Assembly (NCBI RefSeq): GCF_005671395.1
Contig: NZ_CP040428.1
Coordinates: 4,402,001-4,466,000, forward strand
From: Jejubacter calystegiae
Lineage (GTDB): Bacteria > Pseudomonadota > Gammaproteobacteria > Enterobacterales > Enterobacteriaceae
Length of the DNA: 64,000 bases
Direction: 5' to 3'
Below the pieces are notes generated by a model that saw nothing but the letters and a program-made list of their open reading frames with translations, had not been told where the DNA came from and did not search any database. Below are positions 1 through 64,000 of this stretch, in pieces; the stretch's first letter is position 1, and the number at the start of each line of letters is the position of its first letter. Made by a program: the position numbers and the translations under genes.

Positions 1-386
1 AACCTCTTAAAGATGGCGGCGGTACGGGTTCGCATCGCCCGCCGGTCCAGAAGCCCCAGTGGGGTGCGCAGTTCGCGATTCAGGAAGATATTCTCCACCG
101 TGTTCAGCTCGGGAATCAGCGAAAACTCCTGAAAGATAATGCCGACCCCGGCATCGATGGCATCGCGGTAGCTGCGAAAGCGCTGGACCCGGCCATCGAT
201 GCGGATCTCGCCGCCGTCGGGCTGGTAGATGCCGCACAGCACCTTCATCAGGGTCGATTTCCCGGCGCCGTTCTCTCCCAGCAGGGCGTGGATCTCCCCC
301 GCTTTCAGGGTGAAGTGAATATCATCCAGCGCCCGTACCCCGGGGAAGGATTTATGGATGCCGGTCAGTTGCAGTAACGGTTCCAT
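1..386 (-). CDS. Sugar ABC transporter ATP-binding protein (N-terminal part, cut by window edge)
   Basis: Reading the minus strand from an ATG at 386 gives about 128 residues that begin [20 protein letters not shown] and contain the Walker A motif GENGAGKST and the Q-loop stretch [12 protein letters not shown]. This is the first nucleotide-binding domain of a double-domain RbsA/AraG/MglA-type sugar ATPase (about 500 residues when complete); the rest lies beyond position 1. It starts 18 bases after the stop of the upstream substrate-binding protein gene, so the two are one operon, and a permease gene is expected off the left edge. The sugar is unknown. Frame and family are clear. Confidence 0.93.
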
Positions 387-404
387 CAGCACTCTCCCGC
401 CGCT

Positions 405-1322
405 TTACCAGCTGAAATCTTTGCCGTTATCTTTGGTAATTAATTTCACGTCCAGCGGCACGGTTTTCGGTACCTGGCTGCCCCAGTGCTTCGCCAGCGC
501 CACGCCGATACCCAGCCGCACCATATCGCGCGGGTACTGCGCCGACGTGGCGATAAACGGTGAGTTGGGTTTCATAATCTCCTTGATGGCTTCCGGATGA
601 CCGTCCACGCTCACCAGTTTGATGCTGGCGCCGTTAGCCTGGATGGCCGACAGCGCGCCAAGGGCGCCGACGTCGTTGACGCTAAACAGACCGGCGAGAT
701 CCGGATTGCCCTGCAGCATGTTTTCAGTCACGGTCATCGCGGTGTCGCGTTCCTGACGCCCGTTCTGTTTGGTCACGATCTCAATATCGGGATACTTCTT
801 CATCGCCGCTTCAAAACCTTTTACCCGCTCAAGAATCGGCACTACCGGAATCCCGTCGAGAATGGCGACTTTGCCCTTACCGCCCAGCGCTTTAGCCAGA
901 TATTCCCCGGACTTAAAGCCTGCATCGTAGTTTTTGGAACCGACAAAGGCGTCGATGGGCCCCTGAGCCTGAGCGTCGATGGCGATCACCACCACTCCAG
1001 CCTTCTTCGCTTCATTAACGGCCGATTCCACGCCCACGGAATCTGCGGGATTGATCAGCAAAATGTCGATTTTCTTTTGCAGCATATCTTCGATGTCGTT
1101 GATCTGTTTGGAGACATCGTGGCGGGCATCGGCGGTAATCACCTGGGCGTTAATCTCCCCCGCCGCCTGGTCCAGCGCTTCTTTCATGGTGACAAAGTAG
1201 GCGTTGTTCATCTCCTGAAACGACATGCCGATGGTCAGCGGCTTTGCCATGGCTACAGTGGAAAAGCCAAACAGGGCCGCTGCGGCACAAAGCGCGCCGA
1301 TGCGTTGCATGATGTGAGTCAT
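405..1322 (-). CDS. Periplasmic sugar-binding protein of ABC transporter (RbsB/YtfQ type)
   Basis: This 305-residue protein starts with a signal peptide (hydrophobic stretch, cleavage likely after AMA near residue 26) and continues as a Peripla_BP_4 sugar-binding fold (IGMSFQEMNNAYF at the start of the mature protein, ILLINPADS and VDGHPEAI further on). It would deliver a monosaccharide to the ABC transporter whose ATPase gene follows 18 bases downstream. The ATG at 1322 has a good ribosome site (GGGAG). The 277-base gap upstream carries a LacI-type operator palindrome, suggesting control by the LacI-family gene just upstream. The sugar cannot be named; ribose, galactose or galactofuranose-like substrates are possible. 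Confidence 0.9.
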   Translation of the reverse strand: MTHIMQRIGALCAAAALFGFSTVAMAKPLTIGMSFQEMNNAYFVTMKEALDQAAGEINAQVITADARHDVSKQINDIEDMLQKKIDILLINPADSVGVESAVNEAKKAGVVVIAIDAQAQGPIDAFVGSKNYDAGFKSGEYLAKALGGKGKVAILDGIPVVPILERVKGFEAAMKKYPDIEIVTKQNGRQERDTAMTVTENMLQGNPDLAGLFSVNDVGALGALSAIQANGASIKLVSVDGHPEAIKEIMKPNSPFIATSAQYPRDMVRLGIGVALAKHWGSQVPKTVPLDVKLITKDNGKDFSW

Positions 1323-1376
1323 AGGGTGCTCCCGGTATTGTAGGGTCTATCGTTGTTATGAGAGGCGCACGCCAAA

Positions 1377-1394
1377 AATGTTAACGTCAACATT
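1377..1394. promoter_or_regulatory. LacI-family operator palindrome
   Basis: AATGTTAAC followed by GTCAACATT is an 18-bp palindrome with a single mismatch and a central CG, the usual shape of a LacI-family operator. It lies 55 bases upstream of the binding-protein start. The core TAACGTCAACAT recurs at 1491-1502, so two sites could be bridged. The likely ligand is the LacI-type protein encoded at 1600-2589; this is inferred from position and symmetry. Confidence 0.6.
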
Positions 1395-1488
1395 TAAAAT
1401 GAGATCGTTAACAGCACATTGAATGGCTATCTGCCGCTCTGTTATTACTGCCTGTCTGTATATCGATCAAAAGTTAAGCACAGGTGAA

Positions 1489-1504
1489 GATAACGTCAAC
1501 ATCT
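1489..1504. promoter_or_regulatory. Second copy of operator core TAACGTCAACAT
   Basis: The 12-base core of the palindrome at 1377-1394 is repeated here in the same orientation about 110 bases away, but the left half of the palindrome is poorly conserved. It could be an auxiliary operator for the same LacI-type repressor, between the repressor gene and the transporter operon. Confidence 0.4.
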
Positions 1505-1599
1505 CGAATGCACGAAAACATGAAACCCCGAAGTGCGTCACAATTTATTAACACACTCTGTGACGCGCTAAGAGAGAAAGGGAACAATAAGTTGATTTT

Positions 1600-2589
1600 T
1601 CAGACGTTTTTCAGAAAGCCATTAATCATGACCCGGGCCTCGAACGGCTGACGTTCAATCGCGGCAAACATATTTTCGGAAACCAGCTTCGCCCACTGGT
1701 TATTGTCGTGCCAGATATGGGGAATGAGCACCCGGTAGTCCTCGGCGCAGGGCACTTCGTCGATAGAGATAAATCCCAGGTCCTGAAAATCCCAGCGCAG
1801 CGCCACGTGCACCGCCGCCAGGGTGATCATACCATTCAGCCCAACGATGCAGTCGTAGTGCTCGTTGACCGTGGAAAACCAGGATTGCAGCATCGCTTTG
1901 GCGTTTTCGTAGCGGTAGTCGCTGTAGAAGTAGCGGACGTTCACCTCCGGACCCAGACCGCTGCGGATCCCGGCAATGCGGTGCTGGGTAATGTGCGAAT
2001 GCTCATTGCCGCCCACCACCAGAATATTGCGATACCCCTTGCGGTTCACCGCCTCGGCCACCAGCTCGCCGGCACGGCTGTTGTTCAGAAACACCGCCGG
2101 GAGCCGACTGTCGAACTGGCGATCCAACTGAATCAGCGGGGTACCCGAATTGAGTACCACGTCGATATGACTGGTGTCGTAGCGCTCGGAATCCTCCACC
2201 ACCGACAGCACAATCCCCGCCGCCTTGTAGCTGACCAGAGTACTCAGCGCCCGGGCTTCGGTCTGGCGGTTGCCGTTGGTGGTAAAGATCATCACCGAAT
2301 AGCCGCGGGCATCCGCCAGCCGACACAACGCCTTGATGATATGGGCATAGACCATGTTGAAGGTATCGTCAGTGACCACACCGATAATCCGGCTGCGGCT
2401 GGACTTAATGCTGCGGGCAAAAGCGTTGGGCACGTAGTTGAGCTGACGCGCCGCCGCCAGAATGCGCTCCCGGGTTTCCGGGCGCACCTTCTCCGGGGCG
2501 GTAAAGGTGCGTGACACGGTAATGTTGGTGACGCCAGCCAGCCTGGCGATATCTTTGATGGTGGCCGCTTTCGGCGCTTTTCCGGTCAT
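1600..2589 (-). CDS. LacI-family transcriptional regulator
   Basis: The 329-residue protein has an N-terminal LacI helix-turn-helix (IKDIARLAGVTNITVSRTF, residues about 11-29) and a periplasmic-binding-protein-like effector domain beginning with IIGVVTDD. It lies between araH and the second sugar transporter, all on the minus strand, and most likely represses that transporter through the palindromes at 1377 and 1489. The start at 2589 has no strong ribosome site and could be off by a few codons. The 88-base gap from araH leaves room for its own promoter. Confidence 0.92.
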   Translation of the reverse strand: MTGKAPKAATIKDIARLAGVTNITVSRTFTAPEKVRPETRERILAAARQLNYVPNAFARSIKSSRSRIIGVVTDDTFNMVYAHIIKALCRLADARGYSVMIFTTNGNRQTEARALSTLVSYKAAGIVLSVVEDSERYDTSHIDVVLNSGTPLIQLDRQFDSRLPAVFLNNSRAGELVAEAVNRKGYRNILVVGGNEHSHITQHRIAGIRSGLGPEVNVRYFYSDYRYENAKAMLQSWFSTVNEHYDCIVGLNGMITLAAVHVALRWDFQDLGFISIDEVPCAEDYRVLIPHIWHDNNQWAKLVSENMFAAIERQPFEARVMINGFLKNV

Positions 2590-2677
2590 TCAGTGACTGC
2601 CCGCAGGGGAAAGATTCACCCATAGTAGCAGCTTTTAGCGCCAGTGTTGACGGTAACACTGGCGCCAGATTGAACGA

Positions 2678-3658
2678 TCAGGCCTGACTTCTGAGCTTCT
2701 GCTTATAGCGGTCGAAGATCACCGCCAGCAGCAGAATCAGACCGCGCACCACGTACTGCGAAAACGGCGAAATGTTCAGCAGGTTCATGGCGTTCTCCAC
2801 GGTGCCCAGAATCAGCACCCCGGCGATCACCCAGGAGATCTTGCCCACGCCCCCTTTCAGCGACACCCCGCCCAGCACGCAGGCGGAGATGACAATCAGC
2901 TCGAAGCCAATGGAGGTCATCGGCTGGCCGCTGGTCATACGCGAAGCAAGAATAATGCCCGCCGCCGCCGATACCAGACCAGAAAGCACAAAGATAATGA
3001 TACGGGTACGCACCACCGGTACTCCGGAAAGCCGCGCCGCCTCTTCATTACCGCCAATCGCCAGGGTATTACGGCCAAAGGTGGTCTTGTTAAGCAGAAA
3101 ACCGAAGATGACCATACAGCCTGCGGTCAGCCAGATAGGCGCAGGCAGCCCCAGCCAGTTGGCATAGCCCAGGGTAAAGAAGCGCTCGTCCTCAACGCCC
3201 ACCGCTTTACCGTCGGAAATGATATAGGCCAGCCCGCGCACGATCTGCATCATGGCAAGGGTGGCGATAAGCGCGTTGATCTTAAGCCAGGCGATCACCA
3301 GGCCATTAATCAACCCGCTCACCGCTCCCAGTGCCAGCCCGGCCAGCACCCCAATCCACAGACTTTCGGTCATATTGATGACCACGGCGGTCGTGACCCC
3401 GGCACAGGCGATCACCGACGCTACCGACAGATCGAAATCGCCGGAAGCCAGGCAGAACAGCATGCCGCAGGCCACCATCCCGGAAAGAGATACCGCAAGC
3501 CCCAGCCCTTTCATATTCACGAAGGTGGCGAAGTTGGGCACAAAGATAGCGCAGGCCAGAAACAGCAGCGCAAAGACCACCAGCATGCCGTACTGTTCCC
3601 AGATACGGCCCGGTGAAAATGACGACCCGGAAGCGCCAGATGTGGTTAATAGTGACAT
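2678..3658 (-). CDS. araH: L-arabinose ABC transporter permease AraH
   Basis: The 326-residue polytopic inner-membrane protein is very close to E. coli AraH throughout, for example FDLSVASVIACAGVTTAV and FAVxGGNEEAARLSGV-type segments (here IGGNEEAARLSGVPV). It forms the channel of the high-affinity arabinose importer with AraG and AraF. The start is the ATG at 3658 (MSLLTTSG), preceded by AAAGGGGGAAATTCG, rather than an upstream in-frame codon inside araG. It is the last gene of araFGH, 13 bases after the araG stop. Confidence 0.97.
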   Translation of the reverse strand: MSLLTTSGASGSSFSPGRIWEQYGMLVVFALLFLACAIFVPNFATFVNMKGLGLAVSLSGMVACGMLFCLASGDFDLSVASVIACAGVTTAVVINMTESLWIGVLAGLALGAVSGLINGLVIAWLKINALIATLAMMQIVRGLAYIISDGKAVGVEDERFFTLGYANWLGLPAPIWLTAGCMVIFGFLLNKTTFGRNTLAIGGNEEAARLSGVPVVRTRIIIFVLSGLVSAAAGIILASRMTSGQPMTSIGFELIVISACVLGGVSLKGGVGKISWVIAGVLILGTVENAMNLLNISPFSQYVVRGLILLLAVIFDRYKQKLRSQA

Positions 3659-3671
3659 CGAATTTCCCCCT

Positions 3672-5186
3672 TTACGCGGCGCGGCCAGATTTCGGCATCG
3701 CCAGAGCCAGCACCTGCTGCTCGTCGGCCTGACCATGTAAACACTCCCCGGTAACCTGCCCTTCGCACATCACCACAATGCGATCGGCCAGCCCCAGCAC
3801 TTCCGGCAGATCGCTGGAGGCGAACAGCACCGCCACCCCCTGCTCCGCCAGCGCGTAGATGACGTTGTAGATCTCATGCTTCGCTCCAACGTCAATGCCG
3901 CGGGTCGGCTCATCCAGCAGGATCACCTTCATACTTTCCGACAGCCAGCGGCCCAGTATCGCTTTCTGCTGGTTGCCGCCTGACAGGTTCATCACCAGTT
4001 GATGCGCCCCCGGCGTGCGAATATTGAGCGACTGAATATGATGCCGGGCGTTCTGCGCTTCCCAGCGGTTATCGATAAGGCAGCCCGCGTTGATATGACG
4101 CCGTCGGGCGCTGATATTGATATTCTCCTGTACCGAGTGCACCGCGATAATGCCGTCGGCCTTGCGGTCTTCCGGGCACAGCATCATGCCAGCGCGAATC
4201 GCAGCGCCGGGATCGCGCAGGTTAACCGGCTCGCCATCGATCCAGATTTGCCCTTCCTGGAGGCGGGTGGCGCCAAACAGCCCCTTCATCAGTTCGCTGC
4301 GCCCGGCCCCCACCAGCCCGAACAGGCCGACGATTTCACCGCCCCGCACCGACAGACTCACCGGCCCGCGCACGCCGGGTGCCTTGATACCTTCCAGCCG
4401 CAGCCGTTCGTCGCCGTGGTCGCGCGGATGCCAGCCGTAGATATCGGCAATCTCGCGCCCCACCATGGCCTGTACCAGTCGGTCGTGATCGACCTCCTGC
4501 ATATCGGTAAAGGTACGTATATAGCGGCCATCCTTAAACACCGTGATGGCATCGCTCAGGGCGAAGATCTCCTCCATGCGGTGTGAGACGTAAATAATCA
4601 CCCGCCCTTCGTCACGCAGCTCACGGATAACCCGGAACAGCTGTTCGATCTCCCTGGCCGACAGCGAACTGGTGGGTTCATCGAAGGCGATAATCCGGGC
4701 ATCTCGCGCCAGCGCCCGGGCTATTTCCACCATTTGCCACTGGCCCAGCGACAGGTATTTCAGCGGGGTACGGGGATCGATATCCATCCCCAGCCGGGTT
4801 AACTGGCGTCTGGCCTCATCGTTCAGACGCCGGTTGTTCACCAGCCCCCCGCGCTGGGGCAGTTGCCCCAGGCTGATGTTTTCCGCCACCGTCATTTCCG
4901 GCACCAGGTGCAGCTCCTGGTAGATAATGGCGATACCCGCCTCCAGCGCGGCGGCGGGTCGGTCAAAGCGCCGCTCTTCCCCGCCAATGACCAGAGTGCC
5001 GCTTTCGGGTTGATAGTTGCCGCTCAGAATCTTGAGCAGCGTCGATTTTCCGGCGCCGTTTTCCCCCATCAGGGCATGGACCTGCCCGGCATGACACTCA
5101 AAGCTGATATCGCTCAGGGCGGTCACGCCGGGAAACACTTTTCCGATACCGCGAAACGCGAGGCCGGGTTGTTGCTGTATCATCAT
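3672..5186 (-). CDS. araG: L-arabinose ABC transporter ATP-binding protein AraG
   Basis: The 504-residue protein has two ATP-binding cassettes in tandem. The first has Walker [10 protein letters not shown], signature LSLGQ and Walker [12 protein letters not shown]; the second has the degenerate Walker [10 protein letters not shown], signature LSGGNQQK and Walker [13 protein letters not shown]. This is the sugar-importer ATPase layout. Length and sequence match AraG. It lies between araF (13 bases upstream) and araH and energises arabinose uptake at the inner membrane. Confidence 0.97.
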
Positions 5187-5199
5187 TACTCCTCAGCCC

Positions 5200-6192
5200 T
5201 TACTTCGTGGCCGCCAGCCCTTTCTTCGCCAGCTCCTCTTTGAAGTTGTCGCGGGTGATCAGCACCACGTCGGACACCTCGGTAAACTTCGGCGGCTCGG
5301 CATCTTTGGTGACCCAGTTGTAGAGCATTTCGCTGGTTTTATAGCCGTGAACGTCCGGGCTAGGCAGCAGCGAACCGTAGAACCCGGTGGGCTTCGACTT
5401 CGACAGTTCGCTTACCGCATCCACGCCGTTGATACCAATACCGATCACATCCGCCGCCTTAAAGCCCTGGCCTTCGGTGGCGCGAATGCCCCCCAGTACC
5501 GTGCTATCGTTCATGCCGATGACCAGCCAGTGTTTTACCTGAGGATGCTGAACCAGTAGCGAGTTTCCGGCATCCAGCGCGCCGGGAATATCATTGGATT
5601 TGGTGGGCACCTGATAGATTTGATCCGCCGGGAAGCCTGCCGCTTTCAGCGCGTCCATGGAGCCGGTAGTGCGGCGGCGCGCGGTATCCAGCTCGTTGGC
5701 GGTAATCGCCATGACGCCGGTCTGTTTCACATCCCAGCCGCGTTTTTGCATCTCTTTGTACAGCTCCTGCCCCTGACGCTCACCGATTTTGGTGGCCGCC
5801 ATCATCACCAGCGGTACGCTTTCCATCGGCTTGCCGCCGGCAGAGACAAACTGGTCATCCACGGCGATCACTTTCATATCGTAACTGCGGGCCCGGGCCA
5901 TGATGGCGGCGCCCAGCTTGGGATCCGGGGTACAGATCACAAAGCCTTTCGCGCCATTGGCCGCCAGGCTGTCGATGGCATTCAGCGTCTTTTCCCCGTC
6001 CGGCACGGCGATCTTAATCACCTCGAAGCCCAGATCTTTGCCTGCTTTGTCGGCAAAACGCCATTCGGTCTGGAACCACGGTTCTTCCGGCTGCTTCACC
6101 AGGAAGCCCAGCTTGAGGTTTTCGGCCAGGGCAGACTGTGACATGACGGCGGCCAGGCCAATGGCCGCCAGCGCTTTGGTCAATTTACGCAT
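5200..6192 (-). CDS. araF: L-arabinose-binding periplasmic protein AraF
   Basis: The 330-residue product begins MRKLTKALAAIGLAAVMSQS, a signal peptide cleaved after ALA, and the mature part (ENLKLGFLVKQPEEPWFQTE) is nearly the E. coli AraF sequence. It captures L-arabinose in the periplasm for AraGH. I chose the ATG at 6192 because GGAG sits six bases before it; an in-frame ATG four codons upstream overlaps that ribosome site. First gene of araFGH. In E. coli the operon is activated by AraC and CRP, but I could not recognise convincing AraC half-sites in the upstream region. Confidence 0.97.
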   Translation of the reverse strand: MRKLTKALAAIGLAAVMSQSALAENLKLGFLVKQPEEPWFQTEWRFADKAGKDLGFEVIKIAVPDGEKTLNAIDSLAANGAKGFVICTPDPKLGAAIMARARSYDMKVIAVDDQFVSAGGKPMESVPLVMMAATKIGERQGQELYKEMQKRGWDVKQTGVMAITANELDTARRRTTGSMDALKAAGFPADQIYQVPTKSNDIPGALDAGNSLLVQHPQVKHWLVIGMNDSTVLGGIRATEGQGFKAADVIGIGINGVDAVSELSKSKPTGFYGSLLPSPDVHGYKTSEMLYNWVTKDAEPPKFTEVSDVVLITRDNFKEELAKKGLAATK

Positions 6193-6763
6193 AATGAACT
6201 CCATCCAACTTTCAGGTCGTTATTGTTAGTCGGGTTACGGCATAAAAACCCTGATGTTGCGAGATTGTGATGCAGCCATAAGTTGTAGCGGGAAAAGCGT
6301 CATTCAGAGGAGAGCAAAATCACAGCGCAGAATTTCAGTGATTGTGTACATAAATTCAGCGAGTTCAGGCATAAAGCGAGGGGCTATTTCGTGATCCAGG
6401 CGAGGTTTTATTGATCGGGAGGGGGTTCAGGTTCTTCGGCAGTAAACATCGCCCTGATGCTTTGTTTCAGAAGAAAAGCGGCAGAATATGATGATGCGGA
6501 GGGCTGTTCCGTTCACTTTTCGTGACTGCTTCTCTGTTGATTCACAGCCGGTGAACGGGCCAGGGGGGCTCAGTCGCCCTGGTCCGTTCACTGGCTCCGA
6601 AACTGACATATAAAAAATAAACTCAAAGTGAACGGAGCCTTCGCCAGCGTGACATATTCCGCCTGAACACAGCACCACTGCAATAATATTTCCTGTCGAT
6701 GAAACAAGGGGGAGAATGGCAAACTGCGATGGCGCTCTCCCCCCAAATGGGGAATAAGGAAAA
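6193..6763. other. Intergenic region upstream of araF with nested inverted repeats
   Basis: This 570-base gap should hold the araFGH promoter next to araF and the end of the GH88 operon at the other side. No convincing gene is present; open frames here lack ribosome sites and family resemblance. Its main structure is the nested inverted repeat at 6508-6636. Confidence 0.5.
6508..6636. repeat. Nested inverted-repeat element built from TCCGTTCACTTT units
   Basis: The outer arms TCCGTTCACTTT (6508-6519) and AAAGTGAACGGA (6625-6636) are perfect reverse complements. Inside them GTGAACGGGCCAGGG (6551-6565) and CCCTGGTCCGTTCAC (6577-6591) pair with one G-T type mismatch. The motif CCGTTCAC thus occurs four times in alternating orientation. 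At 129 bp it could be a mobile non-coding repeat (similar in size to ERIC elements, though I do not recognise the ERIC sequence) or an RNA structure. Confidence 0.65.
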
Positions 6764-7954
6764 TTACCAGTACGAGTACCAGCTCTGCCGCAGACGAATC
6801 AGCGCCTCCAGCCAGAAATAGTCCCCCCAGCTACAGCATTCATCCACCCCTTTGCCGCTCGACATATGGTAAACCGAATGCTTAAGCAGCCCTTCACAGG
6901 CTTCATCGTCCCGGGAAAGATAGTGCCGGGTCAGGGATTCCATCATCCGCAGCGCCATCTCCTCGTAGGCCGGACGCAGCGGATCCAGCGTAGGCAGCGC
7001 CTTTACCAGCTCCAGCAGACCGCACACCGCAATGGCCGCCGCGGAACTATCGCGCACGGCGTCGGTGCCGAGCAGCGCCAGGTCCCAGTGGCAGACATCA
7101 TCTTCCGGCAACCGGTTCAGGAAGTAATGCGCCAGACTACGCGACAGATCAACGTAGTCGCGCTCGCCGGTGTGGTTCCAGCTCAGCAGGAAACCGTAGA
7201 TGCCCCAGGCCTGGCCCCGGGACCAGCAGGAGTTGTCGCTGAATCCCTGATGGGTGTTGCCAAAGCGCGGCTCGCCGCTATTCACGTCCATGTAGTACGT
7301 GTGATACGTCGAGGCGTCCGGTCGCACCACATAGCGTGCCGCCTGTTGCGCATGGGCTCGCGCCGCCTCCCGATAGCGGGCATCGCCGGTCTGCTGGCTG
7401 GCCCAGTAAAGCAGCGGCAGGTTCATGTTGCAGTCGATAATCATCCGCCCCTGCTGTTCGGGATCGCGCAGATCGCCCCAGGCCTGGATTATCTTCGCCA
7501 CCGGGTTGTAGCGCTCCATCAGCGCATCCGCCGCCTGCAGCGCCGCCTGGCGGGCCGCCTCGTTGCCGGTCAGTTGCCAGGCGCTGACGCAGGAGAGCGA
7601 ATAGAGGAAGCCCAGATCGTGCGTGGCGGTGTCAATTCGCTGTTCAATACGGCGATAGAACGACGGCAGATAGCGCTCCGCCGCTGCGCGGTAGCGCGCT
7701 TCACCGGTCAGTTCCCAGGCCAGCCATAATTGCCCGACCCAGAAACTGGTCGTCCACTCCACATTTTCGGTACGCGGCCAGCGCCCGTCCTGGCAGGCTT
7801 CGCCGGGAAACTTATCGCCAAAGGCCGCCAGATTGCTATCGAACTGGCGGGTAGCGCGCGCCAGCGCGTCTTCCAGCAAAGTTTTCAGCGCGGGTCTGTC
7901 AACCTGATGCAGTTCAACGGGGCGCAGGGGCTCGGTAACGACAGAACGGATCAT
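6764..7954 (-). CDS. Unsaturated glucuronyl hydrolase, glycoside hydrolase family 88
   Basis: The 396-residue (alpha/alpha)6-barrel type protein hydrolyses the unsaturated uronic acid at the non-reducing end of oligosaccharides left by polysaccharide lyases. The two catalytic aspartates known in the family appear as THDLGFLYSL (Asp113) and MIIDCNMNLPLLYW (Asp174); their 61-residue spacing equals that of the Bacillus enzyme. RGQAWGIYGF is another family signature. There is no signal peptide, so it acts in the cytoplasm after import by the neighbouring permease. Last gene of a three-gene operon; GAGGAGACGTT precedes the ATG. The exact substrate (glycosaminoglycan, rhamnogalacturonan or another) is not determined. 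Confidence 0.92.
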   Translation of the reverse strand: MIRSVVTEPLRPVELHQVDRPALKTLLEDALARATRQFDSNLAAFGDKFPGEACQDGRWPRTENVEWTTSFWVGQLWLAWELTGEARYRAAAERYLPSFYRRIEQRIDTATHDLGFLYSLSCVSAWQLTGNEAARQAALQAADALMERYNPVAKIIQAWGDLRDPEQQGRMIIDCNMNLPLLYWASQQTGDARYREAARAHAQQAARYVVRPDASTYHTYYMDVNSGEPRFGNTHQGFSDNSCWSRGQAWGIYGFLLSWNHTGERDYVDLSRSLAHYFLNRLPEDDVCHWDLALLGTDAVRDSSAAAIAVCGLLELVKALPTLDPLRPAYEEMALRMMESLTRHYLSRDDEACEGLLKHSVYHMSSGKGVDECCSWGDYFWLEALIRLRQSWYSYW

Positions 7955-7963
7955 AACGTCTCC

Positions 7964-9238
7964 TCATTGGGAAGGTTGGCCGGGAGTAGACACCACCGCT
8001 GGGGGCGCCTGGCGCACGGGCGCGCGCCGCTCTCCGGAAAGCGTAAAGACAGAAACCAGGGTAAACAGCAGCGCACAGGCGCCCATCAGCAGATAGGTGT
8101 GCTCGAAGCCAATGCGGTCGTAGAGATAACCCGCCGGCGGCGCCACCACCACCGAGCCGACGTAAATCATCGCCTGATAGCCCAGCAGATACATGGTGGC
8201 ATTCACTTTTTTGTCGAAATGGGCGGCGATATATTTGAACACCGAGATCAGCAGCAGCGAGATCTCCAGACCGTACAGCGGCTTGATAATGGAGATCACC
8301 AGCGGATCTTCGGTCAGACCGCAGGCGATAAGCCTGGCCCCGACCACGCAGCCGCAGATAATCAGCCCGGCTTTGGCGCCATAGCGGTTTACCAGTAGCG
8401 GAATAAACATCATCATCACAAATTCGGTGCCGGACTGAACGGTGCTGAGATAGCCGAACCAGGCGTTGCCCTGCTCCCGGGTGTCGAAGAACGAGACGAA
8501 ATAGCGCGGAAACTGCTGTTCGGCCACAAACATCATCCAGGCGACGCCCGCCACGTAAAGGCTGAACATCCAGAACTTGCGGTTACGCAACAGCGCCACC
8601 ACATCGCCGGGCATAATCTTGTCTTTGGCGATCACATCGTTGTCGCGCAGCAGATCGTCTCCCAGCTTGAGACTGACCAGCATCAGTAACATCAACACCG
8701 AGGTGGCGCTACTCAGCAGGAAGTTCGCCAGCGGCGTCAGGTTAAACAGCAGGCCGGAAAATGACGCCGCCAGCGCCCAGCCCAGCGAGCCCCACATCCG
8801 GATACGCCCGAACTCCAGACCATACAGGCGACTAAAGCGATCGGCGTAGGATTCCGCCGCCGCCACCCCGGCGTACCAGCCCAGGCTGAGCCAGAAGGCG
8901 CCGACAAACATGCCGATGGTGGTGTGGTTCAACAGCAGCGGTTGATAGACCCACACAAAGAACGGCGCCATCAGAGCCGAGATAATGCAGACAAAATAGA
9001 GCAGCCACTTGCTCATGCCGATTTTGTCCATGATGTAGCCATAAACCGGCTTGAGGATGACGGCGAACAGGCCGTTCACCGCAAATACGCTGCCGATGGT
9101 CATGCTGTCCAGCCCTACTTTCTGGCTGAGCCACAGCGCGTAGAGCCCAAAGCTGGATGACCAGGTAAAGAAGTAGAGAAAAATAAAGCTGCTCATTCTG
9201 AGCTGGGCGCTGCGGGTCGGTGTTGATGAAGCCGTCAT
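7964..9238 (-). CDS. Oligosaccharide:H+ symporter family MFS permease (LacY/RafB-like)
   Basis: The 424-residue protein has about twelve hydrophobic segments and the opening of the oligosaccharide-proton symporter family (SFIFLYFFTWSSSFGLYALW). It probably imports the unsaturated oligosaccharide processed by the GH88 enzyme 9 bases downstream. The ATG at 9238 is preceded by GGGAGAACATT and overlaps the stop of the DUF2264 gene as ATGA, indicating translational coupling. The substrate is inferred from context only. Confidence 0.9.
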   Translation of the reverse strand: MTASSTPTRSAQLRMSSFIFLYFFTWSSSFGLYALWLSQKVGLDSMTIGSVFAVNGLFAVILKPVYGYIMDKIGMSKWLLYFVCIISALMAPFFVWVYQPLLLNHTTIGMFVGAFWLSLGWYAGVAAAESYADRFSRLYGLEFGRIRMWGSLGWALAASFSGLLFNLTPLANFLLSSATSVLMLLMLVSLKLGDDLLRDNDVIAKDKIMPGDVVALLRNRKFWMFSLYVAGVAWMMFVAEQQFPRYFVSFFDTREQGNAWFGYLSTVQSGTEFVMMMFIPLLVNRYGAKAGLIICGCVVGARLIACGLTEDPLVISIIKPLYGLEISLLLISVFKYIAAHFDKKVNATMYLLGYQAMIYVGSVVVAPPAGYLYDRIGFEHTYLLMGACALLFTLVSVFTLSGERRAPVRQAPPAVVSTPGQPSQ

Positions 9239-11073
9239 AATGTTCTCCCTGTGGCGACAAGCCGAAATGCGGTTTGCCGCTCGCCGTGACAAATCACAAT
9301 TTGCTGCCCTTCCCGCTGCAGGCGGGGCGGCTCCTGTCCGGTAACATCGCTATCCCCGGCCCACACCGCACAGCACAGCAGGTGCTCACCGGCTGACAGT
9401 TCGCCGCGCAGCACCGGAATGGCGCAGCGCTCCGGCCACATCAGATTGCTGTTGGGCGGCGTCATAACCACTTCACCGCAGCGCGCTGGCGTACCGATAT
9501 CCAGAATGCCGCTCCGGCTTTCTCCGCTGTGTAGCCAGCAAGCCCCCGGTTCTACGCGAGTATTCACCTGCTGGCCGGGCAGGCTAAAGCCGCCCTCCGC
9601 GCTTTCCAGCGGCCGATCGCTAAAGAGGTGATGGACCCGCACCTGCCATTCGCCCAGCGCCAGCTGCCAGCTGTCGATCTGCACCTCTGGCCACGGCCGC
9701 CAGCGGCTGTAAATGATGCCATCCCAGGTTTCGACCCGCTCGCAGTCGCGGCGACCGCGCCAGTAAGCGTCCCCTTCGCTAAGCAGCATCATGGAGTCGA
9801 CGGCGGCGTGAGGTAGCCCGAAGCGCCCGCGCTCCAGGGTGAAGCCAAAACGGCTGGAGTAGGCAAATTTGCAGTATTTGGCTTCGGTGTTGACGTAGTT
9901 ATTTAGCTCCAGTTGTCCGGCGGTCGCCATCCACAGATGGCGTCCCTGGCGCACCAGCACCTGATCGGCCTGGGGAATGCTGTGCTGCGCCGCTAAAGGC
10001 GGCAGCGGCAACTCTGGCGCCTGCCAGAAGGGGTGTGATTCCTCAAGCGCCAGCACCAGCAGGGTTTTTAGCGCCCAGTAAGGAGAGCCCGGCGCGTTAT
10101 AATCTTCGGCCATCACCAGGTTTGGGTAGCAGTAGCCCACCGACAGCACGCCATCGCGATCGAAAATCGGCTGGCGCATCCACCAGCGCAGATGGCGCAA
10201 CACCAGTCCTTTAATCACGCCGGGCGCGAAGGGCTCCAGCCCGGTAAAGGCGCAGGCGCTCCAGAAAGCGCCCTGCGCGAAGCGGTAGGTCAGGCTGCGG
10301 CCAAACGGAATGGCAGCGCCCTCTTCATCGAAAAAGTGAATAAAGTCACGGGCGAAACGGGTGGCGCGCTGACGCAGCAGGGCACAGCGTTCAGGGTCGA
10401 TATCCGCCATCAGTCGAGCGTAGAGCAGGCCGTAGAAGTGAAAACCCATGGCAATGTAGTAGTCGCGCGGGCGCCCAGGACCGTCGCTGTACCACCCTTC
10501 CCCCAGCCAGTAAGCCTCCATACTGGCGAAATGGCGCTCCACCACGGTCATATCGAAGGGCAACCCGGCTGCGCGAAACCCGACCTGAACCAGAATCGGA
10601 AAGAAGTGCCAGTTGTTGTCGGGAATTTCCGCCTGTTCGCTCTGCTTCAACCAACGCCACAACCGCTGGCGTTCGACTTCGCTAAAGTGGGCCAGCAGCG
10701 GCTGCGGCGCGATAGCCAACAGCAGACCAAAGGCGGCCATCTCCACCACCCGCTGGTCAAAGGGACCGATATCACCCCAATAGCCGGAATGCCCGGGCGT
10801 GACCCCGGCCTTGATGGTGGCGATGTAATCCATCAGTCTGGCGGGCGTCTCGCCCCCTGCCAGTAGCGGCGCCATTCCCCACAGCAGCCGGGAAAACGCC
10901 TCGATGCCGCCAATATCGTGCCCGTAATGGGCGCAGCTATTTCCCAGGTCGAGGCGGGCGCGGTTGCTATCAAGCCACGGCTCAGCCGCTGCCAGTAAGC
11001 TTCTGGCCAGACAACTCACCTCTTCGCGATTATTTAACGTCAACCCGGCACTATTCATATTTTCAGGATGCAC
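9235..11073 (-). CDS. DUF2264 domain protein
   Basis: The 612-residue cytoplasmic protein belongs to the DUF2264 family (NSCAHYGHDIGGIEAFSRLL near the start, then DNNWHFFPILVQVGFRAAG). Family members lie beside uronate-oligosaccharide utilisation genes and are thought to resemble (alpha/alpha)-toroid hydrolases or lyases, but I know of no proven reaction. I prefer the GTG at 11073 because GGGAGGG lies just before it; an upstream GTG at 11115 and an ATG at 11058 are alternatives. First gene of the GH88 operon, overlapping the permease start by four bases, and divergent from the AraC-type regulator. Confidence 0.82.
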   Translation of the reverse strand: MHPENMNSAGLTLNNREEVSCLARSLLAAAEPWLDSNRARLDLGNSCAHYGHDIGGIEAFSRLLWGMAPLLAGGETPARLMDYIATIKAGVTPGHSGYWGDIGPFDQRVVEMAAFGLLLAIAPQPLLAHFSEVERQRLWRWLKQSEQAEIPDNNWHFFPILVQVGFRAAGLPFDMTVVERHFASMEAYWLGEGWYSDGPGRPRDYYIAMGFHFYGLLYARLMADIDPERCALLRQRATRFARDFIHFFDEEGAAIPFGRSLTYRFAQGAFWSACAFTGLEPFAPGVIKGLVLRHLRWWMRQPIFDRDGVLSVGYCYPNLVMAEDYNAPGSPYWALKTLLVLALEESHPFWQAPELPLPPLAAQHSIPQADQVLVRQGRHLWMATAGQLELNNYVNTEAKYCKFAYSSRFGFTLERGRFGLPHAAVDSMMLLSEGDAYWRGRRDCERVETWDGIIYSRWRPWPEVQIDSWQLALGEWQVRVHHLFSDRPLESAEGGFSLPGQQVNTRVEPGACWLHSGESRSGILDIGTPARCGEVVMTPPNSNLMWPERCAIPVLRGELSAGEHLLCCAVWAGDSDVTGQEPPRLQREGQQIVICHGERQTAFRLVATGRTL

Positions 11074-11302
11074 AGATCCCTCCCGTCGTACGCGACAGTC
11101 ATTAAGATGAATCACTCATGGAATGATGGCCGGCGCCTGCCATCAGGGCTGGGGCAGAGTATCGGCATTTTCGAAAAGGGGGGTGTTACCCGGCTCACAA
11201 AAATGAACCATTATTTCAATTTAGTGCGGCGTTTTTATCGTTAAGCGCGATAAATTGCAGAGGGTAGCGGAAAAATTTAATTTTATTGCACTGGCGGCAC
11301 AA

Positions 11303-12145
11303 ATGGAACAGACTCAGCTTCTTGAACATATTCTGCTTAATCAGCGGACCATCTCTTTTAACCGGATGCGCCATTCCAGCGCTCTCTATTATCACTGGCA
11401 CCAGTGTCTGGAGATTCTGTGGATTTCTAAAGGCTACGGTATTGTGGTGGTGGATAACCAGCACTATACCGCCCGGCCCGGGCGGCTGTTTATCTTCCCG
11501 CCGTTCAGGCTACACAAGGTACAGGTGGATACCAGCGCCAGTAACCCCTATCACCGGACCACCATGCATATCGATCAGAGCGAAGTGCTGGGCGCGATGC
11601 GCGACTTTCCCCGCCAGCAGCATCAGTTCTCTTTGCTCTCTTCCAGCGAGGCCCCGGCCCAGATTTGCGATCTGAATGAACGCAGCGCCTTTGTGGAGCA
11701 GATTCTGGGGGACTTTGGCGCGCTGGAGCGCGAAGGATCGCACCACACCAGCGACGTGGCCTTTCTGGTCATGCAGATGATGACCTTTTTGCCACCGCGC
11801 CCGGAGGCCTGGCGGCCGCGCAACCCGACGGTATCGGCGCGCATTATGGCCTGGGTTGAACGGCACTACAGCGAAAAGTTCAGCCTGGACCGTCTGGCGC
11901 AAGAGATAGGTCTGTCGCGCAGCTATACTTCGCGCCTGTTTCGCCAGCAGACCGGCGGTAGTCTGCATGAATATCTGCTCAGCCGAAGAATAAAGCGCGC
12001 CTGCGAACTGCTGCGCACCACCGCGCTGCCGGTAGAGGCTATTGCCGCAGCGGTGGGCTTCAGCGACGTGACCTGGTTTATTACCAGCTTTAAAAAGATG
12101 ATGAACAGCACACCGCTGCAATACCGCAAAAATATCACGCCATGA
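11303..12145 (+). CDS. AraC-family transcriptional regulator of the GH88 operon (inferred)
   Basis: About 280 residues: an N-terminal cupin-like sensing domain (HSSALYYHWHQCLEILWIS) and a C-terminal double helix-turn-helix (FSLDRLAQEIGLSRSYTSRL and VEAIAAAVGFSDVTWFITSF). It is divergent from the GH88 operon across about 230 bases, the usual place for its activator. The ATG at 11303 gives a typical length, but an in-frame TTG at 11255 would add 16 residues and neither has a strong ribosome site, so the start is uncertain. Confidence 0.9.
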   Translation: MEQTQLLEHILLNQRTISFNRMRHSSALYYHWHQCLEILWISKGYGIVVVDNQHYTARPGRLFIFPPFRLHKVQVDTSASNPYHRTTMHIDQSEVLGAMRDFPRQQHQFSLLSSSEAPAQICDLNERSAFVEQILGDFGALEREGSHHTSDVAFLVMQMMTFLPPRPEAWRPRNPTVSARIMAWVERHYSEKFSLDRLAQEIGLSRSYTSRLFRQQTGGSLHEYLLSRRIKRACELLRTTALPVEAIAAAVGFSDVTWFITSFKKMMNSTPLQYRKNITP

Positions 12146-12560
12146 GAAAAAAACTATTCACGAAAAATTGATCCAGTGCAGTTATAACCCTGTCGTCATC
12201 CTGATAAAAAACGAAATTCGTCATTTTCCCGTCAGTAAATCTGAAACACTCCCTCCATTAACATTAATTGCGAATCGCGCTACCAATAATTCAAAAATGG
12301 ACTGGCGCTTCGGCCACCAAAAGATAATAAACCTGTTGCAAACCAGCTATGACGCAGCTTACAGGCCTGTGCCGATTTGCAATTCCGTATTTGCCACATC
12401 TTTCATACAGAAATTTACTCAATAAGACTTTTCCTATCAAAAATTAAGCGCTAGTATTCCCACCAGGAAAATGGACCCATGTTCTGGTGACAGAACACCG
12501 CTATATCAGTCCTGATGGCCAGCAATGAAACGGTGCAATACGGAAATAAGGATATTAAAC
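12146..12560. other. Intergenic region upstream of ftnB
   Basis: About 415 bases of AT-rich sequence between the AraC-type gene and ftnB. An 85-codon frame at 12168-12425 has no ribosome site and no recognisable sequence, so I do not call it a gene. The ftnB promoter should lie toward the right end. Confidence 0.4.
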
Positions 12561-13034
12561 ATGTCAGTCGCTGGAATTCACCAGAAACTCAACACCCAGA
12601 TAGAGCGCGAGTTTCACGCCTCTCACCTCTATATGCGGTTAAGCAGCTGGAGCGCAGAACAGAGCCTGAATGGCCTTTCCTGCTTTTTGCGCAGCCAGGC
12701 CCAGGAGTGCATCACCCAAATGATGCAGGTCTTCAATTATATGAAACGGGCCGGTGCCAACCCAATTATCGGCACCGTTGCGCCAGAATCGCTACCCTGT
12801 GACTCTCTTGAACATCTGTTCGAACAACTCCATGACGAATTCCAGCGCCGTGACGAAACCCTGAACCAACTGAGCCAGGCCTCCTGGGCCGCCCGGGACT
12901 TTACCACTCTGGCGTTTATCACCCAGTTAATGGGTCAGCAACAACTGGATAAGGCGCGCCTGGAAAGCCTGCGCCATGAGATTTTCCAGGCCCTGGCGCA
13001 GGGTCAGTGCATCCGCCAGGCCGGGCTGAATTAA
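12561..13034 (+). CDS. ftnB: Ferritin-like protein FtnB
   Basis: The 157-residue ferritin-fold protein resembles E. coli FtnB (EREFHASHLYMRLSSW, AEQSLNGLSCFLRSQAQE). FtnB is an iron-binding ferritin-like protein implicated in iron-cluster repair and virulence in Salmonella; the His/Glu positions of a full ferroxidase centre are only partly kept, as in other FtnB. The ATG at 12561 follows AAGGATATTAAAC. In E. coli ftnB is the immediate neighbour of araF; here the GH88 block lies between them. Confidence 0.93.
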   Translation: MSVAGIHQKLNTQIEREFHASHLYMRLSSWSAEQSLNGLSCFLRSQAQECITQMMQVFNYMKRAGANPIIGTVAPESLPCDSLEHLFEQLHDEFQRRDETLNQLSQASWAARDFTTLAFITQLMGQQQLDKARLESLRHEIFQALAQGQCIRQAGLN

Positions 13035-13091
13035 TATCGGCAACCTGTTTACCTTGTGAGTGGTGTTCGCCCGGTGCTCCCGGGATTTTTT

Positions 13092-13115
13092 CAGCCCCTG
13101 TCCGGGGCTGCTTTT
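13092..13115 (+). terminator. Rho-independent terminator after ftnB
   Basis: CAGCCCC (13092-13098) pairs with GGGGCTG (13104-13110) and is followed by CTTTTCC. It lies 58 bases after the ftnB stop. Confidence 0.75.
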
Positions 13116-13223
13116 CCCCTTACCCGCTTCCCATCTCCTGCCCAACGAATTGTGAGCTTTCACACAATAACGGATTTCCGGACCTGGCCACGCCCTTTCA
13201 CATTGATAGCGATCAAGAATAAT

Positions 13224-13243
13224 CATACCGTCTGGTCGGTATG
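13224..13243. promoter_or_regulatory. TetR-type operator palindrome CATACCG-N6-CGGTATG
   Basis: CATACCG and CGGTATG form a perfect 7-bp inverted repeat with a six-base spacer, directly upstream of and overlapping the first possible start codon of the TetR-family gene. This is typical of an autoregulatory TetR operator. Confidence 0.7.
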
Positions 13244-13252
13244 CTTTCGGCC

Positions 13253-13834
13253 ATGAACCGGGAAACTCAACACCGAAAAAAAGATCCTACCCGTCTGTAC
13301 CGTCGGCTACTGGAAGCGGCGGCGATGATTGCCGGAAGAGATGGCATTGCTGCACTCTCGCTGAACGCCGTAGCGAGTGAAGCCAGCGTCAGCAAGGGGG
13401 GGTTATTACACCATTTCCCCAATAAGCAGGCGCTGATTTTCGCTCTGTTTCACCGTCTGTTGGCGATAATGGAACAGGCGATCGTGGAGTTAATGGCCGC
13501 CGATAACATCGCTTATGGTCGGTTTACGCGCGCCTACTTACGCTATCTTTCCGATCCCAATCTGACCGACACGCATGAAAGTCGCCAGTTGATGGTGCTG
13601 TCGCTGGCGATGCCGGATGAACCAGTGCTACGGCAGTGCTGGCGCGACTAGATATTGAATCATCTGGCGCAAGGCGACGAGCTGGACAACAGCCATATCG
13701 GCACCCTGGTTCGTTACAGCGCGGACGGCATCTGGCTATCGGAGTTGACCGAAGGGCGCACGATGAGCGTCAGCCATCGACGATCGCTGGTAAATGATCT
13801 GACAAAGATGACGCTTCCCACGTTCAGCATTTAG
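13253..13834 (+). pseudogene. TetR-family regulator interrupted by an in-frame TAG
   Basis: The N-terminal TetR helix-turn-helix is intact (GIAALSLNAVASEASVSKGG, then LLHHFPNKQALIFALF). The frame stops at TAG 13649-13651 after CWRD, yet the same frame then stays open for 60 codons (starting ILNHLAQGDELDN) to a TAG at 13834, which gives the normal TetR length of about 193 residues. A single base change in a sense codon such as CAG or TGG explains it; a sequencing error is possible. The ATG at 13253 is preferred because the operator palindrome overlaps the one at 13241. The regulated gene is unknown. Confidence 0.8.
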
Positions 13835-13846
13835 ATTGAGGTCGCG

Positions 13847-14638
13847 ATGCGCTATACCATCAATGCCCGGCTCATTTATGACGCGACGGATGGCACGCTA
13901 ACCCTGGCGAATAGCGACGCTCCGGGGAGTCAGCTTTCAATCACCGCCAGCGCGCTACTCTGCTTTTTCCTGCATAATACCAGCATCGTCAGCCGCGATG
14001 AGGTACTACAAAAAGTCTGGGATGATAACGGGCTAACCTCATCGAACAGTAATCTCAATCAGTATCTGAGTATGCTGCGCAAAACCTTTCGCCATTACGG
14101 CATCGATAACATCATTATCAGCGTATCGCGCGGCCATCTTCAGCTAAACCCGGATGTCCACATCCAGATGCCGGCTCCCGCTCCTGCCCCGGCTCTGGAA
14201 ATACCGCCGCAACCGACCCCGGCCCCCGAACATGCAATAACAGAGGCTATTGATACGCCGCAAACGCACGGTCTGTGCTGGTATCTTGCAGGCACGGGTA
14301 TGCTAATCATCGCGCTGCTTCTGGTGCTGCTTAGCATGGTTAGCGGTAGTACATTGCTCCCTGTTGCCCTGACTCCAATACACCACAGCCAGTGCGAGCT
14401 GTTAGCCAGTGATGTCATGCTGCATTCCGTTTCCGAAACCACCTACGTCAAAAACTTCGATGCCGTGCTCCAGCGCCTGAATCTGAAGTGTAAGCCAGGC
14501 GAACGATTTATCTTCGACTACCTCGATCGGCTGGAAACCAACGGTCTTGGCCGCGTATTTATGGCGCATTGCGCAATGAATGAAAATAACCCGTTCAGTT
14601 ATTGCAATAACTATTTTTACTATTCGTGGAAGCCGTAA
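13847..14638 (+). CDS. ToxR/CadC/MarT-like membrane-bound transcriptional regulator
   Basis: The 263-residue protein has an N-terminal winged-helix OmpR/ToxR-type DNA-binding domain (LIYDATDGTLTL, VSRDEVLQKVWDDNG, SNSNLNQYLSMLRKTFRHYG, residues 1-100), a proline/alanine-rich linker around residues 105-125, one membrane segment (GMLIIALLLVLLSMVSGS) and a small periplasmic domain. This is the layout of Salmonella MarT. TTGAGGTCGCG precedes the ATG. Its stop overlaps the start of a FidL-like gene by one base, the marT-fidL arrangement. It lies 900 bases upstream of the choline microcompartment operon in the same direction and might control it. Confidence 0.88.
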   Translation: MRYTINARLIYDATDGTLTLANSDAPGSQLSITASALLCFFLHNTSIVSRDEVLQKVWDDNGLTSSNSNLNQYLSMLRKTFRHYGIDNIIISVSRGHLQLNPDVHIQMPAPAPAPALEIPPQPTPAPEHAITEAIDTPQTHGLCWYLAGTGMLIIALLLVLLSMVSGSTLLPVALTPIHHSQCELLASDVMLHSVSETTYVKNFDAVLQRLNLKCKPGERFIFDYLDRLETNGLGRVFMAHCAMNENNPFSYCNNYFYYSWKP

Positions 14639-15156
14639 TGAGACTTGCTCCTCGTTCGTTTTTCGTTCTCTCTACTGCCGTGTTGATTAGCGCCGCCGGA
14701 TTCAGCGCCTGGCGACACCTTTCTGTAAAAAATAATGGGATGATGAGTTGCTCAGCCAAAGCCATCATGCGTTTTGAGAATATGGAATATGAAAATGTAA
14801 ACGGTAATGTCCATTTCAATTTCGGCGAAAACGGCAAAGGTTCGATGGTCGTTGAAGGGTATACTGACTCCGCCTCGGGCTGGCTCTATTTGCAGCGCTA
14901 CGTAAAATTCACCTGGACCAGCAAACTCATCTCCGGCTCCGAACGCAACTACTACATCAGCAAATGGGAATCCAGCGCCTCTTCCATTGACGAGTCGCCG
15001 AATGTCATTTTCGACTACTTTATGCGCGAAATGTCCGACAGTCACGATGGTCTGTTCCTTAACGCTCAGAAACTTAACCCGCAAGCGATTCTACTCAGCT
15101 CCATTAACTCACCTCTCTATATCTGCACATTGAAGTCCGGTAGCAAACTCGATTGA
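14638..15156 (+). CDS. FidL-like membrane-anchored periplasmic protein
   Basis: The 172-residue protein has an N-terminal membrane anchor (SFFVLSTAVLISAAGFSAW) and a periplasmic remainder with FNFGENGKGSMVVEGYTDS. Size, anchor and position right after a MarT-like regulator match FidL-like proteins, which may modulate the ToxR-type partner as ToxS does for ToxR; that role is inferred. The ATG at 14638 overlaps the regulator stop (TAATG), so the two are co-translated. Confidence 0.8.
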   Translation: MRLAPRSFFVLSTAVLISAAGFSAWRHLSVKNNGMMSCSAKAIMRFENMEYENVNGNVHFNFGENGKGSMVVEGYTDSASGWLYLQRYVKFTWTSKLISGSERNYYISKWESSASSIDESPNVIFDYFMREMSDSHDGLFLNAQKLNPQAILLSSINSPLYICTLKSGSKLD

Positions 15157-15544
15157 CCATTTTCCTTTTTGCTCCTTCACGCTGAAATCCCATTCCCCGG
15201 TTCTGGCGCAAAATATGATCGACTCCGCATTTATCAATCGGCTAAATAACGCCCTTCCGCCCCCAATTTATCCTTTTTTTAACATTCTCTCCAGGCAGAC
15301 TCAATAACCTTTCCAGCCACCATCTCATTCACAAATAAAAGACAAAAAACCAGAGCAAACCAATAAACCAATGCCTGAAAAGGCGTAAATACCAAAACTA
15401 AAAACCAAAAATAACACATACGCAGGATTTAAATTCAATTCCTTCAGCCACCCCCTATAGTGAATCCTGAACGCCGCTTCCGCGTATTAATGCCGTCACG
15501 TGGACGGTTTCCCGAATCAAAAATCTGTTCTGGAGGAGATCACG
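15157..15544. other. Promoter region of the choline microcompartment operon
   Basis: An AT-rich gap of 388 bases between the FidL-like gene and the first shell gene. No gene was found. It must contain the operon promoter and probably the binding sites of its regulator, but I see no clear -24/-12, FNR or CRP consensus. Confidence 0.5.
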
Positions 15545-15823
15545 ATGGGTGATGCATTAGGGCTTATCGAAACCAAAGGCCTGGTGGCCTGCATTGAAGC
15601 GGCGGACGCAATGTGTAAAGCCGCCAACGTTGAACTGATCGGGTATGAAAACGTCGGTTCCGGTCTGGTTACCGCCATGGTGAAAGGCGATGTCGGCGCA
15701 GTGAAAGCGGCGGTGGATTCTGGTGTGGAATCGGCGCAGCGCATCGGCGAAGTGGTGACATCGTTAGTGATTGCGCGTCCGCATAACGACATCAACAAAA
15801 TCGTCATAAAACACAAGGCCTGA
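15545..15823 (+). CDS. cmcA: Microcompartment hexamer shell protein CmcA-type (BMC-H)
   Basis: The 92-residue single-BMC-domain protein ([38 protein letters not shown]) forms the hexameric tiles of the microcompartment shell, with a central pore for small molecules. The ATG at 15545 has a perfect ribosome site GGAGGAGATCACG; upstream in-frame codons are not needed. First of three adjacent, almost identical shell genes, as in the GRM2 choline locus of Klebsiella. Confidence 0.95.
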
Positions 15824-15840
15824 GGGCCAGGAGAACGCAA

Positions 15841-16125
15841 ATGGGTGATGCATTAGGTCTGATTGAAACCAAAGGTCTGGTGGCCTGCATTGAAGCGGCG
15901 GATGCGATGTGTAAGGCCGCCAACGTTGAGCTAATCGGGTACGAAAACGTCGGTTCAGGGCTGGTCACTGCCATGGTGAAAGGAGATGTCGGCGCGGTGA
16001 AAGCGGCAGTGGATTCCGGCGTGGAATCGGCACAGCGCATCGGTGAAGTGGTGACTTCACTGGTCATTGCGCGCCCACATAGCGACATCAACAAAATCGT
16101 CGCGCATTACAAAATCGCAGAATAA
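15841..16125 (+). CDS. cmcB: Microcompartment hexamer shell protein CmcB-type (BMC-H)
   Basis: The 94-residue BMC-H protein is identical to the first shell protein except at its C-terminus (ends VAHYKIAE) and one or two internal positions. It starts 17 bases after the stop of cmcA, behind GGAGAACGCAA. It co-assembles the shell facets. The symbol follows the GRM2 naming by position and similarity. Confidence 0.93.
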
Positions 16126-16139
16126 CGGGAGAAGACACG

Positions 16140-16418
16140 ATGAAAGAAGCGCTTGGTCTGATAGAAACCAAAGGCCTGGTGGCCTGTATTGAGGCCGCAG
16201 ACGCCATGTGCAAAGCCGCCAACGTTGAGCTAATCGGGTATGAAAATGTCGGCTCCGGTCTGGTCACTGCCATGGTGAAGGGCGATGTCGGTGCGGTTAA
16301 CGCAGCGGTAGATTCCGGCGTAGAAGCGGCGAAACGCATCGGCGAGGTTATCACCTCTCGCGTGATTGCCCGGCCACACAACGACATTGAAAAAATCGCG
16401 GCGCAGCATAAGGCGTGA
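16140..16418 (+). CDS. cmcC: Microcompartment hexamer shell protein CmcC-type (BMC-H)
   Basis: The 92-residue BMC-H protein differs slightly more from its two neighbours (starts [32 protein letters not shown] near the end). The changes lie mostly on the edge and C-terminal face of the hexamer. It starts 14 bases after the cmcB stop behind GGGAGAAGACACG. It is the third tandem copy in the shell gene block. Confidence 0.93.
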
Positions 16419-16471
16419 CCTGACAGGGCACGCCCCGTCCCCACTCTTTTCGTCTGATGAAGGATAGACTC

Positions 16472-18070
16472 ATGATTGAACTGGACAACGATTTGCATTC
16501 CCGGCAGAACGCCCGGGAACAGGTGCGCGACGCCAAAAAGGCTCAGGCGATTCTGGCCACCTTTTCGCAGCAGCAAATCGACGCCATCGTGAAAAACGTG
16601 GCCCAGGAAGCCGCTCACCACGCCGAAACGCTGGCGAAAATGGCCGCGGAAGAAACCGGTTTTGGCAACTGGCAGGATAAAGTCCTGAAGAACCGTTTTG
16701 CCTCGCTGCGCGTCTACGACACCATCAAAGATCTCAAGACCGTCGGCATTATTCATGACGATCCGCTAAAAAAAGTGATGGATGTGGGCGTGCCGCTGGG
16801 CGTGATCTGTGCACTGGTTCCCTCAACCAACCCAACCTCAACCGTTATCTACAAGACGTTGATTGCCCTAAAAGCCGGTAACGCTATTATCTTCTCCCCG
16901 CACCCGGGCGCGCGTCAATGTAGCTGGAAAGCGATTGAAATCGTCAAACGCGCGGCTGAAGCGGCGGGTGCGCCGCCAGGCAGCATTGGCGCCATTAGCC
17001 AGCTGACGCTGGAAGCGACCTCTGAGCTGATGCACAGCAAAGACGTCTCACTGATTCTGGCGACCGGTGGAGAAGGCATGGTGCGAGCGGCTTATGCTTC
17101 CGGCACCCCCACGATTAGCGGTGGCCCGGGGAACGGTCCGGCATTTATCGAACGCAGCGCCGACATTCACCAGGCGGTGAAGGATATCGTCGCCAGTAAA
17201 ACCTTCGATAATGGGGTGATCTGCGCTTCCGAGCAGTCGATCATCGTCGAACGCTGCATCTACGACGAAGTACACCGCGAGCTGGAATCCCAGGGCGTGT
17301 ACTTTATGAACGAGCACGAAGCGGCCAAAATGGCGGCGCTACTGCTACGGCCAAACGGCGCCATCAACCCGAAAGCCGTTGGCAAAACCGCGCTGTACCT
17401 GAGCCAGATGGCCGGATTCAGCGTTCCGGCAGATACCAAAGTGCTCATTGCACTGCAAACCTCAGTCTCGCTTAAAAACCCCTACTCCCGCGAAAAACTG
17501 TGTCCGGTACTCGGCCTGTACGTGGAAGAAGACTGGAAGGCCGCCTGCCAGCGCGTGATGGAGTTACTGGCCAACGAAGGACTGGGCCACACTTTGGTTA
17601 TCCATACCCGCAACCAGGATGTGATCCGCCAGTTCTGTCTGGAAAAACCGGTTAACCGCATTCTGATCAACACCCCTGCCGCACTGGGTGGAATCGGCGC
17701 AACCACTAATCTGTCCCCTGCGTTAACCCTGGGCTGCGGTGCCATCGGCGGCGGCTCCAGCTCCGACAATGTCGGCCCCATGAATCTGCTGAATATCCGT
17801 AAAGTCGGATACGGCGTACGCACTCTTGAGGAGTTACATGCACCGGTTAGCCGCCCGGATCCGCAGCTCACCCCGGCCCCCCTGACCGATAACCCGCAGC
17901 GTAGCATTCTCGATGACGTGCGTTTCACCGTCTCCAGCGGGGCGCCTACCCACAGCGCGACGGCGGACGACCGCTTCACAACGGCCTCCGCCGCCATCGA
18001 AGAGAGCGGCATCACGGAACAAAACGTGGAACGCGTTATCCGCCAGGTACTGAAACGTCTGGGCAATTAA
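16472..18070 (+). CDS. cutF: CoA-acylating acetaldehyde dehydrogenase of the choline microcompartment
   Basis: The 532-residue enzyme oxidises the acetaldehyde released by choline cleavage to acetyl-CoA with NAD+, inside the shell. It has the acylating aldehyde dehydrogenase signatures VPSTNPTSTVIYKTLIA and FDNGVICASEQS with the catalytic cysteine at about residue 251. The C-terminal helix after a flexible linker (ITEQNVERVIRQVLKRL) looks like an encapsulation peptide that targets the enzyme to the shell. The ATG at 16472 is preferred because AAGGATAGACTC lies before it; an ATG five codons upstream overlaps this site. Confidence 0.95.
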   Translation: MIELDNDLHSRQNAREQVRDAKKAQAILATFSQQQIDAIVKNVAQEAAHHAETLAKMAAEETGFGNWQDKVLKNRFASLRVYDTIKDLKTVGIIHDDPLKKVMDVGVPLGVICALVPSTNPTSTVIYKTLIALKAGNAIIFSPHPGARQCSWKAIEIVKRAAEAAGAPPGSIGAISQLTLEATSELMHSKDVSLILATGGEGMVRAAYASGTPTISGGPGNGPAFIERSADIHQAVKDIVASKTFDNGVICASEQSIIVERCIYDEVHRELESQGVYFMNEHEAAKMAALLLRPNGAINPKAVGKTALYLSQMAGFSVPADTKVLIALQTSVSLKNPYSREKLCPVLGLYVEEDWKAACQRVMELLANEGLGHTLVIHTRNQDVIRQFCLEKPVNRILINTPAALGGIGATTNLSPALTLGCGAIGGGSSSDNVGPMNLLNIRKVGYGVRTLEELHAPVSRPDPQLTPAPLTDNPQRSILDDVRFTVSSGAPTHSATADDRFTTASAAIEESGITEQNVERVIRQVLKRLGN

Positions 18071-18095
18071 CGCAGTGATATAAGGCGATAAAACC

Positions 18096-18353
18096 ATGAT
18101 TCTCGCAAAGGTAACCGGGCACGTCGTCGCCACGCAGAAATGCGATGAGCTACGCGGCAGCAACCTGTTGCTGATCACCCAATTAGATGACAAGCAGCAG
18201 CCAATGAAAGACCGCACCTGGGTTGCCGTCGATAGCGTCGGCGCAGGTATGCACGACATCGTGTTGGCAGAAGAGTATTTCGCACTCAATAAGGATCGCT
18301 ACAAAGCCATGTCGGTGGTTGCCATTGTCGAGAACCTGTTTCGGGACGCTTAA
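18096..18353 (+). CDS. cmcD: Microcompartment vertex protein (EutN/CcmL family, BMC-P)
   Basis: The 85-residue protein is of the EutN/CcmL pentamer family (MILAKVTGHVVATQKCDELR, AVDSVGAGMHDIVLAEEYFA). Pentamers cap the twelve vertices of the shell. Only one such gene is present among four hexamer genes, as in the GRM2 locus. It lies between the aldehyde and alcohol dehydrogenase genes. Confidence 0.95.
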   Translation: MILAKVTGHVVATQKCDELRGSNLLLITQLDDKQQPMKDRTWVAVDSVGAGMHDIVLAEEYFALNKDRYKAMSVVAIVENLFRDA

Positions 18354-18368
18354 GGAGTGACTAGCCCA

Positions 18369-19523
18369 ATGAGTGAATTTTTACTGAAACCGCGGATTTG
18401 TTTCGGTCAGGACGCCCTCTCGGTGCTGAACGAACTTTCCGCCCGCAGCGTACTGCTGGTGACCGATAAAGCGATGGTCAAATTTGGCCTTGCCGGGCGC
18501 GTGACCCAGTTGTTATGTCAGCGCGGTATCGCCTGGCAGGTGTGGGACGATGTGCAGGCGGATCCGGATATCGCCACCGTGGTTCGCGGTATGAAGCTAA
18601 TGGATAACCATTACCCGGACCTGGTTATCGCGCTCGGCGGCGGTTCGGTTATCGACGCGGCTAAAGCGGTTATTTTCGCCCTGGCGCAAACCTGCCCGCA
18701 GGCGCACCGTCCGCGCCCCAGCTTTGTCGCCATCCCCACCACCAGCGGCACCGGTTCGGAAGTCACTGCCTTCTCGGTGGTGAAAGCCAACGAGGAAAAA
18801 CTGGTGCTGGTGGATGCTTCTCTACTGCCGGATATCGCCATTTTGGATCCAACGCTGGTGGCTTCAGTGCCGCCAGCGATTACCGCCGACACCGGCATGG
18901 ATGTACTTTGCCACGCCATTGAAGCCTACGTCTCCCGAGCCGCCAGCGACTTTTCCGACGCGCTGGCGGAAAAAGTGGTGCAGCAGGTATTCCGCTATCT
19001 GCCGACCTGCTGGCGCAGCGGCGGCGATCTGCAGGCGCGCGAAAAAATGCATAACGCCTCCTGCATGGCAGGTATGGCCTTCACCAACGCGTCGCTGGGC
19101 ATCACCCACAGCCTGGCTCATGCCCTTGGCGGCGTTTTTCGCGTGCCCCATGGCCGCGCCAACGCCCTGCTGATGGCAGAAGCGGTGGCGTGGAACGCCG
19201 ACTTCCACGGCCAGTGCGACACCCACGCAGCACAGAAATATAGCCGCCTGGCGCATCTGCTGGATCTGCCCGCCAGCACGCCGCGCCAGGGCGTCGCCAG
19301 CCTGCTGGCCGCCATTCAGGCCTTAAAAGACGAAATGAATATGCCCGTCTGCATCAGCGACACCGGCATTGAGCCATTTGAATTCGAACGACGGCTACCG
19401 GAGATGGTCGGCCAGGCGCTACGCGACAGCTGTACCCCAACCAACCCACGTGCGCCCGCCCCCAATGCCTTAACCGAGCTTTATCGCCGGGCCTGGTCCG
19501 GTAATCCCGTACAGGGCAACTGA
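18369..19523 (+). CDS. cutO: Iron-dependent alcohol dehydrogenase of the choline microcompartment
   Basis: The 384-residue group III (iron-type) alcohol dehydrogenase reduces acetaldehyde to ethanol and so regenerates NAD+ for the aldehyde dehydrogenase. It carries the nucleotide motif [13 protein letters not shown] and the metal-ligand regions [18 protein letters not shown] and [14 protein letters not shown] with their histidines. The ATG at 18369 follows AAGGAG at a somewhat long spacing; a GTG at 18357 sits too close to that site. It lies just before cutC. Confidence 0.94.
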
Positions 19524-19548
19524 TAACAAGATTTGGAGAACCTTACCC

Positions 19549-22500
19549 ATGGCACACTACAACTTAACGCCGCGCGTCAAAGTGCTGGCAGACCGTTTAC
19601 TCTCACAAAACGGCACCCTGTGCAGCGAACACGCCGCGATCCTCAGCGCGCTGGATAGCGATATCGCCGGGCTCCCCGCCGCCGTCAAACCGGCTCGCCG
19701 TTTCTATGAATTGATGCGCCAGTTGCCGCTGACCATCAGCGCAGACGAACTGATTGTCGGCAACCAGACCCGTAAACCGCATGGGACGATTTTCCATGAC
19801 GAAAGCGCAACCCAGCGCCCATCGACTTTCCAGTTCCTCAACCTCAACAGCGATCTGGATTCACCGGACTACAAACTGGTAGTCGAAAAAGGGGTACTGG
19901 CGATTAAGCACCAGTTAGAAGAGAAAACCCGCGCGCTCGGCAGCGCGGTCAGCCGCAGCGGCATGGATGAAATCAACGGCTGCCGCGCCGCCGCCTACGC
20001 CTGCGACGCCCTGCTGGCGCTGTCGCAAAACCTGGCCACCAGCGCCGAACAGCTGGCCGCCGCGGAAAGCAACACCTACCGTAAAGCCGAACTGTTAGAA
20101 AGCGCGGCGATTCTGCACCACGTTCCGGCCCATCCGGCGCGTAATTTCAAGGAAGCCTGCCAGGCGTTCTATCTGTTTCAACTGGCGCTACAGTTGGATA
20201 ACGGTAGCTACGCGGTCAACCCGGAAGGCGCGGACAAAGCGCTGCTGCCTTACTTCCAGCGCGATATCAGTAGCGGCGCGCTGAATACTCAGCAGGCGTA
20301 TGAAATCGTCGAATGCCTGTGGTTCAAGCTGGCGGAGCTGAGCGAAGTCCGCGCCGCCTGTGCGGTCGACGGCTATCCGATGCTCGACGCCATGCTGCAC
20401 GGCGCAAGCTTCAATAACGCCGGGATCAACGAACTCTCTGAGATGTTTATCAGCGCCCAGCGCAACCTCAGCGCGCTGAATCTGCCGGTGCGTCTGTTTA
20501 GCGGCCTACAACAGGTCAGCCACGTACCGTTCGCCGCCAGCGCCGACACCCCGGTGATGGAGGGCCTAACGCCGCGCATGCAGCGTCTGCGTAACCACTA
20601 CCTGACGGTGCGTCCGAGCGTCTCTATCTATCGCGCGCTGGCCTTTACCGAAGTGGTGAAAGCCAATCCGGGGATGCCGACTATTCTGCTGCGGGCGAAA
20701 GCCTTTCGCCACGCCTGCGAGACCGCGCCAATTCTGATTCAGGACGACGAGCTGATCGTTGGCCATCCGTGCGGCAAGCCACGCGCGGGCGCCTTCTCGC
20801 CGGATATCGCCTGGCGCTGGGTACGCGACGAACTCGACACCATGAGCACCCGCCCGCAGGATCCGTTTGAAATCAGCGAAGCAGATAAAAAGACCATTCG
20901 CGAAGAGATCGTGCCGTTCTGGGAAGGCCGTTCGCTGGATGAGATCTGTGAAGCGCAATACCGCGAAGCTGGCGTCTGGGCTTTCAGCGGCGAAACCTTC
21001 GTCAGCGACCTCTCCTACCACCAGATTAACGGCGGCGGCGACACCTGCCCGGGCTACGATGTGCTGCTGTTCACCAAAGGGATGAACGGCATTAAAGCCG
21101 ACGCCGAGGCGCACCTTGCCAGCCTGAGCATGGAGAACCCGGAAGATATCGACCGCATCTACTACTACAAAGCGTCGATTGAAACCTGCGAAGGGGTGAT
21201 TAACTATGCCCGCCGCATCGCCGCCCGCGCCCGCGAACTGGCCGCCATGGAGCAAAACGCCCAGCGCCGCGCTGAGCTACTGACCATCGCGGAAGTGAAC
21301 GAAAACGTGCCAGCCAATCCACCGAAAACCCTGCAGGAAGCGCTGCAGAGCATCTGGACCGTCGAATCGCTGTTTGAAATCGAAGAGAACCAGACCGGCC
21401 TGTCGCTGGGCCGCGTAGACCAGTACTGCTATCCGATGTTCGAAGCCGACATTCGCGAAGGCCGCCTGACCCACGATTCCGCACTGGAACTGCTGCAGGC
21501 GTTCATCATTAAATGCGCCGAACTGATGTGGATGTCGAGCGAACTGGGTGCGAAATACTTCGCCGGTTATCAACCGTTTATCAACCTGACCGTTGGCGGT
21601 CAGAAGCGTACCGGCGGCGACGCCTGTAACGACCTGACCTATCTGATTATGGATGCCGTGCGCTTTGTGAAGGTCTATCAGCCTTCACTCGCCTGCCGCA
21701 TCCACAACCAGTCACCGCAAAAATATATGGAAAAAATTGTCGACGTTGTCAAGGCCGGTATGGGATTCCCGGCCTGTCACTTCGATGATTCCCATATCAA
21801 GATGATGCTGCGTAAGGGATTTGATTTTGAAGACGCGCGCGACTACTGCCTGATGGGCTGCGTCGAACCGCAAAAATCCGGACGTATCTATCAGTGGACC
21901 TCTACGGGCTACACCCAGTGGCCGATCGCGATCGAGTTCGTCCTGAACCGCGGTCGTATGGTGCTGTTCGATAGCTATCAGGGGCTGGACACCGGCGAAC
22001 TGTGCGAACTGCGCACCTTTGAAGATTTCGACACGGCGGTGAAAAAACAGATTGCCCATATCGTGCGCCTGTCGGCGATCGGCACCGTTATCAGCCAGCG
22101 CGTTCATCGCGACGTTGCGCCGAAGCCGCTGATGTCGCTGCTAGTGGAGGGCTGCATGGAAAGCGGCAAAGATGTCGCCGCCGGTGGCGCGATGGTCAAC
22201 CACGGGCCGGGGCTCATTTTCTCCGGGCTCGCGACCTACGTCGACTCCATGGCCGCCATTCACAAGCTGGTGTATCAGGATAAGAAATATACCCTTGAGC
22301 AGATCCGCGATGCGTTGCTGGCTAACTTTGAAGGTTTTGAAGCGCTGCGCCGTGACTGCCTGAACGCGCCGAAATACGGTAACGACGATAACTATGTCGA
22401 CCAGTACGCGCTGGATATTACCGAATGGACCGAGAAAGAGTGCCGGAAGTACAAGATGCTCTACTCGACCCTCAGCCACGGCACCCTGTCTATTTCCAAT

Positions 22501-22935
22501 AACACGCCGATTGGCGAGCTAACCAACGCCACGCCGAATGGCCGCCTGGCGTGGATGCCGCTCTCCGACGGAATCAGCCCGACTCAGGGCGCGGATAAGC
22601 AGGGGCCGACGGCGATTATTAAGTCGGTCAGCAAGATGAACGTCGAAACCATGAATATCGGCATGGTACATAACTTTAAGTTCCTCAAAGGGTTGCTGGA
22701 TACCCCGGAAGGCCGCCACGGCTTGATTACGCTGCTGCGCACCGCCTCCATTCTCGGCAACGGCCAGATGCAGTTCAGTTACGTCGATAACGAAGTGCTG
22801 AAGAAGGCGCAGCAGGAGCCGGAGAAATACCGCGACCTGATTGTTCGCGTTGCCGGTTACAGCGCCTATTTCGTCGAACTGTGCAAAGAAGTTCAGGATG
22901 AAATTATCAGCCGTACTGTCATCGAGAAATTCTGA
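19549..22935 (+). CDS. cutC: Choline trimethylamine-lyase CutC, long form
   Basis: The 1128-residue glycyl radical enzyme cleaves choline to trimethylamine and acetaldehyde anaerobically. Asp498 ([10 protein letters not shown]), Cys771 and Glu773 (LMGCVEPQ), Thr784 (YQWTST) and the radical Gly1103 (RVAGYSAYF) are all present. They match the characterised short CutC residues D216, C489, E491, T502 and G821 with a constant offset of 282, so the fold and choline pocket are intact and the extra length is N-terminal. The extension ([25 protein letters not shown]) resembles the start of the catalytic core ([26 protein letters not shown]), so it looks like a duplicated glycyl-radical N-terminal domain, possibly for encapsulation. 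CutD, encoded next, installs the radical. Confidence 0.98.
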
Positions 22936-22991
22936 TAGCGGTATTAACGTTGTAGGACAGGGATGTCCATAATATTTTTCTGGAGGTACGC

Positions 22992-23939
22992 GTGAGCGAC
23001 AATAAAGAATTAACCGGGCGTATATTCAACATTCAGAAATATTCAATCTATGATGGCGATGGTATCCGTACACTGGTTTTTTTCAAAGGCTGCAATATAC
23101 GCTGTCCCTGGTGTTCTAATCCAGAAGGACTTTCCAGCCAGTTCCAGGTCATGTTTTCTAATGATAAATGCATTAATTGCGGCGCCTGTATCGACGTCTG
23201 CCCTGTTGGTATTCACTATCGCACTCAGAAAAATGGTGAAGTGAAGCATTTCATCAATCGGGAAAAGGAGTGTATCGGCTGCCGAAAGTGTCAGGACATT
23301 TGCACCCAGGGCGCACTGGATATTGTCGGTAAAGACGTCACCGTCAGTGAACTGATGGAGATCATTATGCAGGACTATGATTTCTATATCTCTTCCGGTG
23401 GCGGCGTAACCATTGGCGGCGGAGAAATGAGCCTGCAGACTGATTTTGCTGTCGCCCTGTTTAGCGAATGCAAAAAAATGATGATTAATACCGCCGTCGA
23501 GACCCAGGGCACAACGTCACTGGAAAATTATCAAAAGTTAGCGCCGGTCACCGACACTTTTCTGTTCGATATTAAGCAAATTAATAGTCAACACCATAAG
23601 ACCATGTTCGGCATCGGTAATGAAAGCATTCGTCGTAACCTTGAATGGCTGGTGGATTCCGGCGTCAGTGTCATTATTCGGATGCCGTTAATTCGCGGGT
23701 ATAACGACTCATGGGAGGCGATTACCGGCACTATTGATTATGTACAAAAATTATCCCGGCGCGGCAACATCCGCCGTATTGATATATTGCCCTATCACCA
23801 ACTCGGTCGGAAAAAATATGAACGACTGGATCTGCCCTATCCCATTACCGGGGATCCATCTTACCTTCCGGAGGAATTAGAACAGCTGGAAAAATTCTTC
23901 CGGACATTTGATTTTGATATCCGTTTAGTTCGCCATTGA
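22992..23939 (+). CDS. cutD: CutC-activating radical SAM enzyme CutD
   Basis: The 315-residue activase has the radical-SAM cluster motif FFKGCNIRCPWCSNPEG (Cys34, Cys38, Cys41) and an inserted pair of ferredoxin-like clusters (CINCGACIDVCPVG and CIGCRKCQDICTQG), typical of glycyl-radical activases. It abstracts hydrogen from Gly1103 of CutC using S-adenosylmethionine. The start is GTG at 22992 behind TGGAGGTACGC. It follows cutC by 56 bases. Confidence 0.97.
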   Translation: MSDNKELTGRIFNIQKYSIYDGDGIRTLVFFKGCNIRCPWCSNPEGLSSQFQVMFSNDKCINCGACIDVCPVGIHYRTQKNGEVKHFINREKECIGCRKCQDICTQGALDIVGKDVTVSELMEIIMQDYDFYISSGGGVTIGGGEMSLQTDFAVALFSECKKMMINTAVETQGTTSLENYQKLAPVTDTFLFDIKQINSQHHKTMFGIGNESIRRNLEWLVDSGVSVIIRMPLIRGYNDSWEAITGTIDYVQKLSRRGNIRRIDILPYHQLGRKKYERLDLPYPITGDPSYLPEELEQLEKFFRTFDFDIRLVRH

Positions 23940-23951
23940 CAGGAGCTGACA

Positions 23952-24353
23952 ATGAAAAGTTTAGGCGTAATTGAAACTCAAGGATTCGTCGCCGCCATTC
24001 AGGCCGTTGACGCCGCCTGTAAAGCCGCAAGCGTTGTCTGCATTGGCTATCGCAAAGTGGGGGCGGGACTGGTCAGCGTTTACTTCGAAGGCGAGATCAG
24101 CGCCATTCACACCGCTATTGCTCGCGGTTGTGCCGTCACCGGTATCAACCACCCCGTTAATTCGCTGGTTATCGCACGCCCGGAACCTGCCGTTATCGAT
24201 ACCCTGAGCACCATAAAAGGACGCCCGACGACAGCGGCCCGTTCACCAGCCGCAGCGGCAGACGTTGCGGTGGAACCAAAGTCGGTGCAGGTACCGATAA
24301 CACAGGCGGAGGAAGGTAAGAGCACCGCATTGAAGAAAGGGAAAAAGGCATGA
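23952..24353 (+). CDS. cmcE: Microcompartment hexamer shell protein with C-terminal tail (CmcE-type)
   Basis: The 133-residue protein has one BMC domain (SLGVIETQGFVAAIQAVDAA, VGAGLVSVYFEGEISAIHTA) and a tail of about 45 residues rich in Ala, Pro and Lys ending KKGKKA. The tail is absent from CmcA-C and may face the lumen or cytoplasm. It lies 12 bases after cutD and its stop overlaps the next start as ATGA. Confidence 0.93.
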   Translation: MKSLGVIETQGFVAAIQAVDAACKAASVVCIGYRKVGAGLVSVYFEGEISAIHTAIARGCAVTGINHPVNSLVIARPEPAVIDTLSTIKGRPTTAARSPAAAADVAVEPKSVQVPITQAEEGKSTALKKGKKA

Positions 24354-24970
24354 TCGACTCCCTGCTACAGCAAAGAATTTTCGCCCAACTGGCGGCTGTG
24401 AAGCGCGATATTCCGGTGGGGATCTCCAACCGTCACGTCCACCTGGCCCAACAGGATGTTGAATCGCTGTTCGGCAAGGGCTATGCCCTGACGCCGCTTA
24501 AGCCCCTGCGTCAGCCGGGACAATTCGCCGCTCAGGAGTGTGTCACCGTAGTCGGGCCGAAAGGTTCGCTGACCCGAGTGCGGGTGCTCGGCCCCACCCG
24601 CCCGATATCGCAGTTGGAGATCTCCCGCGCCGACGCCTTTACCCTTGGGATTAAAGCCCCACTACGTGAGTCCGGCCAACTGGATAATGCGGGTAGCGCA
24701 CTGCTCATTGGCCCCGAAGGTCACATTGAGCTGCGTTCGCAAGTGATCTGCGCCTGGCGGCATATCCATATGTCTCCCCAGGACGCCAACCAGTTTCATG
24801 TTCGCAACGGCCAGAAGGTGAGCGTGCGTAGCTGCGGCGAACGCCAGCTGACCTTTGATGAAGTGGTGGTGCGCGTGCGCGACGATTTCGCGCTGGAATT
24901 TCATATCGACACCGAAGAGGCCAATGCAGCCGGGTTAAAAAACGGCGCACTGGTTACGTTGATGGGGTAA
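24350..24970 (+). CDS. cutH: PduL-type phosphate propanoyl/acetyltransferase
   Basis: The 206-residue PduL-family enzyme converts acetyl-CoA and phosphate to acetyl phosphate, recycling CoA inside the shell. Metal-binding histidine regions are visible as VGISNRHVHLAQQDVESLFG near the N-terminus and ICAWRHIHMSPQDANQF in the second domain. The N-terminal helix before them (SLLQQRIFAQLAAVKRD) resembles an encapsulation peptide. It overlaps cmcE by four bases. The symbol follows choline-locus naming and is less certain than the function. Confidence 0.92.
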   Translation: MIDSLLQQRIFAQLAAVKRDIPVGISNRHVHLAQQDVESLFGKGYALTPLKPLRQPGQFAAQECVTVVGPKGSLTRVRVLGPTRPISQLEISRADAFTLGIKAPLRESGQLDNAGSALLIGPEGHIELRSQVICAWRHIHMSPQDANQFHVRNGQKVSVRSCGERQLTFDEVVVRVRDDFALEFHIDTEEANAAGLKNGALVTLMG

Positions 24971-24982
24971 CGGAGAGACGCC

Positions 24983-25651
24983 ATGACCGACGAACAGATG
25001 GAGCATCTGGTAACGCGAATTATCCAACGGCTACAGCCGCCGGTATTGGTGATGGTCACCGCCGCCGCTGGCTATCGGCAGACCATCCGTCAGCGTCTGT
25101 CGGTCTGCGGGCAGACGCTGCATTTCATCCTGGATGATGACATAACAGACAGCGCTGAATGGCAGAGTCTGGGGAAAGTTCTGCCAGCCGGTCTGTGGCG
25201 GGAAACGCTGCCGCCGGAACCGTATCGGGCGCTACTGCTGCCCTTTCTTGACTATCCACTGGCGGCGGCGTTGATCAACGGTACGCTGAGCAGCCCGATC
25301 GCCCGGCGTCTGCACGAAACCCTGCTCAACGGTACCCCCGTACTGGCGCTGCGTTACCACTGCGATCCCGACAGCGAATTAAATCAACTACGTGGCGCGG
25401 CGGCCGATTCCGCCTATGCCGGACACATGCGGGCAACGCTCGCCCGACTGGCCGAATGCGGCGTTACGCTGTGCTCCATGAACGAACTACTGGAACAACT
25501 GATATCGCGCCAGGAAGCCCCTGCCGGGGCCAGCGGCCCGCGCCGGTATCTCACGGTCACTGACATTGTGAATAATCCGACGCTCGCCACCATTCCCGGC
25601 TCGCTGCTGACCGATGCCGCCAGCGATTTTGTAAAAAACAGAAAGATATAA
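24983..25651 (+). CDS. Conserved microcompartment-locus protein of unknown function
   Basis: The 222-residue protein starts with an amphipathic helix (TDEQMEHLVTRIIQRLQ), like encapsulation peptides, then a beta strand (VLVMVTAAAGYRQTIRQRL) reminiscent of flavoprotein-like domains. It resembles in size and content the hypothetical proteins that accompany ethanolamine and choline microcompartment loci (TIGR02536-like), but I cannot assign a reaction. It follows the PduL gene by 12 bases and clearly belongs to the operon. Confidence 0.75.
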   Translation: MTDEQMEHLVTRIIQRLQPPVLVMVTAAAGYRQTIRQRLSVCGQTLHFILDDDITDSAEWQSLGKVLPAGLWRETLPPEPYRALLLPFLDYPLAAALINGTLSSPIARRLHETLLNGTPVLALRYHCDPDSELNQLRGAAADSAYAGHMRATLARLAECGVTLCSMNELLEQLISRQEAPAGASGPRRYLTVTDIVNNPTLATIPGSLLTDAASDFVKNRKI

Positions 25652-25681
25652 CCTTACCTTAACTATACCCGGAGCTTAAAT

Positions 25682-26092
25682 ATGTCATCTAAAACAAAAT
25701 GTTGGTTGTGGATGCTGCTGGTCATCCTTTCGGAAACCTCAGCAACATCGACGCTTAAAATGTTCGGCAGCAGCGAAGGTGTCACTCGTATGTTACTGCT
25801 TGGGCTGCTGATTATTCTTTACTGCACCTGTTACTACTCACTGTCCCGGGCTGTAAAGGATATCCCCGTCGGTCTGGCCTATGCGACCTGGTCCGGTACC
25901 GGTATCCTGGTGGTTTCAACGCTCGGCATGGCGTTCTATGGACAGCATCCGGACACCGCCGCCATCATCGGTATGGCCATTATCGCCAGTGGCATCGTCA
26001 TTATGAACCTGTTTTCAAAAATGGGCAGTGAAGATGAAGAAGCGACGCCCGCTGCGCCGCCGATCTCTGCGAACAAGAAAATCGCCAACTAA
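25682..26092 (+). CDS. Small multidrug resistance (SMR) family transporter, first of a pair
   Basis: The 136-residue protein has four predicted membrane helices and the SMR Glu in helix 1 (LVILSETSATSTLKMF). LAYATWSGTGILVVSTLG is the conserved helix 3 segment. A hydrophilic tail of about 30 residues (KMGSEDEEATPAAPP and beyond) follows helix 4, longer than in EmrE. Together with the next gene it probably forms a heterodimer in the inner membrane. A role in moving choline or trimethylamine-like cations is inferred from its place in the cut operon. Confidence 0.9.
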   Translation: MSSKTKCWLWMLLVILSETSATSTLKMFGSSEGVTRMLLLGLLIILYCTCYYSLSRAVKDIPVGLAYATWSGTGILVVSTLGMAFYGQHPDTAAIIGMAIIASGIVIMNLFSKMGSEDEEATPAAPPISANKKIAN

Positions 26093-26109
26093 CAGGGAAG
26101 GAATACGCT

Positions 26110-26439
26110 ATGTTTAATCTCGGATTTTTATGGCTGGCGCTGTCGATTGGCTCGGAAATTACGGGCACCTCCATGATCAAAAAGACCAACGGCTTTAGCA
26201 AACTGGCCCCTTCTGTGCTAGTAGTTTGCGCCTATGCCCTGTGCTATTTCGCGCTCACCCGCGCGATGAATACCATTCCGGTTGGCGTCGCCTATTCGCT
26301 CTGGTGCGGCTTCGGCATCGTCGGCGTCACTCTGTGTTCAATGATTCTTTATAAGCAAAAACCCGATCTGGCGGCAATCATCGCTATGGCATTGATCATC
26401 AGCGGCGGCGTGATCATGAACGTGTTCTCCACCATGTAA
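26110..26439 (+). CDS. Small multidrug resistance (SMR) family transporter, second of a pair
   Basis: The 109-residue protein has four helices and the SMR glutamate in WLALSIGSEITGTSMIKK; VGVAYSLWCGFGIVGVTL is the helix 3 signature. It has the standard SMR length. It follows the first SMR gene by 17 bases (AGGGAAGGAATACGCT before the ATG), so the two are made together, as for paired SMR proteins such as EbrAB or MdtIJ. Last gene of the microcompartment operon. Confidence 0.91.
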   Translation: MFNLGFLWLALSIGSEITGTSMIKKTNGFSKLAPSVLVVCAYALCYFALTRAMNTIPVGVAYSLWCGFGIVGVTLCSMILYKQKPDLAAIIAMALIISGGVIMNVFSTM

Positions 26440-26455
26440 GGACGCCCGTAAAATA

Positions 26456-26478
26456 AGGCGTGTGCCAGTTCCACGCCT
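26456..26478 (+). terminator. Probable terminator after the microcompartment operon
   Basis: AGGCGTG (26456-26462) pairs perfectly with CACGCCT (26472-26478) and TTTGTCC follows. The T-run is short. It lies 17 bases after the last SMR stop. Confidence 0.55.
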
Positions 26479-26586
26479 TTGTCCTGACTATCTCAGCGTA
26501 TAACCCGAAGCATCTCTCAAACAATAACCACTTTTTTTGTAATGATGAGTTCAGCTATTTCTGACTAATCATACAAGGATATGTTT

Positions 26587-27930
26587 ATGCTGGTTGCGGA
26601 ATTTATCGTCATTATACTCTGTTTGCTGGTCGGCACCCGCTATGGCGGGATGGGGCTGGGGCTGATTAGCGGTATCGGCCTGTTTATTCTCTGTTTTGTC
26701 TTCGGGTTACAGCCGGGAAAACCGCCGGTAGATGTGATGCTCACCATTCTGGCGGTGATCGGCTGCGCCGCCACGCTGCAAAGCGCAGGCGGGCTGAATG
26801 TGATGATGCAGTTTGCCGAACGCCTGCTACGTCGCCATCCCCAACACATTACCCTGCTGGCGCCGCTGACCACCTGGACCCTCACCTTTCTGTGCGGCAC
26901 CGGCCACGTGGTCTACACCATGTTCCCGATTATCTCTGACATCGCGCTGCGGCGCGGCATCCGCCCGGAGCGACCGATGGCGGTGGCTTCCGTCGCTTCG
27001 CAGATGGCGATTACCGCGTCGCCGGTATCGGTGGCGGTGGTGTCGCTGGTTTCGATTCTGGCGGCCGCTCACGGCATTGGCGAACATCTGGGCATTCTGC
27101 AAATCCTGGCAGTCTCGGTGCCCGCTTCGCTGTGCGGCGTGCTGGTAGCCGCCCTGTGGAGCCTGCGACGCGGTAAAGATCTCAACGACGATCCGGCATT
27201 TCAGGAACGCATTAAGGATCCGATTCAGCGTGAGTATATCTATGGCGGCAGCGAAACCCTGATGGACCAGCGTTTTCCGCCAGCGGCATACCGGGCCACC
27301 GCGCTGTTTTTCATCGCAATTCTGGTGGTGGTGATGTTGGGCGCCCTGCCGCAGCTACGCCCCGCATTTGAGGTCAAAGGCGCCCTGCGTCCGCTGTCGA
27401 TGAACCTGACCATCCAGATGATGATGCTGATAGCCGGCGCCGCCATCCTGATTCTGTGCAAAGTCCGCCCGGGTACCATTGCCGAAGGCGCGGTATTTAA
27501 GGCCGGGATGGTGGCGATCTTCTCGGTGTTCGGCGTGGCATGGATGAGCGATACCTTTTTTCAGGCCCATCTGGAAACGCTGAAAATGGCGCTGGAAGGG
27601 GTAGTGCGCGATCATCCATGGAGCTATGCGCTGGTGCTGTTTCTGGTGTCGAAACTGGTGAACAGCCAGGCGGCGGCGCTGACGGCCGTAGCGCCGATGG
27701 GGCTGATGCTGGGGGTGGAACCGAAGATGCTGCTGGCCTTTTTTCCGGCGGCCTACGGCTACTTTATTCTGCCCACTTACCCGAGCGATCTGGCCTGTAT
27801 TGGCTTCGATCGCTCAGGTACTACCCGCATCGGTCGGTTTATCCTCAACCACAGCTTTATTATGCCGGGGCTGATTGGCGTGAGCAGCGCCTGCCTGACC
27901 AGCTGGCTGCTGGTACAGACCTTCTGGTAA
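26587..27930 (+). CDS. Anaerobic C4-dicarboxylate transporter, Dcu family
   Basis: The 447-residue polytopic membrane protein matches the DcuA/DcuB family (FLCGTGHVVYTMFPIISDIA; VASQMAITASPVSVAVVSL; LPTYPSDLACIGFDRSGTTR). These proteins exchange fumarate, malate or aspartate for succinate during anaerobic growth, fitting the anaerobic choline operon just upstream. The ATG at 26587 is chosen because AAGGA lies seven bases before it; an ATG at 26581 is too close to that site. I cannot tell DcuA from DcuB. Confidence 0.9.
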   Translation: MLVAEFIVIILCLLVGTRYGGMGLGLISGIGLFILCFVFGLQPGKPPVDVMLTILAVIGCAATLQSAGGLNVMMQFAERLLRRHPQHITLLAPLTTWTLTFLCGTGHVVYTMFPIISDIALRRGIRPERPMAVASVASQMAITASPVSVAVVSLVSILAAAHGIGEHLGILQILAVSVPASLCGVLVAALWSLRRGKDLNDDPAFQERIKDPIQREYIYGGSETLMDQRFPPAAYRATALFFIAILVVVMLGALPQLRPAFEVKGALRPLSMNLTIQMMMLIAGAAILILCKVRPGTIAEGAVFKAGMVAIFSVFGVAWMSDTFFQAHLETLKMALEGVVRDHPWSYALVLFLVSKLVNSQAAALTAVAPMGLMLGVEPKMLLAFFPAAYGYFILPTYPSDLACIGFDRSGTTRIGRFILNHSFIMPGLIGVSSACLTSWLLVQTFW

Positions 27931-27934
27931 CGCC

Positions 27935-28189
27935 TTAGTGGGTCTCTTCTTTTTCGCCTTTGAATCGAAGTTCGATCAGGGCGATAGCTTTCTGGATAGC
28001 GCGGCGGGTCACCGGATCGGATGCCGCTGCGTTATCGGAAAAGTCGATGGATTTAAGCTGACCGGCCATCTTATCGCGTACTTCCACCGGGGCGATAACG
28101 TCAATGACATCAAGGATCTGCTTAATAACCAACTGGCAGGCAACCACGTCAGAGACCAGTTCCTCTTCGCGGCTCAGGGATTGGGACAT
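27935..28189 (-). CDS. yecF: DUF2594 protein YecF
   Basis: The 84-residue acidic protein ([40 protein letters not shown]) matches the enterobacterial YecF/DUF2594 family of unknown function. GGAGTGAAGT precedes the ATG. It is convergent with the Dcu gene (four bases between stops). In E. coli yecF lies near sdiA and uvrY, further along the same chromosomal region. Confidence 0.9.
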
Positions 28190-28250
28190 ACTTCACTCCT
28201 TCATTCACGGAAGCGACAGTCTACCTGTCCCGGGCCCTGAAGGGTACCGT

Positions 28251-29108
28251 TCAGGCCATTTGTTCACGCAGCGCCGCAATATAGCGCTCGCGCAGCCGTC
28301 GGGTGAAGGGCCCCGGGGCGCCATCGCCGATAGCGACGCCGTCGATGGCCACCACCGGCCACACCAGGCTGGTGGCCGAACTGATAAAGACCTCGCTGGC
28401 CTCCCGCGCTTCCGTCGGGGTAAAGGGCCTTTCTACATGTTCGATGCCCAACTCCTGCGCCAGTTTCAGCAGCGTTCCCCGGGTAATGCCGTGCAGAATG
28501 TCGTTGCCCAGCGGCCGGGTGACCAGCCGGTTATCGGGCGTGACGATAAACACATTGCTGGAAGCCCCTTCGGTAATAAACCCCTGCTCCACCAGCAGTG
28601 CGTCATCCGCCCCCTGGCGCCGCGCCTCCTGTTTCGCCATGCAGGCCGCCAGCAGCCCTACGCTTTTAATATCGCGCCGTCCCCAACGGATATCCGGACA
28701 GGTGATCGCCCGAATGCCCTGTATCCCCTGAGGGACATTGACGATCTCCCGGGCCTGAGTGAACAGCACCAGCGTCGGCTCAGTCCCTTCCGGGCAGAGA
28801 AAAGTGCGATCGCCGCTGTCGCCGCGGGTGAGCTGAAGATAGATTGCCCCTTCATCGAGCTGATTACGTTGAATCAATTCCTGATGCAGCGCCCGCAGCG
28901 CCTCGCCATCCCAGGGGCAGGCAAGGGACAGCGACGCGCAGGAGCGGCGCAGGCGGGCCATATGGCCATCGAAATCCACCAGTTTCCCGTCGATCACCGC
29001 CGTCACTTCATAAATGGCATCGGCAAACAGAAAACCGCGATCGAAAACCGACACCTTTGCTTCCTGTTCCGGCAGCCAGCTGCCGTTAATCCAGACCGTA
29101 CGAGACAT
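28251..29108 (-). CDS. Class IV aminotransferase, D-amino acid aminotransferase-like
   Basis: The 285-residue PLP enzyme (fold type IV) has the opening WINGSWLPEQEAKVSVFDRG, the PLP lysine region RDIKSVGLLAACMAKQEA and the cofactor loop EGASSNVFIV. It resembles D-amino acid (D-alanine) transaminases more than branched-chain aminotransferases. The start is the ATG at 29108 behind GGAGGAGTT; an upstream in-frame codon is not needed. Substrate not proven. Confidence 0.88.
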   Translation of the reverse strand: MSRTVWINGSWLPEQEAKVSVFDRGFLFADAIYEVTAVIDGKLVDFDGHMARLRRSCASLSLACPWDGEALRALHQELIQRNQLDEGAIYLQLTRGDSGDRTFLCPEGTEPTLVLFTQAREIVNVPQGIQGIRAITCPDIRWGRRDIKSVGLLAACMAKQEARRQGADDALLVEQGFITEGASSNVFIVTPDNRLVTRPLGNDILHGITRGTLLKLAQELGIEHVERPFTPTEAREASEVFISSATSLVWPVVAIDGVAIGDGAPGPFTRRLRERYIAALREQMA

Positions 29109-29190
29109 AACTCCTCCATGCGGATGTGAAAAGCGGAGCATCGCTCCGCTGGCCCTGGTTCCAGCATAGCCTGGTCGTCAGACGCCGCCA

Positions 29191-29229
29191 AAAGCAAAAC
29201 GCCCGCGACCACTGAAGGTCACGGGCGTC
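29191..29229 (-). terminator. Rho-independent terminator of azuC
   Basis: On the minus strand ACGCCCG-T-GACC, loop TTCAGT, GGTC-GCGGGCGT is followed by TTTTGCTTTTGG. It begins about 30 bases after the azuC stop. Confidence 0.8.
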
Positions 29230-29386
29230 GGGGAGATTAACCCAGGCTGGCGTATTATCAGAACATCGCGCCAGGCGGTACGTCTTTAAAGGTTTTGCAG
29301 TAGTTCTCAAACATGCTTTTCAGGATTTTGCGCAGTTTCATCGTTATAGCTCCTGGTTTTATGTGTGCAGATGATGCTCGCGATGG
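29192..29386 (-). ncRNA. azuCR: AzuCR-type dual-function small RNA (approximate ends)
   Basis: The transcript predicted from the promoter-like TATTAT box near 29391-29396 to the terminator at 29191-29229 is about 195 bases and encodes AzuC. In E. coli this locus makes AzuCR (IsrB), an RNA that encodes AzuC and also base-pairs with mRNAs. The upstream perfect CRP site supports control by carbon source. Ends are estimates. Confidence 0.6.
29258..29341 (-). CDS. azuC: Small membrane-associated protein AzuC
   Basis: The 27-residue peptide MKLRKILKSMFENYCKTFKD, ending VPPGAMF, is almost identical to E. coli AzuC (28 residues), an amphipathic inner-membrane peptide reported to affect GlpD. AGGAGCTATAACG precedes the ATG. 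It lies between the aminotransferase and the MFS gene; in E. coli azuC lies in the same ftnB-tyrP neighbourhood. The conserved start, ribosome site, terminator and CRP site make it certain despite its size. Confidence 0.93.
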   Translation of the reverse strand: MKLRKILKSMFENYCKTFKDVPPGAMF

Positions 29387-29424
29387 GTCTATAATATGAC
29401 CACCGTCACAAAAATCAATAGTTT

Positions 29425-29440
29425 TGTGACGCAAATCACA
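29425..29440. promoter_or_regulatory. Perfect CRP-binding site upstream of azuC
   Basis: TGTGA-CGCAAA-TCACA matches the CRP consensus at all ten key positions. It lies about 45-50 bases upstream of the inferred azuCR start. A second partial half, GTCACAAAA (29405-29413), forms an inverted repeat with TTTTGTGAC (29422-29430). Confidence 0.85.
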
Positions 29441-29546
29441 TAAAAAACTCCGGTTTTTAACGCCCGTTCCCCGCAACCCCTTGCAAAATCTGGCCTGGGC
29501 TGGTTAGCTGACCTTAAATTTTTAAAACACGGTTTTAATCAATCCC

Positions 29547-30971
29547 ATGCCTGTGTCTGATAATTCCGCTTCCGGCAAACGCGGTCTTTCCCCTGCGGCT
29601 CTGCTGGTGGCGGGCGCTTTCTTTATGGAGTTCCTTGACGGCACCGTGATCGCCACGGCCCTGCCGGATATGGCGCGCAGTTTCGGCGTCAGCCCCGTCG
29701 ATCTCAATATTGGAATCAGCGCCTACCTGCTGACGCTGGCGGTACTGATTCCGGCCAGCGGCTGGATTGCCGATCGCTATGGCGCCCGTCCGGTGTTCAC
29801 TCTGGCGTTAGGGATTTTCACGCTGGCATCGGTGCTGTGCGGTCTGGCGACCAGTATGGAGCTGTTCGTCGCCATGCGGGTGCTCCAGGGGGCCGGCGGC
29901 GCACTGATGGTGCCGGTGGGACGTCTGGCGATACTGCGCACCACGCCCAAACCCCAGTTGATTGCCGCTATCGCCACCCTCACCTGGCCTGCGCTGGTAG
30001 CGCCAATTATCGGCCCGCCGCTGGGAGGATTTATTACCAGCTACGCCAGCTGGCGTTGGATCTTCTTTATTAATCTGCCCCTGGGGCTGGCAGCAATGTG
30101 GCTCGCCTGGCGTCTGATTCCGGATATCCGCGATGAGGCCCGTCGACCTTTCGATCTACCCGGTTTCGCCGCTACCGCTATCGCCATGGTAGCCCTGGTC
30201 AGCGGTATGGAGATGCTGGGCGCCGAACAGCGTAATGGCCCCCTCAGCCTGGTGATGCTGGGGCTGGGCGCTGGGGCGCTGGGGCTTGCCCTGCTCCGCT
30301 TTCGCCGCACCCTGTACCCGATGATTCGGCTTGATGCCATGGCGGTGCCGACGTTTAGCGTAACGATGTACGGCGGATCGCTGTTTCGCTGCACCATCAG
30401 CGCCGTGCCCTTTCTGCTGCCGCTGCTGTTTCAGGTCGGCTTCGGGATGGATCCCTTCCACGCAGGGCTGCTGGTGCTGGCGGTGTTTGCCGGTAATCTG
30501 GCAATGAAGCCCGGTACTACCTGGCTTATCCGCCGCTGGGGCTTTAAAAAACTGCTGATTGGCAACGGGCTGCTTAATGTGCTGGCACTACTGGCCTGTG
30601 CCCTGCTGACGCCGGACACCGCGCTGTGGCTAACGCTGGTGATTCTGTTTCTGGGCGGGATGTTTCGTTCGATGCAGTTTACCGGCATCAGCACCCTGGC
30701 ATTTGCCGATGTGCCGCCGAATGCCATGAGTTATGCCAATACGCTGTTCAGTACCGCCACTCAACTGGCCGCCGGTCTGGGAGTCACACTGGGCGCTATC
30801 GGTATCCGACTTGGGGAGCAGTTGGCGCCGCTAACGGGACTGAGCGCGTCACCGGGCATCAGCTTTCGCTACGCCTTTGTCTTTCTGGCTCTGCTGACGC
30901 TGATTGGCCTGGTCGATCTGTTTCGTCTGGCGCCGGATGCCGGCAGTAGTGTTTCGCAGAAAGGGAAGTAA
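29547..30971 (+). CDS. MFS drug-efflux type transporter (DHA2 family, MdtD/EmrB-like)
   Basis: The 474-residue protein has about 14 hydrophobic segments, motif D1 (FFMEFLDGTVIATALPDM), motif A (GWIADRYGARPVF) and motif C (PIIGPPLGGFI), as in proton-coupled DHA2 drug exporters. No membrane-fusion partner gene is adjacent. The ribosome site before the ATG at 29547 is weak. Substrate unknown. Confidence 0.9.
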   Translation: MPVSDNSASGKRGLSPAALLVAGAFFMEFLDGTVIATALPDMARSFGVSPVDLNIGISAYLLTLAVLIPASGWIADRYGARPVFTLALGIFTLASVLCGLATSMELFVAMRVLQGAGGALMVPVGRLAILRTTPKPQLIAAIATLTWPALVAPIIGPPLGGFITSYASWRWIFFINLPLGLAAMWLAWRLIPDIRDEARRPFDLPGFAATAIAMVALVSGMEMLGAEQRNGPLSLVMLGLGAGALGLALLRFRRTLYPMIRLDAMAVPTFSVTMYGGSLFRCTISAVPFLLPLLFQVGFGMDPFHAGLLVLAVFAGNLAMKPGTTWLIRRWGFKKLLIGNGLLNVLALLACALLTPDTALWLTLVILFLGGMFRSMQFTGISTLAFADVPPNAMSYANTLFSTATQLAAGLGVTLGAIGIRLGEQLAPLTGLSASPGISFRYAFVFLALLTLIGLVDLFRLAPDAGSSVSQKGK

Positions 30972-30986
30972 TACGGAAAGGCGATG

Positions 30987-31006
30987 GCGCGGGCATAAGC
31001 CCGCGC
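30987..31006. terminator. Hairpin between convergent genes
   Basis: GCGCGGGC, loop ATAA, GCCCGCGC is a perfect 8-bp stem in the 43-base gap between two convergent stop codons. It could terminate both directions, though there is no T-run. Confidence 0.5.
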
Positions 31007-31014
31007 ACTGGCAA

Positions 31015-31653
31015 TTAGCCGAGGATCTCACGCACGAAGGCTTCGATCTCTTTGTTCTGGCCGTTTTCGAAGAAGCATTTCTGGAAACGCTCGCCGGAAA
31101 CGGCGGTCTTCACCAGTTCTGGATCGATGGCGCGCAGAGTATCGAGATAGTTCTCTTTCACCACCGCGGCTTTCACCTGATTCAAAATGCCTGCGTTACG
31201 CACCTGCGGCTCTTTACGCTCCGGCGGATAACCTTCGCCGTTGCGGCCGGTAAAGGCTTTTTCGAAGATGAAGCGCACGTTCAACTCGGCGCCCCAGCCG
31301 AAGCCCTTGGCGAACGGCAGCGAAAGCGCATTACCATTGTTGATCTGGGCGAACAGAAAAGCGTCCGCCGGATCGATACAGTAACCGCAGACCACGCCCG
31401 GGTGGATATTCAGGGACATCAGCGCCCCCTGCCCGGTGCCGCAGCCGGTCACCACGAAGTCCACCGCCTTAGAGTTGAGCAGAATACTGGCCATAATGCC
31501 CAGATGGATGTAGGTCAGGTGGTGATCCTGCTCGTCGCACATACCGACGTTATAGACCGGGTAAGATTTCTCACCGGCAACGGCCTGTAATTCGTTGAGG
31601 ATAATGGCATTCTTAGCTGCCTGACTGTTTTCCATCATCAACGCGATTTTCAT
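31015..31653 (-). CDS. RpiB/LacA/LacB-family sugar-phosphate isomerase
   Basis: The 212-residue protein has the family active-site loop FVVTGCGTGQGALMSLN with the catalytic cysteine at residue 71, and HPGVVCGYCIDPADAFLFAQ. It is longer than RpiB (about 150) because of a C-terminal extension of about 60 residues. It likely interconverts a ketose and an aldose phosphate; the substrate is unknown. It stands alone, convergent with the MFS gene. Confidence 0.85.
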   Translation of the reverse strand: MKIALMMENSQAAKNAIILNELQAVAGEKSYPVYNVGMCDEQDHHLTYIHLGIMASILLNSKAVDFVVTGCGTGQGALMSLNIHPGVVCGYCIDPADAFLFAQINNGNALSLPFAKGFGWGAELNVRFIFEKAFTGRNGEGYPPERKEPQVRNAGILNQVKAAVVKENYLDTLRAIDPELVKTAVSGERFQKCFFENGQNKEIEAFVREILG

Positions 31654-31860
31654 TCTTTAGTCTCCTGAACGGCATGGTCATGAATGGCTTACGGGTTTTT
31701 ATCCACCATACCTTCACATAAATACACTTTCAAATAAAATGAAAAAACGTTTTAAAAAGTAGAATTCAACTCACAAATTTACCCGGGATCGAGCGAAGGC
31801 GCAGGACGCAATGGGGACAGGGTATCGTTGGGCTAACCATCGTGAAATGTCACAACGGAA

Positions 31861-31878
31861 CCGGCGCCGCAGCGCCGG
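31861..31878. terminator. Hairpin after yecH
   Basis: CCGGCGC, loop CGCA, GCGCCGG is a perfect stem 6 bases after the yecH stop. Only a weak T-run follows on the minus strand. Confidence 0.5.
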
Positions 31879-31883
31879 GGAAT

Positions 31884-32123
31884 TTAGTGGCGGCAGATCT
31901 TATCCTGATGGGTGGTAAATCCTTCTCCAGTCGGAATGAACTTGCCGCGCTGTTCCAGCAGCGCTACCAGTTCGGGAGCTGACATGCCGCTGCACGAACA
32001 GGTATGAAAACAGGCGGACTCGCCAAAGCGCGCCACAATGGCCGCCGCCAGGCTTTCCCGGGTATAGCGCTCGCCGGACTCCAGCATCATATTAAGCACT
32101 TCATGGCCATGAATGGATGACAT
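31884..32123 (-). CDS. yecH: DUF2492 protein YecH
   Basis: The 79-residue protein (MSSIHGHEVLNMMLESGERY, CFHTCSCSGMSAPELVALLE) matches the YecH family, with several Cys and His that could bind metal (HTCSC, DKICRH). Function unknown. It is divergent from tyrP as in E. coli. Confidence 0.93.
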   Translation of the reverse strand: MSSIHGHEVLNMMLESGERYTRESLAAAIVARFGESACFHTCSCSGMSAPELVALLEQRGKFIPTGEGFTTHQDKICRH

Positions 32124-32246
32124 CGTTGTTCCTCGCTTCTGTCAAATGGCGGCATGATAGCGGGTAGCCTGAGCGATGGCTTTGCGCTGCAACAGGTTTT
32201 CCCCTGACCGTACCACAGCCTGTCGTAAAGATATCAATACACATAT

Positions 32247-32264
32247 TGTAACCACAGTTTGACG
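32247..32264 (+). promoter_or_regulatory. Possible TyrR box upstream of tyrP
   Basis: TGTAAC-CACAGT-TTGACG matches the TyrR box TGTAAA-N6-TTTACA at 9 of 12 defined positions and lies about 70 bases before the tyrP start. E. coli tyrP is controlled by TyrR from two such boxes; only one is evident here. Confidence 0.45.
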
Positions 32265-32330
32265 ATAATCGGCAATTCCCGTAATCTGCGCAGCACTCTG
32301 TGGTATCTGCGATAATTTCTGGAACAAAAA

Positions 32331-33542
32331 GTGAAAAATAAGACTGTCGGCAGTATTTTCATCGTAGCCGGCACCACGATTGGCGCCGGAATGCTGGCAA
32401 TGCCTCTTGCCGCTTCCGGTGTAGGGTTCGGGGTCACCGCACTCCTGCTATTCGCGCTCTGGGCGCTGATGAGTTATACCGCGCTACTGCTGGTGGAAGT
32501 GTGGCAACACGAATCACCGGACGAAGGGCTGGCAACCCTGGCCCACCGCTATCTGGGGCGCCCCGGCCAGTGGCTGGCAGGATGCAGTATGCTGTTTCTG
32601 ATGTACGCTCTGACCGCCGCCTATATCAGCGGCGCCGGTGAGCTGCTGGCCGACAGCCTGAATCAGTGGCTGTCACTGAGTCTTTCCCCAACCGTTGGCG
32701 TACTGCTGTTTACCCTGGTGGCGGGTGGTATTGTCTGTACCGGTACCCACGCGGTGGACTTTTTCACCCGCTGGCTGTTCAGTGCCAAACTGCTACTGCT
32801 GGTGGTGATGCTGGCGTTGATGATGCCCCATATTCATCGGGTAAATCTGCTGACCCTGCCGCTGGAACAGGGGCTGGCGCTGTCGGCGATTCCGGTTATT
32901 TTTACCTCTTTCGGTTTTCACGGTAGCGTGCCCAGTATCGTACGCTATATGGGTGGCGATACTCGCCGCCTGCGCTGGATCTTTATTATCGGCAGCGCCA
33001 TTCCGCTGGTCGCCTATCTGTTCTGGCAACTGGCCACGCTGGGCGCCATCAGCGGTACCACCTTTACCCGTATTGCCGCCAGCCACGCCGGACTGAACGG
33101 CCTGCTGCAGGCAGTACGCGAAGTGGTAAGTTCGCCCCATGTTGAACTCACGCTGCATCTGTTTGCCGATCTGGCGCTGGCTACTTCATTCCTGGGCGTG
33201 GCGCTGGGGTTGTTCGACTATCTGGCCGATCTGTTTCAGCGGCGCCGCAATGTCGTGGGACGATTGCAGACCGGCGTAATGACCTTTGCGCCGCCGCTGG
33301 CTTTTGCCCTGTTCTACCCACGCGGCTTCGTGATGGCGCTGGGTTATGCCGGTATCGCCCTGTCGGCGCTGGCACTGTTGCTACCCACACTGCTGGTGTG
33401 GCAAAGCCGACGCCGCCACCCTGAAAGCGGCTGGCAGGCCCCCGGCGGCACGCCGCTGCTGGGGCTGGTGTTTCTGTGCGGCATCGCCATTATCCTGATT
33501 CAGCTGGCGATTGCCGCAGGCGCACTTCCCTCTCCGGGCTAA
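32331..33542 (+). CDS. tyrP: Tyrosine-specific transporter TyrP
   Basis: The 403-residue inner-membrane amino acid permease closely follows E. coli Tyr[21 protein letters not shown] at the N-terminus, [19 protein letters not shown], and [20 protein letters not shown]. It imports tyrosine with protons. The start is GTG at 32331 behind GGAACAAAAA. Its position next to yecH is the E. coli order. Confidence 0.96.
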
Positions 33543-33560
33543 TAGTTTCAGCGCAATAAA

Positions 33561-33580
33561 AAAGCAGCTCAGGCTGCTTT
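33561..33580 (+). terminator. Terminator hairpin after tyrP
   Basis: AAAGCAGC-TCAG-GCTGCTTT is a perfect 8-bp stem 18 bases after the tyrP stop. Confidence 0.7.
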
Positions 33581-33590
33581 CAGGTTGATG

Positions 33591-33626
33591 ACAAAGAGGG
33601 AAAAAACGGGGTTTTTCCCTCTTTGT
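33591..33626. terminator. Perfect 15-bp inverted repeat
   Basis: ACAAAGAGGGAAAAA (33591-33605) and TTTTTCCCTCTTTGT (33612-33626) are exact reverse complements around a six-base loop. With A- and T-rich arm ends it can act as a bidirectional terminator. Confidence 0.7.
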
Positions 33627-34047
33627 GTTTATCAGCCGAAAATCAACGAATTGATTTTCTTTGTTTGTTTTTCTGGTGATTCTGGCCAAACGCGTTCGGC
33701 CTGGGGTCAGTCATCAGTCTCAAAGCAGCTCAGGCTACTTTTTGTTTTACGCCTCATATTTATCCTTACCATTTGCAATAAATAATCATTAATAAAACCC
33801 CACAGTGACATTATGGTTAGTGAATGAGTTTTATGTGGATATTAACAATTTGTGCACTTTAGCGCTTCACTGATTATCCCTAAAGGGATTTTGTGCATAA
33901 TAGTCTACAGTGGCTGAAAATTGCCTGTGAATATTTATTAGCGACATTTAATTATTTATTACCAACAAAATTGACGATGGTTTGTCAATTATGGTAAACA
34001 TTGCTCGTTATTTATCGTTCTTTTAAAAAATAGTCGCGGAGTTTATT

Positions 34048-35193
34048 TTGTCTTTCACCAGAAAATTAACCTGTCCACTGCTGGCTGGTGGTGCAGTTTT
34101 ATGCCTGTTGTGCCAAACGGCCAACGCCGAAGTTACCGTGCTGGAAAAAAATACCTTCAGCAATGCGTTACTGGCTCCCCTGAGTCTGCAGGTAGGGGGA
34201 AGTATCCGCCCCGAATTTATCTGGAATAACGGCAATGAACCCGGCTACTACAAAAACGGCCACGATGGCGGCACCCGTTTCCGCTTTACCGCCGACTATG
34301 CCCTGAGCGACCGTACCTCTATTGTCGGTTACTACGAATGGGGTGTGGATATCGCCCACGTGCTGGGCTGGGACAGTCACTACGACCATGAAGGCGACCG
34401 CGACTACCAGCGTCAGCTGTATGCCGGTATTAAGGACTATGTTTACGGAACCCTGACCTTCGGCCACCAGTATGGCGTCTATTACGATACCATCGGAGTT
34501 AAGAGCGACGTCTGGGATAACGACGGCCACGCCAGCGCCAACTGGATCGGCATCGACGGCGACTACGACGGCGGCGAACGCCCGAAAAATACCGTTAAAT
34601 ACACCAACACCTTTGGCGATCTTACGCTCTACGCTGACTATCTGCTGCCTCAGGATGAGACCGACGCCGGTGAGAACCTGCGCTATCGCCGTAATCACGG
34701 CGGCGGTATCGGCTTCGACTATCAACTGCAGAAAGATCTGGTCTTCAGCGCCGCCTGGAACCAGACCCGGGCCACCATTAAAGGGCCGGACAACGATAAG
34801 CGTACCTATAACCAGCAGTATTCCGGCACCGCGCTGACCTGGCAGCCGGGTAACTGGTATATGGTGGGCACCGCCACTTATTACAATAACTATGTGCCTT
34901 CGAAGAAACAGCAGAGCACCCGCCGCTACTTTGCCGGCGACGGTTACGGTCTGGAAAGCTTTGTCGGCTACACTTTCCCCATCGACAAGCCGTTCCTGGA
35001 GTCCATTCAGCCTTACGTCGCCGCCGACACGCTGCGCCTGAAGGGGGACGAAAATTACCACGCTAACCACGTCTATCTGGGGATGTACACTACCATTGGC
35101 CACGGTTTCTCGTTCTGGCTGGAACGAACGCTTGCGTCCAGTAGCGACAATGAGCAGGACACCACCTGGCTGTCCATCTACTACGACTTCTGA
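34048..35193 (+). CDS. Outer-membrane porin (Gram-negative porin family)
   Basis: The 381-residue protein has a signal peptide (MSFTRKLTCPLLAGGAVLCL, cleaved after ANA) and porin features: SLQVGGSIRPEFIW near the start, FGHQYGVYYDTIG as constriction-loop region, repeated aromatic beta strands, and the terminal Phe of SIYYDF for outer-membrane insertion. The start must be TTG at 34048 (GGAG seven bases before), since no ATG would include the signal peptide. It is a single gene followed by a terminator. Solute unknown. Confidence 0.9.
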   Translation: MSFTRKLTCPLLAGGAVLCLLCQTANAEVTVLEKNTFSNALLAPLSLQVGGSIRPEFIWNNGNEPGYYKNGHDGGTRFRFTADYALSDRTSIVGYYEWGVDIAHVLGWDSHYDHEGDRDYQRQLYAGIKDYVYGTLTFGHQYGVYYDTIGVKSDVWDNDGHASANWIGIDGDYDGGERPKNTVKYTNTFGDLTLYADYLLPQDETDAGENLRYRRNHGGGIGFDYQLQKDLVFSAAWNQTRATIKGPDNDKRTYNQQYSGTALTWQPGNWYMVGTATYYNNYVPSKKQQSTRRYFAGDGYGLESFVGYTFPIDKPFLESIQPYVAADTLRLKGDENYHANHVYLGMYTTIGHGFSFWLERTLASSSDNEQDTTWLSIYYDF

Positions 35194-35201
35194 TATCAGA
35201 C

Positions 35202-35228
35202 GGGCGCGCCTTTGGGGGCGCCCTTTTT
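35202..35228 (+). terminator. Rho-independent terminator after porin gene
   Basis: GGGCGC (35202-35207) pairs with GCGCCC (35218-35223), followed by TTTTT. It starts 9 bases after the porin stop. Confidence 0.85.
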
Positions 35229-35440
35229 CCTGGCTGGCAAATGATAAAATTGATGTTCATCAATTCCGCATCATTTCCTTTAACAAGGGTATTTGATTTC
35301 GGCAACCATTTACCAGACGTCAGGCTTATTTAATTAATCCGTCCCTCTGACCTTCCTTCCCTAAAACAACCAAAACTAAGCTTCTTCTGATAACCACATT
35401 ACAAATATCTACGAAAATACGTAAATCAATAAAACAATTG

Positions 35441-35467
35441 TTGACAAAGAAACGCGCTATCTATAAT
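35441..35467 (+). promoter_or_regulatory. Sigma-70-like promoter for the small membrane ORF
   Basis: TTGACA (35441-35446) and TATAAT (35462-35467) are both consensus hexamers, but their spacing is 15 bases rather than 17. They lie about 115 bases upstream of the small ORF at 35584. Confidence 0.6.
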
Positions 35468-35491
35468 TTTTAGACTAAGAATTTTCCTATC

Positions 35492-35534
35492 AAACCGCTC
35501 GATGGGAAATGAGTCTTTAAGGAAGGAGCGGTTT
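35492..35534 (+). promoter_or_regulatory. Stem-loop in the leader of the small membrane ORF
   Basis: AAACCGCTC (35492-35500) and GAGCGGTTT (35526-35534) are exact reverse complements enclosing a loop with an ATG (35502) and GGAAGGA. A second short hairpin (GGGC...GCCC, about 35540-35560) follows. The leader before the ORF start is thus strongly structured. Confidence 0.6.
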
Positions 35535-35583
35535 CAGAAGGGCTACAAGGTTGTTGGCCCCTAAATAGAAAGGAAGCGTATCG

Positions 35584-35814
35584 ATGATTCGTACTCATCT
35601 CGTTAAACCTGCCCTGTTTCTGCTGCTGGTTTTGGGCTTTATCTGCCTGCTAATTAATGAAGTTCATACCTGGCACTGTTGGCATGACCGCTTCTATACC
35701 CGGGACAGCATTCAACAGCCGCTGATTTTCGACATCGCCAGCGACACGCCACTCCCCGCACGTGCCAGGACACAGCATCTGGCGAATGTGGCTCCGCATC
35801 GGGCGGTGTGGTGA
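35584..35814 (+). CDS. Small single-span membrane protein, unknown
   Basis: The 76-residue ORF begins MIRTHLVKPALFLLLVLGFI, a basic N-terminus followed by one membrane helix, then HTWHCWHDRFYTRDSIQQ. AGAAAGGAAGCGTATCG gives a ribosome site, and a promoter and structured leader precede it. The organisation (short hydrophobic protein, long structured leader) recalls type I toxins, but it is not a recognisable Hok, Ldr or Tis protein. The C-terminal third may be read-through into decayed sequence. Confidence 0.55.
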   Translation: MIRTHLVKPALFLLLVLGFICLLINEVHTWHCWHDRFYTRDSIQQPLIFDIASDTPLPARARTQHLANVAPHRAVW

Positions 35815-35885
35815 TCCTTCGGCCTGGTGCAGTTTCTGCCCGATCCCTGCGACGTACCGAACGGCTTAATACAGGCTACAGACGG

Positions 35886-36335
35886 GGGAAACAGCGTCCG
35901 GGTTGCAAGCCGGATTATCTCCTGAGGCTGGTTTTCGGTAAAGTCACCGTAAGTATCCAAATCCCGGATGAAGGAAGCGCACACCGGGGCCGGGGCATAC
36001 AGAAAACCGCTACCGTAAAGGACATGCCCGGGAGCGGCAACGTGATAAAATGACCAAATCGGTCAGAACGTCGGGGCAACCAGGCCGGCAGTATACTCAT
36101 TCACCTTACGAGCCATTTCTGCCGCTTATTTTCCCTGCCAGCCAGAGACACCCGGCGCCGTCAATGACAGCACTCCGGTCTGTATCTCCAGTCGATCCAT
36201 AAAATCGATAGCGCTCTGTTCAGACCATTGTGGATACTTCCAGCCAGAGGAATCGCCACCATGTTGCGACAGCCCCTCCACCCAAAAAGGAGAAACCACG
36301 TGCTGATGTACATCGATACGTTCGCATCCTGACAT
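35886..36335 (-). pseudogene. Amidohydrolase (aminocarboxymuconate decarboxylase-like) gene remnant
   Basis: The N-terminus is intact with a good ribosome site (GGAGAGAAGTT): MSGCERIDVHQHVVSPFWVE carries the metal-binding HxH of the amidohydrolase superfamily. It ends prematurely at 36126. Other frames downstream still show the expected continuation (MARKVNEYTAGLVAP, RFGHFITLPLPG) and then the family C-terminus (LYGSGFLYAPAPVCASFIRD, LDTYGDFTENQPQEI). Most of the middle is therefore deleted and several frameshifts exist. Confidence 0.75.
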
Positions 36336-36487
36336 AACTTCTCTCCGATAAAATAAATCGCTAAAGAATCCGCAGCATAGCTCAGAAAATAGAATATTTT
36401 TAATAGACTGGCGTTACTCGCCAGATAGTTCGTTTGCGGACTGACGCGTCAGGTTGAAGCGGGGATGACTGCAATAGCTGATTGCTG

Positions 36488-36510
36488 TTAGCCGCCCATC
36501 AGGCGGCTAA
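36488..36510. terminator. Perfect hairpin after the double-glycine peptide gene
   Basis: TTAGCCGCC, loop CATCA, GGCGGCTAA is a perfect 9-bp stem starting 13 bases beyond the stop of the peptide gene. The T-run (TTTTC) lies on the plus-strand side. Confidence 0.6.
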
Positions 36511-36522
36511 TTTTCTGGCGTG

Positions 36523-36774
36523 TTAATAGTGATATTTTTTTTCCAGCGCGCTAATAAGGCCACTGACATTCAAACCTGCGCTGCTGAGTTTGTTTAACTG
36601 CGCTTCTGTATTAGCGCCAATAGATGACCCCATGCTGATGCCTAATGCGGTTGCTTTTTCCGCATTGCCAGGAAACATGGAGCAAAAGCTATTTATATAG
36701 TAGTCAGTAATCATGTCCTGGATAGCCCCTCCACCGCTGACGGCACAGGTTTCAGATAAATCAAGCGTTCTCAT
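36523..36774 (-). CDS. Double-glycine leader peptide, microcin V-like precursor candidate
   Basis: The 83-residue protein starts MRTLDLSETCAVSGGGAIQD. The first 15-16 residues have the pattern of a class II microcin leader (microcin V begins MRTLTLNELDSVSGG), cut after Gly-Gly by a peptidase-containing ABC exporter. The predicted core of about 67 residues is small-residue rich with an amphipathic/hydrophobic middle (ATALGISMGSSIGANTEA) and ends EKKYHY. AGAGGGAAGT precedes the ATG. No exporter or clear immunity gene is adjacent, so it may be orphaned or served elsewhere. Antibacterial function is inferred. Confidence 0.65.
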   Translation of the reverse strand: MRTLDLSETCAVSGGGAIQDMITDYYINSFCSMFPGNAEKATALGISMGSSIGANTEAQLNKLSSAGLNVSGLISALEKKYHY

Positions 36775-37120
36775 ACTTCCCTCTGCATTCTATAATGGCA
36801 AGAGCACATCATCTGTCATTTATTTTTCATTATCAAGTTATTCCTGACAGTTATCGTTTTAAATTATTACATTAATATTTTTAATTAGCATAATTTCAGG
36901 AGTTAACATGAATAATATAACCCCGAAGACAGATGACATCGAAAAATCGCCCATCGCTTTACGATCGAGAAGCATTTTTTAAATATCTTCTTCAGCCAAC
37001 GGGTATATCATGTTAGTGACCCGTTCGCCGTCCCTTCCCTCAACAATAGCATATTTTGATTACCACTCCCTTCCATAATATGTTTAAGTGAATTTTTACC
37101 TTGAAACAAAGGAGAAAATC
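36775..37120. other. AT-rich gap around small ORF
   Basis: About 345 AT-rich bases, much lower in G+C than the operons around, containing the promoter of the double-glycine peptide and the small frame at 36908. Nothing else is recognisable. The base composition suggests acquired DNA. Confidence 0.45.
36908..36982 (+). CDS. Possible 24-residue peptide
   Basis: ATG at 36908 is preceded by a near-ideal CAGGAGTTAAC and encodes MNNITPKTDDIEKSPIALRS, ending RSIF. It may be a real small peptide or the start of a gene lost by deletion. No family recognised. Confidence 0.35.
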   Translation: MNNITPKTDDIEKSPIALRSRSIF

Positions 37121-37177
37121 ATGACATTATGTGAAAAACTAATCGGTGTCTGGCAATTATTTCCTTATGTTGAGGTG
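37121..37177 (+). pseudogene. Lipocalin-like gene truncated by an IS remnant
   Basis: A strong ribosome site (AAAGGAGAAAATC) and ATG are followed by MTLCEKLIGVWQLFPYVEV, which looks like the first strand of lipocalin-like domain proteins (consensus LxGTWRLVSYE). At 37176 the sequence changes to an IS end (TGACCTGCCCC); the frame then runs to a stop at 37237 in IS sequence. Only about 19 native codons remain. Confidence 0.55.
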
Positions 37178-37366
37178 ACCTGCCCCAAATATTCGATACA
37201 ATCATCAGTTAGTAATATCTGTTTTGTTACTGCCTAATTTCTCATTTCGCCACCGTGCAGCAAACTCCGATGGCGTCTGATAATTCAGTGCTGAATGTGG
37301 ACCACACTCATTATAATCCTACCGCCAGTTGTTAATGATTTTCCTGACATGAGCGATATCGCTGAA
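37176..37366 (-). mobile_element. Remnant of an IS3-family (IS407-like) element
   Basis: TGACCTGCCCC at 37176 resembles the terminal repeat of IS407-group elements. On the minus strand the DNA encodes the C-terminus of an OrfB transposase (DYNECGPHSALNYQTPSEFA, then ARWRNEKLGSNKTDITN), with an in-frame TAG just before it. The rest was removed at 37367 by the next element. Confidence 0.75.
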
Positions 37367-37441
37367 CTGTAGTGGCATAGTTAATTTGGCCATCTGAACA
37401 GAGGTGATATCATCGCCTCATAGCCAAAAACAGGTGACATT

Positions 37442-38619
<1,178 letters not shown>

Positions 38620-38822
38620 CCACTACAGAGGAACTGAATTCGGTTCTGAGGGAGACAACTCTTATGTCTCTATCACCCATTTCTTTGACCGCGATGTAGG
38701 GCCTCTATTAACTTCCGTTTATTTGCTAAGTACGTTCAAAAATCCGGATGGCTGCTATATGCTTTCCGTACTTATAAAATTTCACTATCTAGCTGAGTAA
38801 CTGCCATATAATATTACTGACA

Positions 38823-38846
38823 CCGACGGTCACTGCTATTCCACTT
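38823..38846. other. Short spacer after the maturase gene
   Basis: The gap 38629-38846 between the IS and the maturase stop contains no recognisable gene; a 78-codon plus-strand frame here overlaps the IS end and has no family resemblance. Confidence 0.3.
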
Positions 38847-40136
38847 TTATTTCCCACAGCATTTTTTATATTTTTTACCACTACCACAACGGCAGGCTGA
38901 ATTTCGCCCCTTTGATGAAATCGGGGTTATTTCCTGAGCCAGTATCTGCATGATACTCTCCGCCGGATAACCTGCTGCCAGTATGTCCCGCATAACTTCC
39001 ATTTCCCTGGTAATGTGCCGGAAAAAATGCTTATAGCCGGCGCAAAGGTAGTTATGTCCCGGATGCCCCGAGGGAGAAACGGCAAAACGATGTTTTGGGC
39101 AACCACCGTGGCAGACGGGCCGATATTCACAGCGCCGACAATCGGGCGTCAGGGTGTCACGTTTTGCCAGGCCGAAGGCCATTGCCTGTTCGCTGTTGTT
39201 CAGCTCACGTAGCGACTGCTGATGAATGTTGCCCAGCCGATGTTCCGGATAGACGAAATGATCACAGTTATACAAATCCCCGTTGGACTCCAGGGCGAAC
39301 GCGTGGCCACAGGTTTCTGAATGAACGCATAACACCGGAGGTTGGCCAGTCCATGTCGCTAGTGCCACATCAAACATCTGTACCGACACTCGCCCGACAT
39401 CCCGTCGTACCCAGATATCAAAAATCTGACTGAGAAATTCACCATACTGCCAGGAAGGCACGCTCCAGGGAGCCAGGGTTGCGGCACTTTCTCCGGGCAA
39501 TACCAGATTAAGCGTGGCGGAATCGGAGGTGCTGATTCGCTCAACCAGCGGAATAAACTGAATATGCCGGGAGCCAGCCCCCAGCAGGAATTCATAGACT
39601 TCTCTGGCCTGGCCTGCGTTATGTTTTCCCACTACGGTAAGCGTGTTGAACGCCACATTATGGGATTTCAACAGCGACAATGCCGCCATTACCCGTTGAT
39701 GCGTTCCGGCTCCTGAACGTGTCACCCGGTATGTATCATGAAGATGCTGTGGCCCATCTACCGACAGGCCAATCAGAAAATTATGTGCGGCAAAAAAAGC
39801 GGCCCACTCTGAATTCATCAGTATGCCGTTGGTCTGCAACGCATGTTGGATCCGCTTTCCGTTAGCATACTTTTCACACAGCGCCACTGCTCGCCGAAAA
39901 AACGGCAGACCTATCATGGTCGGCTCCCCGCCCTGCCAGGCAAACAAGACATGGTCCCCTTGCTGCGCTTCAATATGCTGGCGGATATACTGTTCCAGCG
40001 TATCATCTGTCATGCGCCAGTTTTGCTGACGCTCCGGATATAACGCCTCTTTTTCCAGATAGAAACAATAACTACAGTCGATGTTACAGACAGAACCCGT
40101 GGGTTTTGCCATAACATGACAACCGTTCATTGTCAT
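38847..40136 (-). CDS. yidF: Anaerobic sulfatase maturase (radical SAM/SPASM), YidF/AslB type
   Basis: The 429-residue enzyme converts the active-site Cys of a sulfatase to formylglycine. The radical-SAM motif is VCNIDCSYCFYLEKE (Cys17, Cys21, Cys24); FAWQGGEPTMIGLPFF follows. The SPASM region carries further cluster cysteines (CGHAFALESNGDLYNC, CRRCEYRPVCHGGCPKHRF). A C-terminal SEC-C zinc motif (CRCGSGKKYKKCC) is fused. Its client is clearly the Cys-type sulfatase encoded upstream in the same operon. GAGGAGCTTTCC precedes the ATG. The symbol follows E. coli, where yidF sits next to yidG and yidH. Confidence 0.93.
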   Translation of the reverse strand: MTMNGCHVMAKPTGSVCNIDCSYCFYLEKEALYPERQQNWRMTDDTLEQYIRQHIEAQQGDHVLFAWQGGEPTMIGLPFFRRAVALCEKYANGKRIQHALQTNGILMNSEWAAFFAAHNFLIGLSVDGPQHLHDTYRVTRSGAGTHQRVMAALSLLKSHNVAFNTLTVVGKHNAGQAREVYEFLLGAGSRHIQFIPLVERISTSDSATLNLVLPGESAATLAPWSVPSWQYGEFLSQIFDIWVRRDVGRVSVQMFDVALATWTGQPPVLCVHSETCGHAFALESNGDLYNCDHFVYPEHRLGNIHQQSLRELNNSEQAMAFGLAKRDTLTPDCRRCEYRPVCHGGCPKHRFAVSPSGHPGHNYLCAGYKHFFRHITREMEVMRDILAAGYPAESIMQILAQEITPISSKGRNSACRCGSGKKYKKCCGK

Positions 40137-40150
40137 GGAAAGCTCCTCTT

Positions 40151-40483
40151 TCAGAACAGGCTGCTCAGGCTGTGTAAAGTGACAGCCATGGCGTTTATTC
40201 CCAGAGCCATGCAGAAAAGGCGCTTCTGCGCGATAGCCTGAGATGATGTTAATTCCGTCTCACGGACCATAACCCATTGACGGCGCAGTGATACCAGCAC
40301 CAGGGCCATAGCGAATAGCGTTGAAAATGTTCCCAGTACCGCCAGTATGACATCCCCGTTGCTGAAACCCGAGCGGACCGTCACCAGTGCCAGTATCAGA
40401 GATGAAAAGGAGGTACGATGCCAGGACAACGCTGTCCGTTCTGGCTGTAATCCGGGATCCCGACTCCTGAGCGCCATATTCAC
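40151..40483 (-). CDS. yidG: DUF202 inner-membrane protein YidG
   Basis: The 110-residue protein has the DUF202 opening RDPGLQPERTALSWHRTSF and three membrane helices. It matches E. coli YidG (DPGLQPERT). Function unknown. It overlaps yidH by four bases and lies 14 bases before the maturase gene. Confidence 0.88.
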   Translation of the reverse strand: MNMALRSRDPGLQPERTALSWHRTSFSSLILALVTVRSGFSNGDVILAVLGTFSTLFAMALVLVSLRRQWVMVRETELTSSQAIAQKRLFCMALGINAMAVTLHSLSSLF

Positions 40484-40824
40484 AAGGCCACCAGGATAAC
40501 CAGAGTCAGCATAACCCCGACTGACAGACCGGAGCTCAGCCAGAGCAACGCTTTCGGAAATGGCAGGGCGGCATCATGCCGCATTGCACGCTCATTTGCC
40601 GCCCAACGACGGTAAGCGTAATACGACAGGCCAGCGGCCGTCAGGCCAGGAAGTGTCACCAGTACACTGCGAAACAACAGCGGTGTCAGATCGGGCGTCA
40701 GTTGGTCTATCCCGATGGCGGCAGCCATAAACGCCAGCGCAGTTCGGATCCATGCCAGGAATGTACGTTCATTCGCCAGCGTAAAGCGATAATCCGGCGA
40801 CTTTCCCTGTTTCCTCCACGTCAT
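40480..40824 (-). CDS. yidH: DUF202 inner-membrane protein YidH
   Basis: The 114-residue three-helix membrane protein has DYRFTLANERTFLAWIRTAL, the YidH signature. Function unknown. It overlaps the regulator gene at its start and yidG at its end by four bases each, so the genes are translationally coupled. Confidence 0.9.
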   Translation of the reverse strand: MTWRKQGKSPDYRFTLANERTFLAWIRTALAFMAAAIGIDQLTPDLTPLLFRSVLVTLPGLTAAGLSYYAYRRWAANERAMRHDAALPFPKALLWLSSGLSVGVMLTLVILVAL

Positions 40825-41546
40825 CGGCTGTTCTCGACAATATACTGATAGTAATGCGCCATATGTTTGGCAATGGTGTACTCGACCAGTTCACCACGAT
40901 CATTGAATCCCTTGCGTGTTTTGATAAGCAGGGGTACTGCAGGATCGATGCTCAGAATGCGGCAGTCTTCCTCATCTGGCAGACCTGCCGTAATGATATC
41001 CTGGTAGGCATCTATATTTTCATTTCGCTCTTCAAACGCGCTATAGAGCCCTTTTTCCACGTCGTCCAATGTCAGTGTGCCAAGCCGGGGAGTCAACCAG
41101 ATGTAATTCACCTGCGCCGGAGCGTCATTTTCCCGGCAAATGATACGCGTCAGGTACTGGAGTGGCGCCCTGCCCTTTACCCCAAACAGGGCGGCGATCG
41201 ATTCCGGCGGTTGAACAAACTTAATCGCCAGGTTTTTACGTGTGATCGGGGCCTGCTGCTGCCCATCCACCAGGCTGATACGCGTTTTTATCCCCTGTTT
41301 TTCGGAAGTACTGATAACCATCGTTCCGATGCCAGCCTGACGTTTTACAAACCCCTTTGCCACCAGCTCGGCCAGCGCTCGACGGGCAGTAATACGGCTG
41401 ACTCCAAACCGTTCTTCAAACTCCGCTTCAGTTGGCAGAACATCATTCTTTTTATACTCACCGCTTTTCAGCTTATTCAGCAAGATGTCATACAGTTGGG
41501 CATACAGTGGTTTGGCCCCCCTGGTGTAATCAAGCTCTTGTTTCAT
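40821..41546 (-). CDS. GntR/HutC-family regulator (UTRA domain)
   Basis: The 241-residue protein has an N-terminal GntR winged helix (EAEFEERFGVSRITARRALA, residues about 43-62) and a UTRA ligand domain (PLQYLTRIICRENDAPAQVN). It probably senses the sugar or sugar phosphate handled by the operon and binds the tandem palindromes at 44824-44853. It is encoded inside the operon between sulfatase and yidH. Confidence 0.9.
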   Translation of the reverse strand: MKQELDYTRGAKPLYAQLYDILLNKLKSGEYKKNDVLPTEAEFEERFGVSRITARRALAELVAKGFVKRQAGIGTMVISTSEKQGIKTRISLVDGQQQAPITRKNLAIKFVQPPESIAALFGVKGRAPLQYLTRIICRENDAPAQVNYIWLTPRLGTLTLDDVEKGLYSAFEERNENIDAYQDIITAGLPDEEDCRILSIDPAVPLLIKTRKGFNDRGELVEYTIAKHMAHYYQYIVENSR

Positions 41547-41568
41547 AGCAAAAACTGTCCTTAACCTG

Positions 41569-41595
41569 GTACACCCAGTCGTAGCCGGGGTGTAC
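41569..41595 (-). promoter_or_regulatory. Intercistronic hairpin between sulfatase and gntR-type gene
   Basis: GTACACCC (41569-41576) and GGGTGTAC (41588-41595) are exact reverse complements with an 11-base loop in the 53-base gap. It may set different mRNA levels for the upstream and downstream genes or be an operator. Confidence 0.5.
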
Positions 41596-41599
41596 TACA

Positions 41600-43345
41600 T
41601 TAATTTAGCCGCATCTCTAAAGCCATTTTGTAGAACACAGCCTGATGCTGTTCAGCGGGAACTTCATCCAGAACAAACTGCCACAGATCATCCCGGCTCC
41701 AGGCCGATGTTTCAGACGCCTGCAATCGGCTCACGACATCACCCTGCCCACTATTTTCCAGATGCTGTTGCAGACACAACAGCCCATAACGAACATCAGG
41801 CGCACTATCACTGAACTCAGGAACCAGGGAGGGATCAAGTCCAAGAAGAGGCGTTTGCGGATCCGTCAATCCATAGCGATCCCACAATTCTTCCGGAGCA
41901 TCACTGGCCCGCATTCCCTGCTCCATTGAAGCCAGAAGCCGTTTTGCCACACTCATATCGCGACACTGACACTCCTGCTTTGCAGAACTCACCAAATCGT
42001 ATAACCGATGACCGAAACGGTCTGCAACACGCGTCATAACAGATTCAGCCGGAATTTTCATCACCGGGCAGCCTTTGGTAAAACTGAAACCAGGATGAAG
42101 AGTCAGCCCCTGTAGCTCACCAGGAGTGAACCTGCGATTAATACGGGTAGGCATCAGCGTATATTCGTACAGTTCATCGATATCACGCTCGACGGGGGCG
42201 CGCATATACACATAGCGCCCGTCGGTAATATTGATATGGCAACCATGGTAGCCAAACAGGGCATATTCACGCACCTGAGTGTCACTGGCAATAGCTGGTT
42301 TCAGTGAAACACCCTGCATATCCGCGGGCTTGTCCAGTCCGAAGAAGTCCAACAGAGTGGCCGGGATATCGATGGTCTGCGCCAGAGCATCCCGGGACTC
42401 TCCTGCGCCGCCACACTCAGGGTGCCAGATGAAAAAGGGGATACAGGCCACTTCATTATATAGCGGCATGATATTTTTCCCCCACCAGTCATGCTCGCCA
42501 AGAAGAAAGCCATGGTCGGTGTTGACGATAAGCATCGTATCCTTCCACAGATCGTACTTATCCATATAATCGAGCACCCTGCCCACATACTCATCCACCA
42601 TCGTCAGCAGAGCTTTGTAGTATTTCTGAATAACGCTTTTGCGCGCATCATCTTCTGTGACGAAGTAGTAAGGCGGCCAGCCATCAAAAGTAGCGGGATC
42701 GTCAATACCATACATTTTCAGATACTTTTCAGGTACAAAGAAAGGTTCGTGAGGATCAAAACACTCCAGTTGCAGGAACCAGTTATCGGCAGCCTGGTTG
42801 GTGTGAATAAACTCAAGGCCGCTGTTAATGGTGCGTGCCAGATGATGGTCTTCCTCATTTTGCATGAACTGCACGTTAATCTGGTGCTGTGTACGGCTGG
42901 TGATACGGCGCTGTTTGATTTCCTCCGGCTCCCCGGACTCATACCGATATTCTGGTTTATCAACCACACCCTTCCATGCATCCCCTTCCTGACCACGAAT
43001 GAACTCATAGGTGTTATAACGGGAATGGTAGGTTGCGCCACCGTCGCGCCAGTAATGCTTATGGTCTGTGACAAGGTGAGTATGGATCCCGTGTTTTTTC
43101 AGGATCTCCGGCATGGAATCATCAAACGGCTCCAGCGGCGACCAGGAGCGATGCAGAAAATTGTAACGTCCGGTATGAATTTCACGCCGGGCTGGCATGC
43201 AGGGCATACTGCCGACATAAAAATTGTTAAAGCGAACGGTTTTCTTTTTCAGCCGTTGAAAATTGGGCGTGATGGTCTCATCACAGCCGTAAGCCGACAA
43301 CATATGCTTATTGAGTGAATCGAACATCAGCATAATGGCTTTCAT
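41600..43345 (-). CDS. Cys-type sulfatase (alkaline phosphatase superfamily)
   Basis: The 581-residue enzyme has the sulfatase signature CxPxR as SMPCMPARREIHTGR, with Cys49 to be converted to formylglycine, and metal-binding sites MLMFDSLNKHML near the N-terminus and VNTDHGFLLGEHDWW further on. It lacks a signal peptide, so it acts in the cytoplasm on a substrate already imported, presumably the sugar brought in by the PTS permease 32 bases upstream. It is not the same type as E. coli YidJ. The exact sulfated sugar is unknown. Confidence 0.92.
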   Translation of the reverse strand: MKAIMLMFDSLNKHMLSAYGCDETITPNFQRLKKKTVRFNNFYVGSMPCMPARREIHTGRYNFLHRSWSPLEPFDDSMPEILKKHGIHTHLVTDHKHYWRDGGATYHSRYNTYEFIRGQEGDAWKGVVDKPEYRYESGEPEEIKQRRITSRTQHQINVQFMQNEEDHHLARTINSGLEFIHTNQAADNWFLQLECFDPHEPFFVPEKYLKMYGIDDPATFDGWPPYYFVTEDDARKSVIQKYYKALLTMVDEYVGRVLDYMDKYDLWKDTMLIVNTDHGFLLGEHDWWGKNIMPLYNEVACIPFFIWHPECGGAGESRDALAQTIDIPATLLDFFGLDKPADMQGVSLKPAIASDTQVREYALFGYHGCHINITDGRYVYMRAPVERDIDELYEYTLMPTRINRRFTPGELQGLTLHPGFSFTKGCPVMKIPAESVMTRVADRFGHRLYDLVSSAKQECQCRDMSVAKRLLASMEQGMRASDAPEELWDRYGLTDPQTPLLGLDPSLVPEFSDSAPDVRYGLLCLQQHLENSGQGDVVSRLQASETSAWSRDDLWQFVLDEVPAEQHQAVFYKMALEMRLN

Positions 43346-43377
43346 ACTTTGTCTCCGTTATTCCGGTTAATACTGAC

Positions 43378-44796
43378 TCAGACCACCACCGTTTTTTTAC
43401 CATAACCGCGGATCTTTCCGGTGGCATAAGTCAGTACAAAAGCGGCCAGGCACCCAACAAGCCAGGCAAGGATATACTGCAGGTATTTTCCGTCTGCAAT
43501 AAGCGGAAGCGCTGATAACCCGGCAGCCCCAACTCCATTAGTCGTGACGCCCAGCAGCACAATCATCATTCCGCCAAAACCAGCGCCAATAGAGCCTGTA
43601 ATAAAGGCAAAACCTGCGGGAATGTTAACCCCGAAGATAGTGGGCTCACCCACCGCAAGAATGGATGTCGGAATAGCTCCCCGGGCGATTTTCTTCATCA
43701 CAGGATCGCGGGTCAGTAACAGTACAGCGGTCGCGGCCCCAACCATCCCGGCGTTAGACATAATCTGAATGGCAAATAATGGCGCATGCCCGGTAACGTT
43801 GATCATTTCCAGATGTATCGGAAACAGACCATGGTGCAGACCCAGTGAGATCAGAAACGGGAATAAAGCTGCCAGTACAAAACCTGCGGCAACTCCGCCA
43901 GTGGTCAGCAGTCCATTCATAGCGTGTAGAATGGCGTCTGACAGAATTCCTGCAACCGGCATAATAGCGAAAAGTAATATTGCAGCCATGATGGTCAGTA
44001 CAATAGTTGGCGTCATCACCACGTCCAGAACGTCGGGAATGAAGCGGCGCACCTGTTTCTCAAGCCAGCACATTAGCCAGACCGCAAAGATGACACCGAT
44101 CAATCCTCCCTGCCCGGGGAGTAATCCCAGTTGAGGCAACTGAGGGGCGATAGTAACGGCTCCCAGAAGCCCGCCCATTACCAGTGTCCCATCAAATTCT
44201 TTGGCTGAAGTCACCCCGGTATAGATAGCCAGAAAACTGAACAGCGCTTTCGACACCAGCCCGAGAAACTCACTGATACCTAACAGGTGGCGTTGTTCCA
44301 GCACCACCTGTGCTGGTGATAAATCCCCAACAGCCGCTACCTGATGGGTCAGCGCAAAAGAAGCCGCAGAATTAACCAGGACATTATTGATACCCATCAA
44401 AATCCCGGCGGCAATCAACGGTGGCAGAATAGGTACAAATATATTGGCGATATGCTTCAGGACTTTTTTGACGGGAGTTTGCTTTTTGGCCTTCTCTCGC
44501 GCCATTTTGGCTTTCTGCTCAACGTCACTGACAGAAGTGTCAACGGCGGAGTCTTTCATCAACTCATTGATAAGAGAGGCCACTTTCGATGACTTTCCGG
44601 GACCGACAATGACCTGCAGGGTATCATCCTCAACCACGCCTAAAACGCCATCAATCGCTTTCAGTGCCTGCATATCGACTTTCGAGATATCGGCAATCGT
44701 CATACGCACACGCGTCATACAGTTCGTTACGTGGAGCAGATTTCCCGATCCACCGCAGTGCTTCACAATAGTGTCAGCAACAAGGTTATTGTTCAT
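43378..44796 (-). CDS. PTS permease EIIBC (glucose/sucrose superfamily)
   Basis: The 472-residue protein has an N-terminal EIIB domain with the phosphorylated cysteine in LLHVTNCMTRVRMTIADI, a linker, and an EIIC membrane domain (VFPI-type start NIFVPILPPLIAAGILMGIN; AVGEPTIFGVNIPAGFAFIT). No EIIA domain is attached, so EIIA must come from elsewhere, e.g. Crr. It likely imports and phosphorylates a (sulfated) amino sugar or disaccharide. The ATG at 44796 follows AGGACATCCGA; a GTG at 44823 is an alternative. First gene of the sulfatase operon. Confidence 0.92.
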   Translation of the reverse strand: MNNNLVADTIVKHCGGSGNLLHVTNCMTRVRMTIADISKVDMQALKAIDGVLGVVEDDTLQVIVGPGKSSKVASLINELMKDSAVDTSVSDVEQKAKMAREKAKKQTPVKKVLKHIANIFVPILPPLIAAGILMGINNVLVNSAASFALTHQVAAVGDLSPAQVVLEQRHLLGISEFLGLVSKALFSFLAIYTGVTSAKEFDGTLVMGGLLGAVTIAPQLPQLGLLPGQGGLIGVIFAVWLMCWLEKQVRRFIPDVLDVVMTPTIVLTIMAAILLFAIMPVAGILSDAILHAMNGLLTTGGVAAGFVLAALFPFLISLGLHHGLFPIHLEMINVTGHAPLFAIQIMSNAGMVGAATAVLLLTRDPVMKKIARGAIPTSILAVGEPTIFGVNIPAGFAFITGSIGAGFGGMMIVLLGVTTNGVGAAGLSALPLIADGKYLQYILAWLVGCLAAFVLTYATGKIRGYGKKTVVV

Positions 44797-44823
44797 TCGG
44801 ATGTCCTGTGTTGTTATCTCCAC

Positions 44824-44853
44824 TATTGTTATAACAATATAATGATATCATTA
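44824..44853. promoter_or_regulatory. Two adjacent perfect palindromes upstream of the PTS-sulfatase operon
   Basis: TATTGTTATAACAATA (44824-44839) and TAATGATATCATTA (44840-44853) are each perfectly palindromic and directly abut, 28 bases upstream of the permease start. They are strong candidates for regulator binding, probably by the operon's own GntR-type protein. Confidence 0.65.
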
Positions 44854-44920
44854 ATGTGAGTGTAATCATACTCATCAGATCTGCATCGAGTCAGGAGCTC
44901 CATTGGGACAAATCCCGATG

Positions 44921-45185
44921 CTTACCATCAGTTAGCATGCGCCAGAGAATGAATCGATGTGGAAAATACTGGGATAATCGCCCGATAGAGCGATTCTTCA
45001 GGGGCCTAAATAATGAGTGGGGCCAGTAACAGGTACATAGCTTCAGTGATGCTGCCCATGCAATAACAGACTATATCGTTGGATATGACAACGCACTCAG
45101 GTCACACGAATATAACGGCGGCCCCCCACGAATCGGAAAATCGATAATGGAAAAACGCTAACGCGGTGGCCAATTTTAGTTAAAC
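44921..45185 (+). mobile_element. Decayed IS3-family transposase remnant
   Basis: The plus strand encodes the end of an OrfB: CGKYWDNRPIERFFRGLNNE carries the catalytic Glu region, then FSDAAHAITDYIVGYDNALR and HEYNGG. Stops and frame changes interrupt it, and GGCCAATTTTAGTTAAACGGAG near 45170-45190 resembles the right end of the complete IS at 37367-38628. Only the C-terminal third remains. Confidence 0.75.
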
Positions 45186-45211
45186 GGAGTGAAAATGGTC
45201 GCGCAAAACCG

Positions 45212-45964
45212 CTAGTCCATCACCGACACCCCGTTGCGATGTAGCGCCGCTATCAGCGGTTCCCCCAATACCCCTTCTACAATCAACGTACTGGCAAGGC
45301 TCAGATCGCCAATCGCAAAAGCGGAGGCAGCATCGATTTTTTCATGGGACGCCATGACGATAGTTTCGGAAGCTCTTTCGCTCAGTAACCGCTTTACGCC
45401 CGCCTCTTCATAACTGCCGGTGGTAAATCCGGCGCCGTGGTGCACGCCCGTTACCCCCATAAAAAAGAGATCGGCATTAATTCTGGCCGCGGCTTCGGCC
45501 ATGGTCATGCCGGTCGTCACGACCGAGTGTTTAAACAGCGTACCGCCAAGCAGAATGACCTCGATGGCCGGATAATCAATCAGCCCAACGGCAATGCCGG
45601 GGCTATGGGTTACCACGGTAAAAGGCATATCCTGCGGCAGCAGTTTGATCATTTCGCTGGTGGTAGTACCGCCGTCGATGATCACTACCTGGCCCGGGTT
45701 GATCAATGCAGCCCCCTTGCGGGCGATGCTCCTTTTTGCGTCTGTTTGCACGCTTTTTCTTACTTCGTAAGGCGCAATAGCGGCAGAAACCGGCAACGCG
45801 CCGCCGTGCACGCGCTGTAACAATCCAGCGGAGGCTAACTCCCTTAAATCCCGACGAATCGAGTCCTCAGAGACCTTAAACAACTGGCTTAGTGCCGTGG
45901 AATGTACCTGCTTGTCTCTGTCCAGTATCTCCAGGATGCGCTGTTTTCTTTGGCTGGCTAACAT
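45212..45964 (-). CDS. DeoR-family transcriptional regulator
   Basis: The 250-residue protein has the DeoR helix-turn-helix (QVHSTALSQLFKVSEDSIRR, DLRELASAGLLQRVHGGALP) and a sugar-phosphate-sensing DeoRC domain (VVIIDGGTTTSEMIKLLP). It is divergent from the NudK-type gene with about 80 bases between, so it may control it, or the operon beyond. Ligand unknown. Confidence 0.92.
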   Translation of the reverse strand: MLASQRKQRILEILDRDKQVHSTALSQLFKVSEDSIRRDLRELASAGLLQRVHGGALPVSAAIAPYEVRKSVQTDAKRSIARKGAALINPGQVVIIDGGTTTSEMIKLLPQDMPFTVVTHSPGIAVGLIDYPAIEVILLGGTLFKHSVVTTGMTMAEAAARINADLFFMGVTGVHHGAGFTTGSYEEAGVKRLLSERASETIVMASHEKIDAASAFAIGDLSLASTLIVEGVLGEPLIAALHRNGVSVMD

Positions 45965-46044
45965 TATTTCACCTGCATGTTTATCCTTGATCGTTCACGA
46001 TTATGCATGATAGCGTATCCGCTGTCATCATCAGGAGAGAACGA

Positions 46045-46641
46045 ATGAACACTACCGGGTCGCCCATCAGGAATATCCGCTGCGAATTGCTTTCCAACGA
46101 CTGGTATACCCTGAATAAATATACCTTTGAACTGCGCAGAAGAGACGGCAGCTGGCAGCAGCAAAGCCGCGAAGCCTACGACCGGGGAAATGGGGCCGTC
46201 GTTCTGCTCTACAACCGTAGTAAGCAGACCGTGGTTTTGACCCGTCAGTTCAGAATGCCGGTTTATCTTAACGGACATCCCGGATTTTTAATTGAGGCGG
46301 CGGCGGGTTTACTGGATAACGCCTCGCCGCAGGAACGCATTATTGCTGAAGCGCAGGAAGAGACCGGATTCCGCATTACCCAAATTGAACACATTTTTAG
46401 CGCCTTTATGAGCCCAGGCTCAGTGACCGAAAAGCTGTGGTTCTTTATCGCCGAATATACCGATGATAACCGCACCGGTAACGGCGGCGGCCTGGCGGAA
46501 GAAGGCGAAGATATCGAAGTGCTGGAGTGGCCTTTTCAGCGCGCGCTTGAAGCCATCGCCAGCGGTGAAATTATGGATGCCAAAACCATCATGCTGCTTC
46601 AGTACCTGGCGCTGAATCACTTCCAGGAGCATAAAAAATGA
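46045..46641 (+). CDS. nudK: NUDIX hydrolase, NudK (GDP-mannose hydrolase)-like
   Basis: The 198-residue NUDIX protein matches NudK over its length (SPIRNIRCELLSNDWYTLNK, FMSPGSVTEKLWFFIAEYTD, EDIEVLEWPFQRALEAIASG). The Nudix helix is ERIIAEAQEETGF, with Ala at the position usually held by Arg or Lys. NudK cleaves GDP-mannose and related nucleotide sugars. The ATG at 46045 follows CAGGAGAGAACGA. It overlaps the next gene by four bases. It may be a paralog of the main nudK, so the symbol is tentative. Confidence 0.82.
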   Translation: MNTTGSPIRNIRCELLSNDWYTLNKYTFELRRRDGSWQQQSREAYDRGNGAVVLLYNRSKQTVVLTRQFRMPVYLNGHPGFLIEAAAGLLDNASPQERIIAEAQEETGFRITQIEHIFSAFMSPGSVTEKLWFFIAEYTDDNRTGNGGGLAEEGEDIEVLEWPFQRALEAIASGEIMDAKTIMLLQYLALNHFQEHKK

Positions 46642-47015
46642 CCAGCAAGCTGATACTGATAGCCGGGCCGGTACGAAGCGGAACCCACGGCGACGAAAAG
46701 CGGATCCATGAAAATCTTTCGCGTATGGAGCAGGCCGCACTGGCTGTCTACCAGAAAGGGCATATACCGATGATTGGCGAATGGCTGGCCTTCCCGCTTG
46801 CCAGTGCCGCTGGCTCGAAAAAAATTGGCGATGAAATCAGTGAATCTTTCCTTTACCCCGTCGCCCATCGGCTCATTACCCGCTGTGATGCGGTATTCCG
46901 CATTGAGGGCGAATCTAATGGCGCCGACAACGATGTGCGTATTGCCACGGAGTTAGGGCTGGCGGTTTATCACTGTCTGGAGGCGATTCCTGATAACGGG
47001 GTAACACCACAGTAG
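46638..47015 (+). CDS. DUF4406 / nucleoside 2-deoxyribosyltransferase-like protein
   Basis: The 125-residue protein (KLILIAGPVRSGTHGDEKRI, GADNDVRIATELGLAVYHCL) has the Rossmann-like fold of DUF4406 and nucleoside deoxyribosyltransferases; the GADNDVRIATELG segment resembles their nucleotide-binding region. It is translationally coupled (ATGA) to the NUDIX gene, suggesting a shared role in nucleotide-sugar or nucleotide turnover. The reaction is not established. Confidence 0.75.
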   Translation: MTSKLILIAGPVRSGTHGDEKRIHENLSRMEQAALAVYQKGHIPMIGEWLAFPLASAAGSKKIGDEISESFLYPVAHRLITRCDAVFRIEGESNGADNDVRIATELGLAVYHCLEAIPDNGVTPQ

Positions 47016-47358
47016 CAGGAATAACGTGGCCGGCCTTCATCAGGAGACAGTCTGTCAGACCGTCTCCTGAAATGAAGAAAAGCTGTAAAAAGCAGGCTAT
47101 CCGAATATTAATCTGGTGCTAAAGTCATCGGAAACGGCTGTATTTGAAGGTTCGTTTGCGATCAATCAAGTACTCTACTCTTTTTATCCAGTAGGCATTC
47201 CCCATATGGTCACCAGGACTGCCCCCCCCGGTAGACTCCCCTGCCCTATAGTTGGGCTGCCCCGGCATCCAGATGTTATCCCGCCAGCGCCAGTCGCGAC
47301 CGTGTTGTGATGCTATCTTTGGTCGTTGTTACTGAATTCATAATGTCTTGCGACCTTA
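47016..47358. other. Intergenic region with hairpin
   Basis: About 340 bases between the DUF4406 gene and brnQ. CAGGAGAC (47041-47048) and GTCTCCTG (47062-47069) form a hairpin that can end the NUDIX transcript. A 64-codon frame at 47116 has no recognisable sequence and is not called. Confidence 0.5.
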
Positions 47359-48657
47359 TTAACGGGAGGTGATAGCAACTTTTCTTGAGGTTTTGTCTTT
47401 TAGCAGTAGCAATAGCGCTACCAGCGCTGTCGGCAGGACCCAGCCCAGCGATACGCTGGTGAACGGTAGCTTATCAATCAGGTTAACCGTAAAACCCAGA
47501 GGTTTGAGAACGGCAGCATAGGCGCTGAACGCAATGCTTACCCATACCGGGAGCGCGATCGAGTGAGCCGGCCAGCGCAGGACGGTCAACAGAATAAGTG
47601 TCGTGCAGGCAGGACAAATTACTGACAGAGCAGGAACGGAAATCCCGATAAGGCGGGTCAGGCCGATATTAGCAATCAGGAACGACGCGACAACCACTAC
47701 AGGCAGTAAAATCTTATAACTGATACCTGACATTTCACTGAACAATGTTGCTGTTGCCGACGTCAGGCCGACCGCCGTCACAGTGCAGGCCAGATAAATC
47801 AGCACGGCCATGAAGATGGTGCCGCCCACGCCCATATTCTCCACGATGAAAGCTCTCAATATCTGCGCTCCATTCTGAAAGTTCCCCATCTGGCCGAAGC
47901 CAGCACCAATCTTCATCAGACACAGATAGATGGCGACAAGCCCGATACCCGCGAACAGCACAGTGGTTCTGGTATAGAACCTGATGTCCTCACGTTCAGT
48001 CACGCCTTTGACCTTCATGCTGTTGACGACAATCATGCCGAAGGTCAGTGCGGAGAGTGTATCCATGGTCAGATAACCGTTCATGAAACCATTGGAGAAG
48101 GCTTTCACGGATTCATCAGAAGTCGCAGTCAACAACGGCGCTACATGTGAGCGGGTGGCGAAAATGGCCAGGCACAGCAGACACAGTAGCTTCAGTGGAG
48201 CCAGTACATAACCAATGGTTTTCAGCAGGCGGCCCGGATACAGGCCCAGAAACCACACAACAGCAAAGAAAACGCCGCTGTAGATGCACAGATGCAGCGG
48301 AGTGTCGTCCAGAAAATTCACCACCCCCATTTCATAGGACACTGAAGCGGTACGAGGGCTGGCAAAGAACACGCCGAGGAATAAATAAAAACTGGAAGCC
48401 AACACCGCCCCCCAAAACTTCCCCATCGGCGCGCAAACTTCCAGCGGATGGCCATTCTTTTCAGCCAGAACAATGACGGCCAGCATTGGAAGAAGCACAC
48501 CAGAAATATTAAACCCGATCGAAGCAATTAAATAATATTCGTTGGTCATCCGACCAACGATTGGCGGATAGATAATGTTACCAGCACCGAGAAACAATGC
48601 CAGGGTCATAAAACCCAAAGCAATAACGTCTCTGGTAGGAAGAATTTGCTTTCGCAT
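47359..48657 (-). CDS. brnQ: Branched-chain amino acid carrier, BrnQ family
   Basis: The 432-residue protein of about 12 membrane helices is of the BrnQ (LIVCS) family: ALGFMTLALFLGAGNIIYPP at the N-terminus, FFASPRTASVSYEMGVVNF, and SNGFMNGYLTMDTLSALTFG. It imports leucine, isoleucine or valine with a cation. The ATG at 48657 follows AAGGCTTACAGT; the longer in-frame start at 48699 is less likely. It is rather divergent from E. coli BrnQ, so it may be a second family copy. Confidence 0.88.
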   Translation of the reverse strand: MRKQILPTRDVIALGFMTLALFLGAGNIIYPPIVGRMTNEYYLIASIGFNISGVLLPMLAVIVLAEKNGHPLEVCAPMGKFWGAVLASSFYLFLGVFFASPRTASVSYEMGVVNFLDDTPLHLCIYSGVFFAVVWFLGLYPGRLLKTIGYVLAPLKLLCLLCLAIFATRSHVAPLLTATSDESVKAFSNGFMNGYLTMDTLSALTFGMIVVNSMKVKGVTEREDIRFYTRTTVLFAGIGLVAIYLCLMKIGAGFGQMGNFQNGAQILRAFIVENMGVGGTIFMAVLIYLACTVTAVGLTSATATLFSEMSGISYKILLPVVVVASFLIANIGLTRLIGISVPALSVICPACTTLILLTVLRWPAHSIALPVWVSIAFSAYAAVLKPLGFTVNLIDKLPFTSVSLGWVLPTALVALLLLLKDKTSRKVAITSR

Positions 48658-49172
48658 ACTGTAAGCCTTATCAGCATGCCTGTGTGCAGTTATCATCATT
48701 CATTAACTACGTTCTAACAGGCAATTAACCAAAAGAGGGATTTATTAAATTAATAAACAAATAACGCCTGACTATCCCTGCCTGTACGCCTGTTAATTAA
48801 AAAAACGCCTTACTCATTAATTACCACAAACAACCACAATACTGAAGATAAAATTCGTTCGGCAATGTCATAATATGCATTAACATTCATACTTACATGA
48901 AATTAAAGACCAGACCCAAAACATTCCAGCAACACTCTTGCATCTTTAAGTCCATATAAATAGACCAGGAGAAGAGTCAGGGTCAGAAGGCCACATTAGC
49001 CTGAAGCACGCCGTTGATCGGTATGTCATACAGGCCTGGCATGAAGACCGGAGCATCAAACCAATGAACCGGTCCCCGGGAAGTAAATGTAGACAAGATT
49101 TTTACGCCGTGCCGGATCAGGGCCATATCGGCAGAGCCCGGCACCCGACAGGAGAATTGCGTGATATTGCCG
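48658..49172. other. Gap between brnQ and the fimbrial operon
   Basis: About 515 bases, AT-rich in the left half, including the brnQ promoter. Just after the adhesin stop, the minus strand has a 47-codon frame (ATG at about 49126; ends VLQANVAF at 48983) that could be the end of a lost gene, but I recognise nothing in it. Confidence 0.4.
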
Positions 49173-50285
49173 CTAATTATAGATAATGTTGAACGTGGCC
49201 ATACTGTCCGCCCGCCCGGCTGACACACCTGAATCTGTCTGGATATACCGGGCCTGGAACTCCATATCCATGGCCTGCCCGGTAGAAGTAGCCTGCGCAA
49301 CGACCGGTAGCGAATCTGGCTGAGCATTCAGGGGTACCCGTTGGCCTGTCGGAACCTGAAGGTTACCGCCATACATAAGGGCGATACCGACTCCACTGGC
49401 GCTTCCTTCCTGCCGGATTAGTGCCAGTGCATCAGGATCCGACGCCGTTGCATTACCAAAAAATCCTACTCTGACGGATGCGTTATTCTCACAGAGAAGA
49501 TGAATCCTGAAATTTTTCGTCTCGCCAGCGTAACTCCCCACACCTTTAAACTCACTGCGACTGACTTTTCCCATATCAACCTGGATCGACGAATCACCGG
49601 AAGTGACCGCACAGCTTCCGTATTTAACCGTAAGGCTCGACAGATAAATCTGTGGCGCCCCCTCAACTTCCCGGGCGTTGTCGGCATTATCACCGACCCG
49701 CATTGAAGCGCTACCGACCAGCATTTGACCTACTGTCGAGGGCTGATTGCCATCATGCAAAGGAGAGCCACTGGACGGAATCTTGAAAAACACCACGTAG
49801 GGCTGCATTCTGAATCCTGTTGCGGATTTCATGTCCGGATTATCGTTCGTCGAACAAAGACTGCGTTGTTTATTACTGGCTTCGGTGGCGCGGTAATCAC
49901 CACTGCAGTATTCAGGCTCCCGGAATCCCAGGGCAAAGCCAAGTCCCTGGGTTCCTTCCATCTGGTATATCGGCGTGCTGACACCGGAAAAAATCGTTGT
50001 CGTCAAACCAGAAGGTTTCGCATTAATCTGAAAGCCGATCTCCTTATAGTTCCAGGAAGTATCAGCCTCATTCTGCTTACTACAGCTAAACACTTGGTTA
50101 TCTGATACAGGCATCTGAGCAGAAACTGGCGTTCCATCACCGGCGCCGGGAAGAAAGTTAACATCATGTACCTGCACAACAAGCTGACTATTACTGCGGC
50201 ACTGTTCCTGGGCGGCCTGAGAGGCACTGCTATACAATACTGCCAGCATGGCCAGTAGATTAAGAATCTTTATCACATTATTCAT
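49173..50285 (-). CDS. Fimbrial tip adhesin
   Basis: The 370-residue protein has a signal peptide (IKILNLLAMLAVLYSSASQA) and, in its second half, a pilin domain ending in the donor-strand-type terminus DSMATFNIIYN, with cysteines YGSCAVTSGD and RIHLLCENNA forming the usual disulfide. The N-terminal half, about 200 residues, would be the receptor-binding lectin-like domain. It is the last gene of the fimbrial operon, 21 bases after the usher stop. Receptor unknown. Confidence 0.88.
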   Translation of the reverse strand: MNNVIKILNLLAMLAVLYSSASQAAQEQCRSNSQLVVQVHDVNFLPGAGDGTPVSAQMPVSDNQVFSCSKQNEADTSWNYKEIGFQINAKPSGLTTTIFSGVSTPIYQMEGTQGLGFALGFREPEYCSGDYRATEASNKQRSLCSTNDNPDMKSATGFRMQPYVVFFKIPSSGSPLHDGNQPSTVGQMLVGSASMRVGDNADNAREVEGAPQIYLSSLTVKYGSCAVTSGDSSIQVDMGKVSRSEFKGVGSYAGETKNFRIHLLCENNASVRVGFFGNATASDPDALALIRQEGSASGVGIALMYGGNLQVPTGQRVPLNAQPDSLPVVAQATSTGQAMDMEFQARYIQTDSGVSAGRADSMATFNIIYN

Positions 50286-50306
50286 TGTATGAACCTGTCG
50301 GGAGAA

Positions 50307-52835
50307 TTACAGACACTCTGCCTCTGTCGTTTTTACCGCCGCTTTCTGGTCCAGGATGGCTCGAATATCGAAGTTGGCCTTACAGGCTACACTGCCGTTT
50401 TTGTCACGCCACTGTACATGAATGCCGCCCTGTTCGGGGACGCCGCTTAAGTAAAGCAGGCCTTTGTCTGCCACGACGGCATCAGTATGATTTCCTGCTC
50501 CGGTAAGGGAGGCTGTAGCACCGAAAGGGACATCCTGCCCGTGATAGCGCAGAGTAAACAGCACCCTATGCCCCAGGTGAGTGGCGAAATCAGCCAGTGT
50601 CACGGCCCCACTATCCGGCACCACGTGTTGCTCTCCCAGCTCAACATCAATATCGCTGCCTAACGTTTCCGTATCCAGTTCAATGGCATTTTTTCGGTAA
50701 GCAGTCAGTGATGGCACGATCGCATACCCCCGGCTGTCGGTAATGACATGTGAGGCATTGCGGACTTCCACGTTTGCCGCCCCGGGAACTCGAACCAGCG
50801 CAAAAGCATCCCCCAGCGGCTGACTTAACGTAATGCCATATGGATGAGCCACTATTCCCCCTGCAAGCCCATAGGTCAGGCGTTTGCTGTATTTATCCTG
50901 ACTGTATCCCGCACTGACATCGCCCTTACTGCCGTGATAGTCCAGTCCCATCCCAAAGTTGGTGTTGCTGCCTTCGCTGTCATGGCCAAGAAGTACGTTA
51001 TAATTCATACTGTTATCATCAGATAACGCGCCATACAACGTCGCCTGCTGCGACGTTTTCTTACCCGGTGCGATATTCAGGCTGTAATTAACGGCAAGCG
51101 TGCTGTCTGGTTGCCAAAGGCTGAAGGGAATATTGATATTAAAGGTGACATTGCGATCGGCGCGGCCATAACGCGATGAATCTATGTAATAGTACCCGAC
51201 GCCCCATGAGATGCTTTTATAGTTTCCATAATAGCCCATGTGGACCGTACGCTCCTGACCCGGAACGCGCCAGTAATCCTGAAGATAAGCGGAAACGCTC
51301 AAACTGCCGAAAGAGCCCATTGACTGAGAAACGGCCAGCTCTGAACGGCTACGGCGCCGGGTATCCTGCAGACTGTCTCTCTGATTCGCTTCATCAAAAG
51401 TGTAGAAACTCTGCGAAGAGTAACGGTAGCTGGCGAGGCTGAAAGAAGTACCTGCATCAGCAAAATCTTTCTGATACTGGACGCGCACAGATGAACCACG
51501 AGTACGACGGTTTCCCGGTGTAATGGCGCTGGCCCAGGTGGCATCTATGCCCAGCGAACCGAACTCACCAAATCCTCTTCCGAGCCCCAGCGCAACGGCA
51601 CGATAATCTGAAGCCAGTTGTACTCCACCGTACAATGTTAAATCCAGAGGCATGCCATAAGACAGCGTCGACTGGACAAATAATGGTGTACGCACATCAT
51701 CGTTACCGGCATAGTGATAGCGCCCGACATTAATGCTGTATCTTACTCCCCCCCTGCGCAGCATAAAGGGAACAGCGGAATAAGGCTGGGTAAATTTACG
51801 TACGGTACCATTGCTTTCCTGGATGGACACTTCCAGATCGCCGCTTTGTGCCGTGGGAAAAAGATCCTTTATTTCAAAAGCTCCGGGCGCAACATACGTT
51901 TCATAGATCACATAACCATGTTGGAATATCGTCACACGGGCGTTAGTGTGTGCAACACCCCGAATGACAGGAGCAAATCCACGTTGACTTTCCGGTAACA
52001 TATTATCGTCAGACGACAGCTGAATCCCCCGATAATGAATGCTGTCGAAGATATCACCGTCAGTATAGGAATCGCCCATCCTGAGTTTACTGTTCAGCTG
52101 TCGAATATCCCGCTGAAGCCAGGTGCTTTGCGAATCCCAGTGCCCTGACTTATCGTAACGCCAGGTACTGATATTACGCAGACGCCAGGCGCCAATGTTC
52201 ATGCCATTACGCAAATTCAGATAATCAGAATGTAACTCTGTACCCTGAGCTCGAATACTGGAGCCACTCAGGCTGTAGTTAATAAATGCCGCCGGTAATC
52301 CGTCATCCCACAGAGAAGGATCAACATAACCATGCAATCGGGTTTTCATTGCAGCCTGAGGAATACTGATATCCAGACGCTGCTGTGAAAAATCGAAACG
52401 GGCAGTGGCATCCGGAATAAAATCACCCAACCGGGTTATCGTTTCCCCATCACGCAACTTCTTAAACGACGAAAAAGCGCGGATATTAACGCCCATATCC
52501 GCCAGTTGACGTTGTGTAAGAACAGGCACCAGCCCTGCCTGGTCCGCAACGAAGTCGATGTCTCTTTCATCAATCAGTCGTTGATTAAGAAATATACTGA
52601 CCTTATAAGTACCAGGCTGCTGTCCCCCCTCGCGTGAAAAATAACTGAGATCCACCTCACTCTGTCGCTGCGAAGAGAGTTCCAGAGCGGCAGGGTCAAA
52701 ATAGTCGGTTGCCAGTACCATACGCGGCTGCCATATGAATAATAACAAACCAGGAGTACCGATAACCCATGAGGGTAAATAAAAGAAATAAGGACGACGT
52801 CTTCCCTGACGGTGTTTTTGTTTAAACATCATCAC
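50307..52835 (-). CDS. Fimbrial outer-membrane usher (FimD/PapC family)
   Basis: The 842-residue usher has the N-terminal chaperone-binding domain (DYFDPAALELSSQRQSEVDL), the 24-strand barrel with plug (AFSSFKKLRDGETITRLGDF; QRGFAPVIRGVAHTNARVTI, the family signature), and C-terminal domains (YHGQDVPFGATASLTGAGNH) ending with a cysteine pair region (CKANFDI, EAECL). It assembles and secretes the fimbria. Placed between chaperone and adhesin genes, and of normal length. Confidence 0.95.
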   Translation of the reverse strand: MMMFKQKHRQGRRRPYFFYLPSWVIGTPGLLLFIWQPRMVLATDYFDPAALELSSQRQSEVDLSYFSREGGQQPGTYKVSIFLNQRLIDERDIDFVADQAGLVPVLTQRQLADMGVNIRAFSSFKKLRDGETITRLGDFIPDATARFDFSQQRLDISIPQAAMKTRLHGYVDPSLWDDGLPAAFINYSLSGSSIRAQGTELHSDYLNLRNGMNIGAWRLRNISTWRYDKSGHWDSQSTWLQRDIRQLNSKLRMGDSYTDGDIFDSIHYRGIQLSSDDNMLPESQRGFAPVIRGVAHTNARVTIFQHGYVIYETYVAPGAFEIKDLFPTAQSGDLEVSIQESNGTVRKFTQPYSAVPFMLRRGGVRYSINVGRYHYAGNDDVRTPLFVQSTLSYGMPLDLTLYGGVQLASDYRAVALGLGRGFGEFGSLGIDATWASAITPGNRRTRGSSVRVQYQKDFADAGTSFSLASYRYSSQSFYTFDEANQRDSLQDTRRRSRSELAVSQSMGSFGSLSVSAYLQDYWRVPGQERTVHMGYYGNYKSISWGVGYYYIDSSRYGRADRNVTFNINIPFSLWQPDSTLAVNYSLNIAPGKKTSQQATLYGALSDDNSMNYNVLLGHDSEGSNTNFGMGLDYHGSKGDVSAGYSQDKYSKRLTYGLAGGIVAHPYGITLSQPLGDAFALVRVPGAANVEVRNASHVITDSRGYAIVPSLTAYRKNAIELDTETLGSDIDVELGEQHVVPDSGAVTLADFATHLGHRVLFTLRYHGQDVPFGATASLTGAGNHTDAVVADKGLLYLSGVPEQGGIHVQWRDKNGSVACKANFDIRAILDQKAAVKTTEAECL

Positions 52836-52879
52836 TGTACTTATATTTTAAGAAAGCTGAATCAGGCGGACATAGCGGG

Positions 52880-53566
52880 TTATATGACCTGCCTGGCTAC
52901 CTCTGTGACGCCACCAAAATCATTAATTGCCTGCCAGGAAACCGTGCTACCGCCGCTTAGCCCCCACTGACTATCACCTTTTGGAGGTATCATTCCTGGA
53001 TTCTTTATCTCATGCCCACCGATACTCACTTTATAAAAGGAGACAAAATAAGGGGTGGGATTATGGGCAATCAACTGGTTCCCCTGGCGGCGGAAAGTCA
53101 CTTTTTTATAAGCCTCTAACGGATTGCCATCCAGCCCTGACGGGCGATAGAAGAGCTTGAATTTTGACTTAATGTTAACCTGTAGCTGGTTGCCGCCATC
53201 AGGATTACTGGGCGCAATAGACTTAATATCCAGCCAGAATACAGACTCTCGATCTTCAGGTAATGGGGCGCCGGTATAACTAATCCGCAACACGCTGGAT
53301 TTTTCCGGATCCAGGCGAAAGAGAGGTGGCGTGACGATAAAAGGCACTGGCCGTTTATCCCCGGATACCGCACTTTCCAGCCAGCTCTGAATGAGATAGG
53401 GTGCGGATGAGTCCTGATTATTGATCGAAATGGAAGCTTCCTTTTTTCCTTCCTGATAAATAACGCGAGTCCCCCCCATAACCACACCAGCGCGTGAAAA
53501 GGGACTCAGTAACAGCAATATAGCGACCGACAGTACAGTGCTGATTTTTGATGAGAATATTTTCAT
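52880..53566 (-). CDS. Periplasmic fimbrial chaperone (PapD/FimC family)
   Basis: The 228-residue protein has a signal peptide ending SRAG and the two immunoglobulin-like domains of pilus chaperones: GTRVIYQEGKKEASISINNQ with the conserved Arg, and IKSKFKLFYRPSGLDGNPLE with the conserved Lys that anchors the pilin carboxyl end. It folds pilins by donor-strand complementation. It follows the pilin gene by 56 bases. Confidence 0.95.
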   Translation of the reverse strand: MKIFSSKISTVLSVAILLLLSPFSRAGVVMGGTRVIYQEGKKEASISINNQDSSAPYLIQSWLESAVSGDKRPVPFIVTPPLFRLDPEKSSVLRISYTGAPLPEDRESVFWLDIKSIAPSNPDGGNQLQVNIKSKFKLFYRPSGLDGNPLEAYKKVTFRRQGNQLIAHNPTPYFVSFYKVSIGGHEIKNPGMIPPKGDSQWGLSGGSTVSWQAINDFGGVTEVARQVI

Positions 53567-53622
53567 AATAAGGATTCCGGCATCAAAAGGAAGGTACTGG
53601 CGGGATATTCCCCGCCAGAAAA

Positions 53623-54213
53623 TCAGTTATAAACCATCACGAAGTTAGATACGGCATTCGCGTGACCTACGCTAATAGGTTGTCCGTCAGCACGATAGTC
53701 TGCGTAGAAAGTCAGGGTGGCTTCTCCCCCATCTTCACTCTGAGTGACATTCATGGCTTCAGAGACGGAGCCAATCTTGATTGATGAGCTCCGATCTTCT
53801 TCATACAGCTTCACTCCGACACCGGTCGCGCCGCCGGTAACAGCCAGCAGAGAACCGTCTGCAGCATCTTTTTCACCATCGAAAAGTACCGCAACAGTGC
53901 TCACGGATTCCGGGCAGTTTTCCACTCTAATCTGGAAAGGTGTCTGAGTGGACTCTTTGTTATCCGGGAAATAGGATGCCGCCCATTTACCTAAATCTAC
54001 TGTCTGACTTTTTGACCCTGGAGTAATATCACAAGACACATCCGTAATTTCACCGATAAAATTTACAACTCCCCCGGTTCCCTGAGTACCAGCTTCAGAG
54101 CCTGGATTAACATTCATAGGAGAAATTTCAGACGCCACGGAGAAAGTCGTGCCAGAGATCATCAGGCTACTGCCTACAAATACAGCAAGAAGCGTTTTTT
54201 TTACGTTGAACAT
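53623..54213 (-). CDS. Major fimbrial subunit
   Basis: The 196-residue pilin has a signal peptide (VKKTLLAVFVGSSLMISGTT), the Cys61-Cys100 disulfide pair (DVSCDITPGS, RVENCPESV) and the type 1 pilin C-terminus NAVSNFVMVYN with penultimate Tyr. The N-terminal extension GTGGVVNFIGEITD supplies the donor strand. First gene of the pilin-chaperone-usher-adhesin operon; no fimbrial recombinase or regulator lies nearby. Confidence 0.93.
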   Translation of the reverse strand: MFNVKKTLLAVFVGSSLMISGTTFSVASEISPMNVNPGSEAGTQGTGGVVNFIGEITDVSCDITPGSKSQTVDLGKWAASYFPDNKESTQTPFQIRVENCPESVSTVAVLFDGEKDAADGSLLAVTGGATGVGVKLYEEDRSSSIKIGSVSEAMNVTQSEDGGEATLTFYADYRADGQPISVGHANAVSNFVMVYN

Positions 54214-55725
54214 ATAATTTCCAATATAGTGAGGGAAGCCCTCTCTACAACAATTACAAGACAGTCCCTTAACCTAATAATCCATTATCAAACATCCCTG
54301 GGTTTTCCATAAACAATAAGGAAGCCTTTTAACCACAAGGTCAAAATACGGGTGAACAAAGCTTCCTGAAGCAGAATATCGGCACCGGGATAATATATAT
54401 GCGTTAAAACTTAACCGAACGTTCCAAAACCCCAAAACCATGCAACAAATAAATAACAACTTACCATTAAAAACAATCACGCACAAAAGATGTGCGTGAG
54501 ATAAATCTTATACTATAAGAATAAAGATAACAATCCCGGTAACATACCCGCAAGGAAAACACCAAAGTCATATAAACCACATAAAAATAAAAAAACAGAC
54601 TTTAATGGAGATGGAAAAAGAAGAACCCAAAACAAAAACTCAAATAAAACAAAAAGTGCAATATCATTCACTACACCCCATGGAAGGAACCCATATATCA
54701 ATAAGAGACAGGTTTCTTTCATTGGCCGAGGATGACCTCTTCTCACTTCACAAACAGAAAACCCCGCAAACAAATATCATTCATAACAGCAAACCATAAA
54801 GCAACATTTTTAACATTAAATTGTCATTAAACCATTTTCCTCACGAAACAGTCTCTTATATAACTTCATCACTATTCTTTCTGTCGTCCTTATTCTCAGG
54901 CGATCGTTCTGTTTGCTCCGGCTATATCTGGCTAAACTCAGTGAGACAAAGCATACCTGAACAACCATACAACAAATGGTTCACAAGATTTTCTGTGCCG
55001 GTCAATATCTGCAAGCAACTAAAGGTTCAAAAAAATTAAGGAAAATGACCAATACAATAACCAGCGCCTATCCTTCAATACGCCACCATGCCGCTCAGCC
55101 ATAGCATCCGACCGTACCCGTCACAGCCACGCGGCAGCTTAACCCCGCATGCGGGGTAAGCCAGCGATCGTCATGGCTTCCAACGAACATTAGCGTTTGT
55201 ATACTCAATTGATGTGGATTTATTCAGGTGATAACGGATACCCGAGGTTCATATGCAGCCGGGAAGTTTGCAAACATTAGAGAGCCTGAGAAATTCAAAG
55301 AAAGTTATCTACCGCGTAGGGCGGCCCCCACCACGAATTTATAATCACTGACTAAACCATCGACCAGATCAATACAGAGCGTTACCCTGAAACGCACGCC
55401 CACTAACCATCTCCTGCCTGCTGGCGCAACGCTGTATCCCGTGCCACGTCAGTGGTACCGTAGACACGTCCCGGCCGTCAAACCCTACGGCAGGAACCTT
55501 TCAGATCCTCAGTTCTCACTGAATCGCCTGACAGCGTGCTCCCCGGAGCTCAGGAAAACTGCAACCAGCCACTAAAATCATGTAGCTGCTGTTGAACTCC
55601 CCTGTTCATAGTAAGGGGTTATAGTGAAACGATGTCTATAAATCATACTGTTAAGGCGGTCTATATGTTGCAGTACATTCTTTTCCATTGATCTTTCCCG
55701 GAGGCTTAAAACCACTTCAACCCGA
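54214..55725. other. 1.5-kb low-G+C gap upstream of the fimbrial operon
   Basis: No intact gene is seen. The first 800 bases are very AT-rich and must contain the fimbrial promoter; short frames there lack ribosome sites or family resemblance. ACCCCGCATGCGGGGT (55142-55157) is a perfect 16-bp palindrome. From about 55400 to 55600 lies a decayed piece of an integrative-element gene (annotated separately). Confidence 0.5.
55415..55585 (-). pseudogene. Decayed copy of an integrating conjugative element gene (TIGR03757-like)
   Basis: The stretch GGTACCGTAGAC...CGGCAGGAACCTTTC at 55466-55510 and ATCGCCTGACAGCGTGCTCC at 55523-55542 match 61159-61203 and 61528-61547 in the same orientation, with about 300 bases of the middle missing. 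On the minus strand it retains the C-terminus YGTTDVARDTALRQQAG, which the copy at 61.1 kb lacks. It is a remnant only. Confidence 0.65.
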
Positions 55726-56493
55726 CTATTTTTCGATTACACCATCCACAATCACAAGCGCTTTTCCCTGCGAACAACGTTCTACCCTCCCGCGCACGCC
55801 GTACACCTGCGCAAAGCTTTCTGCGCTAATCACCGTTTGCGGGTCTCCGCTGTCAATAAGCCTACCCTCTTTCAGCATGATGACCTGGGTAGCATGCCGC
55901 AGCGCGATATTGATATCATGAACCACCACCAGCGTGACCATATCGCGTATCCGTGTTTCGCGGGACACCACGTCCATCACGTGAAACTGATAGTTGAGAT
56001 CCAGTGCGCTCAGCGGCTCATCAAGCAATAGCAGAGAAGGGCGGCAAATAAGCGACTGCGCGAGTCCCACCAGCTGTTTCTGACCACCGGACAGTCTATC
56101 GAGATAGTTCATTGCCAGATGGGCGATGCCTAACTCTTCGAGCAGAGCTATCGCCCGCGCCTGGTTTCGCTCTGCGCCAGAGGCGCGCTGGGCGACAATC
56201 ACCGACTCCAGCACCTGCAGATGCACGCCCTGCGGCAGCGACTGCGGCAGAAATACGACTTTTTCAGCCCGTCGGGCAAGCGGCAGCGATAACAGATTCA
56301 CCTCGTCCAGCCAGGCTTCGCCACTGGCGCGATTTAACCCTGCCAGCGCGCGCAGTAGCGTTGATTTACCGCAGCCGTTGGGGCCTAACAGTACAGTGAC
56401 CTCGCCGCGTGACAACGTAGAAATCGTCAGATTATCAATAATCTTTCGTTTGCCGTAACCGGCGCACAGTGCATTAATCGACAGCCCGCTCAT
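55726..56493 (-). CDS. Metal-chelate ABC transporter ATP-binding protein (FecE/FepC type)
   Basis: The 255-residue ATPase has Walker A LLGPNGCGKSTLLRAL, signature LSGGQKQLVGLAQ and Walker B LLLLDEPLSALDLN, as in siderophore/B12 importers. It energises the permease encoded just upstream, whose stop overlaps its start by four bases. Last gene of the receptor-binding protein-permease-ATPase operon. Confidence 0.95.
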   Translation of the reverse strand: MSGLSINALCAGYGKRKIIDNLTISTLSRGEVTVLLGPNGCGKSTLLRALAGLNRASGEAWLDEVNLLSLPLARRAEKVVFLPQSLPQGVHLQVLESVIVAQRASGAERNQARAIALLEELGIAHLAMNYLDRLSGGQKQLVGLAQSLICRPSLLLLDEPLSALDLNYQFHVMDVVSRETRIRDMVTLVVVHDINIALRHATQVIMLKEGRLIDSGDPQTVISAESFAQVYGVRGRVERCSQGKALVIVDGVIEK

Positions 56494-57548
56494 GACATAT
56501 TCCCCCGATGGCGCATCACAGTGCTCAAAAAGAACGGCACACCTACCAGCGAGGTAACGATCCCTACCGGTAAAATTACGCCGGGGATAATGTTCTTCGA
56601 TGCCACTGAAGCCAGCGACAGTACCAACCCACCAGTGAGTATGCTTCCGGGCAAATAAAAGCGATGATCTTCCCCCAGCAGCAGGCGGGCAATATGCGGT
56701 GCGACCAGACCGATAAAGCCAACTGGCCCGACAAAAGCAACAGAAAGGGCTGCCAGCAGGCTGATGCGCAGCAGTGATCCCAGGCGTAAACGACGAACAT
56801 CAATACCAAAGCTCATCGCCCGCTCTTCACCAAGACGTAGCGCGGTAAGCTGCCAGGCACGACGCAGTGACCAGGGTAAAACCATCGCCATCGCCGCAGT
56901 CAGCACCGCCAGTTTCTCCCATGAGGCGCGGGCAAGGCTTCCCATCGTCCAGAACACCAGGCCCTGCAAGGTATCTTCATCGGCGACAAACTGCATGATG
57001 GAAACCAGCGCGTTGAAGGTAAAGACCAGCGCAATGCCAAACAGCAAAATGCCCGACGTCGGCATGCATGTCCAGCGGGTCAGGCTGTCGAGCAACAGAG
57101 CGGAAAAAAGCGCAAAAAGAAAAGCATTAGCCGGAATAAACCCGCTTTCCGGGACGCCGGGAATACCGATACCCAGCACAATCGCCAGCGCCGCACCAAA
57201 GGCCGCCGCTGAGGAAACGCCGAGTGTAAACGGGCTGGCCAGTGGGTTGTTCAGGATGGTTTGCATCTCAGCTCCGGCTAACCCCAGCGCCATTCCTACC
57301 AGTAATGCCATCAGTGCATAGGGTAAACGGATATCCCAAACGATAACCCGTATGCCAGTAGCTGCCTGGGCCGGATGCAGCAAGGTTTGCACCAGTGAAT
57401 GTATAGGGAGCCCCGAAGGACCGAGCGTAAAATCAAGCAGCAGCGAAGCGATAATAGTGATAAAAATAACCGTCAGTATCGCCAGCCGCTGGCGATACAG
57501 CTGTCGGTAGTGATTTTCTACCGACAACGTACTTTCCATAACAGTCAT
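56490..57548 (-). CDS. Metal-chelate ABC transporter permease (FecCD/BtuC family)
   Basis: The 352-residue protein has about ten membrane segments and the FecCD signatures GMALGLAGAEMQTILNNPLA, SPFTLGVSSAAAFGAALAI and FIGLVAPHIARLLLGEDHR. It forms a homodimeric inner-membrane channel, as only one permease gene is present. It is 17 bases downstream of the binding-protein gene. Confidence 0.95.
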   Translation of the reverse strand: MTVMESTLSVENHYRQLYRQRLAILTVIFITIIASLLLDFTLGPSGLPIHSLVQTLLHPAQAATGIRVIVWDIRLPYALMALLVGMALGLAGAEMQTILNNPLASPFTLGVSSAAAFGAALAIVLGIGIPGVPESGFIPANAFLFALFSALLLDSLTRWTCMPTSGILLFGIALVFTFNALVSIMQFVADEDTLQGLVFWTMGSLARASWEKLAVLTAAMAMVLPWSLRRAWQLTALRLGEERAMSFGIDVRRLRLGSLLRISLLAALSVAFVGPVGFIGLVAPHIARLLLGEDHRFYLPGSILTGGLVLSLASVASKNIIPGVILPVGIVTSLVGVPFFLSTVMRHRGNMS

Positions 57549-57565
57549 GGTTTTCTCACTCTCGG

Positions 57566-58558
57566 TTAGCGTGGTGGATTGAGCACATCACCCACCTGCG
57601 CATCACTTAACGTCAGGCCAAAGAACTGTTGATAAAACTCACGTGTCTCTTTACGCATATCCACATCGGCAAAGCGGCCGGGATAGAGCATTTTCGCCAG
57701 CCACAGAAATTGCAGCGCCTCTTCACTGGTTTCGCGACACCACCAGAACATCCCTTTCGGATTGACGTACACGTGATGATGAATGACTGCGTCCACGCTT
57801 GCCCACTGCGGAGAGCTCAAAATGGCATCAGCATCGCGCTTGTTCATCGCGACAATAACCGCCGGGTTGGCTGTGACAATTTTCTCCAGCGCCACTTCAC
57901 CTGAGCGGTTTTGTTTATTCCCACCAAACCAGTTTTCGGCAATATTTTTCCCACCAGCCAGATCGATCCAGTCCTGGTTGAGCGATGGCCTGCCAGTGGT
58001 GGTCAGCGGATTTCCCATACTGTGATAGAGCGACACGCGCTGTGAAGCGGGAAGATCTTTGAGGCGTCCGGTCACCAGGGCAATGTTGCGGTCAAAATAG
58101 CGTTGATAGTCGAGCGCTTTTCGCTGCGCATCTGGCCCCAGCAACACCGCTGTTCGCTGTACGCGTTGGGTCAACGCCCGCAGAGAGTTCGCTTCGAACG
58201 CCAGCACCTGCACTCCTGCCTGTTTCAGTAAATCCTGCCGGGGTACCACCATATTTTGCGGCACAAAAAGCATGTCGACCCCAAGCGCGATAATCTGTTC
58301 AGGGTTGATTTCATGTCCGCTGTTTACGCTTACCACCGCCACATCCTCAATGCGCGGCAGACTCTGGCGAAAAAGGGGGATCTTTTTGGCAACCATCGAC
58401 GTTCCGACGATGTTATCGCCATACCCCAACATGGCGATGATGGTGTTTTGCGCCGGCCATGGCGAAGCGATACGCACCTCCTTGTGCCTATTTTCTGCAT
58501 GCAGGCTGGCCGCCAGCAGTAACGCCAGTAGCGATAATAAACGAGAAAATTTCATCAT
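57566..58558 (-). CDS. Periplasmic metal-chelate-binding protein (FecB/BtuF family)
   Basis: The 330-residue protein has a signal peptide (SRLLSLLALLLAASLHA) and the two-lobed Peripla_BP_2 fold (EVRIASPWPAQNTIIAMLGY; ALGVDMLFVPQNM). VIHHHVYVNPKGMFWWCRE near the end is histidine- and tryptophan-rich; similar segments occur in proteins proposed to bind nickel or other metal chelates, so iron-siderophore is not certain. It follows the receptor gene by 7 bases. Confidence 0.9.
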   Translation of the reverse strand: MMKFSRLLSLLALLLAASLHAENRHKEVRIASPWPAQNTIIAMLGYGDNIVGTSMVAKKIPLFRQSLPRIEDVAVVSVNSGHEINPEQIIALGVDMLFVPQNMVVPRQDLLKQAGVQVLAFEANSLRALTQRVQRTAVLLGPDAQRKALDYQRYFDRNIALVTGRLKDLPASQRVSLYHSMGNPLTTTGRPSLNQDWIDLAGGKNIAENWFGGNKQNRSGEVALEKIVTANPAVIVAMNKRDADAILSSPQWASVDAVIHHHVYVNPKGMFWWCRETSEEALQFLWLAKMLYPGRFADVDMRKETREFYQQFFGLTLSDAQVGDVLNPPR

Positions 58559-58565
58559 TTATCCG

Positions 58566-60731
58566 TTAGAAATCAAAGGTGACGGAAGCACGCACTTCAC
58601 GACCGCTGCCGATAAACGCACTCGGGGAACCGTTATCGCCATCGGTACCCGACGGGAAGATTGAAGCCCAGTAATGTTTATCAAACACGTTGTTTACCAC
58701 CACGCGGAAGGTGGCTGGTACGTTGCTCACTTTGGTTGTGTAACGCATTCCCAGATCCCAGGTGGTGTAGCTGCTGGCATAAGACGTATTCGTGTCATTT
58801 GCCGCGCGTTTTCCCGTATAGTGGACGTTGGCACTATAGACCCATTCCGGCATGGACGGCAGGCTGTATTCCGCCAGCAGGTTAACCTGCACTTTCGGCA
58901 CGCCCACAACCTGTTTATTGCTGGTTGATGAATTCGCCGTATCTTTCAGTTTCGGGTTGAGGAAGGTAACGCCGCTGTAAATATTCAGCCCCTGCCAGAC
59001 ATTACCGGCAGCGGTTAATTCGAGGCCGTTGTTAACCTGATTCCCCTGCTCTTTATAGACGTTATCCGTATCGAGATAGGCAAACGGGCGCTCCAGGCGG
59101 AACAGCGCCGCGCCCAGGTTCATCCCGCCGACGTCGGATTTCAGCCCCACTTCATACTGTTTGCTACGATACGGATCGAGCGTTTGACCAGCATTTTTTA
59201 CGTTGTCGTCCATAGGGGCAGTGCCGCCCTGCTCCAACGAATCGGCGTAGCTGACATAGGCCATCGTGTCAGGGGTGATTTTGTACATCAGCGCCACGTT
59301 CGGGCTTAACCCATTTTCATCAACCTGACTGGTTTGATTGCCGTGCTTGTCGTAATTTTTAGTCTGCAGCCAGCTCTGGCTCAGGTAGAACATTGCCGAC
59401 CATTGTGGCGAAAAAGTCACCGTATCGCCAAGCGTAATGCTCTGCTGAGTATTTACGCTGGAGCGATAGCGCGGCCCGCCGGTGCGGATTTTGCCATCGC
59501 CCTGCTCATCTATCGCATCCGGGTGATACATATTCGTGGTACCCCAGCTATAGCTGGAAGCCGCCCCCTTCGCACTATAAAGCGACCAGACATAACCCGT
59601 GGTTGAAAGCGACAGATCATGGCCGACAGAGCCGGTATCAATATGGCCATTCAGCCCGGCAGTATTGCTCAACACGCGGAAACGACCGGCAGCGGTGGAA
59701 TCCTTCATCGAGCGCGATATATCGCCCTGATTATTGAGTATTTTACTGGAAACACTGCGCATCGCGCGGTCGGCCTGCTGCCAGCCCACGCCAGCGTTCA
59801 TAGACCAGTCGTCGTTAAAGTAGTGGATCAGGCGGGTGCTGATGGTATCGGTAGTCAGGTCGTTACCCGCTGTACTGAGCGCCAGATTTTTATCCTTCGG
59901 ATTCGGCGCAGACAGCAGTTTGACGTTCGGGCCATAGCTAAAGCTGCCGACATAGCCTTTCTGGATAAATTCATAATGGCTGGCGTCGAGCTGTAGCTGA
60001 GTTCCCGGCTGAATATTCCAGTCGAGCGCAACTGAAACGAGTTTGCGACGTAGCGTGCTACCATCAACATTGCCTTCGCCTTCCTGATCGAGCAGGTTCA
60101 CGCGATAGCCAAACCGTTTGTCCTCATCAAAATGACCGCCCAGATCGGCATGGCCGGTAAACGCACTGCGGCTTTGATAGCCCAGCGTCACTTTGCGCAG
60201 CGTCTCTTCGGTTGGACGCTTCGCCACGAAGTTAAACTGCCCGGCCGGGCTCGCCGGGCCGTACAACGCACCGGTCAGGCTATTAAGCACATCCATACGT
60301 TCAAGCATTTCCACTGGAAACGCGGTGGTCGAAACGATGTTCAGCCCGTCAAGACGACTGTTAGCCACCACGCTTCCCTGCATACCACGGCTTTGTGGAC
60401 GCCCTACATCCATCCCGCCACGCGCCTGCATTTGCGTACTGGGAGAGTATTTCAGCATTTCGCTAACGCTTTGCGCCTGCTGATTTTCAATCATTTCTCT
60501 GGTGACGGTGGTGCTGGAATAAGGCGTTTCGACCCAGGATTTCGTGCCAAGCGGACCGACATCAATATCATTAGTTTTGAACCCTGCACCAGCAGCAGAA
60601 TCCATGGTGTCAGTGGCGGTATTACCAGTGACAATCATTTCATCTTCAGAAGTGGACGCGGCATACGTATGGAGAGATGCCAAAGACACTAATACTGGCA
60701 AAAGCGTAGCGAAAGATATTTGAGTTTTCAT
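58566..60731 (-). CDS. TonB-dependent siderophore/metal-chelate receptor
   Basis: The 721-residue outer-membrane receptor has a signal peptide, a TonB-box-like segment (EDEMIVTGNTATDT), a plug (PYSSTTVTREMIENQQAQSV; PQSRGMQGSVVANSRLDGLN) and a 22-strand barrel ending VRASVTFDF with the terminal Phe. It is close to siderophore receptors of the FhuA/FoxA type. First gene of the four-gene import operon. I could not identify a convincing Fur box upstream; TGAATATAA near 60805 and TTATAATTCA near 60819 form an imperfect inverted repeat. Confidence 0.93.
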   Translation of the reverse strand: MKTQISFATLLPVLVSLASLHTYAASTSEDEMIVTGNTATDTMDSAAGAGFKTNDIDVGPLGTKSWVETPYSSTTVTREMIENQQAQSVSEMLKYSPSTQMQARGGMDVGRPQSRGMQGSVVANSRLDGLNIVSTTAFPVEMLERMDVLNSLTGALYGPASPAGQFNFVAKRPTEETLRKVTLGYQSRSAFTGHADLGGHFDEDKRFGYRVNLLDQEGEGNVDGSTLRRKLVSVALDWNIQPGTQLQLDASHYEFIQKGYVGSFSYGPNVKLLSAPNPKDKNLALSTAGNDLTTDTISTRLIHYFNDDWSMNAGVGWQQADRAMRSVSSKILNNQGDISRSMKDSTAAGRFRVLSNTAGLNGHIDTGSVGHDLSLSTTGYVWSLYSAKGAASSYSWGTTNMYHPDAIDEQGDGKIRTGGPRYRSSVNTQQSITLGDTVTFSPQWSAMFYLSQSWLQTKNYDKHGNQTSQVDENGLSPNVALMYKITPDTMAYVSYADSLEQGGTAPMDDNVKNAGQTLDPYRSKQYEVGLKSDVGGMNLGAALFRLERPFAYLDTDNVYKEQGNQVNNGLELTAAGNVWQGLNIYSGVTFLNPKLKDTANSSTSNKQVVGVPKVQVNLLAEYSLPSMPEWVYSANVHYTGKRAANDTNTSYASSYTTWDLGMRYTTKVSNVPATFRVVVNNVFDKHYWASIFPSGTDGDNGSPSAFIGSGREVRASVTFDF

Positions 60732-60889
60732 GTATCACATGATCGCTATATAAAAAATTATATTACGATCAATATGCAGGCAAAATCATGATCGAGATCA
60801 CACATGAATATAAGCTATTTATAATTCAGACTATCACAGGCATTACAGGAGCATATCCGAATGGCCACCTTCCCGTGGTGATTTCGCTA

Positions 60890-61165
60890 TTATGGATCCA
60901 GTTCGCTTCCACGTACGGCGATATGGCGCGTACGGAACCGCTATTCGCGCTTTCATGGCTGAAAATCAGCACTGTTGATGCTGTCAGGAAACAACTCGAA
61001 CGGAGCTGGAATGTCGTTGACAGCATTATGACTCGCGCGGTTAAGCGAGATCTTGCACGAATAAAAAAGCCTTTAGCAGCCCGGTATATGAATGTGGACG
61101 AAGTCGCCTTTAAGAAAGGACATCGTTATATAACAGCGATCTCCGAGCGTGACGGGCGGGTACCG
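60890..61165 (+). pseudogene. ISL3-family transposase fragment
   Basis: The frame shows the middle of an ISL3-type transposase: ARTEPLFALSWLKISTVDAV, RSWNVVDSIMTRAVKRDLAR and NVDEVAFKKGHRYITAISER, which includes the first catalytic Asp region (VDE). N-terminal zinc finger and the C-terminal half are missing. It ends abruptly at 61159-61165 in the integrative-element gene, marking a recombination or transposition joint. Confidence 0.75.
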
Positions 61166-61506
61166 TAGACCACATCCCGATCGTCAAACACCACGGCAGG
61201 AACCTTTCGGATACCCAGTTCCCAGGCGCGGCCCACCTGGCGGTATGAGGTAATCAGTTGTTGCTGTCGCTGCTGCCACTGCGGGGATGTCATAACCTGT
61301 CTGGCCTGTGCCGCCGCCAGCTCAGAATCGGCCGATAGTTGGCCAAACATCTCTGTCTGCAACCGCTCCGGGCCATCCAGCAGCACAACCGGGATATCCG
61401 GTGGAAGATTTTCAGGAAGATGCTGGCTGTCGGTATAAAGCACCGAGCCCGCCAGCACCGTCACCGGCAGAAGCGCCGGCAGAAGGATGAAGTTACGTCG
61501 TTTCAT
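61156..61506 (-). pseudogene. Integrating conjugative element protein, TIGR03757 family, 3' truncated
   Basis: The reading frame begins MKRRNFILLPALLPVTVLAG, a signal peptide, and continues as a thioredoxin-like TIGR03757 protein (PVVLLDGPERLQTEMFGQLS, RAWELGIRKVPAVVFDDRDV, VYGT). Family members belong to the transfer apparatus of integrative conjugative elements. After VYGT the native C-terminus (TDVA..., still present at 55.4 kb) is replaced by 9 residues from the ISL3 fragment. No other transfer genes are in the window. Confidence 0.78.
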
Positions 61507-61699
61507 TGGGAGACTCCGTCAGAATGTATCGCCTGACAGCGTGCTCCCCGGCTTTCAGGAAAGCTGCAATAAACTAAAAATCCGTGGCTAAAAATTAATT
61601 CGGCAAGGCTGTCGCAGTTGATATCGCCCCGATGCCCGCTCAATCTGGAGGGCATCGGTCATCATCGGGGAGCAGGTCGATGTGATGAAGTTAATTCCG

Positions 61700-61727
61700 T
61701 AGAAAAGGCTACCCATCCGGTAGCCTC
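61700..61727 (-). terminator. Rho-independent terminator after the exported protein gene
   Basis: On the minus strand AGGCTACC, loop GGATG, GGTAGCCT followed by TTTCT; it lies 12 bases after the stop at 61739. Confidence 0.85.
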
Positions 61728-61738
61728 GGTAGTGATAT

Positions 61739-62323
61739 TTAGTTGGATGTAACCTGGCTAATAAGCACGCCTTTAACACTTTTATTTTCAACATAATACT
61801 GAAGACAATTCATCTGAATAAAATCACCATAGCTTTGAGTATCAGTACAGTATTGAATAGTATTGCTACCTTGCTCGTCTTCGGACATTAATGCGAAATT
61901 TTCTGATGATGCCCCCAGTAAAGAAATCCCCTTAACCCTGACGCTTAAATCATTGCTATAAGGAGAACAACCTTTTTGCTGTCCATCTCTGGCAATCGCT
62001 ATAGAGGTTAAATCTCCTTGCCCCATCTCATTATCAGAGATAAACCAGTAGTTAACATCTCTGGATGCAAGGCAAAGCCATGACGCCCTATCGTCCTGGT
62101 TAACCACTACGTCTGTGGCTTTTGCAATATCTGCAAGACGGCTAAATTCCATTACAAAGATGTCACTGCTAATAATCACATCGGGCACTAAATTTTTATT
62201 GGCATCGTGGCTAATAACAGATGAATCATCGTGGTAATAGCTGGCTCCAAAACCCTCCATCTGCATAGCCATCGCAACAGGAGAGACCATAGCAGCAAGC
62301 ACAAAAAATAGGAGACGCTTCAT
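61739..62323 (-). CDS. Exported protein, candidate immunity protein of a decayed T6SS effector
   Basis: The 194-residue protein has a clear signal peptide (MKRLLFFVLAAMVSPVAMA) and a periplasmic remainder with paired cysteines (RASWLCLASR, QKGCSPYS, IQYCTDTQ, QMNCLQYY). No family recognised. Its ATG overlaps as ATGA the stop of a DUF2778 effector remnant, exactly as the intact effector-partner pair upstream overlaps. By that position and its periplasmic location it is probably the immunity protein of the lost effector, kept as an orphan. Inference, not proof. Confidence 0.7.
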   Translation of the reverse strand: MKRLLFFVLAAMVSPVAMAMQMEGFGASYYHDDSSVISHDANKNLVPDVIISSDIFVMEFSRLADIAKATDVVVNQDDRASWLCLASRDVNYWFISDNEMGQGDLTSIAIARDGQQKGCSPYSNDLSVRVKGISLLGASSENFALMSEDEQGSNTIQYCTDTQSYGDFIQMNCLQYYVENKSVKGVLISQVTSN

Positions 62324-62484
62324 TTCACTCTCAACTCCCTGTCACCGCTTGCCCAGATGCTCTTTCTGACGCTGAGAGGAGCGATCATACAACCTTCGGA
62401 TGAGTCCAGTGGATGCTTCTCGTTCTCACCATGAATCCACCCTTCCTGTGAATCAGAATAAACAATATTATCATCCAGATAGTA
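62320..62484 (-). pseudogene. Remnant of a second Hcp/Tlde1-like (DUF2778) effector locus
   Basis: On the minus strand 54 codons remain. YYLDDNIVYSDSQEG matches the end of the intact Hcp (KYLDGNIIHSDSWKG), then WIHGENEKHPLDSSEGCMIA matches the catalytic end of the intact effector (FRIHGEKRPP...ASEGCIIM), followed by KSIWASGDRELRVK. A deletion has fused the Hcp tail to the effector tail; the start and most of both genes are gone. The active-site His and Cys are still visible. Confidence 0.8.
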
Positions 62485-62503
62485 CGCGAACTTTTAGCAT
62501 GTC

Positions 62504-62530
62504 TGAAGAAAACCCGGCACCAGCCCGGGC
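62504..62530 (-). terminator. Rho-independent terminator after the T6SS cargo genes
   Basis: On the minus strand CCCGG-GCTGGTG-CCGGG is followed by TTTTCTTC. It lies 18 bases after the stop at 62548. Confidence 0.75.
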
Positions 62531-62547
62531 TTATTCTTGTACCAGGG

Positions 62548-63015
62548 TTACTTCGTTGGGCCCTGTGCCATCTCCAGCCTGTACTCGTCAATAATATACT
62601 GCATTGTTCCGAGACATTCCGCTGCCGCTGGGCCAGCCCTTTTAAGTGTCGGTTCCGCCTTCGCAAAATAGGCCTCAACCTGCATCGGCGTAAAATGGGC
62701 CATAGCGGGTATGCTGCATATCACTGACATGCCGAAACGTTGTTGTAGGCGATCTGTTCTCTTTTCTAGCGGTGTGGTGGCGTTAATGACAGCTACAGGG
62801 TCTTTAATCAACGCCATGCTGATAGCGGTAGTCAGTTCTTCCACTTGTTTAGCGTCAAGGATATCGCCGATACTATCAATCTTCTCTGGCAGCGCCTGGA
62901 TCGTTTTCTGGTCTGCCTGTTCTACCTGTCGAAGGTAAGCATTCCATTCGCTTGACGGCGCCATACAAGATGTCGATACAATACAGGCGACCAGAACAAC
63001 GGCACGCCCGATCAC
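62548..63015 (-). CDS. Putative immunity protein for the Tlde1-like effector
   Basis: The 155-residue protein has an N-terminal hydrophobic export signal (IGRAVVLVACIVSTSCM); Cys17 could be a lipidation site, though the residue at -3 is Ser rather than Leu. The rest is helical (ILDAKQVEELTTAISMALIK, FTPMQVEAYFAKAEPTLKRA). It overlaps the effector gene by four bases (ATGA), the usual arrangement for effector and immunity genes, and would protect the cell's own periplasm from peptidoglycan modification. No sequence match is claimed. Confidence 0.75.
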   Translation of the reverse strand: MIGRAVVLVACIVSTSCMAPSSEWNAYLRQVEQADQKTIQALPEKIDSIGDILDAKQVEELTTAISMALIKDPVAVINATTPLEKRTDRLQQRFGMSVICSIPAMAHFTPMQVEAYFAKAEPTLKRAGPAAAECLGTMQYIIDEYRLEMAQGPTK

Positions 63016-63374
63016 CTGACCACCTCCAGAGTGGTATCTGTTGACTGGATTATTTTTCTGCGAATGTTTGGCCCCATGATTATGCAGCCTTCAGAAGCAA
63101 AACCAGGTACCGCTGGTGGTCTTTTTTCGCCATGAATACGGAACAGGGAACGCCCGAACCCCTCGCCTGAAACCTGAGTCAGGGTGATGGTCATCGGCCC
63201 CTTTGAATTTGTATAGCCACCAATGCGCCATGTTCCGCGAGGAATTGGCCCCATGCCTCTAACGTGCTGGCGGTCAGGGTTGTTTTGATTCGTCAAACTT
63301 CCCGAATAACCTTTACCTATTAATTTACCGTTGTGCCATAACTCGCCAGTACTCTGAGAGTATTTCCATGCCAT
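63012..63374 (-). CDS. T6SS effector, DUF2778 / Tlde1-like L,D-transpeptidase fold
   Basis: The 120-residue protein matches DUF2778 (MAWKYSQSTGELWHNGKLIG; GMGPIPRGTWRIGGYTNSKG). LFRIHGEKRPPAVPGFASEG ending CIIMGP gives the catalytic pair His81 and Cys97 of the L,D-transpeptidase-related effector Tlde1, which damages target-cell peptidoglycan by carboxypeptidase and D-amino-acid exchange activity. No signal peptide, as expected for a T6SS cargo. AGGGAG precedes the ATG. It starts 12 bases after hcp, so Hcp is its probable carrier. Confidence 0.87.
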   Translation of the reverse strand: MAWKYSQSTGELWHNGKLIGKGYSGSLTNQNNPDRQHVRGMGPIPRGTWRIGGYTNSKGPMTITLTQVSGEGFGRSLFRIHGEKRPPAVPGFASEGCIIMGPNIRRKIIQSTDTTLEVVR

Positions 63375-63386
63375 ATGCCACGCTCC

Positions 63387-63878
63387 CTATGCTGCGCTAC
63401 GCCCTTTCCAGGAATCAGAATGGATAATATTACCGTCCAAATATTTCCAGGTGATTTTCTTGTACATCATTTCTAGTACTTCAAGATGTTCCTGGCGTTC
63501 GTAGGTAGGATCTTTAACATCTTCCATAATAGGCACAACACAGGTAATACGGGCGTTCTCAAGAAGCACGTTAAAATATTCCTCTTCCTGTCCGGCATTA
63601 TTAATTCGATAAAATTTAAGCTCTGCTGATTTTAAAAGCTTTCCTGAACTAACGAATTGATAAAGATAGGGGCTGGATGAGTCCAGCGCTTTGGTGAGGA
63701 TAAAAGGCGCATGTTCACGTGTCGCCGTTATCTTGCCGGACAGATCATCCGTAGGAAGTGATACATCGTGAGCCAGCGCAGTTATTTCTATGCTACCTTC
63801 GCGTTGCTGTATTTCTACAGAGCCTTTGACGGGGTTTCCGGCATCGTCCTTTAACCATAAATAAACAGGTATAGCCAT
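63387..63878 (-). CDS. hcp: Type VI secretion tube protein Hcp
   Basis: The 163-residue protein starts MAIPVYLWLKDDAGNPVKGS and has the Hcp features IEITALAHDVSLPTDD, HAPFILTKALDSSSPYLYQF and a C-terminal KITWKYLDGNIIHSDSW. Hcp hexamers build the inner tube of the secretion apparatus and carry small effectors in their lumen. There are no core T6SS genes in the window, so this is an orphan hcp cargo locus served by an apparatus encoded elsewhere. Confidence 0.93.
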   Translation of the reverse strand: MAIPVYLWLKDDAGNPVKGSVEIQQREGSIEITALAHDVSLPTDDLSGKITATREHAPFILTKALDSSSPYLYQFVSSGKLLKSAELKFYRINNAGQEEEYFNVLLENARITCVVPIMEDVKDPTYERQEHLEVLEMMYKKITWKYLDGNIIHSDSWKGRSAA

Positions 63879-64000
63879 TCAATGAACTCCTTTTTCGTAC
63901 CAGAGAGGATAATTATCGCCCTCCGTTCCTTTACAGATGAAACATCATTTGAGACTTTATTGACATAAATCAACTGAAAGCCCACCGGAATTACGGACAG
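63879..64000. other. Region upstream of hcp
   Basis: The last 122 bases contain no gene; the hcp promoter should lie here or just beyond the edge. Confidence 0.4.

Follow-up and report, generated by a model that had tools for sequence, protein, structure and literature searches.

In Haemophilus influenzae, MolBC-A has been reported to import molybdate itself with low affinity, and molB to be subject to molybdate-dependent repression, with the regulator left unknown (PMC4031551). For Escherichia coli ModE, the published consensus binding sequence is ATCGNTATATA-N6-TATATANCGAT (PMC545781), and a similar one has been given elsewhere (PMC2700814). For SGI-4-like ICEs, phe-tRNA has been reported as the common integration site (PMC6543542). 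We analysed a 64,000-nucleotide stretch of Jejubacter calystegiae (NZ_CP040428.1, positions 4,402,001 to 4,466,000; referred to as the window), in which a four-gene TonB/ABC import operon lies between two remnants of an ICE gene. Our reading of this locus, to which as a whole we give a probability of roughly 70%, is that overlapping ICE remnants lie in an island together with a passenger operon headed by a ModE box, that two ICE segments would have come to flank this operon, and that the operon would serve the uptake of molybdenum or tungsten.

Two TIGR03757 remnants in a decayed SGI-4-like ICE

A repeat search of the region from 54.5 to 62.5 kb returned two pairs of same-strand matches, one of 54 bp at 83% identity (55465/61171) and one of 45 bp at 89% (55520/61525). 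BLASTN extended the first pair to 55454-55518 versus 61160-61224 (85% over approximately 65-66 bp), and both pairs are far beyond chance (E values of about 1e-13 and 1e-9). The right open reading frame (61126-61506, minus strand) scored 112.1 bits with the TIGR03757 (DUF1525) model, which has a curated cut-off of 73.2, and is the sole one in the 5.18-Mb genome, the left copy being too short to score. Repeat search, BLASTN and the TIGR03757 model agree with the original prediction that the two stretches, in the same orientation, come from one TIGR03757-type gene.

The layout of the left copy (A) was read from an alignment with SGI-4, the K. michiganensis element and the E. coli ICE. Copy A, on the minus strand, consists of a frameshifted 3′ part of TIGR03757 down to the stop codon (55401..55518; 72% to SGI-4 over 116 bp and 85% to the right copy) and of the 5′ flank of the gene (55520..55564; 89% to 61525-61569 and 88% to the E. 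coli ICE). It is a pseudogene with a single base pair where the right copy (B) has 300 bp, an internal deletion that joins the 3′ part to the 5′ flank. Retention of the 3′ end and loss of the middle had been correctly predicted; the copy is, however, larger than had been stated (55401-55564), its 5′ flank being kept as well. Retention of TIGR03756 at the left edge was ruled out, as the SGI-4 match ends at the TIGR03757 stop codon. Copy B (61160..61599, minus strand; 77% to SGI-4 over 440 bp) retains nearly the whole gene and its 5′ flank. Its last codons are replaced, as foreseen, by an internal fragment of an ISL3 (ISKox3-like) transposase (60944..61160, plus strand; NF033550; 84% to ISKox3 over 217 bp), with the junction at 61160. 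A simple ISL3 insertion was ruled out, the fragment having neither IS end.

The two copies had been regarded as complementary. Instead, they overlap in both their 3′ and 5′ parts, with a divergence of 11-15%. Over the shared 65 bp, 55 positions are identical between A and B, 53 between B and the best ICEs and 48 between A and the best ICEs; the copies are closer to each other (55/65 and 40/45 identities) than to other ICEs. This pattern fits a related origin of the two, with copy A having decayed and copy B having changed less, the split between them being undatable from only 10-17 differences.

A 204-kb region surrounding the site was searched with proteins from parts of three related ICEs (SGI-4 and those of K. 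michiganensis and E. coli). This revealed eight minus-strand remnants collinear with the SGI-4 order of GI-type T4SS genes, six of them in addition to TIGR03757 A and B; the remnants run from 48.9 kb to 5.8 kb beyond the window end. Beyond the window (coordinates above 64000) lie a parA-like piece (69774-69467), TIGR03747 (69063-68217), a RAQPRD fragment (approximately 65531-65208) joined to the remnant of the conjugative ATPase, of which the end part is left (65214-64444; 88-93% at the amino acid level), and a conserved ICE protein (64453-64040). A weak remnant of the ICE protein at the TIGR03755/PFL_4711 position was found at 48899..49039 (tblastn, 40-78% at the amino acid level, E values of 5e-4 to 9e-4; DNA, 83% over 54 bp, E value of 6e-8); in SGI-4, this gene is the next but one after TIGR03757. 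All ICE remnants other than TIGR03757 are single copy in the 204 kb searched.

These remnants belong to an island of 36 kb that extends from tyrP to leuZ. In E. coli K-12, which was used for the empty-site comparison, the two are separated by less than 1 kb with only yecA between them; no match to yecA was found in the island, which also contains a fimbrial operon, a sulfatase/PTS cluster and T6SS Hcp/Tlde1-type genes. The parA end of the relic adjoins leuZ-downstream DNA and not a tRNA-Phe site. Neither a left ICE end, an integrase nor an att duplicate was found in the searched region, and the locus does not show integration next to phe-tRNA with flanking att repeats, as neither a tRNA-Phe piece nor a second copy of the leuZ end was found. 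The idea that the element had integrated into the 3′ end of leuZ was rejected because no att repeat was found and the leuZ-downstream DNA is conserved. The set of integrase, relaxase and complete T4SS that defines a mobile element is not present: within the 204 kb compared, most ICE genes are missing or truncated, and the locus is thus a relic rather than an ICE. The region is a decayed SGI-4-like ICE with a GI-type T4SS, which bears out the idea of an integrative element with decayed flanks.

The import operon and its ModE box

The operon is encoded on the minus strand and starts with a TonB-dependent receptor (58566..60731; TIGR01783, 291.9 bits against a cut-off of 223.5; PF00593 and PF07715). 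It is followed by a MolA-like periplasmic binding protein (57566..58558; PF01497), whose best solved match is the uncharacterised 4ovk and whose second-best solved relative is HI_1472/MolA (3psa, 1.5e-16). A FecCD-type permease (56490..57548; PF01032, 1e-80) is related to HmuU (4g1u, 4.9e-49) and to H. influenzae HI1471 (MolB; 2nq2, 3.9e-40), its third-best solved relative. An ABC transporter ATPase of the FecE/BtuD type (55726..56493; PF00005), for which NCBIfam heme/Fe ATPase models stayed below cut-off, completes the operon. The PF01497 binding protein, the FecCD permease and the ATPase constitute a MolABC-like gene set. The transporter parts are similarly related to heme and B12 importers, so that homology alone does not settle the substrate.

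A block comprising the operon (55651-60824) is shared with E. coli CFT073 at 87.7% DNA identity. Its first 70 bases are an internal fragment of a Tn3-family transposase gene (tnpA; 55650..55720, minus strand; 90% over 71 bp to tnpA of pKL53-L), which is fused to the 3′ side of the operon. The operon core shared with Cedecea and Pseudocitrobacter begins right after this fragment, at 55721, and the operon–tnpA junction is common to E. coli and a Klebsiella plasmid, indicating that the operon moved without the help of this ICE and took transposon debris along. At 55581..55657 lies a fragment that recurs, without annotation, on an E. coli IncF plasmid (84% over 77 bp). By eye, a Tn3 terminal repeat may be present near 55615. 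The operon had been placed exactly between the remnants; it does lie between them, but only approximately so, as unrelated fragments separate each TIGR03757 copy from the operon and leave short debris on each side of the block.

At least 80% of the operon is present in 897 of 5,426 complete E. coli genomes, about a sixth, under generic TonB/siderophore-type names. The operon, or the half comprising receptor and binding protein, was further found in Cedecea, Pseudocitrobacter, Klebsiella, Citrobacter, Providencia and Serratia as well as on a Cronobacter plasmid. Neither these loci nor that of E. coli CFT073 gave a match to TIGR03757. The operon is a passenger in its own right that has moved horizontally and carries the fused Tn3 tnpA fragment.

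Eleven base pairs before the start codon of the receptor gene we identified a ModE box, ATCGCTATATA-AAAAAT-TATATTACGAT (60742..60769). It departs from the published consensus at one position, at which the searched pattern was relaxed, and it matches this pattern with 0 mismatches; none of 100 shuffles contained a match even when two mismatches were allowed (chance 0.00). It is the best site in the 5.18-Mb genome. As the motif was chosen after inspection of the sequence, independent support comes from its conservation across genera. A ModE site is located near the receptor gene in 24 of the 26 operon loci, scoring 15-19 of 20 specified positions and reaching to Providencia and Serratia; shuffled 20-kb sequences score 12-14 of 20. 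The two remaining loci have identical match figures and are probably one locus represented twice, in which the receptor match is broken early. Other matches to the pattern precede modA-type SBPs, moaA and a molybdopterin oxidoreductase, while some have no clear target. Further ModE sites in this genome precede a ModA-like protein, two Fec-type binding proteins and a TonB-plug protein. With a box in the promoter, its conservation in orthologues and ModE itself encoded in the genome (126 bits), the operon shows the sequence features of a member of a ModE regulon. A search for a Fur box at the operon gave no site above chance.

History of the locus and function of the operon

The original prediction was that the operon had been inserted or duplicated in the element and that the flanks had then decayed. 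On this view, a single TIGR03757 gene would have received the operon, or would have been duplicated on its insertion, and the remnants would be split halves. Their same orientation with the operon between them is in line with such an event, as is the fact that A and B are more alike than either is to other ICEs, copy A looking like the faster-decaying partner. However, since the copies overlap, a single gene split by a single insertion cannot account for both, and their divergence in addition argues against a target-site duplication; neither halves nor a recent duplication would show this combination. Moreover, unrelated sequences intervene on both sides, the operon occurs elsewhere without the remnants, and TIGR03757 was matched in 55 of 392 family genomes, the other 54 of which have no cargo-flanking pair in a protein-domain search that could overlook remnants no longer than copy A. 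We consider an origin of the remnants by insertion of the operon very improbable. A recurrent cargo-duplication mechanism in the ICE family was rejected, as no other flanking TIGR03757 pair was found among the 392 family genomes. Instead, two related ICE segments, derived from successive or tandem ICEs or from an old duplication, would have come to flank the passenger operon, and IS/Tn-associated deletions together with illegitimate recombination would have eroded the remaining ICE. One specific course is plausible, though we rate it slightly below an even chance: a deletion between two related ICEs, in tandem or successive, would have spared copy B of one ICE and copy A of the other, and the operon would have belonged to the latter ICE as hotspot cargo located upstream of its TIGR03757 gene. 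The region just upstream of TIGR03757 varies among ICEs, with a DinQ-like toxin in SGI-4 and K. michiganensis and a YobI NTPase gene in E. coli, and the operon occupies this place relative to copy A; the divergence between A and B also fits two related elements. On the other hand, each of the remaining ICE remnants is found once in the 204 kb searched, and none of the ICEs examined has the operon at that place. The bracketing remnants reflect ordinary ICE decay, and the adjacency to the operon is probably incidental.

As to the substrate, the conserved ModE site ahead of the operon points to import of probably molybdenum or tungsten rather than iron. Family names suggest an ordinary iron-siderophore uptake system, since the receptor exceeds the cut-off of the TIGR01783 siderophore-receptor subfamily and one E. 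coli annotation reads TonB-dependent siderophore receptor and iron ABC permease. A ModE box that is conserved just ahead of the receptor coding sequence, the lack of a Fur box above chance and the presence of MolA among the nearest relatives make this unlikely. Most likely, judged from sequence, the operon encodes a ModE-repressed, TonB-dependent, MolABC-like importer of molybdate or tungstate, probably in chelated form, the chelate being suggested by the TonB receptor only. In the proposed mechanism, ModE together with molybdate would repress the operon. When molybdenum is scarce, the receptor would take up a molybdate or tungstate complex using TonB energy, the MolA-like protein would ferry it through the periplasm and the FecCD/ATPase pair would import it. 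The earlier designation as a metal-chelate importer was thus probably right in kind, with the control element pointing to molybdenum or tungsten.

Together with the further ModE-boxed Fec-type and TonB-plug genes, this operon gives a slight edge to the view that Enterobacterales possess a ModE-controlled, TonB-dependent, molybdophore-like uptake of molybdate or tungstate complexes. No paper on a ModE-controlled TonB operon was found in the open literature, a search that left aside most subscription journals and regulon databases, and priority is not claimed as this search is incomplete. If molybdenum or tungsten chelates are imported, iron-uptake readings of a widespread operon would be wrong and outer-membrane uptake of molybdenum would gain a concrete candidate. 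A corrected prediction for such an operon is a useful outcome, and it is directly testable in laboratory E. coli.

Comparison with described elements and transporters

The relic resembles SGI-4 and SGI-4-like ICEs (PMC6543542) in the order and sequence of parA, TIGR03747, RAQPRD, the conjugative ATPase, TIGR03757 and the TIGR03755-position gene. Unlike SGI-4, it consists of fragments only, has two TIGR03757 remnants and no integrase in the searched region, and adjoins leuZ. The E. coli operon, annotated for example in CFT073 as TonB receptor and FecCD ABC transporter, has the same four genes, the ModE box and the tnpA junction, but in CFT073 it sits at another location and without ICE TIGR03757 remnants. 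With H. influenzae MolABC (HI1470-1472; BtuCD/FecCD-type; PMC4031551), the operon shares the PF01497 binding protein, the FecCD permease and the ATPase, HI1471 and HI1472 being among the nearest solved relatives. It differs from MolABC in that a TonB receptor heads the operon and is preceded by a ModE box.

ModE-like boxes and metal import genes

A ModE box was predicted at 60742-60769, ahead of the TonB receptor gene, and is kept across the Enterobacterales operon loci. The E. coli homologues of the operon are named generically, as TonB/siderophore type. Further ModE-like boxes are localized in the same genome, each at positions 1501-1528 of its locus (L122, L126 and L124, the latter approximately 22 kb left of the window). 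Downstream of these boxes lie genes for two Fec-type binding proteins and one TonB-plug protein; because the boxes precede such genes, the sequence suggests that the molybdenum/tungsten import regulon may be larger than one operon.

Other gene groups in the tyrP-leuZ island

A four-gene chaperone-usher fimbrial operon (49173-54213) has copy A of TIGR03757 on one side and the TIGR03755-position remnant on the other, and from this position between them it is a second passenger of the decayed ICE. Amid the same ICE remains, with a TIGR03757 remnant on one side and the ATPase remnant on the other, the region 61739-63878 encodes Hcp (TssD) and a protein with a Tlde1 domain, together with two unassigned ORFs that have signal-like starts, and looks like a T6SS Hcp/effector/immunity cassette. 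Also within the island, 38847-44823 encodes an anaerobic sulfatase maturase, a sulfatase-like enzyme, a GntR-like regulator and PTS IIBC, probably a cluster for use of a sulfated sugar. Near the parA end, still inside the island (2420-4181 of L080, the DNA continuing past the window), ORFs resemble, by eye only, a radical SAM/SPASM protein and, next to it, a site-2-protease-like membrane protein.

Cargo in related ICEs

In related ICEs, the interval between the conjugative ATPase and TIGR03757 genes (L088, 18391-23405; L078, 4110-6384; L087, 25240-26696) carries differing cargo, either a YobI NTPase or DinQ-like toxins. Since its cargo varies in this way, the interval is likely a cargo hotspot of the SGI-4-like ICE family.
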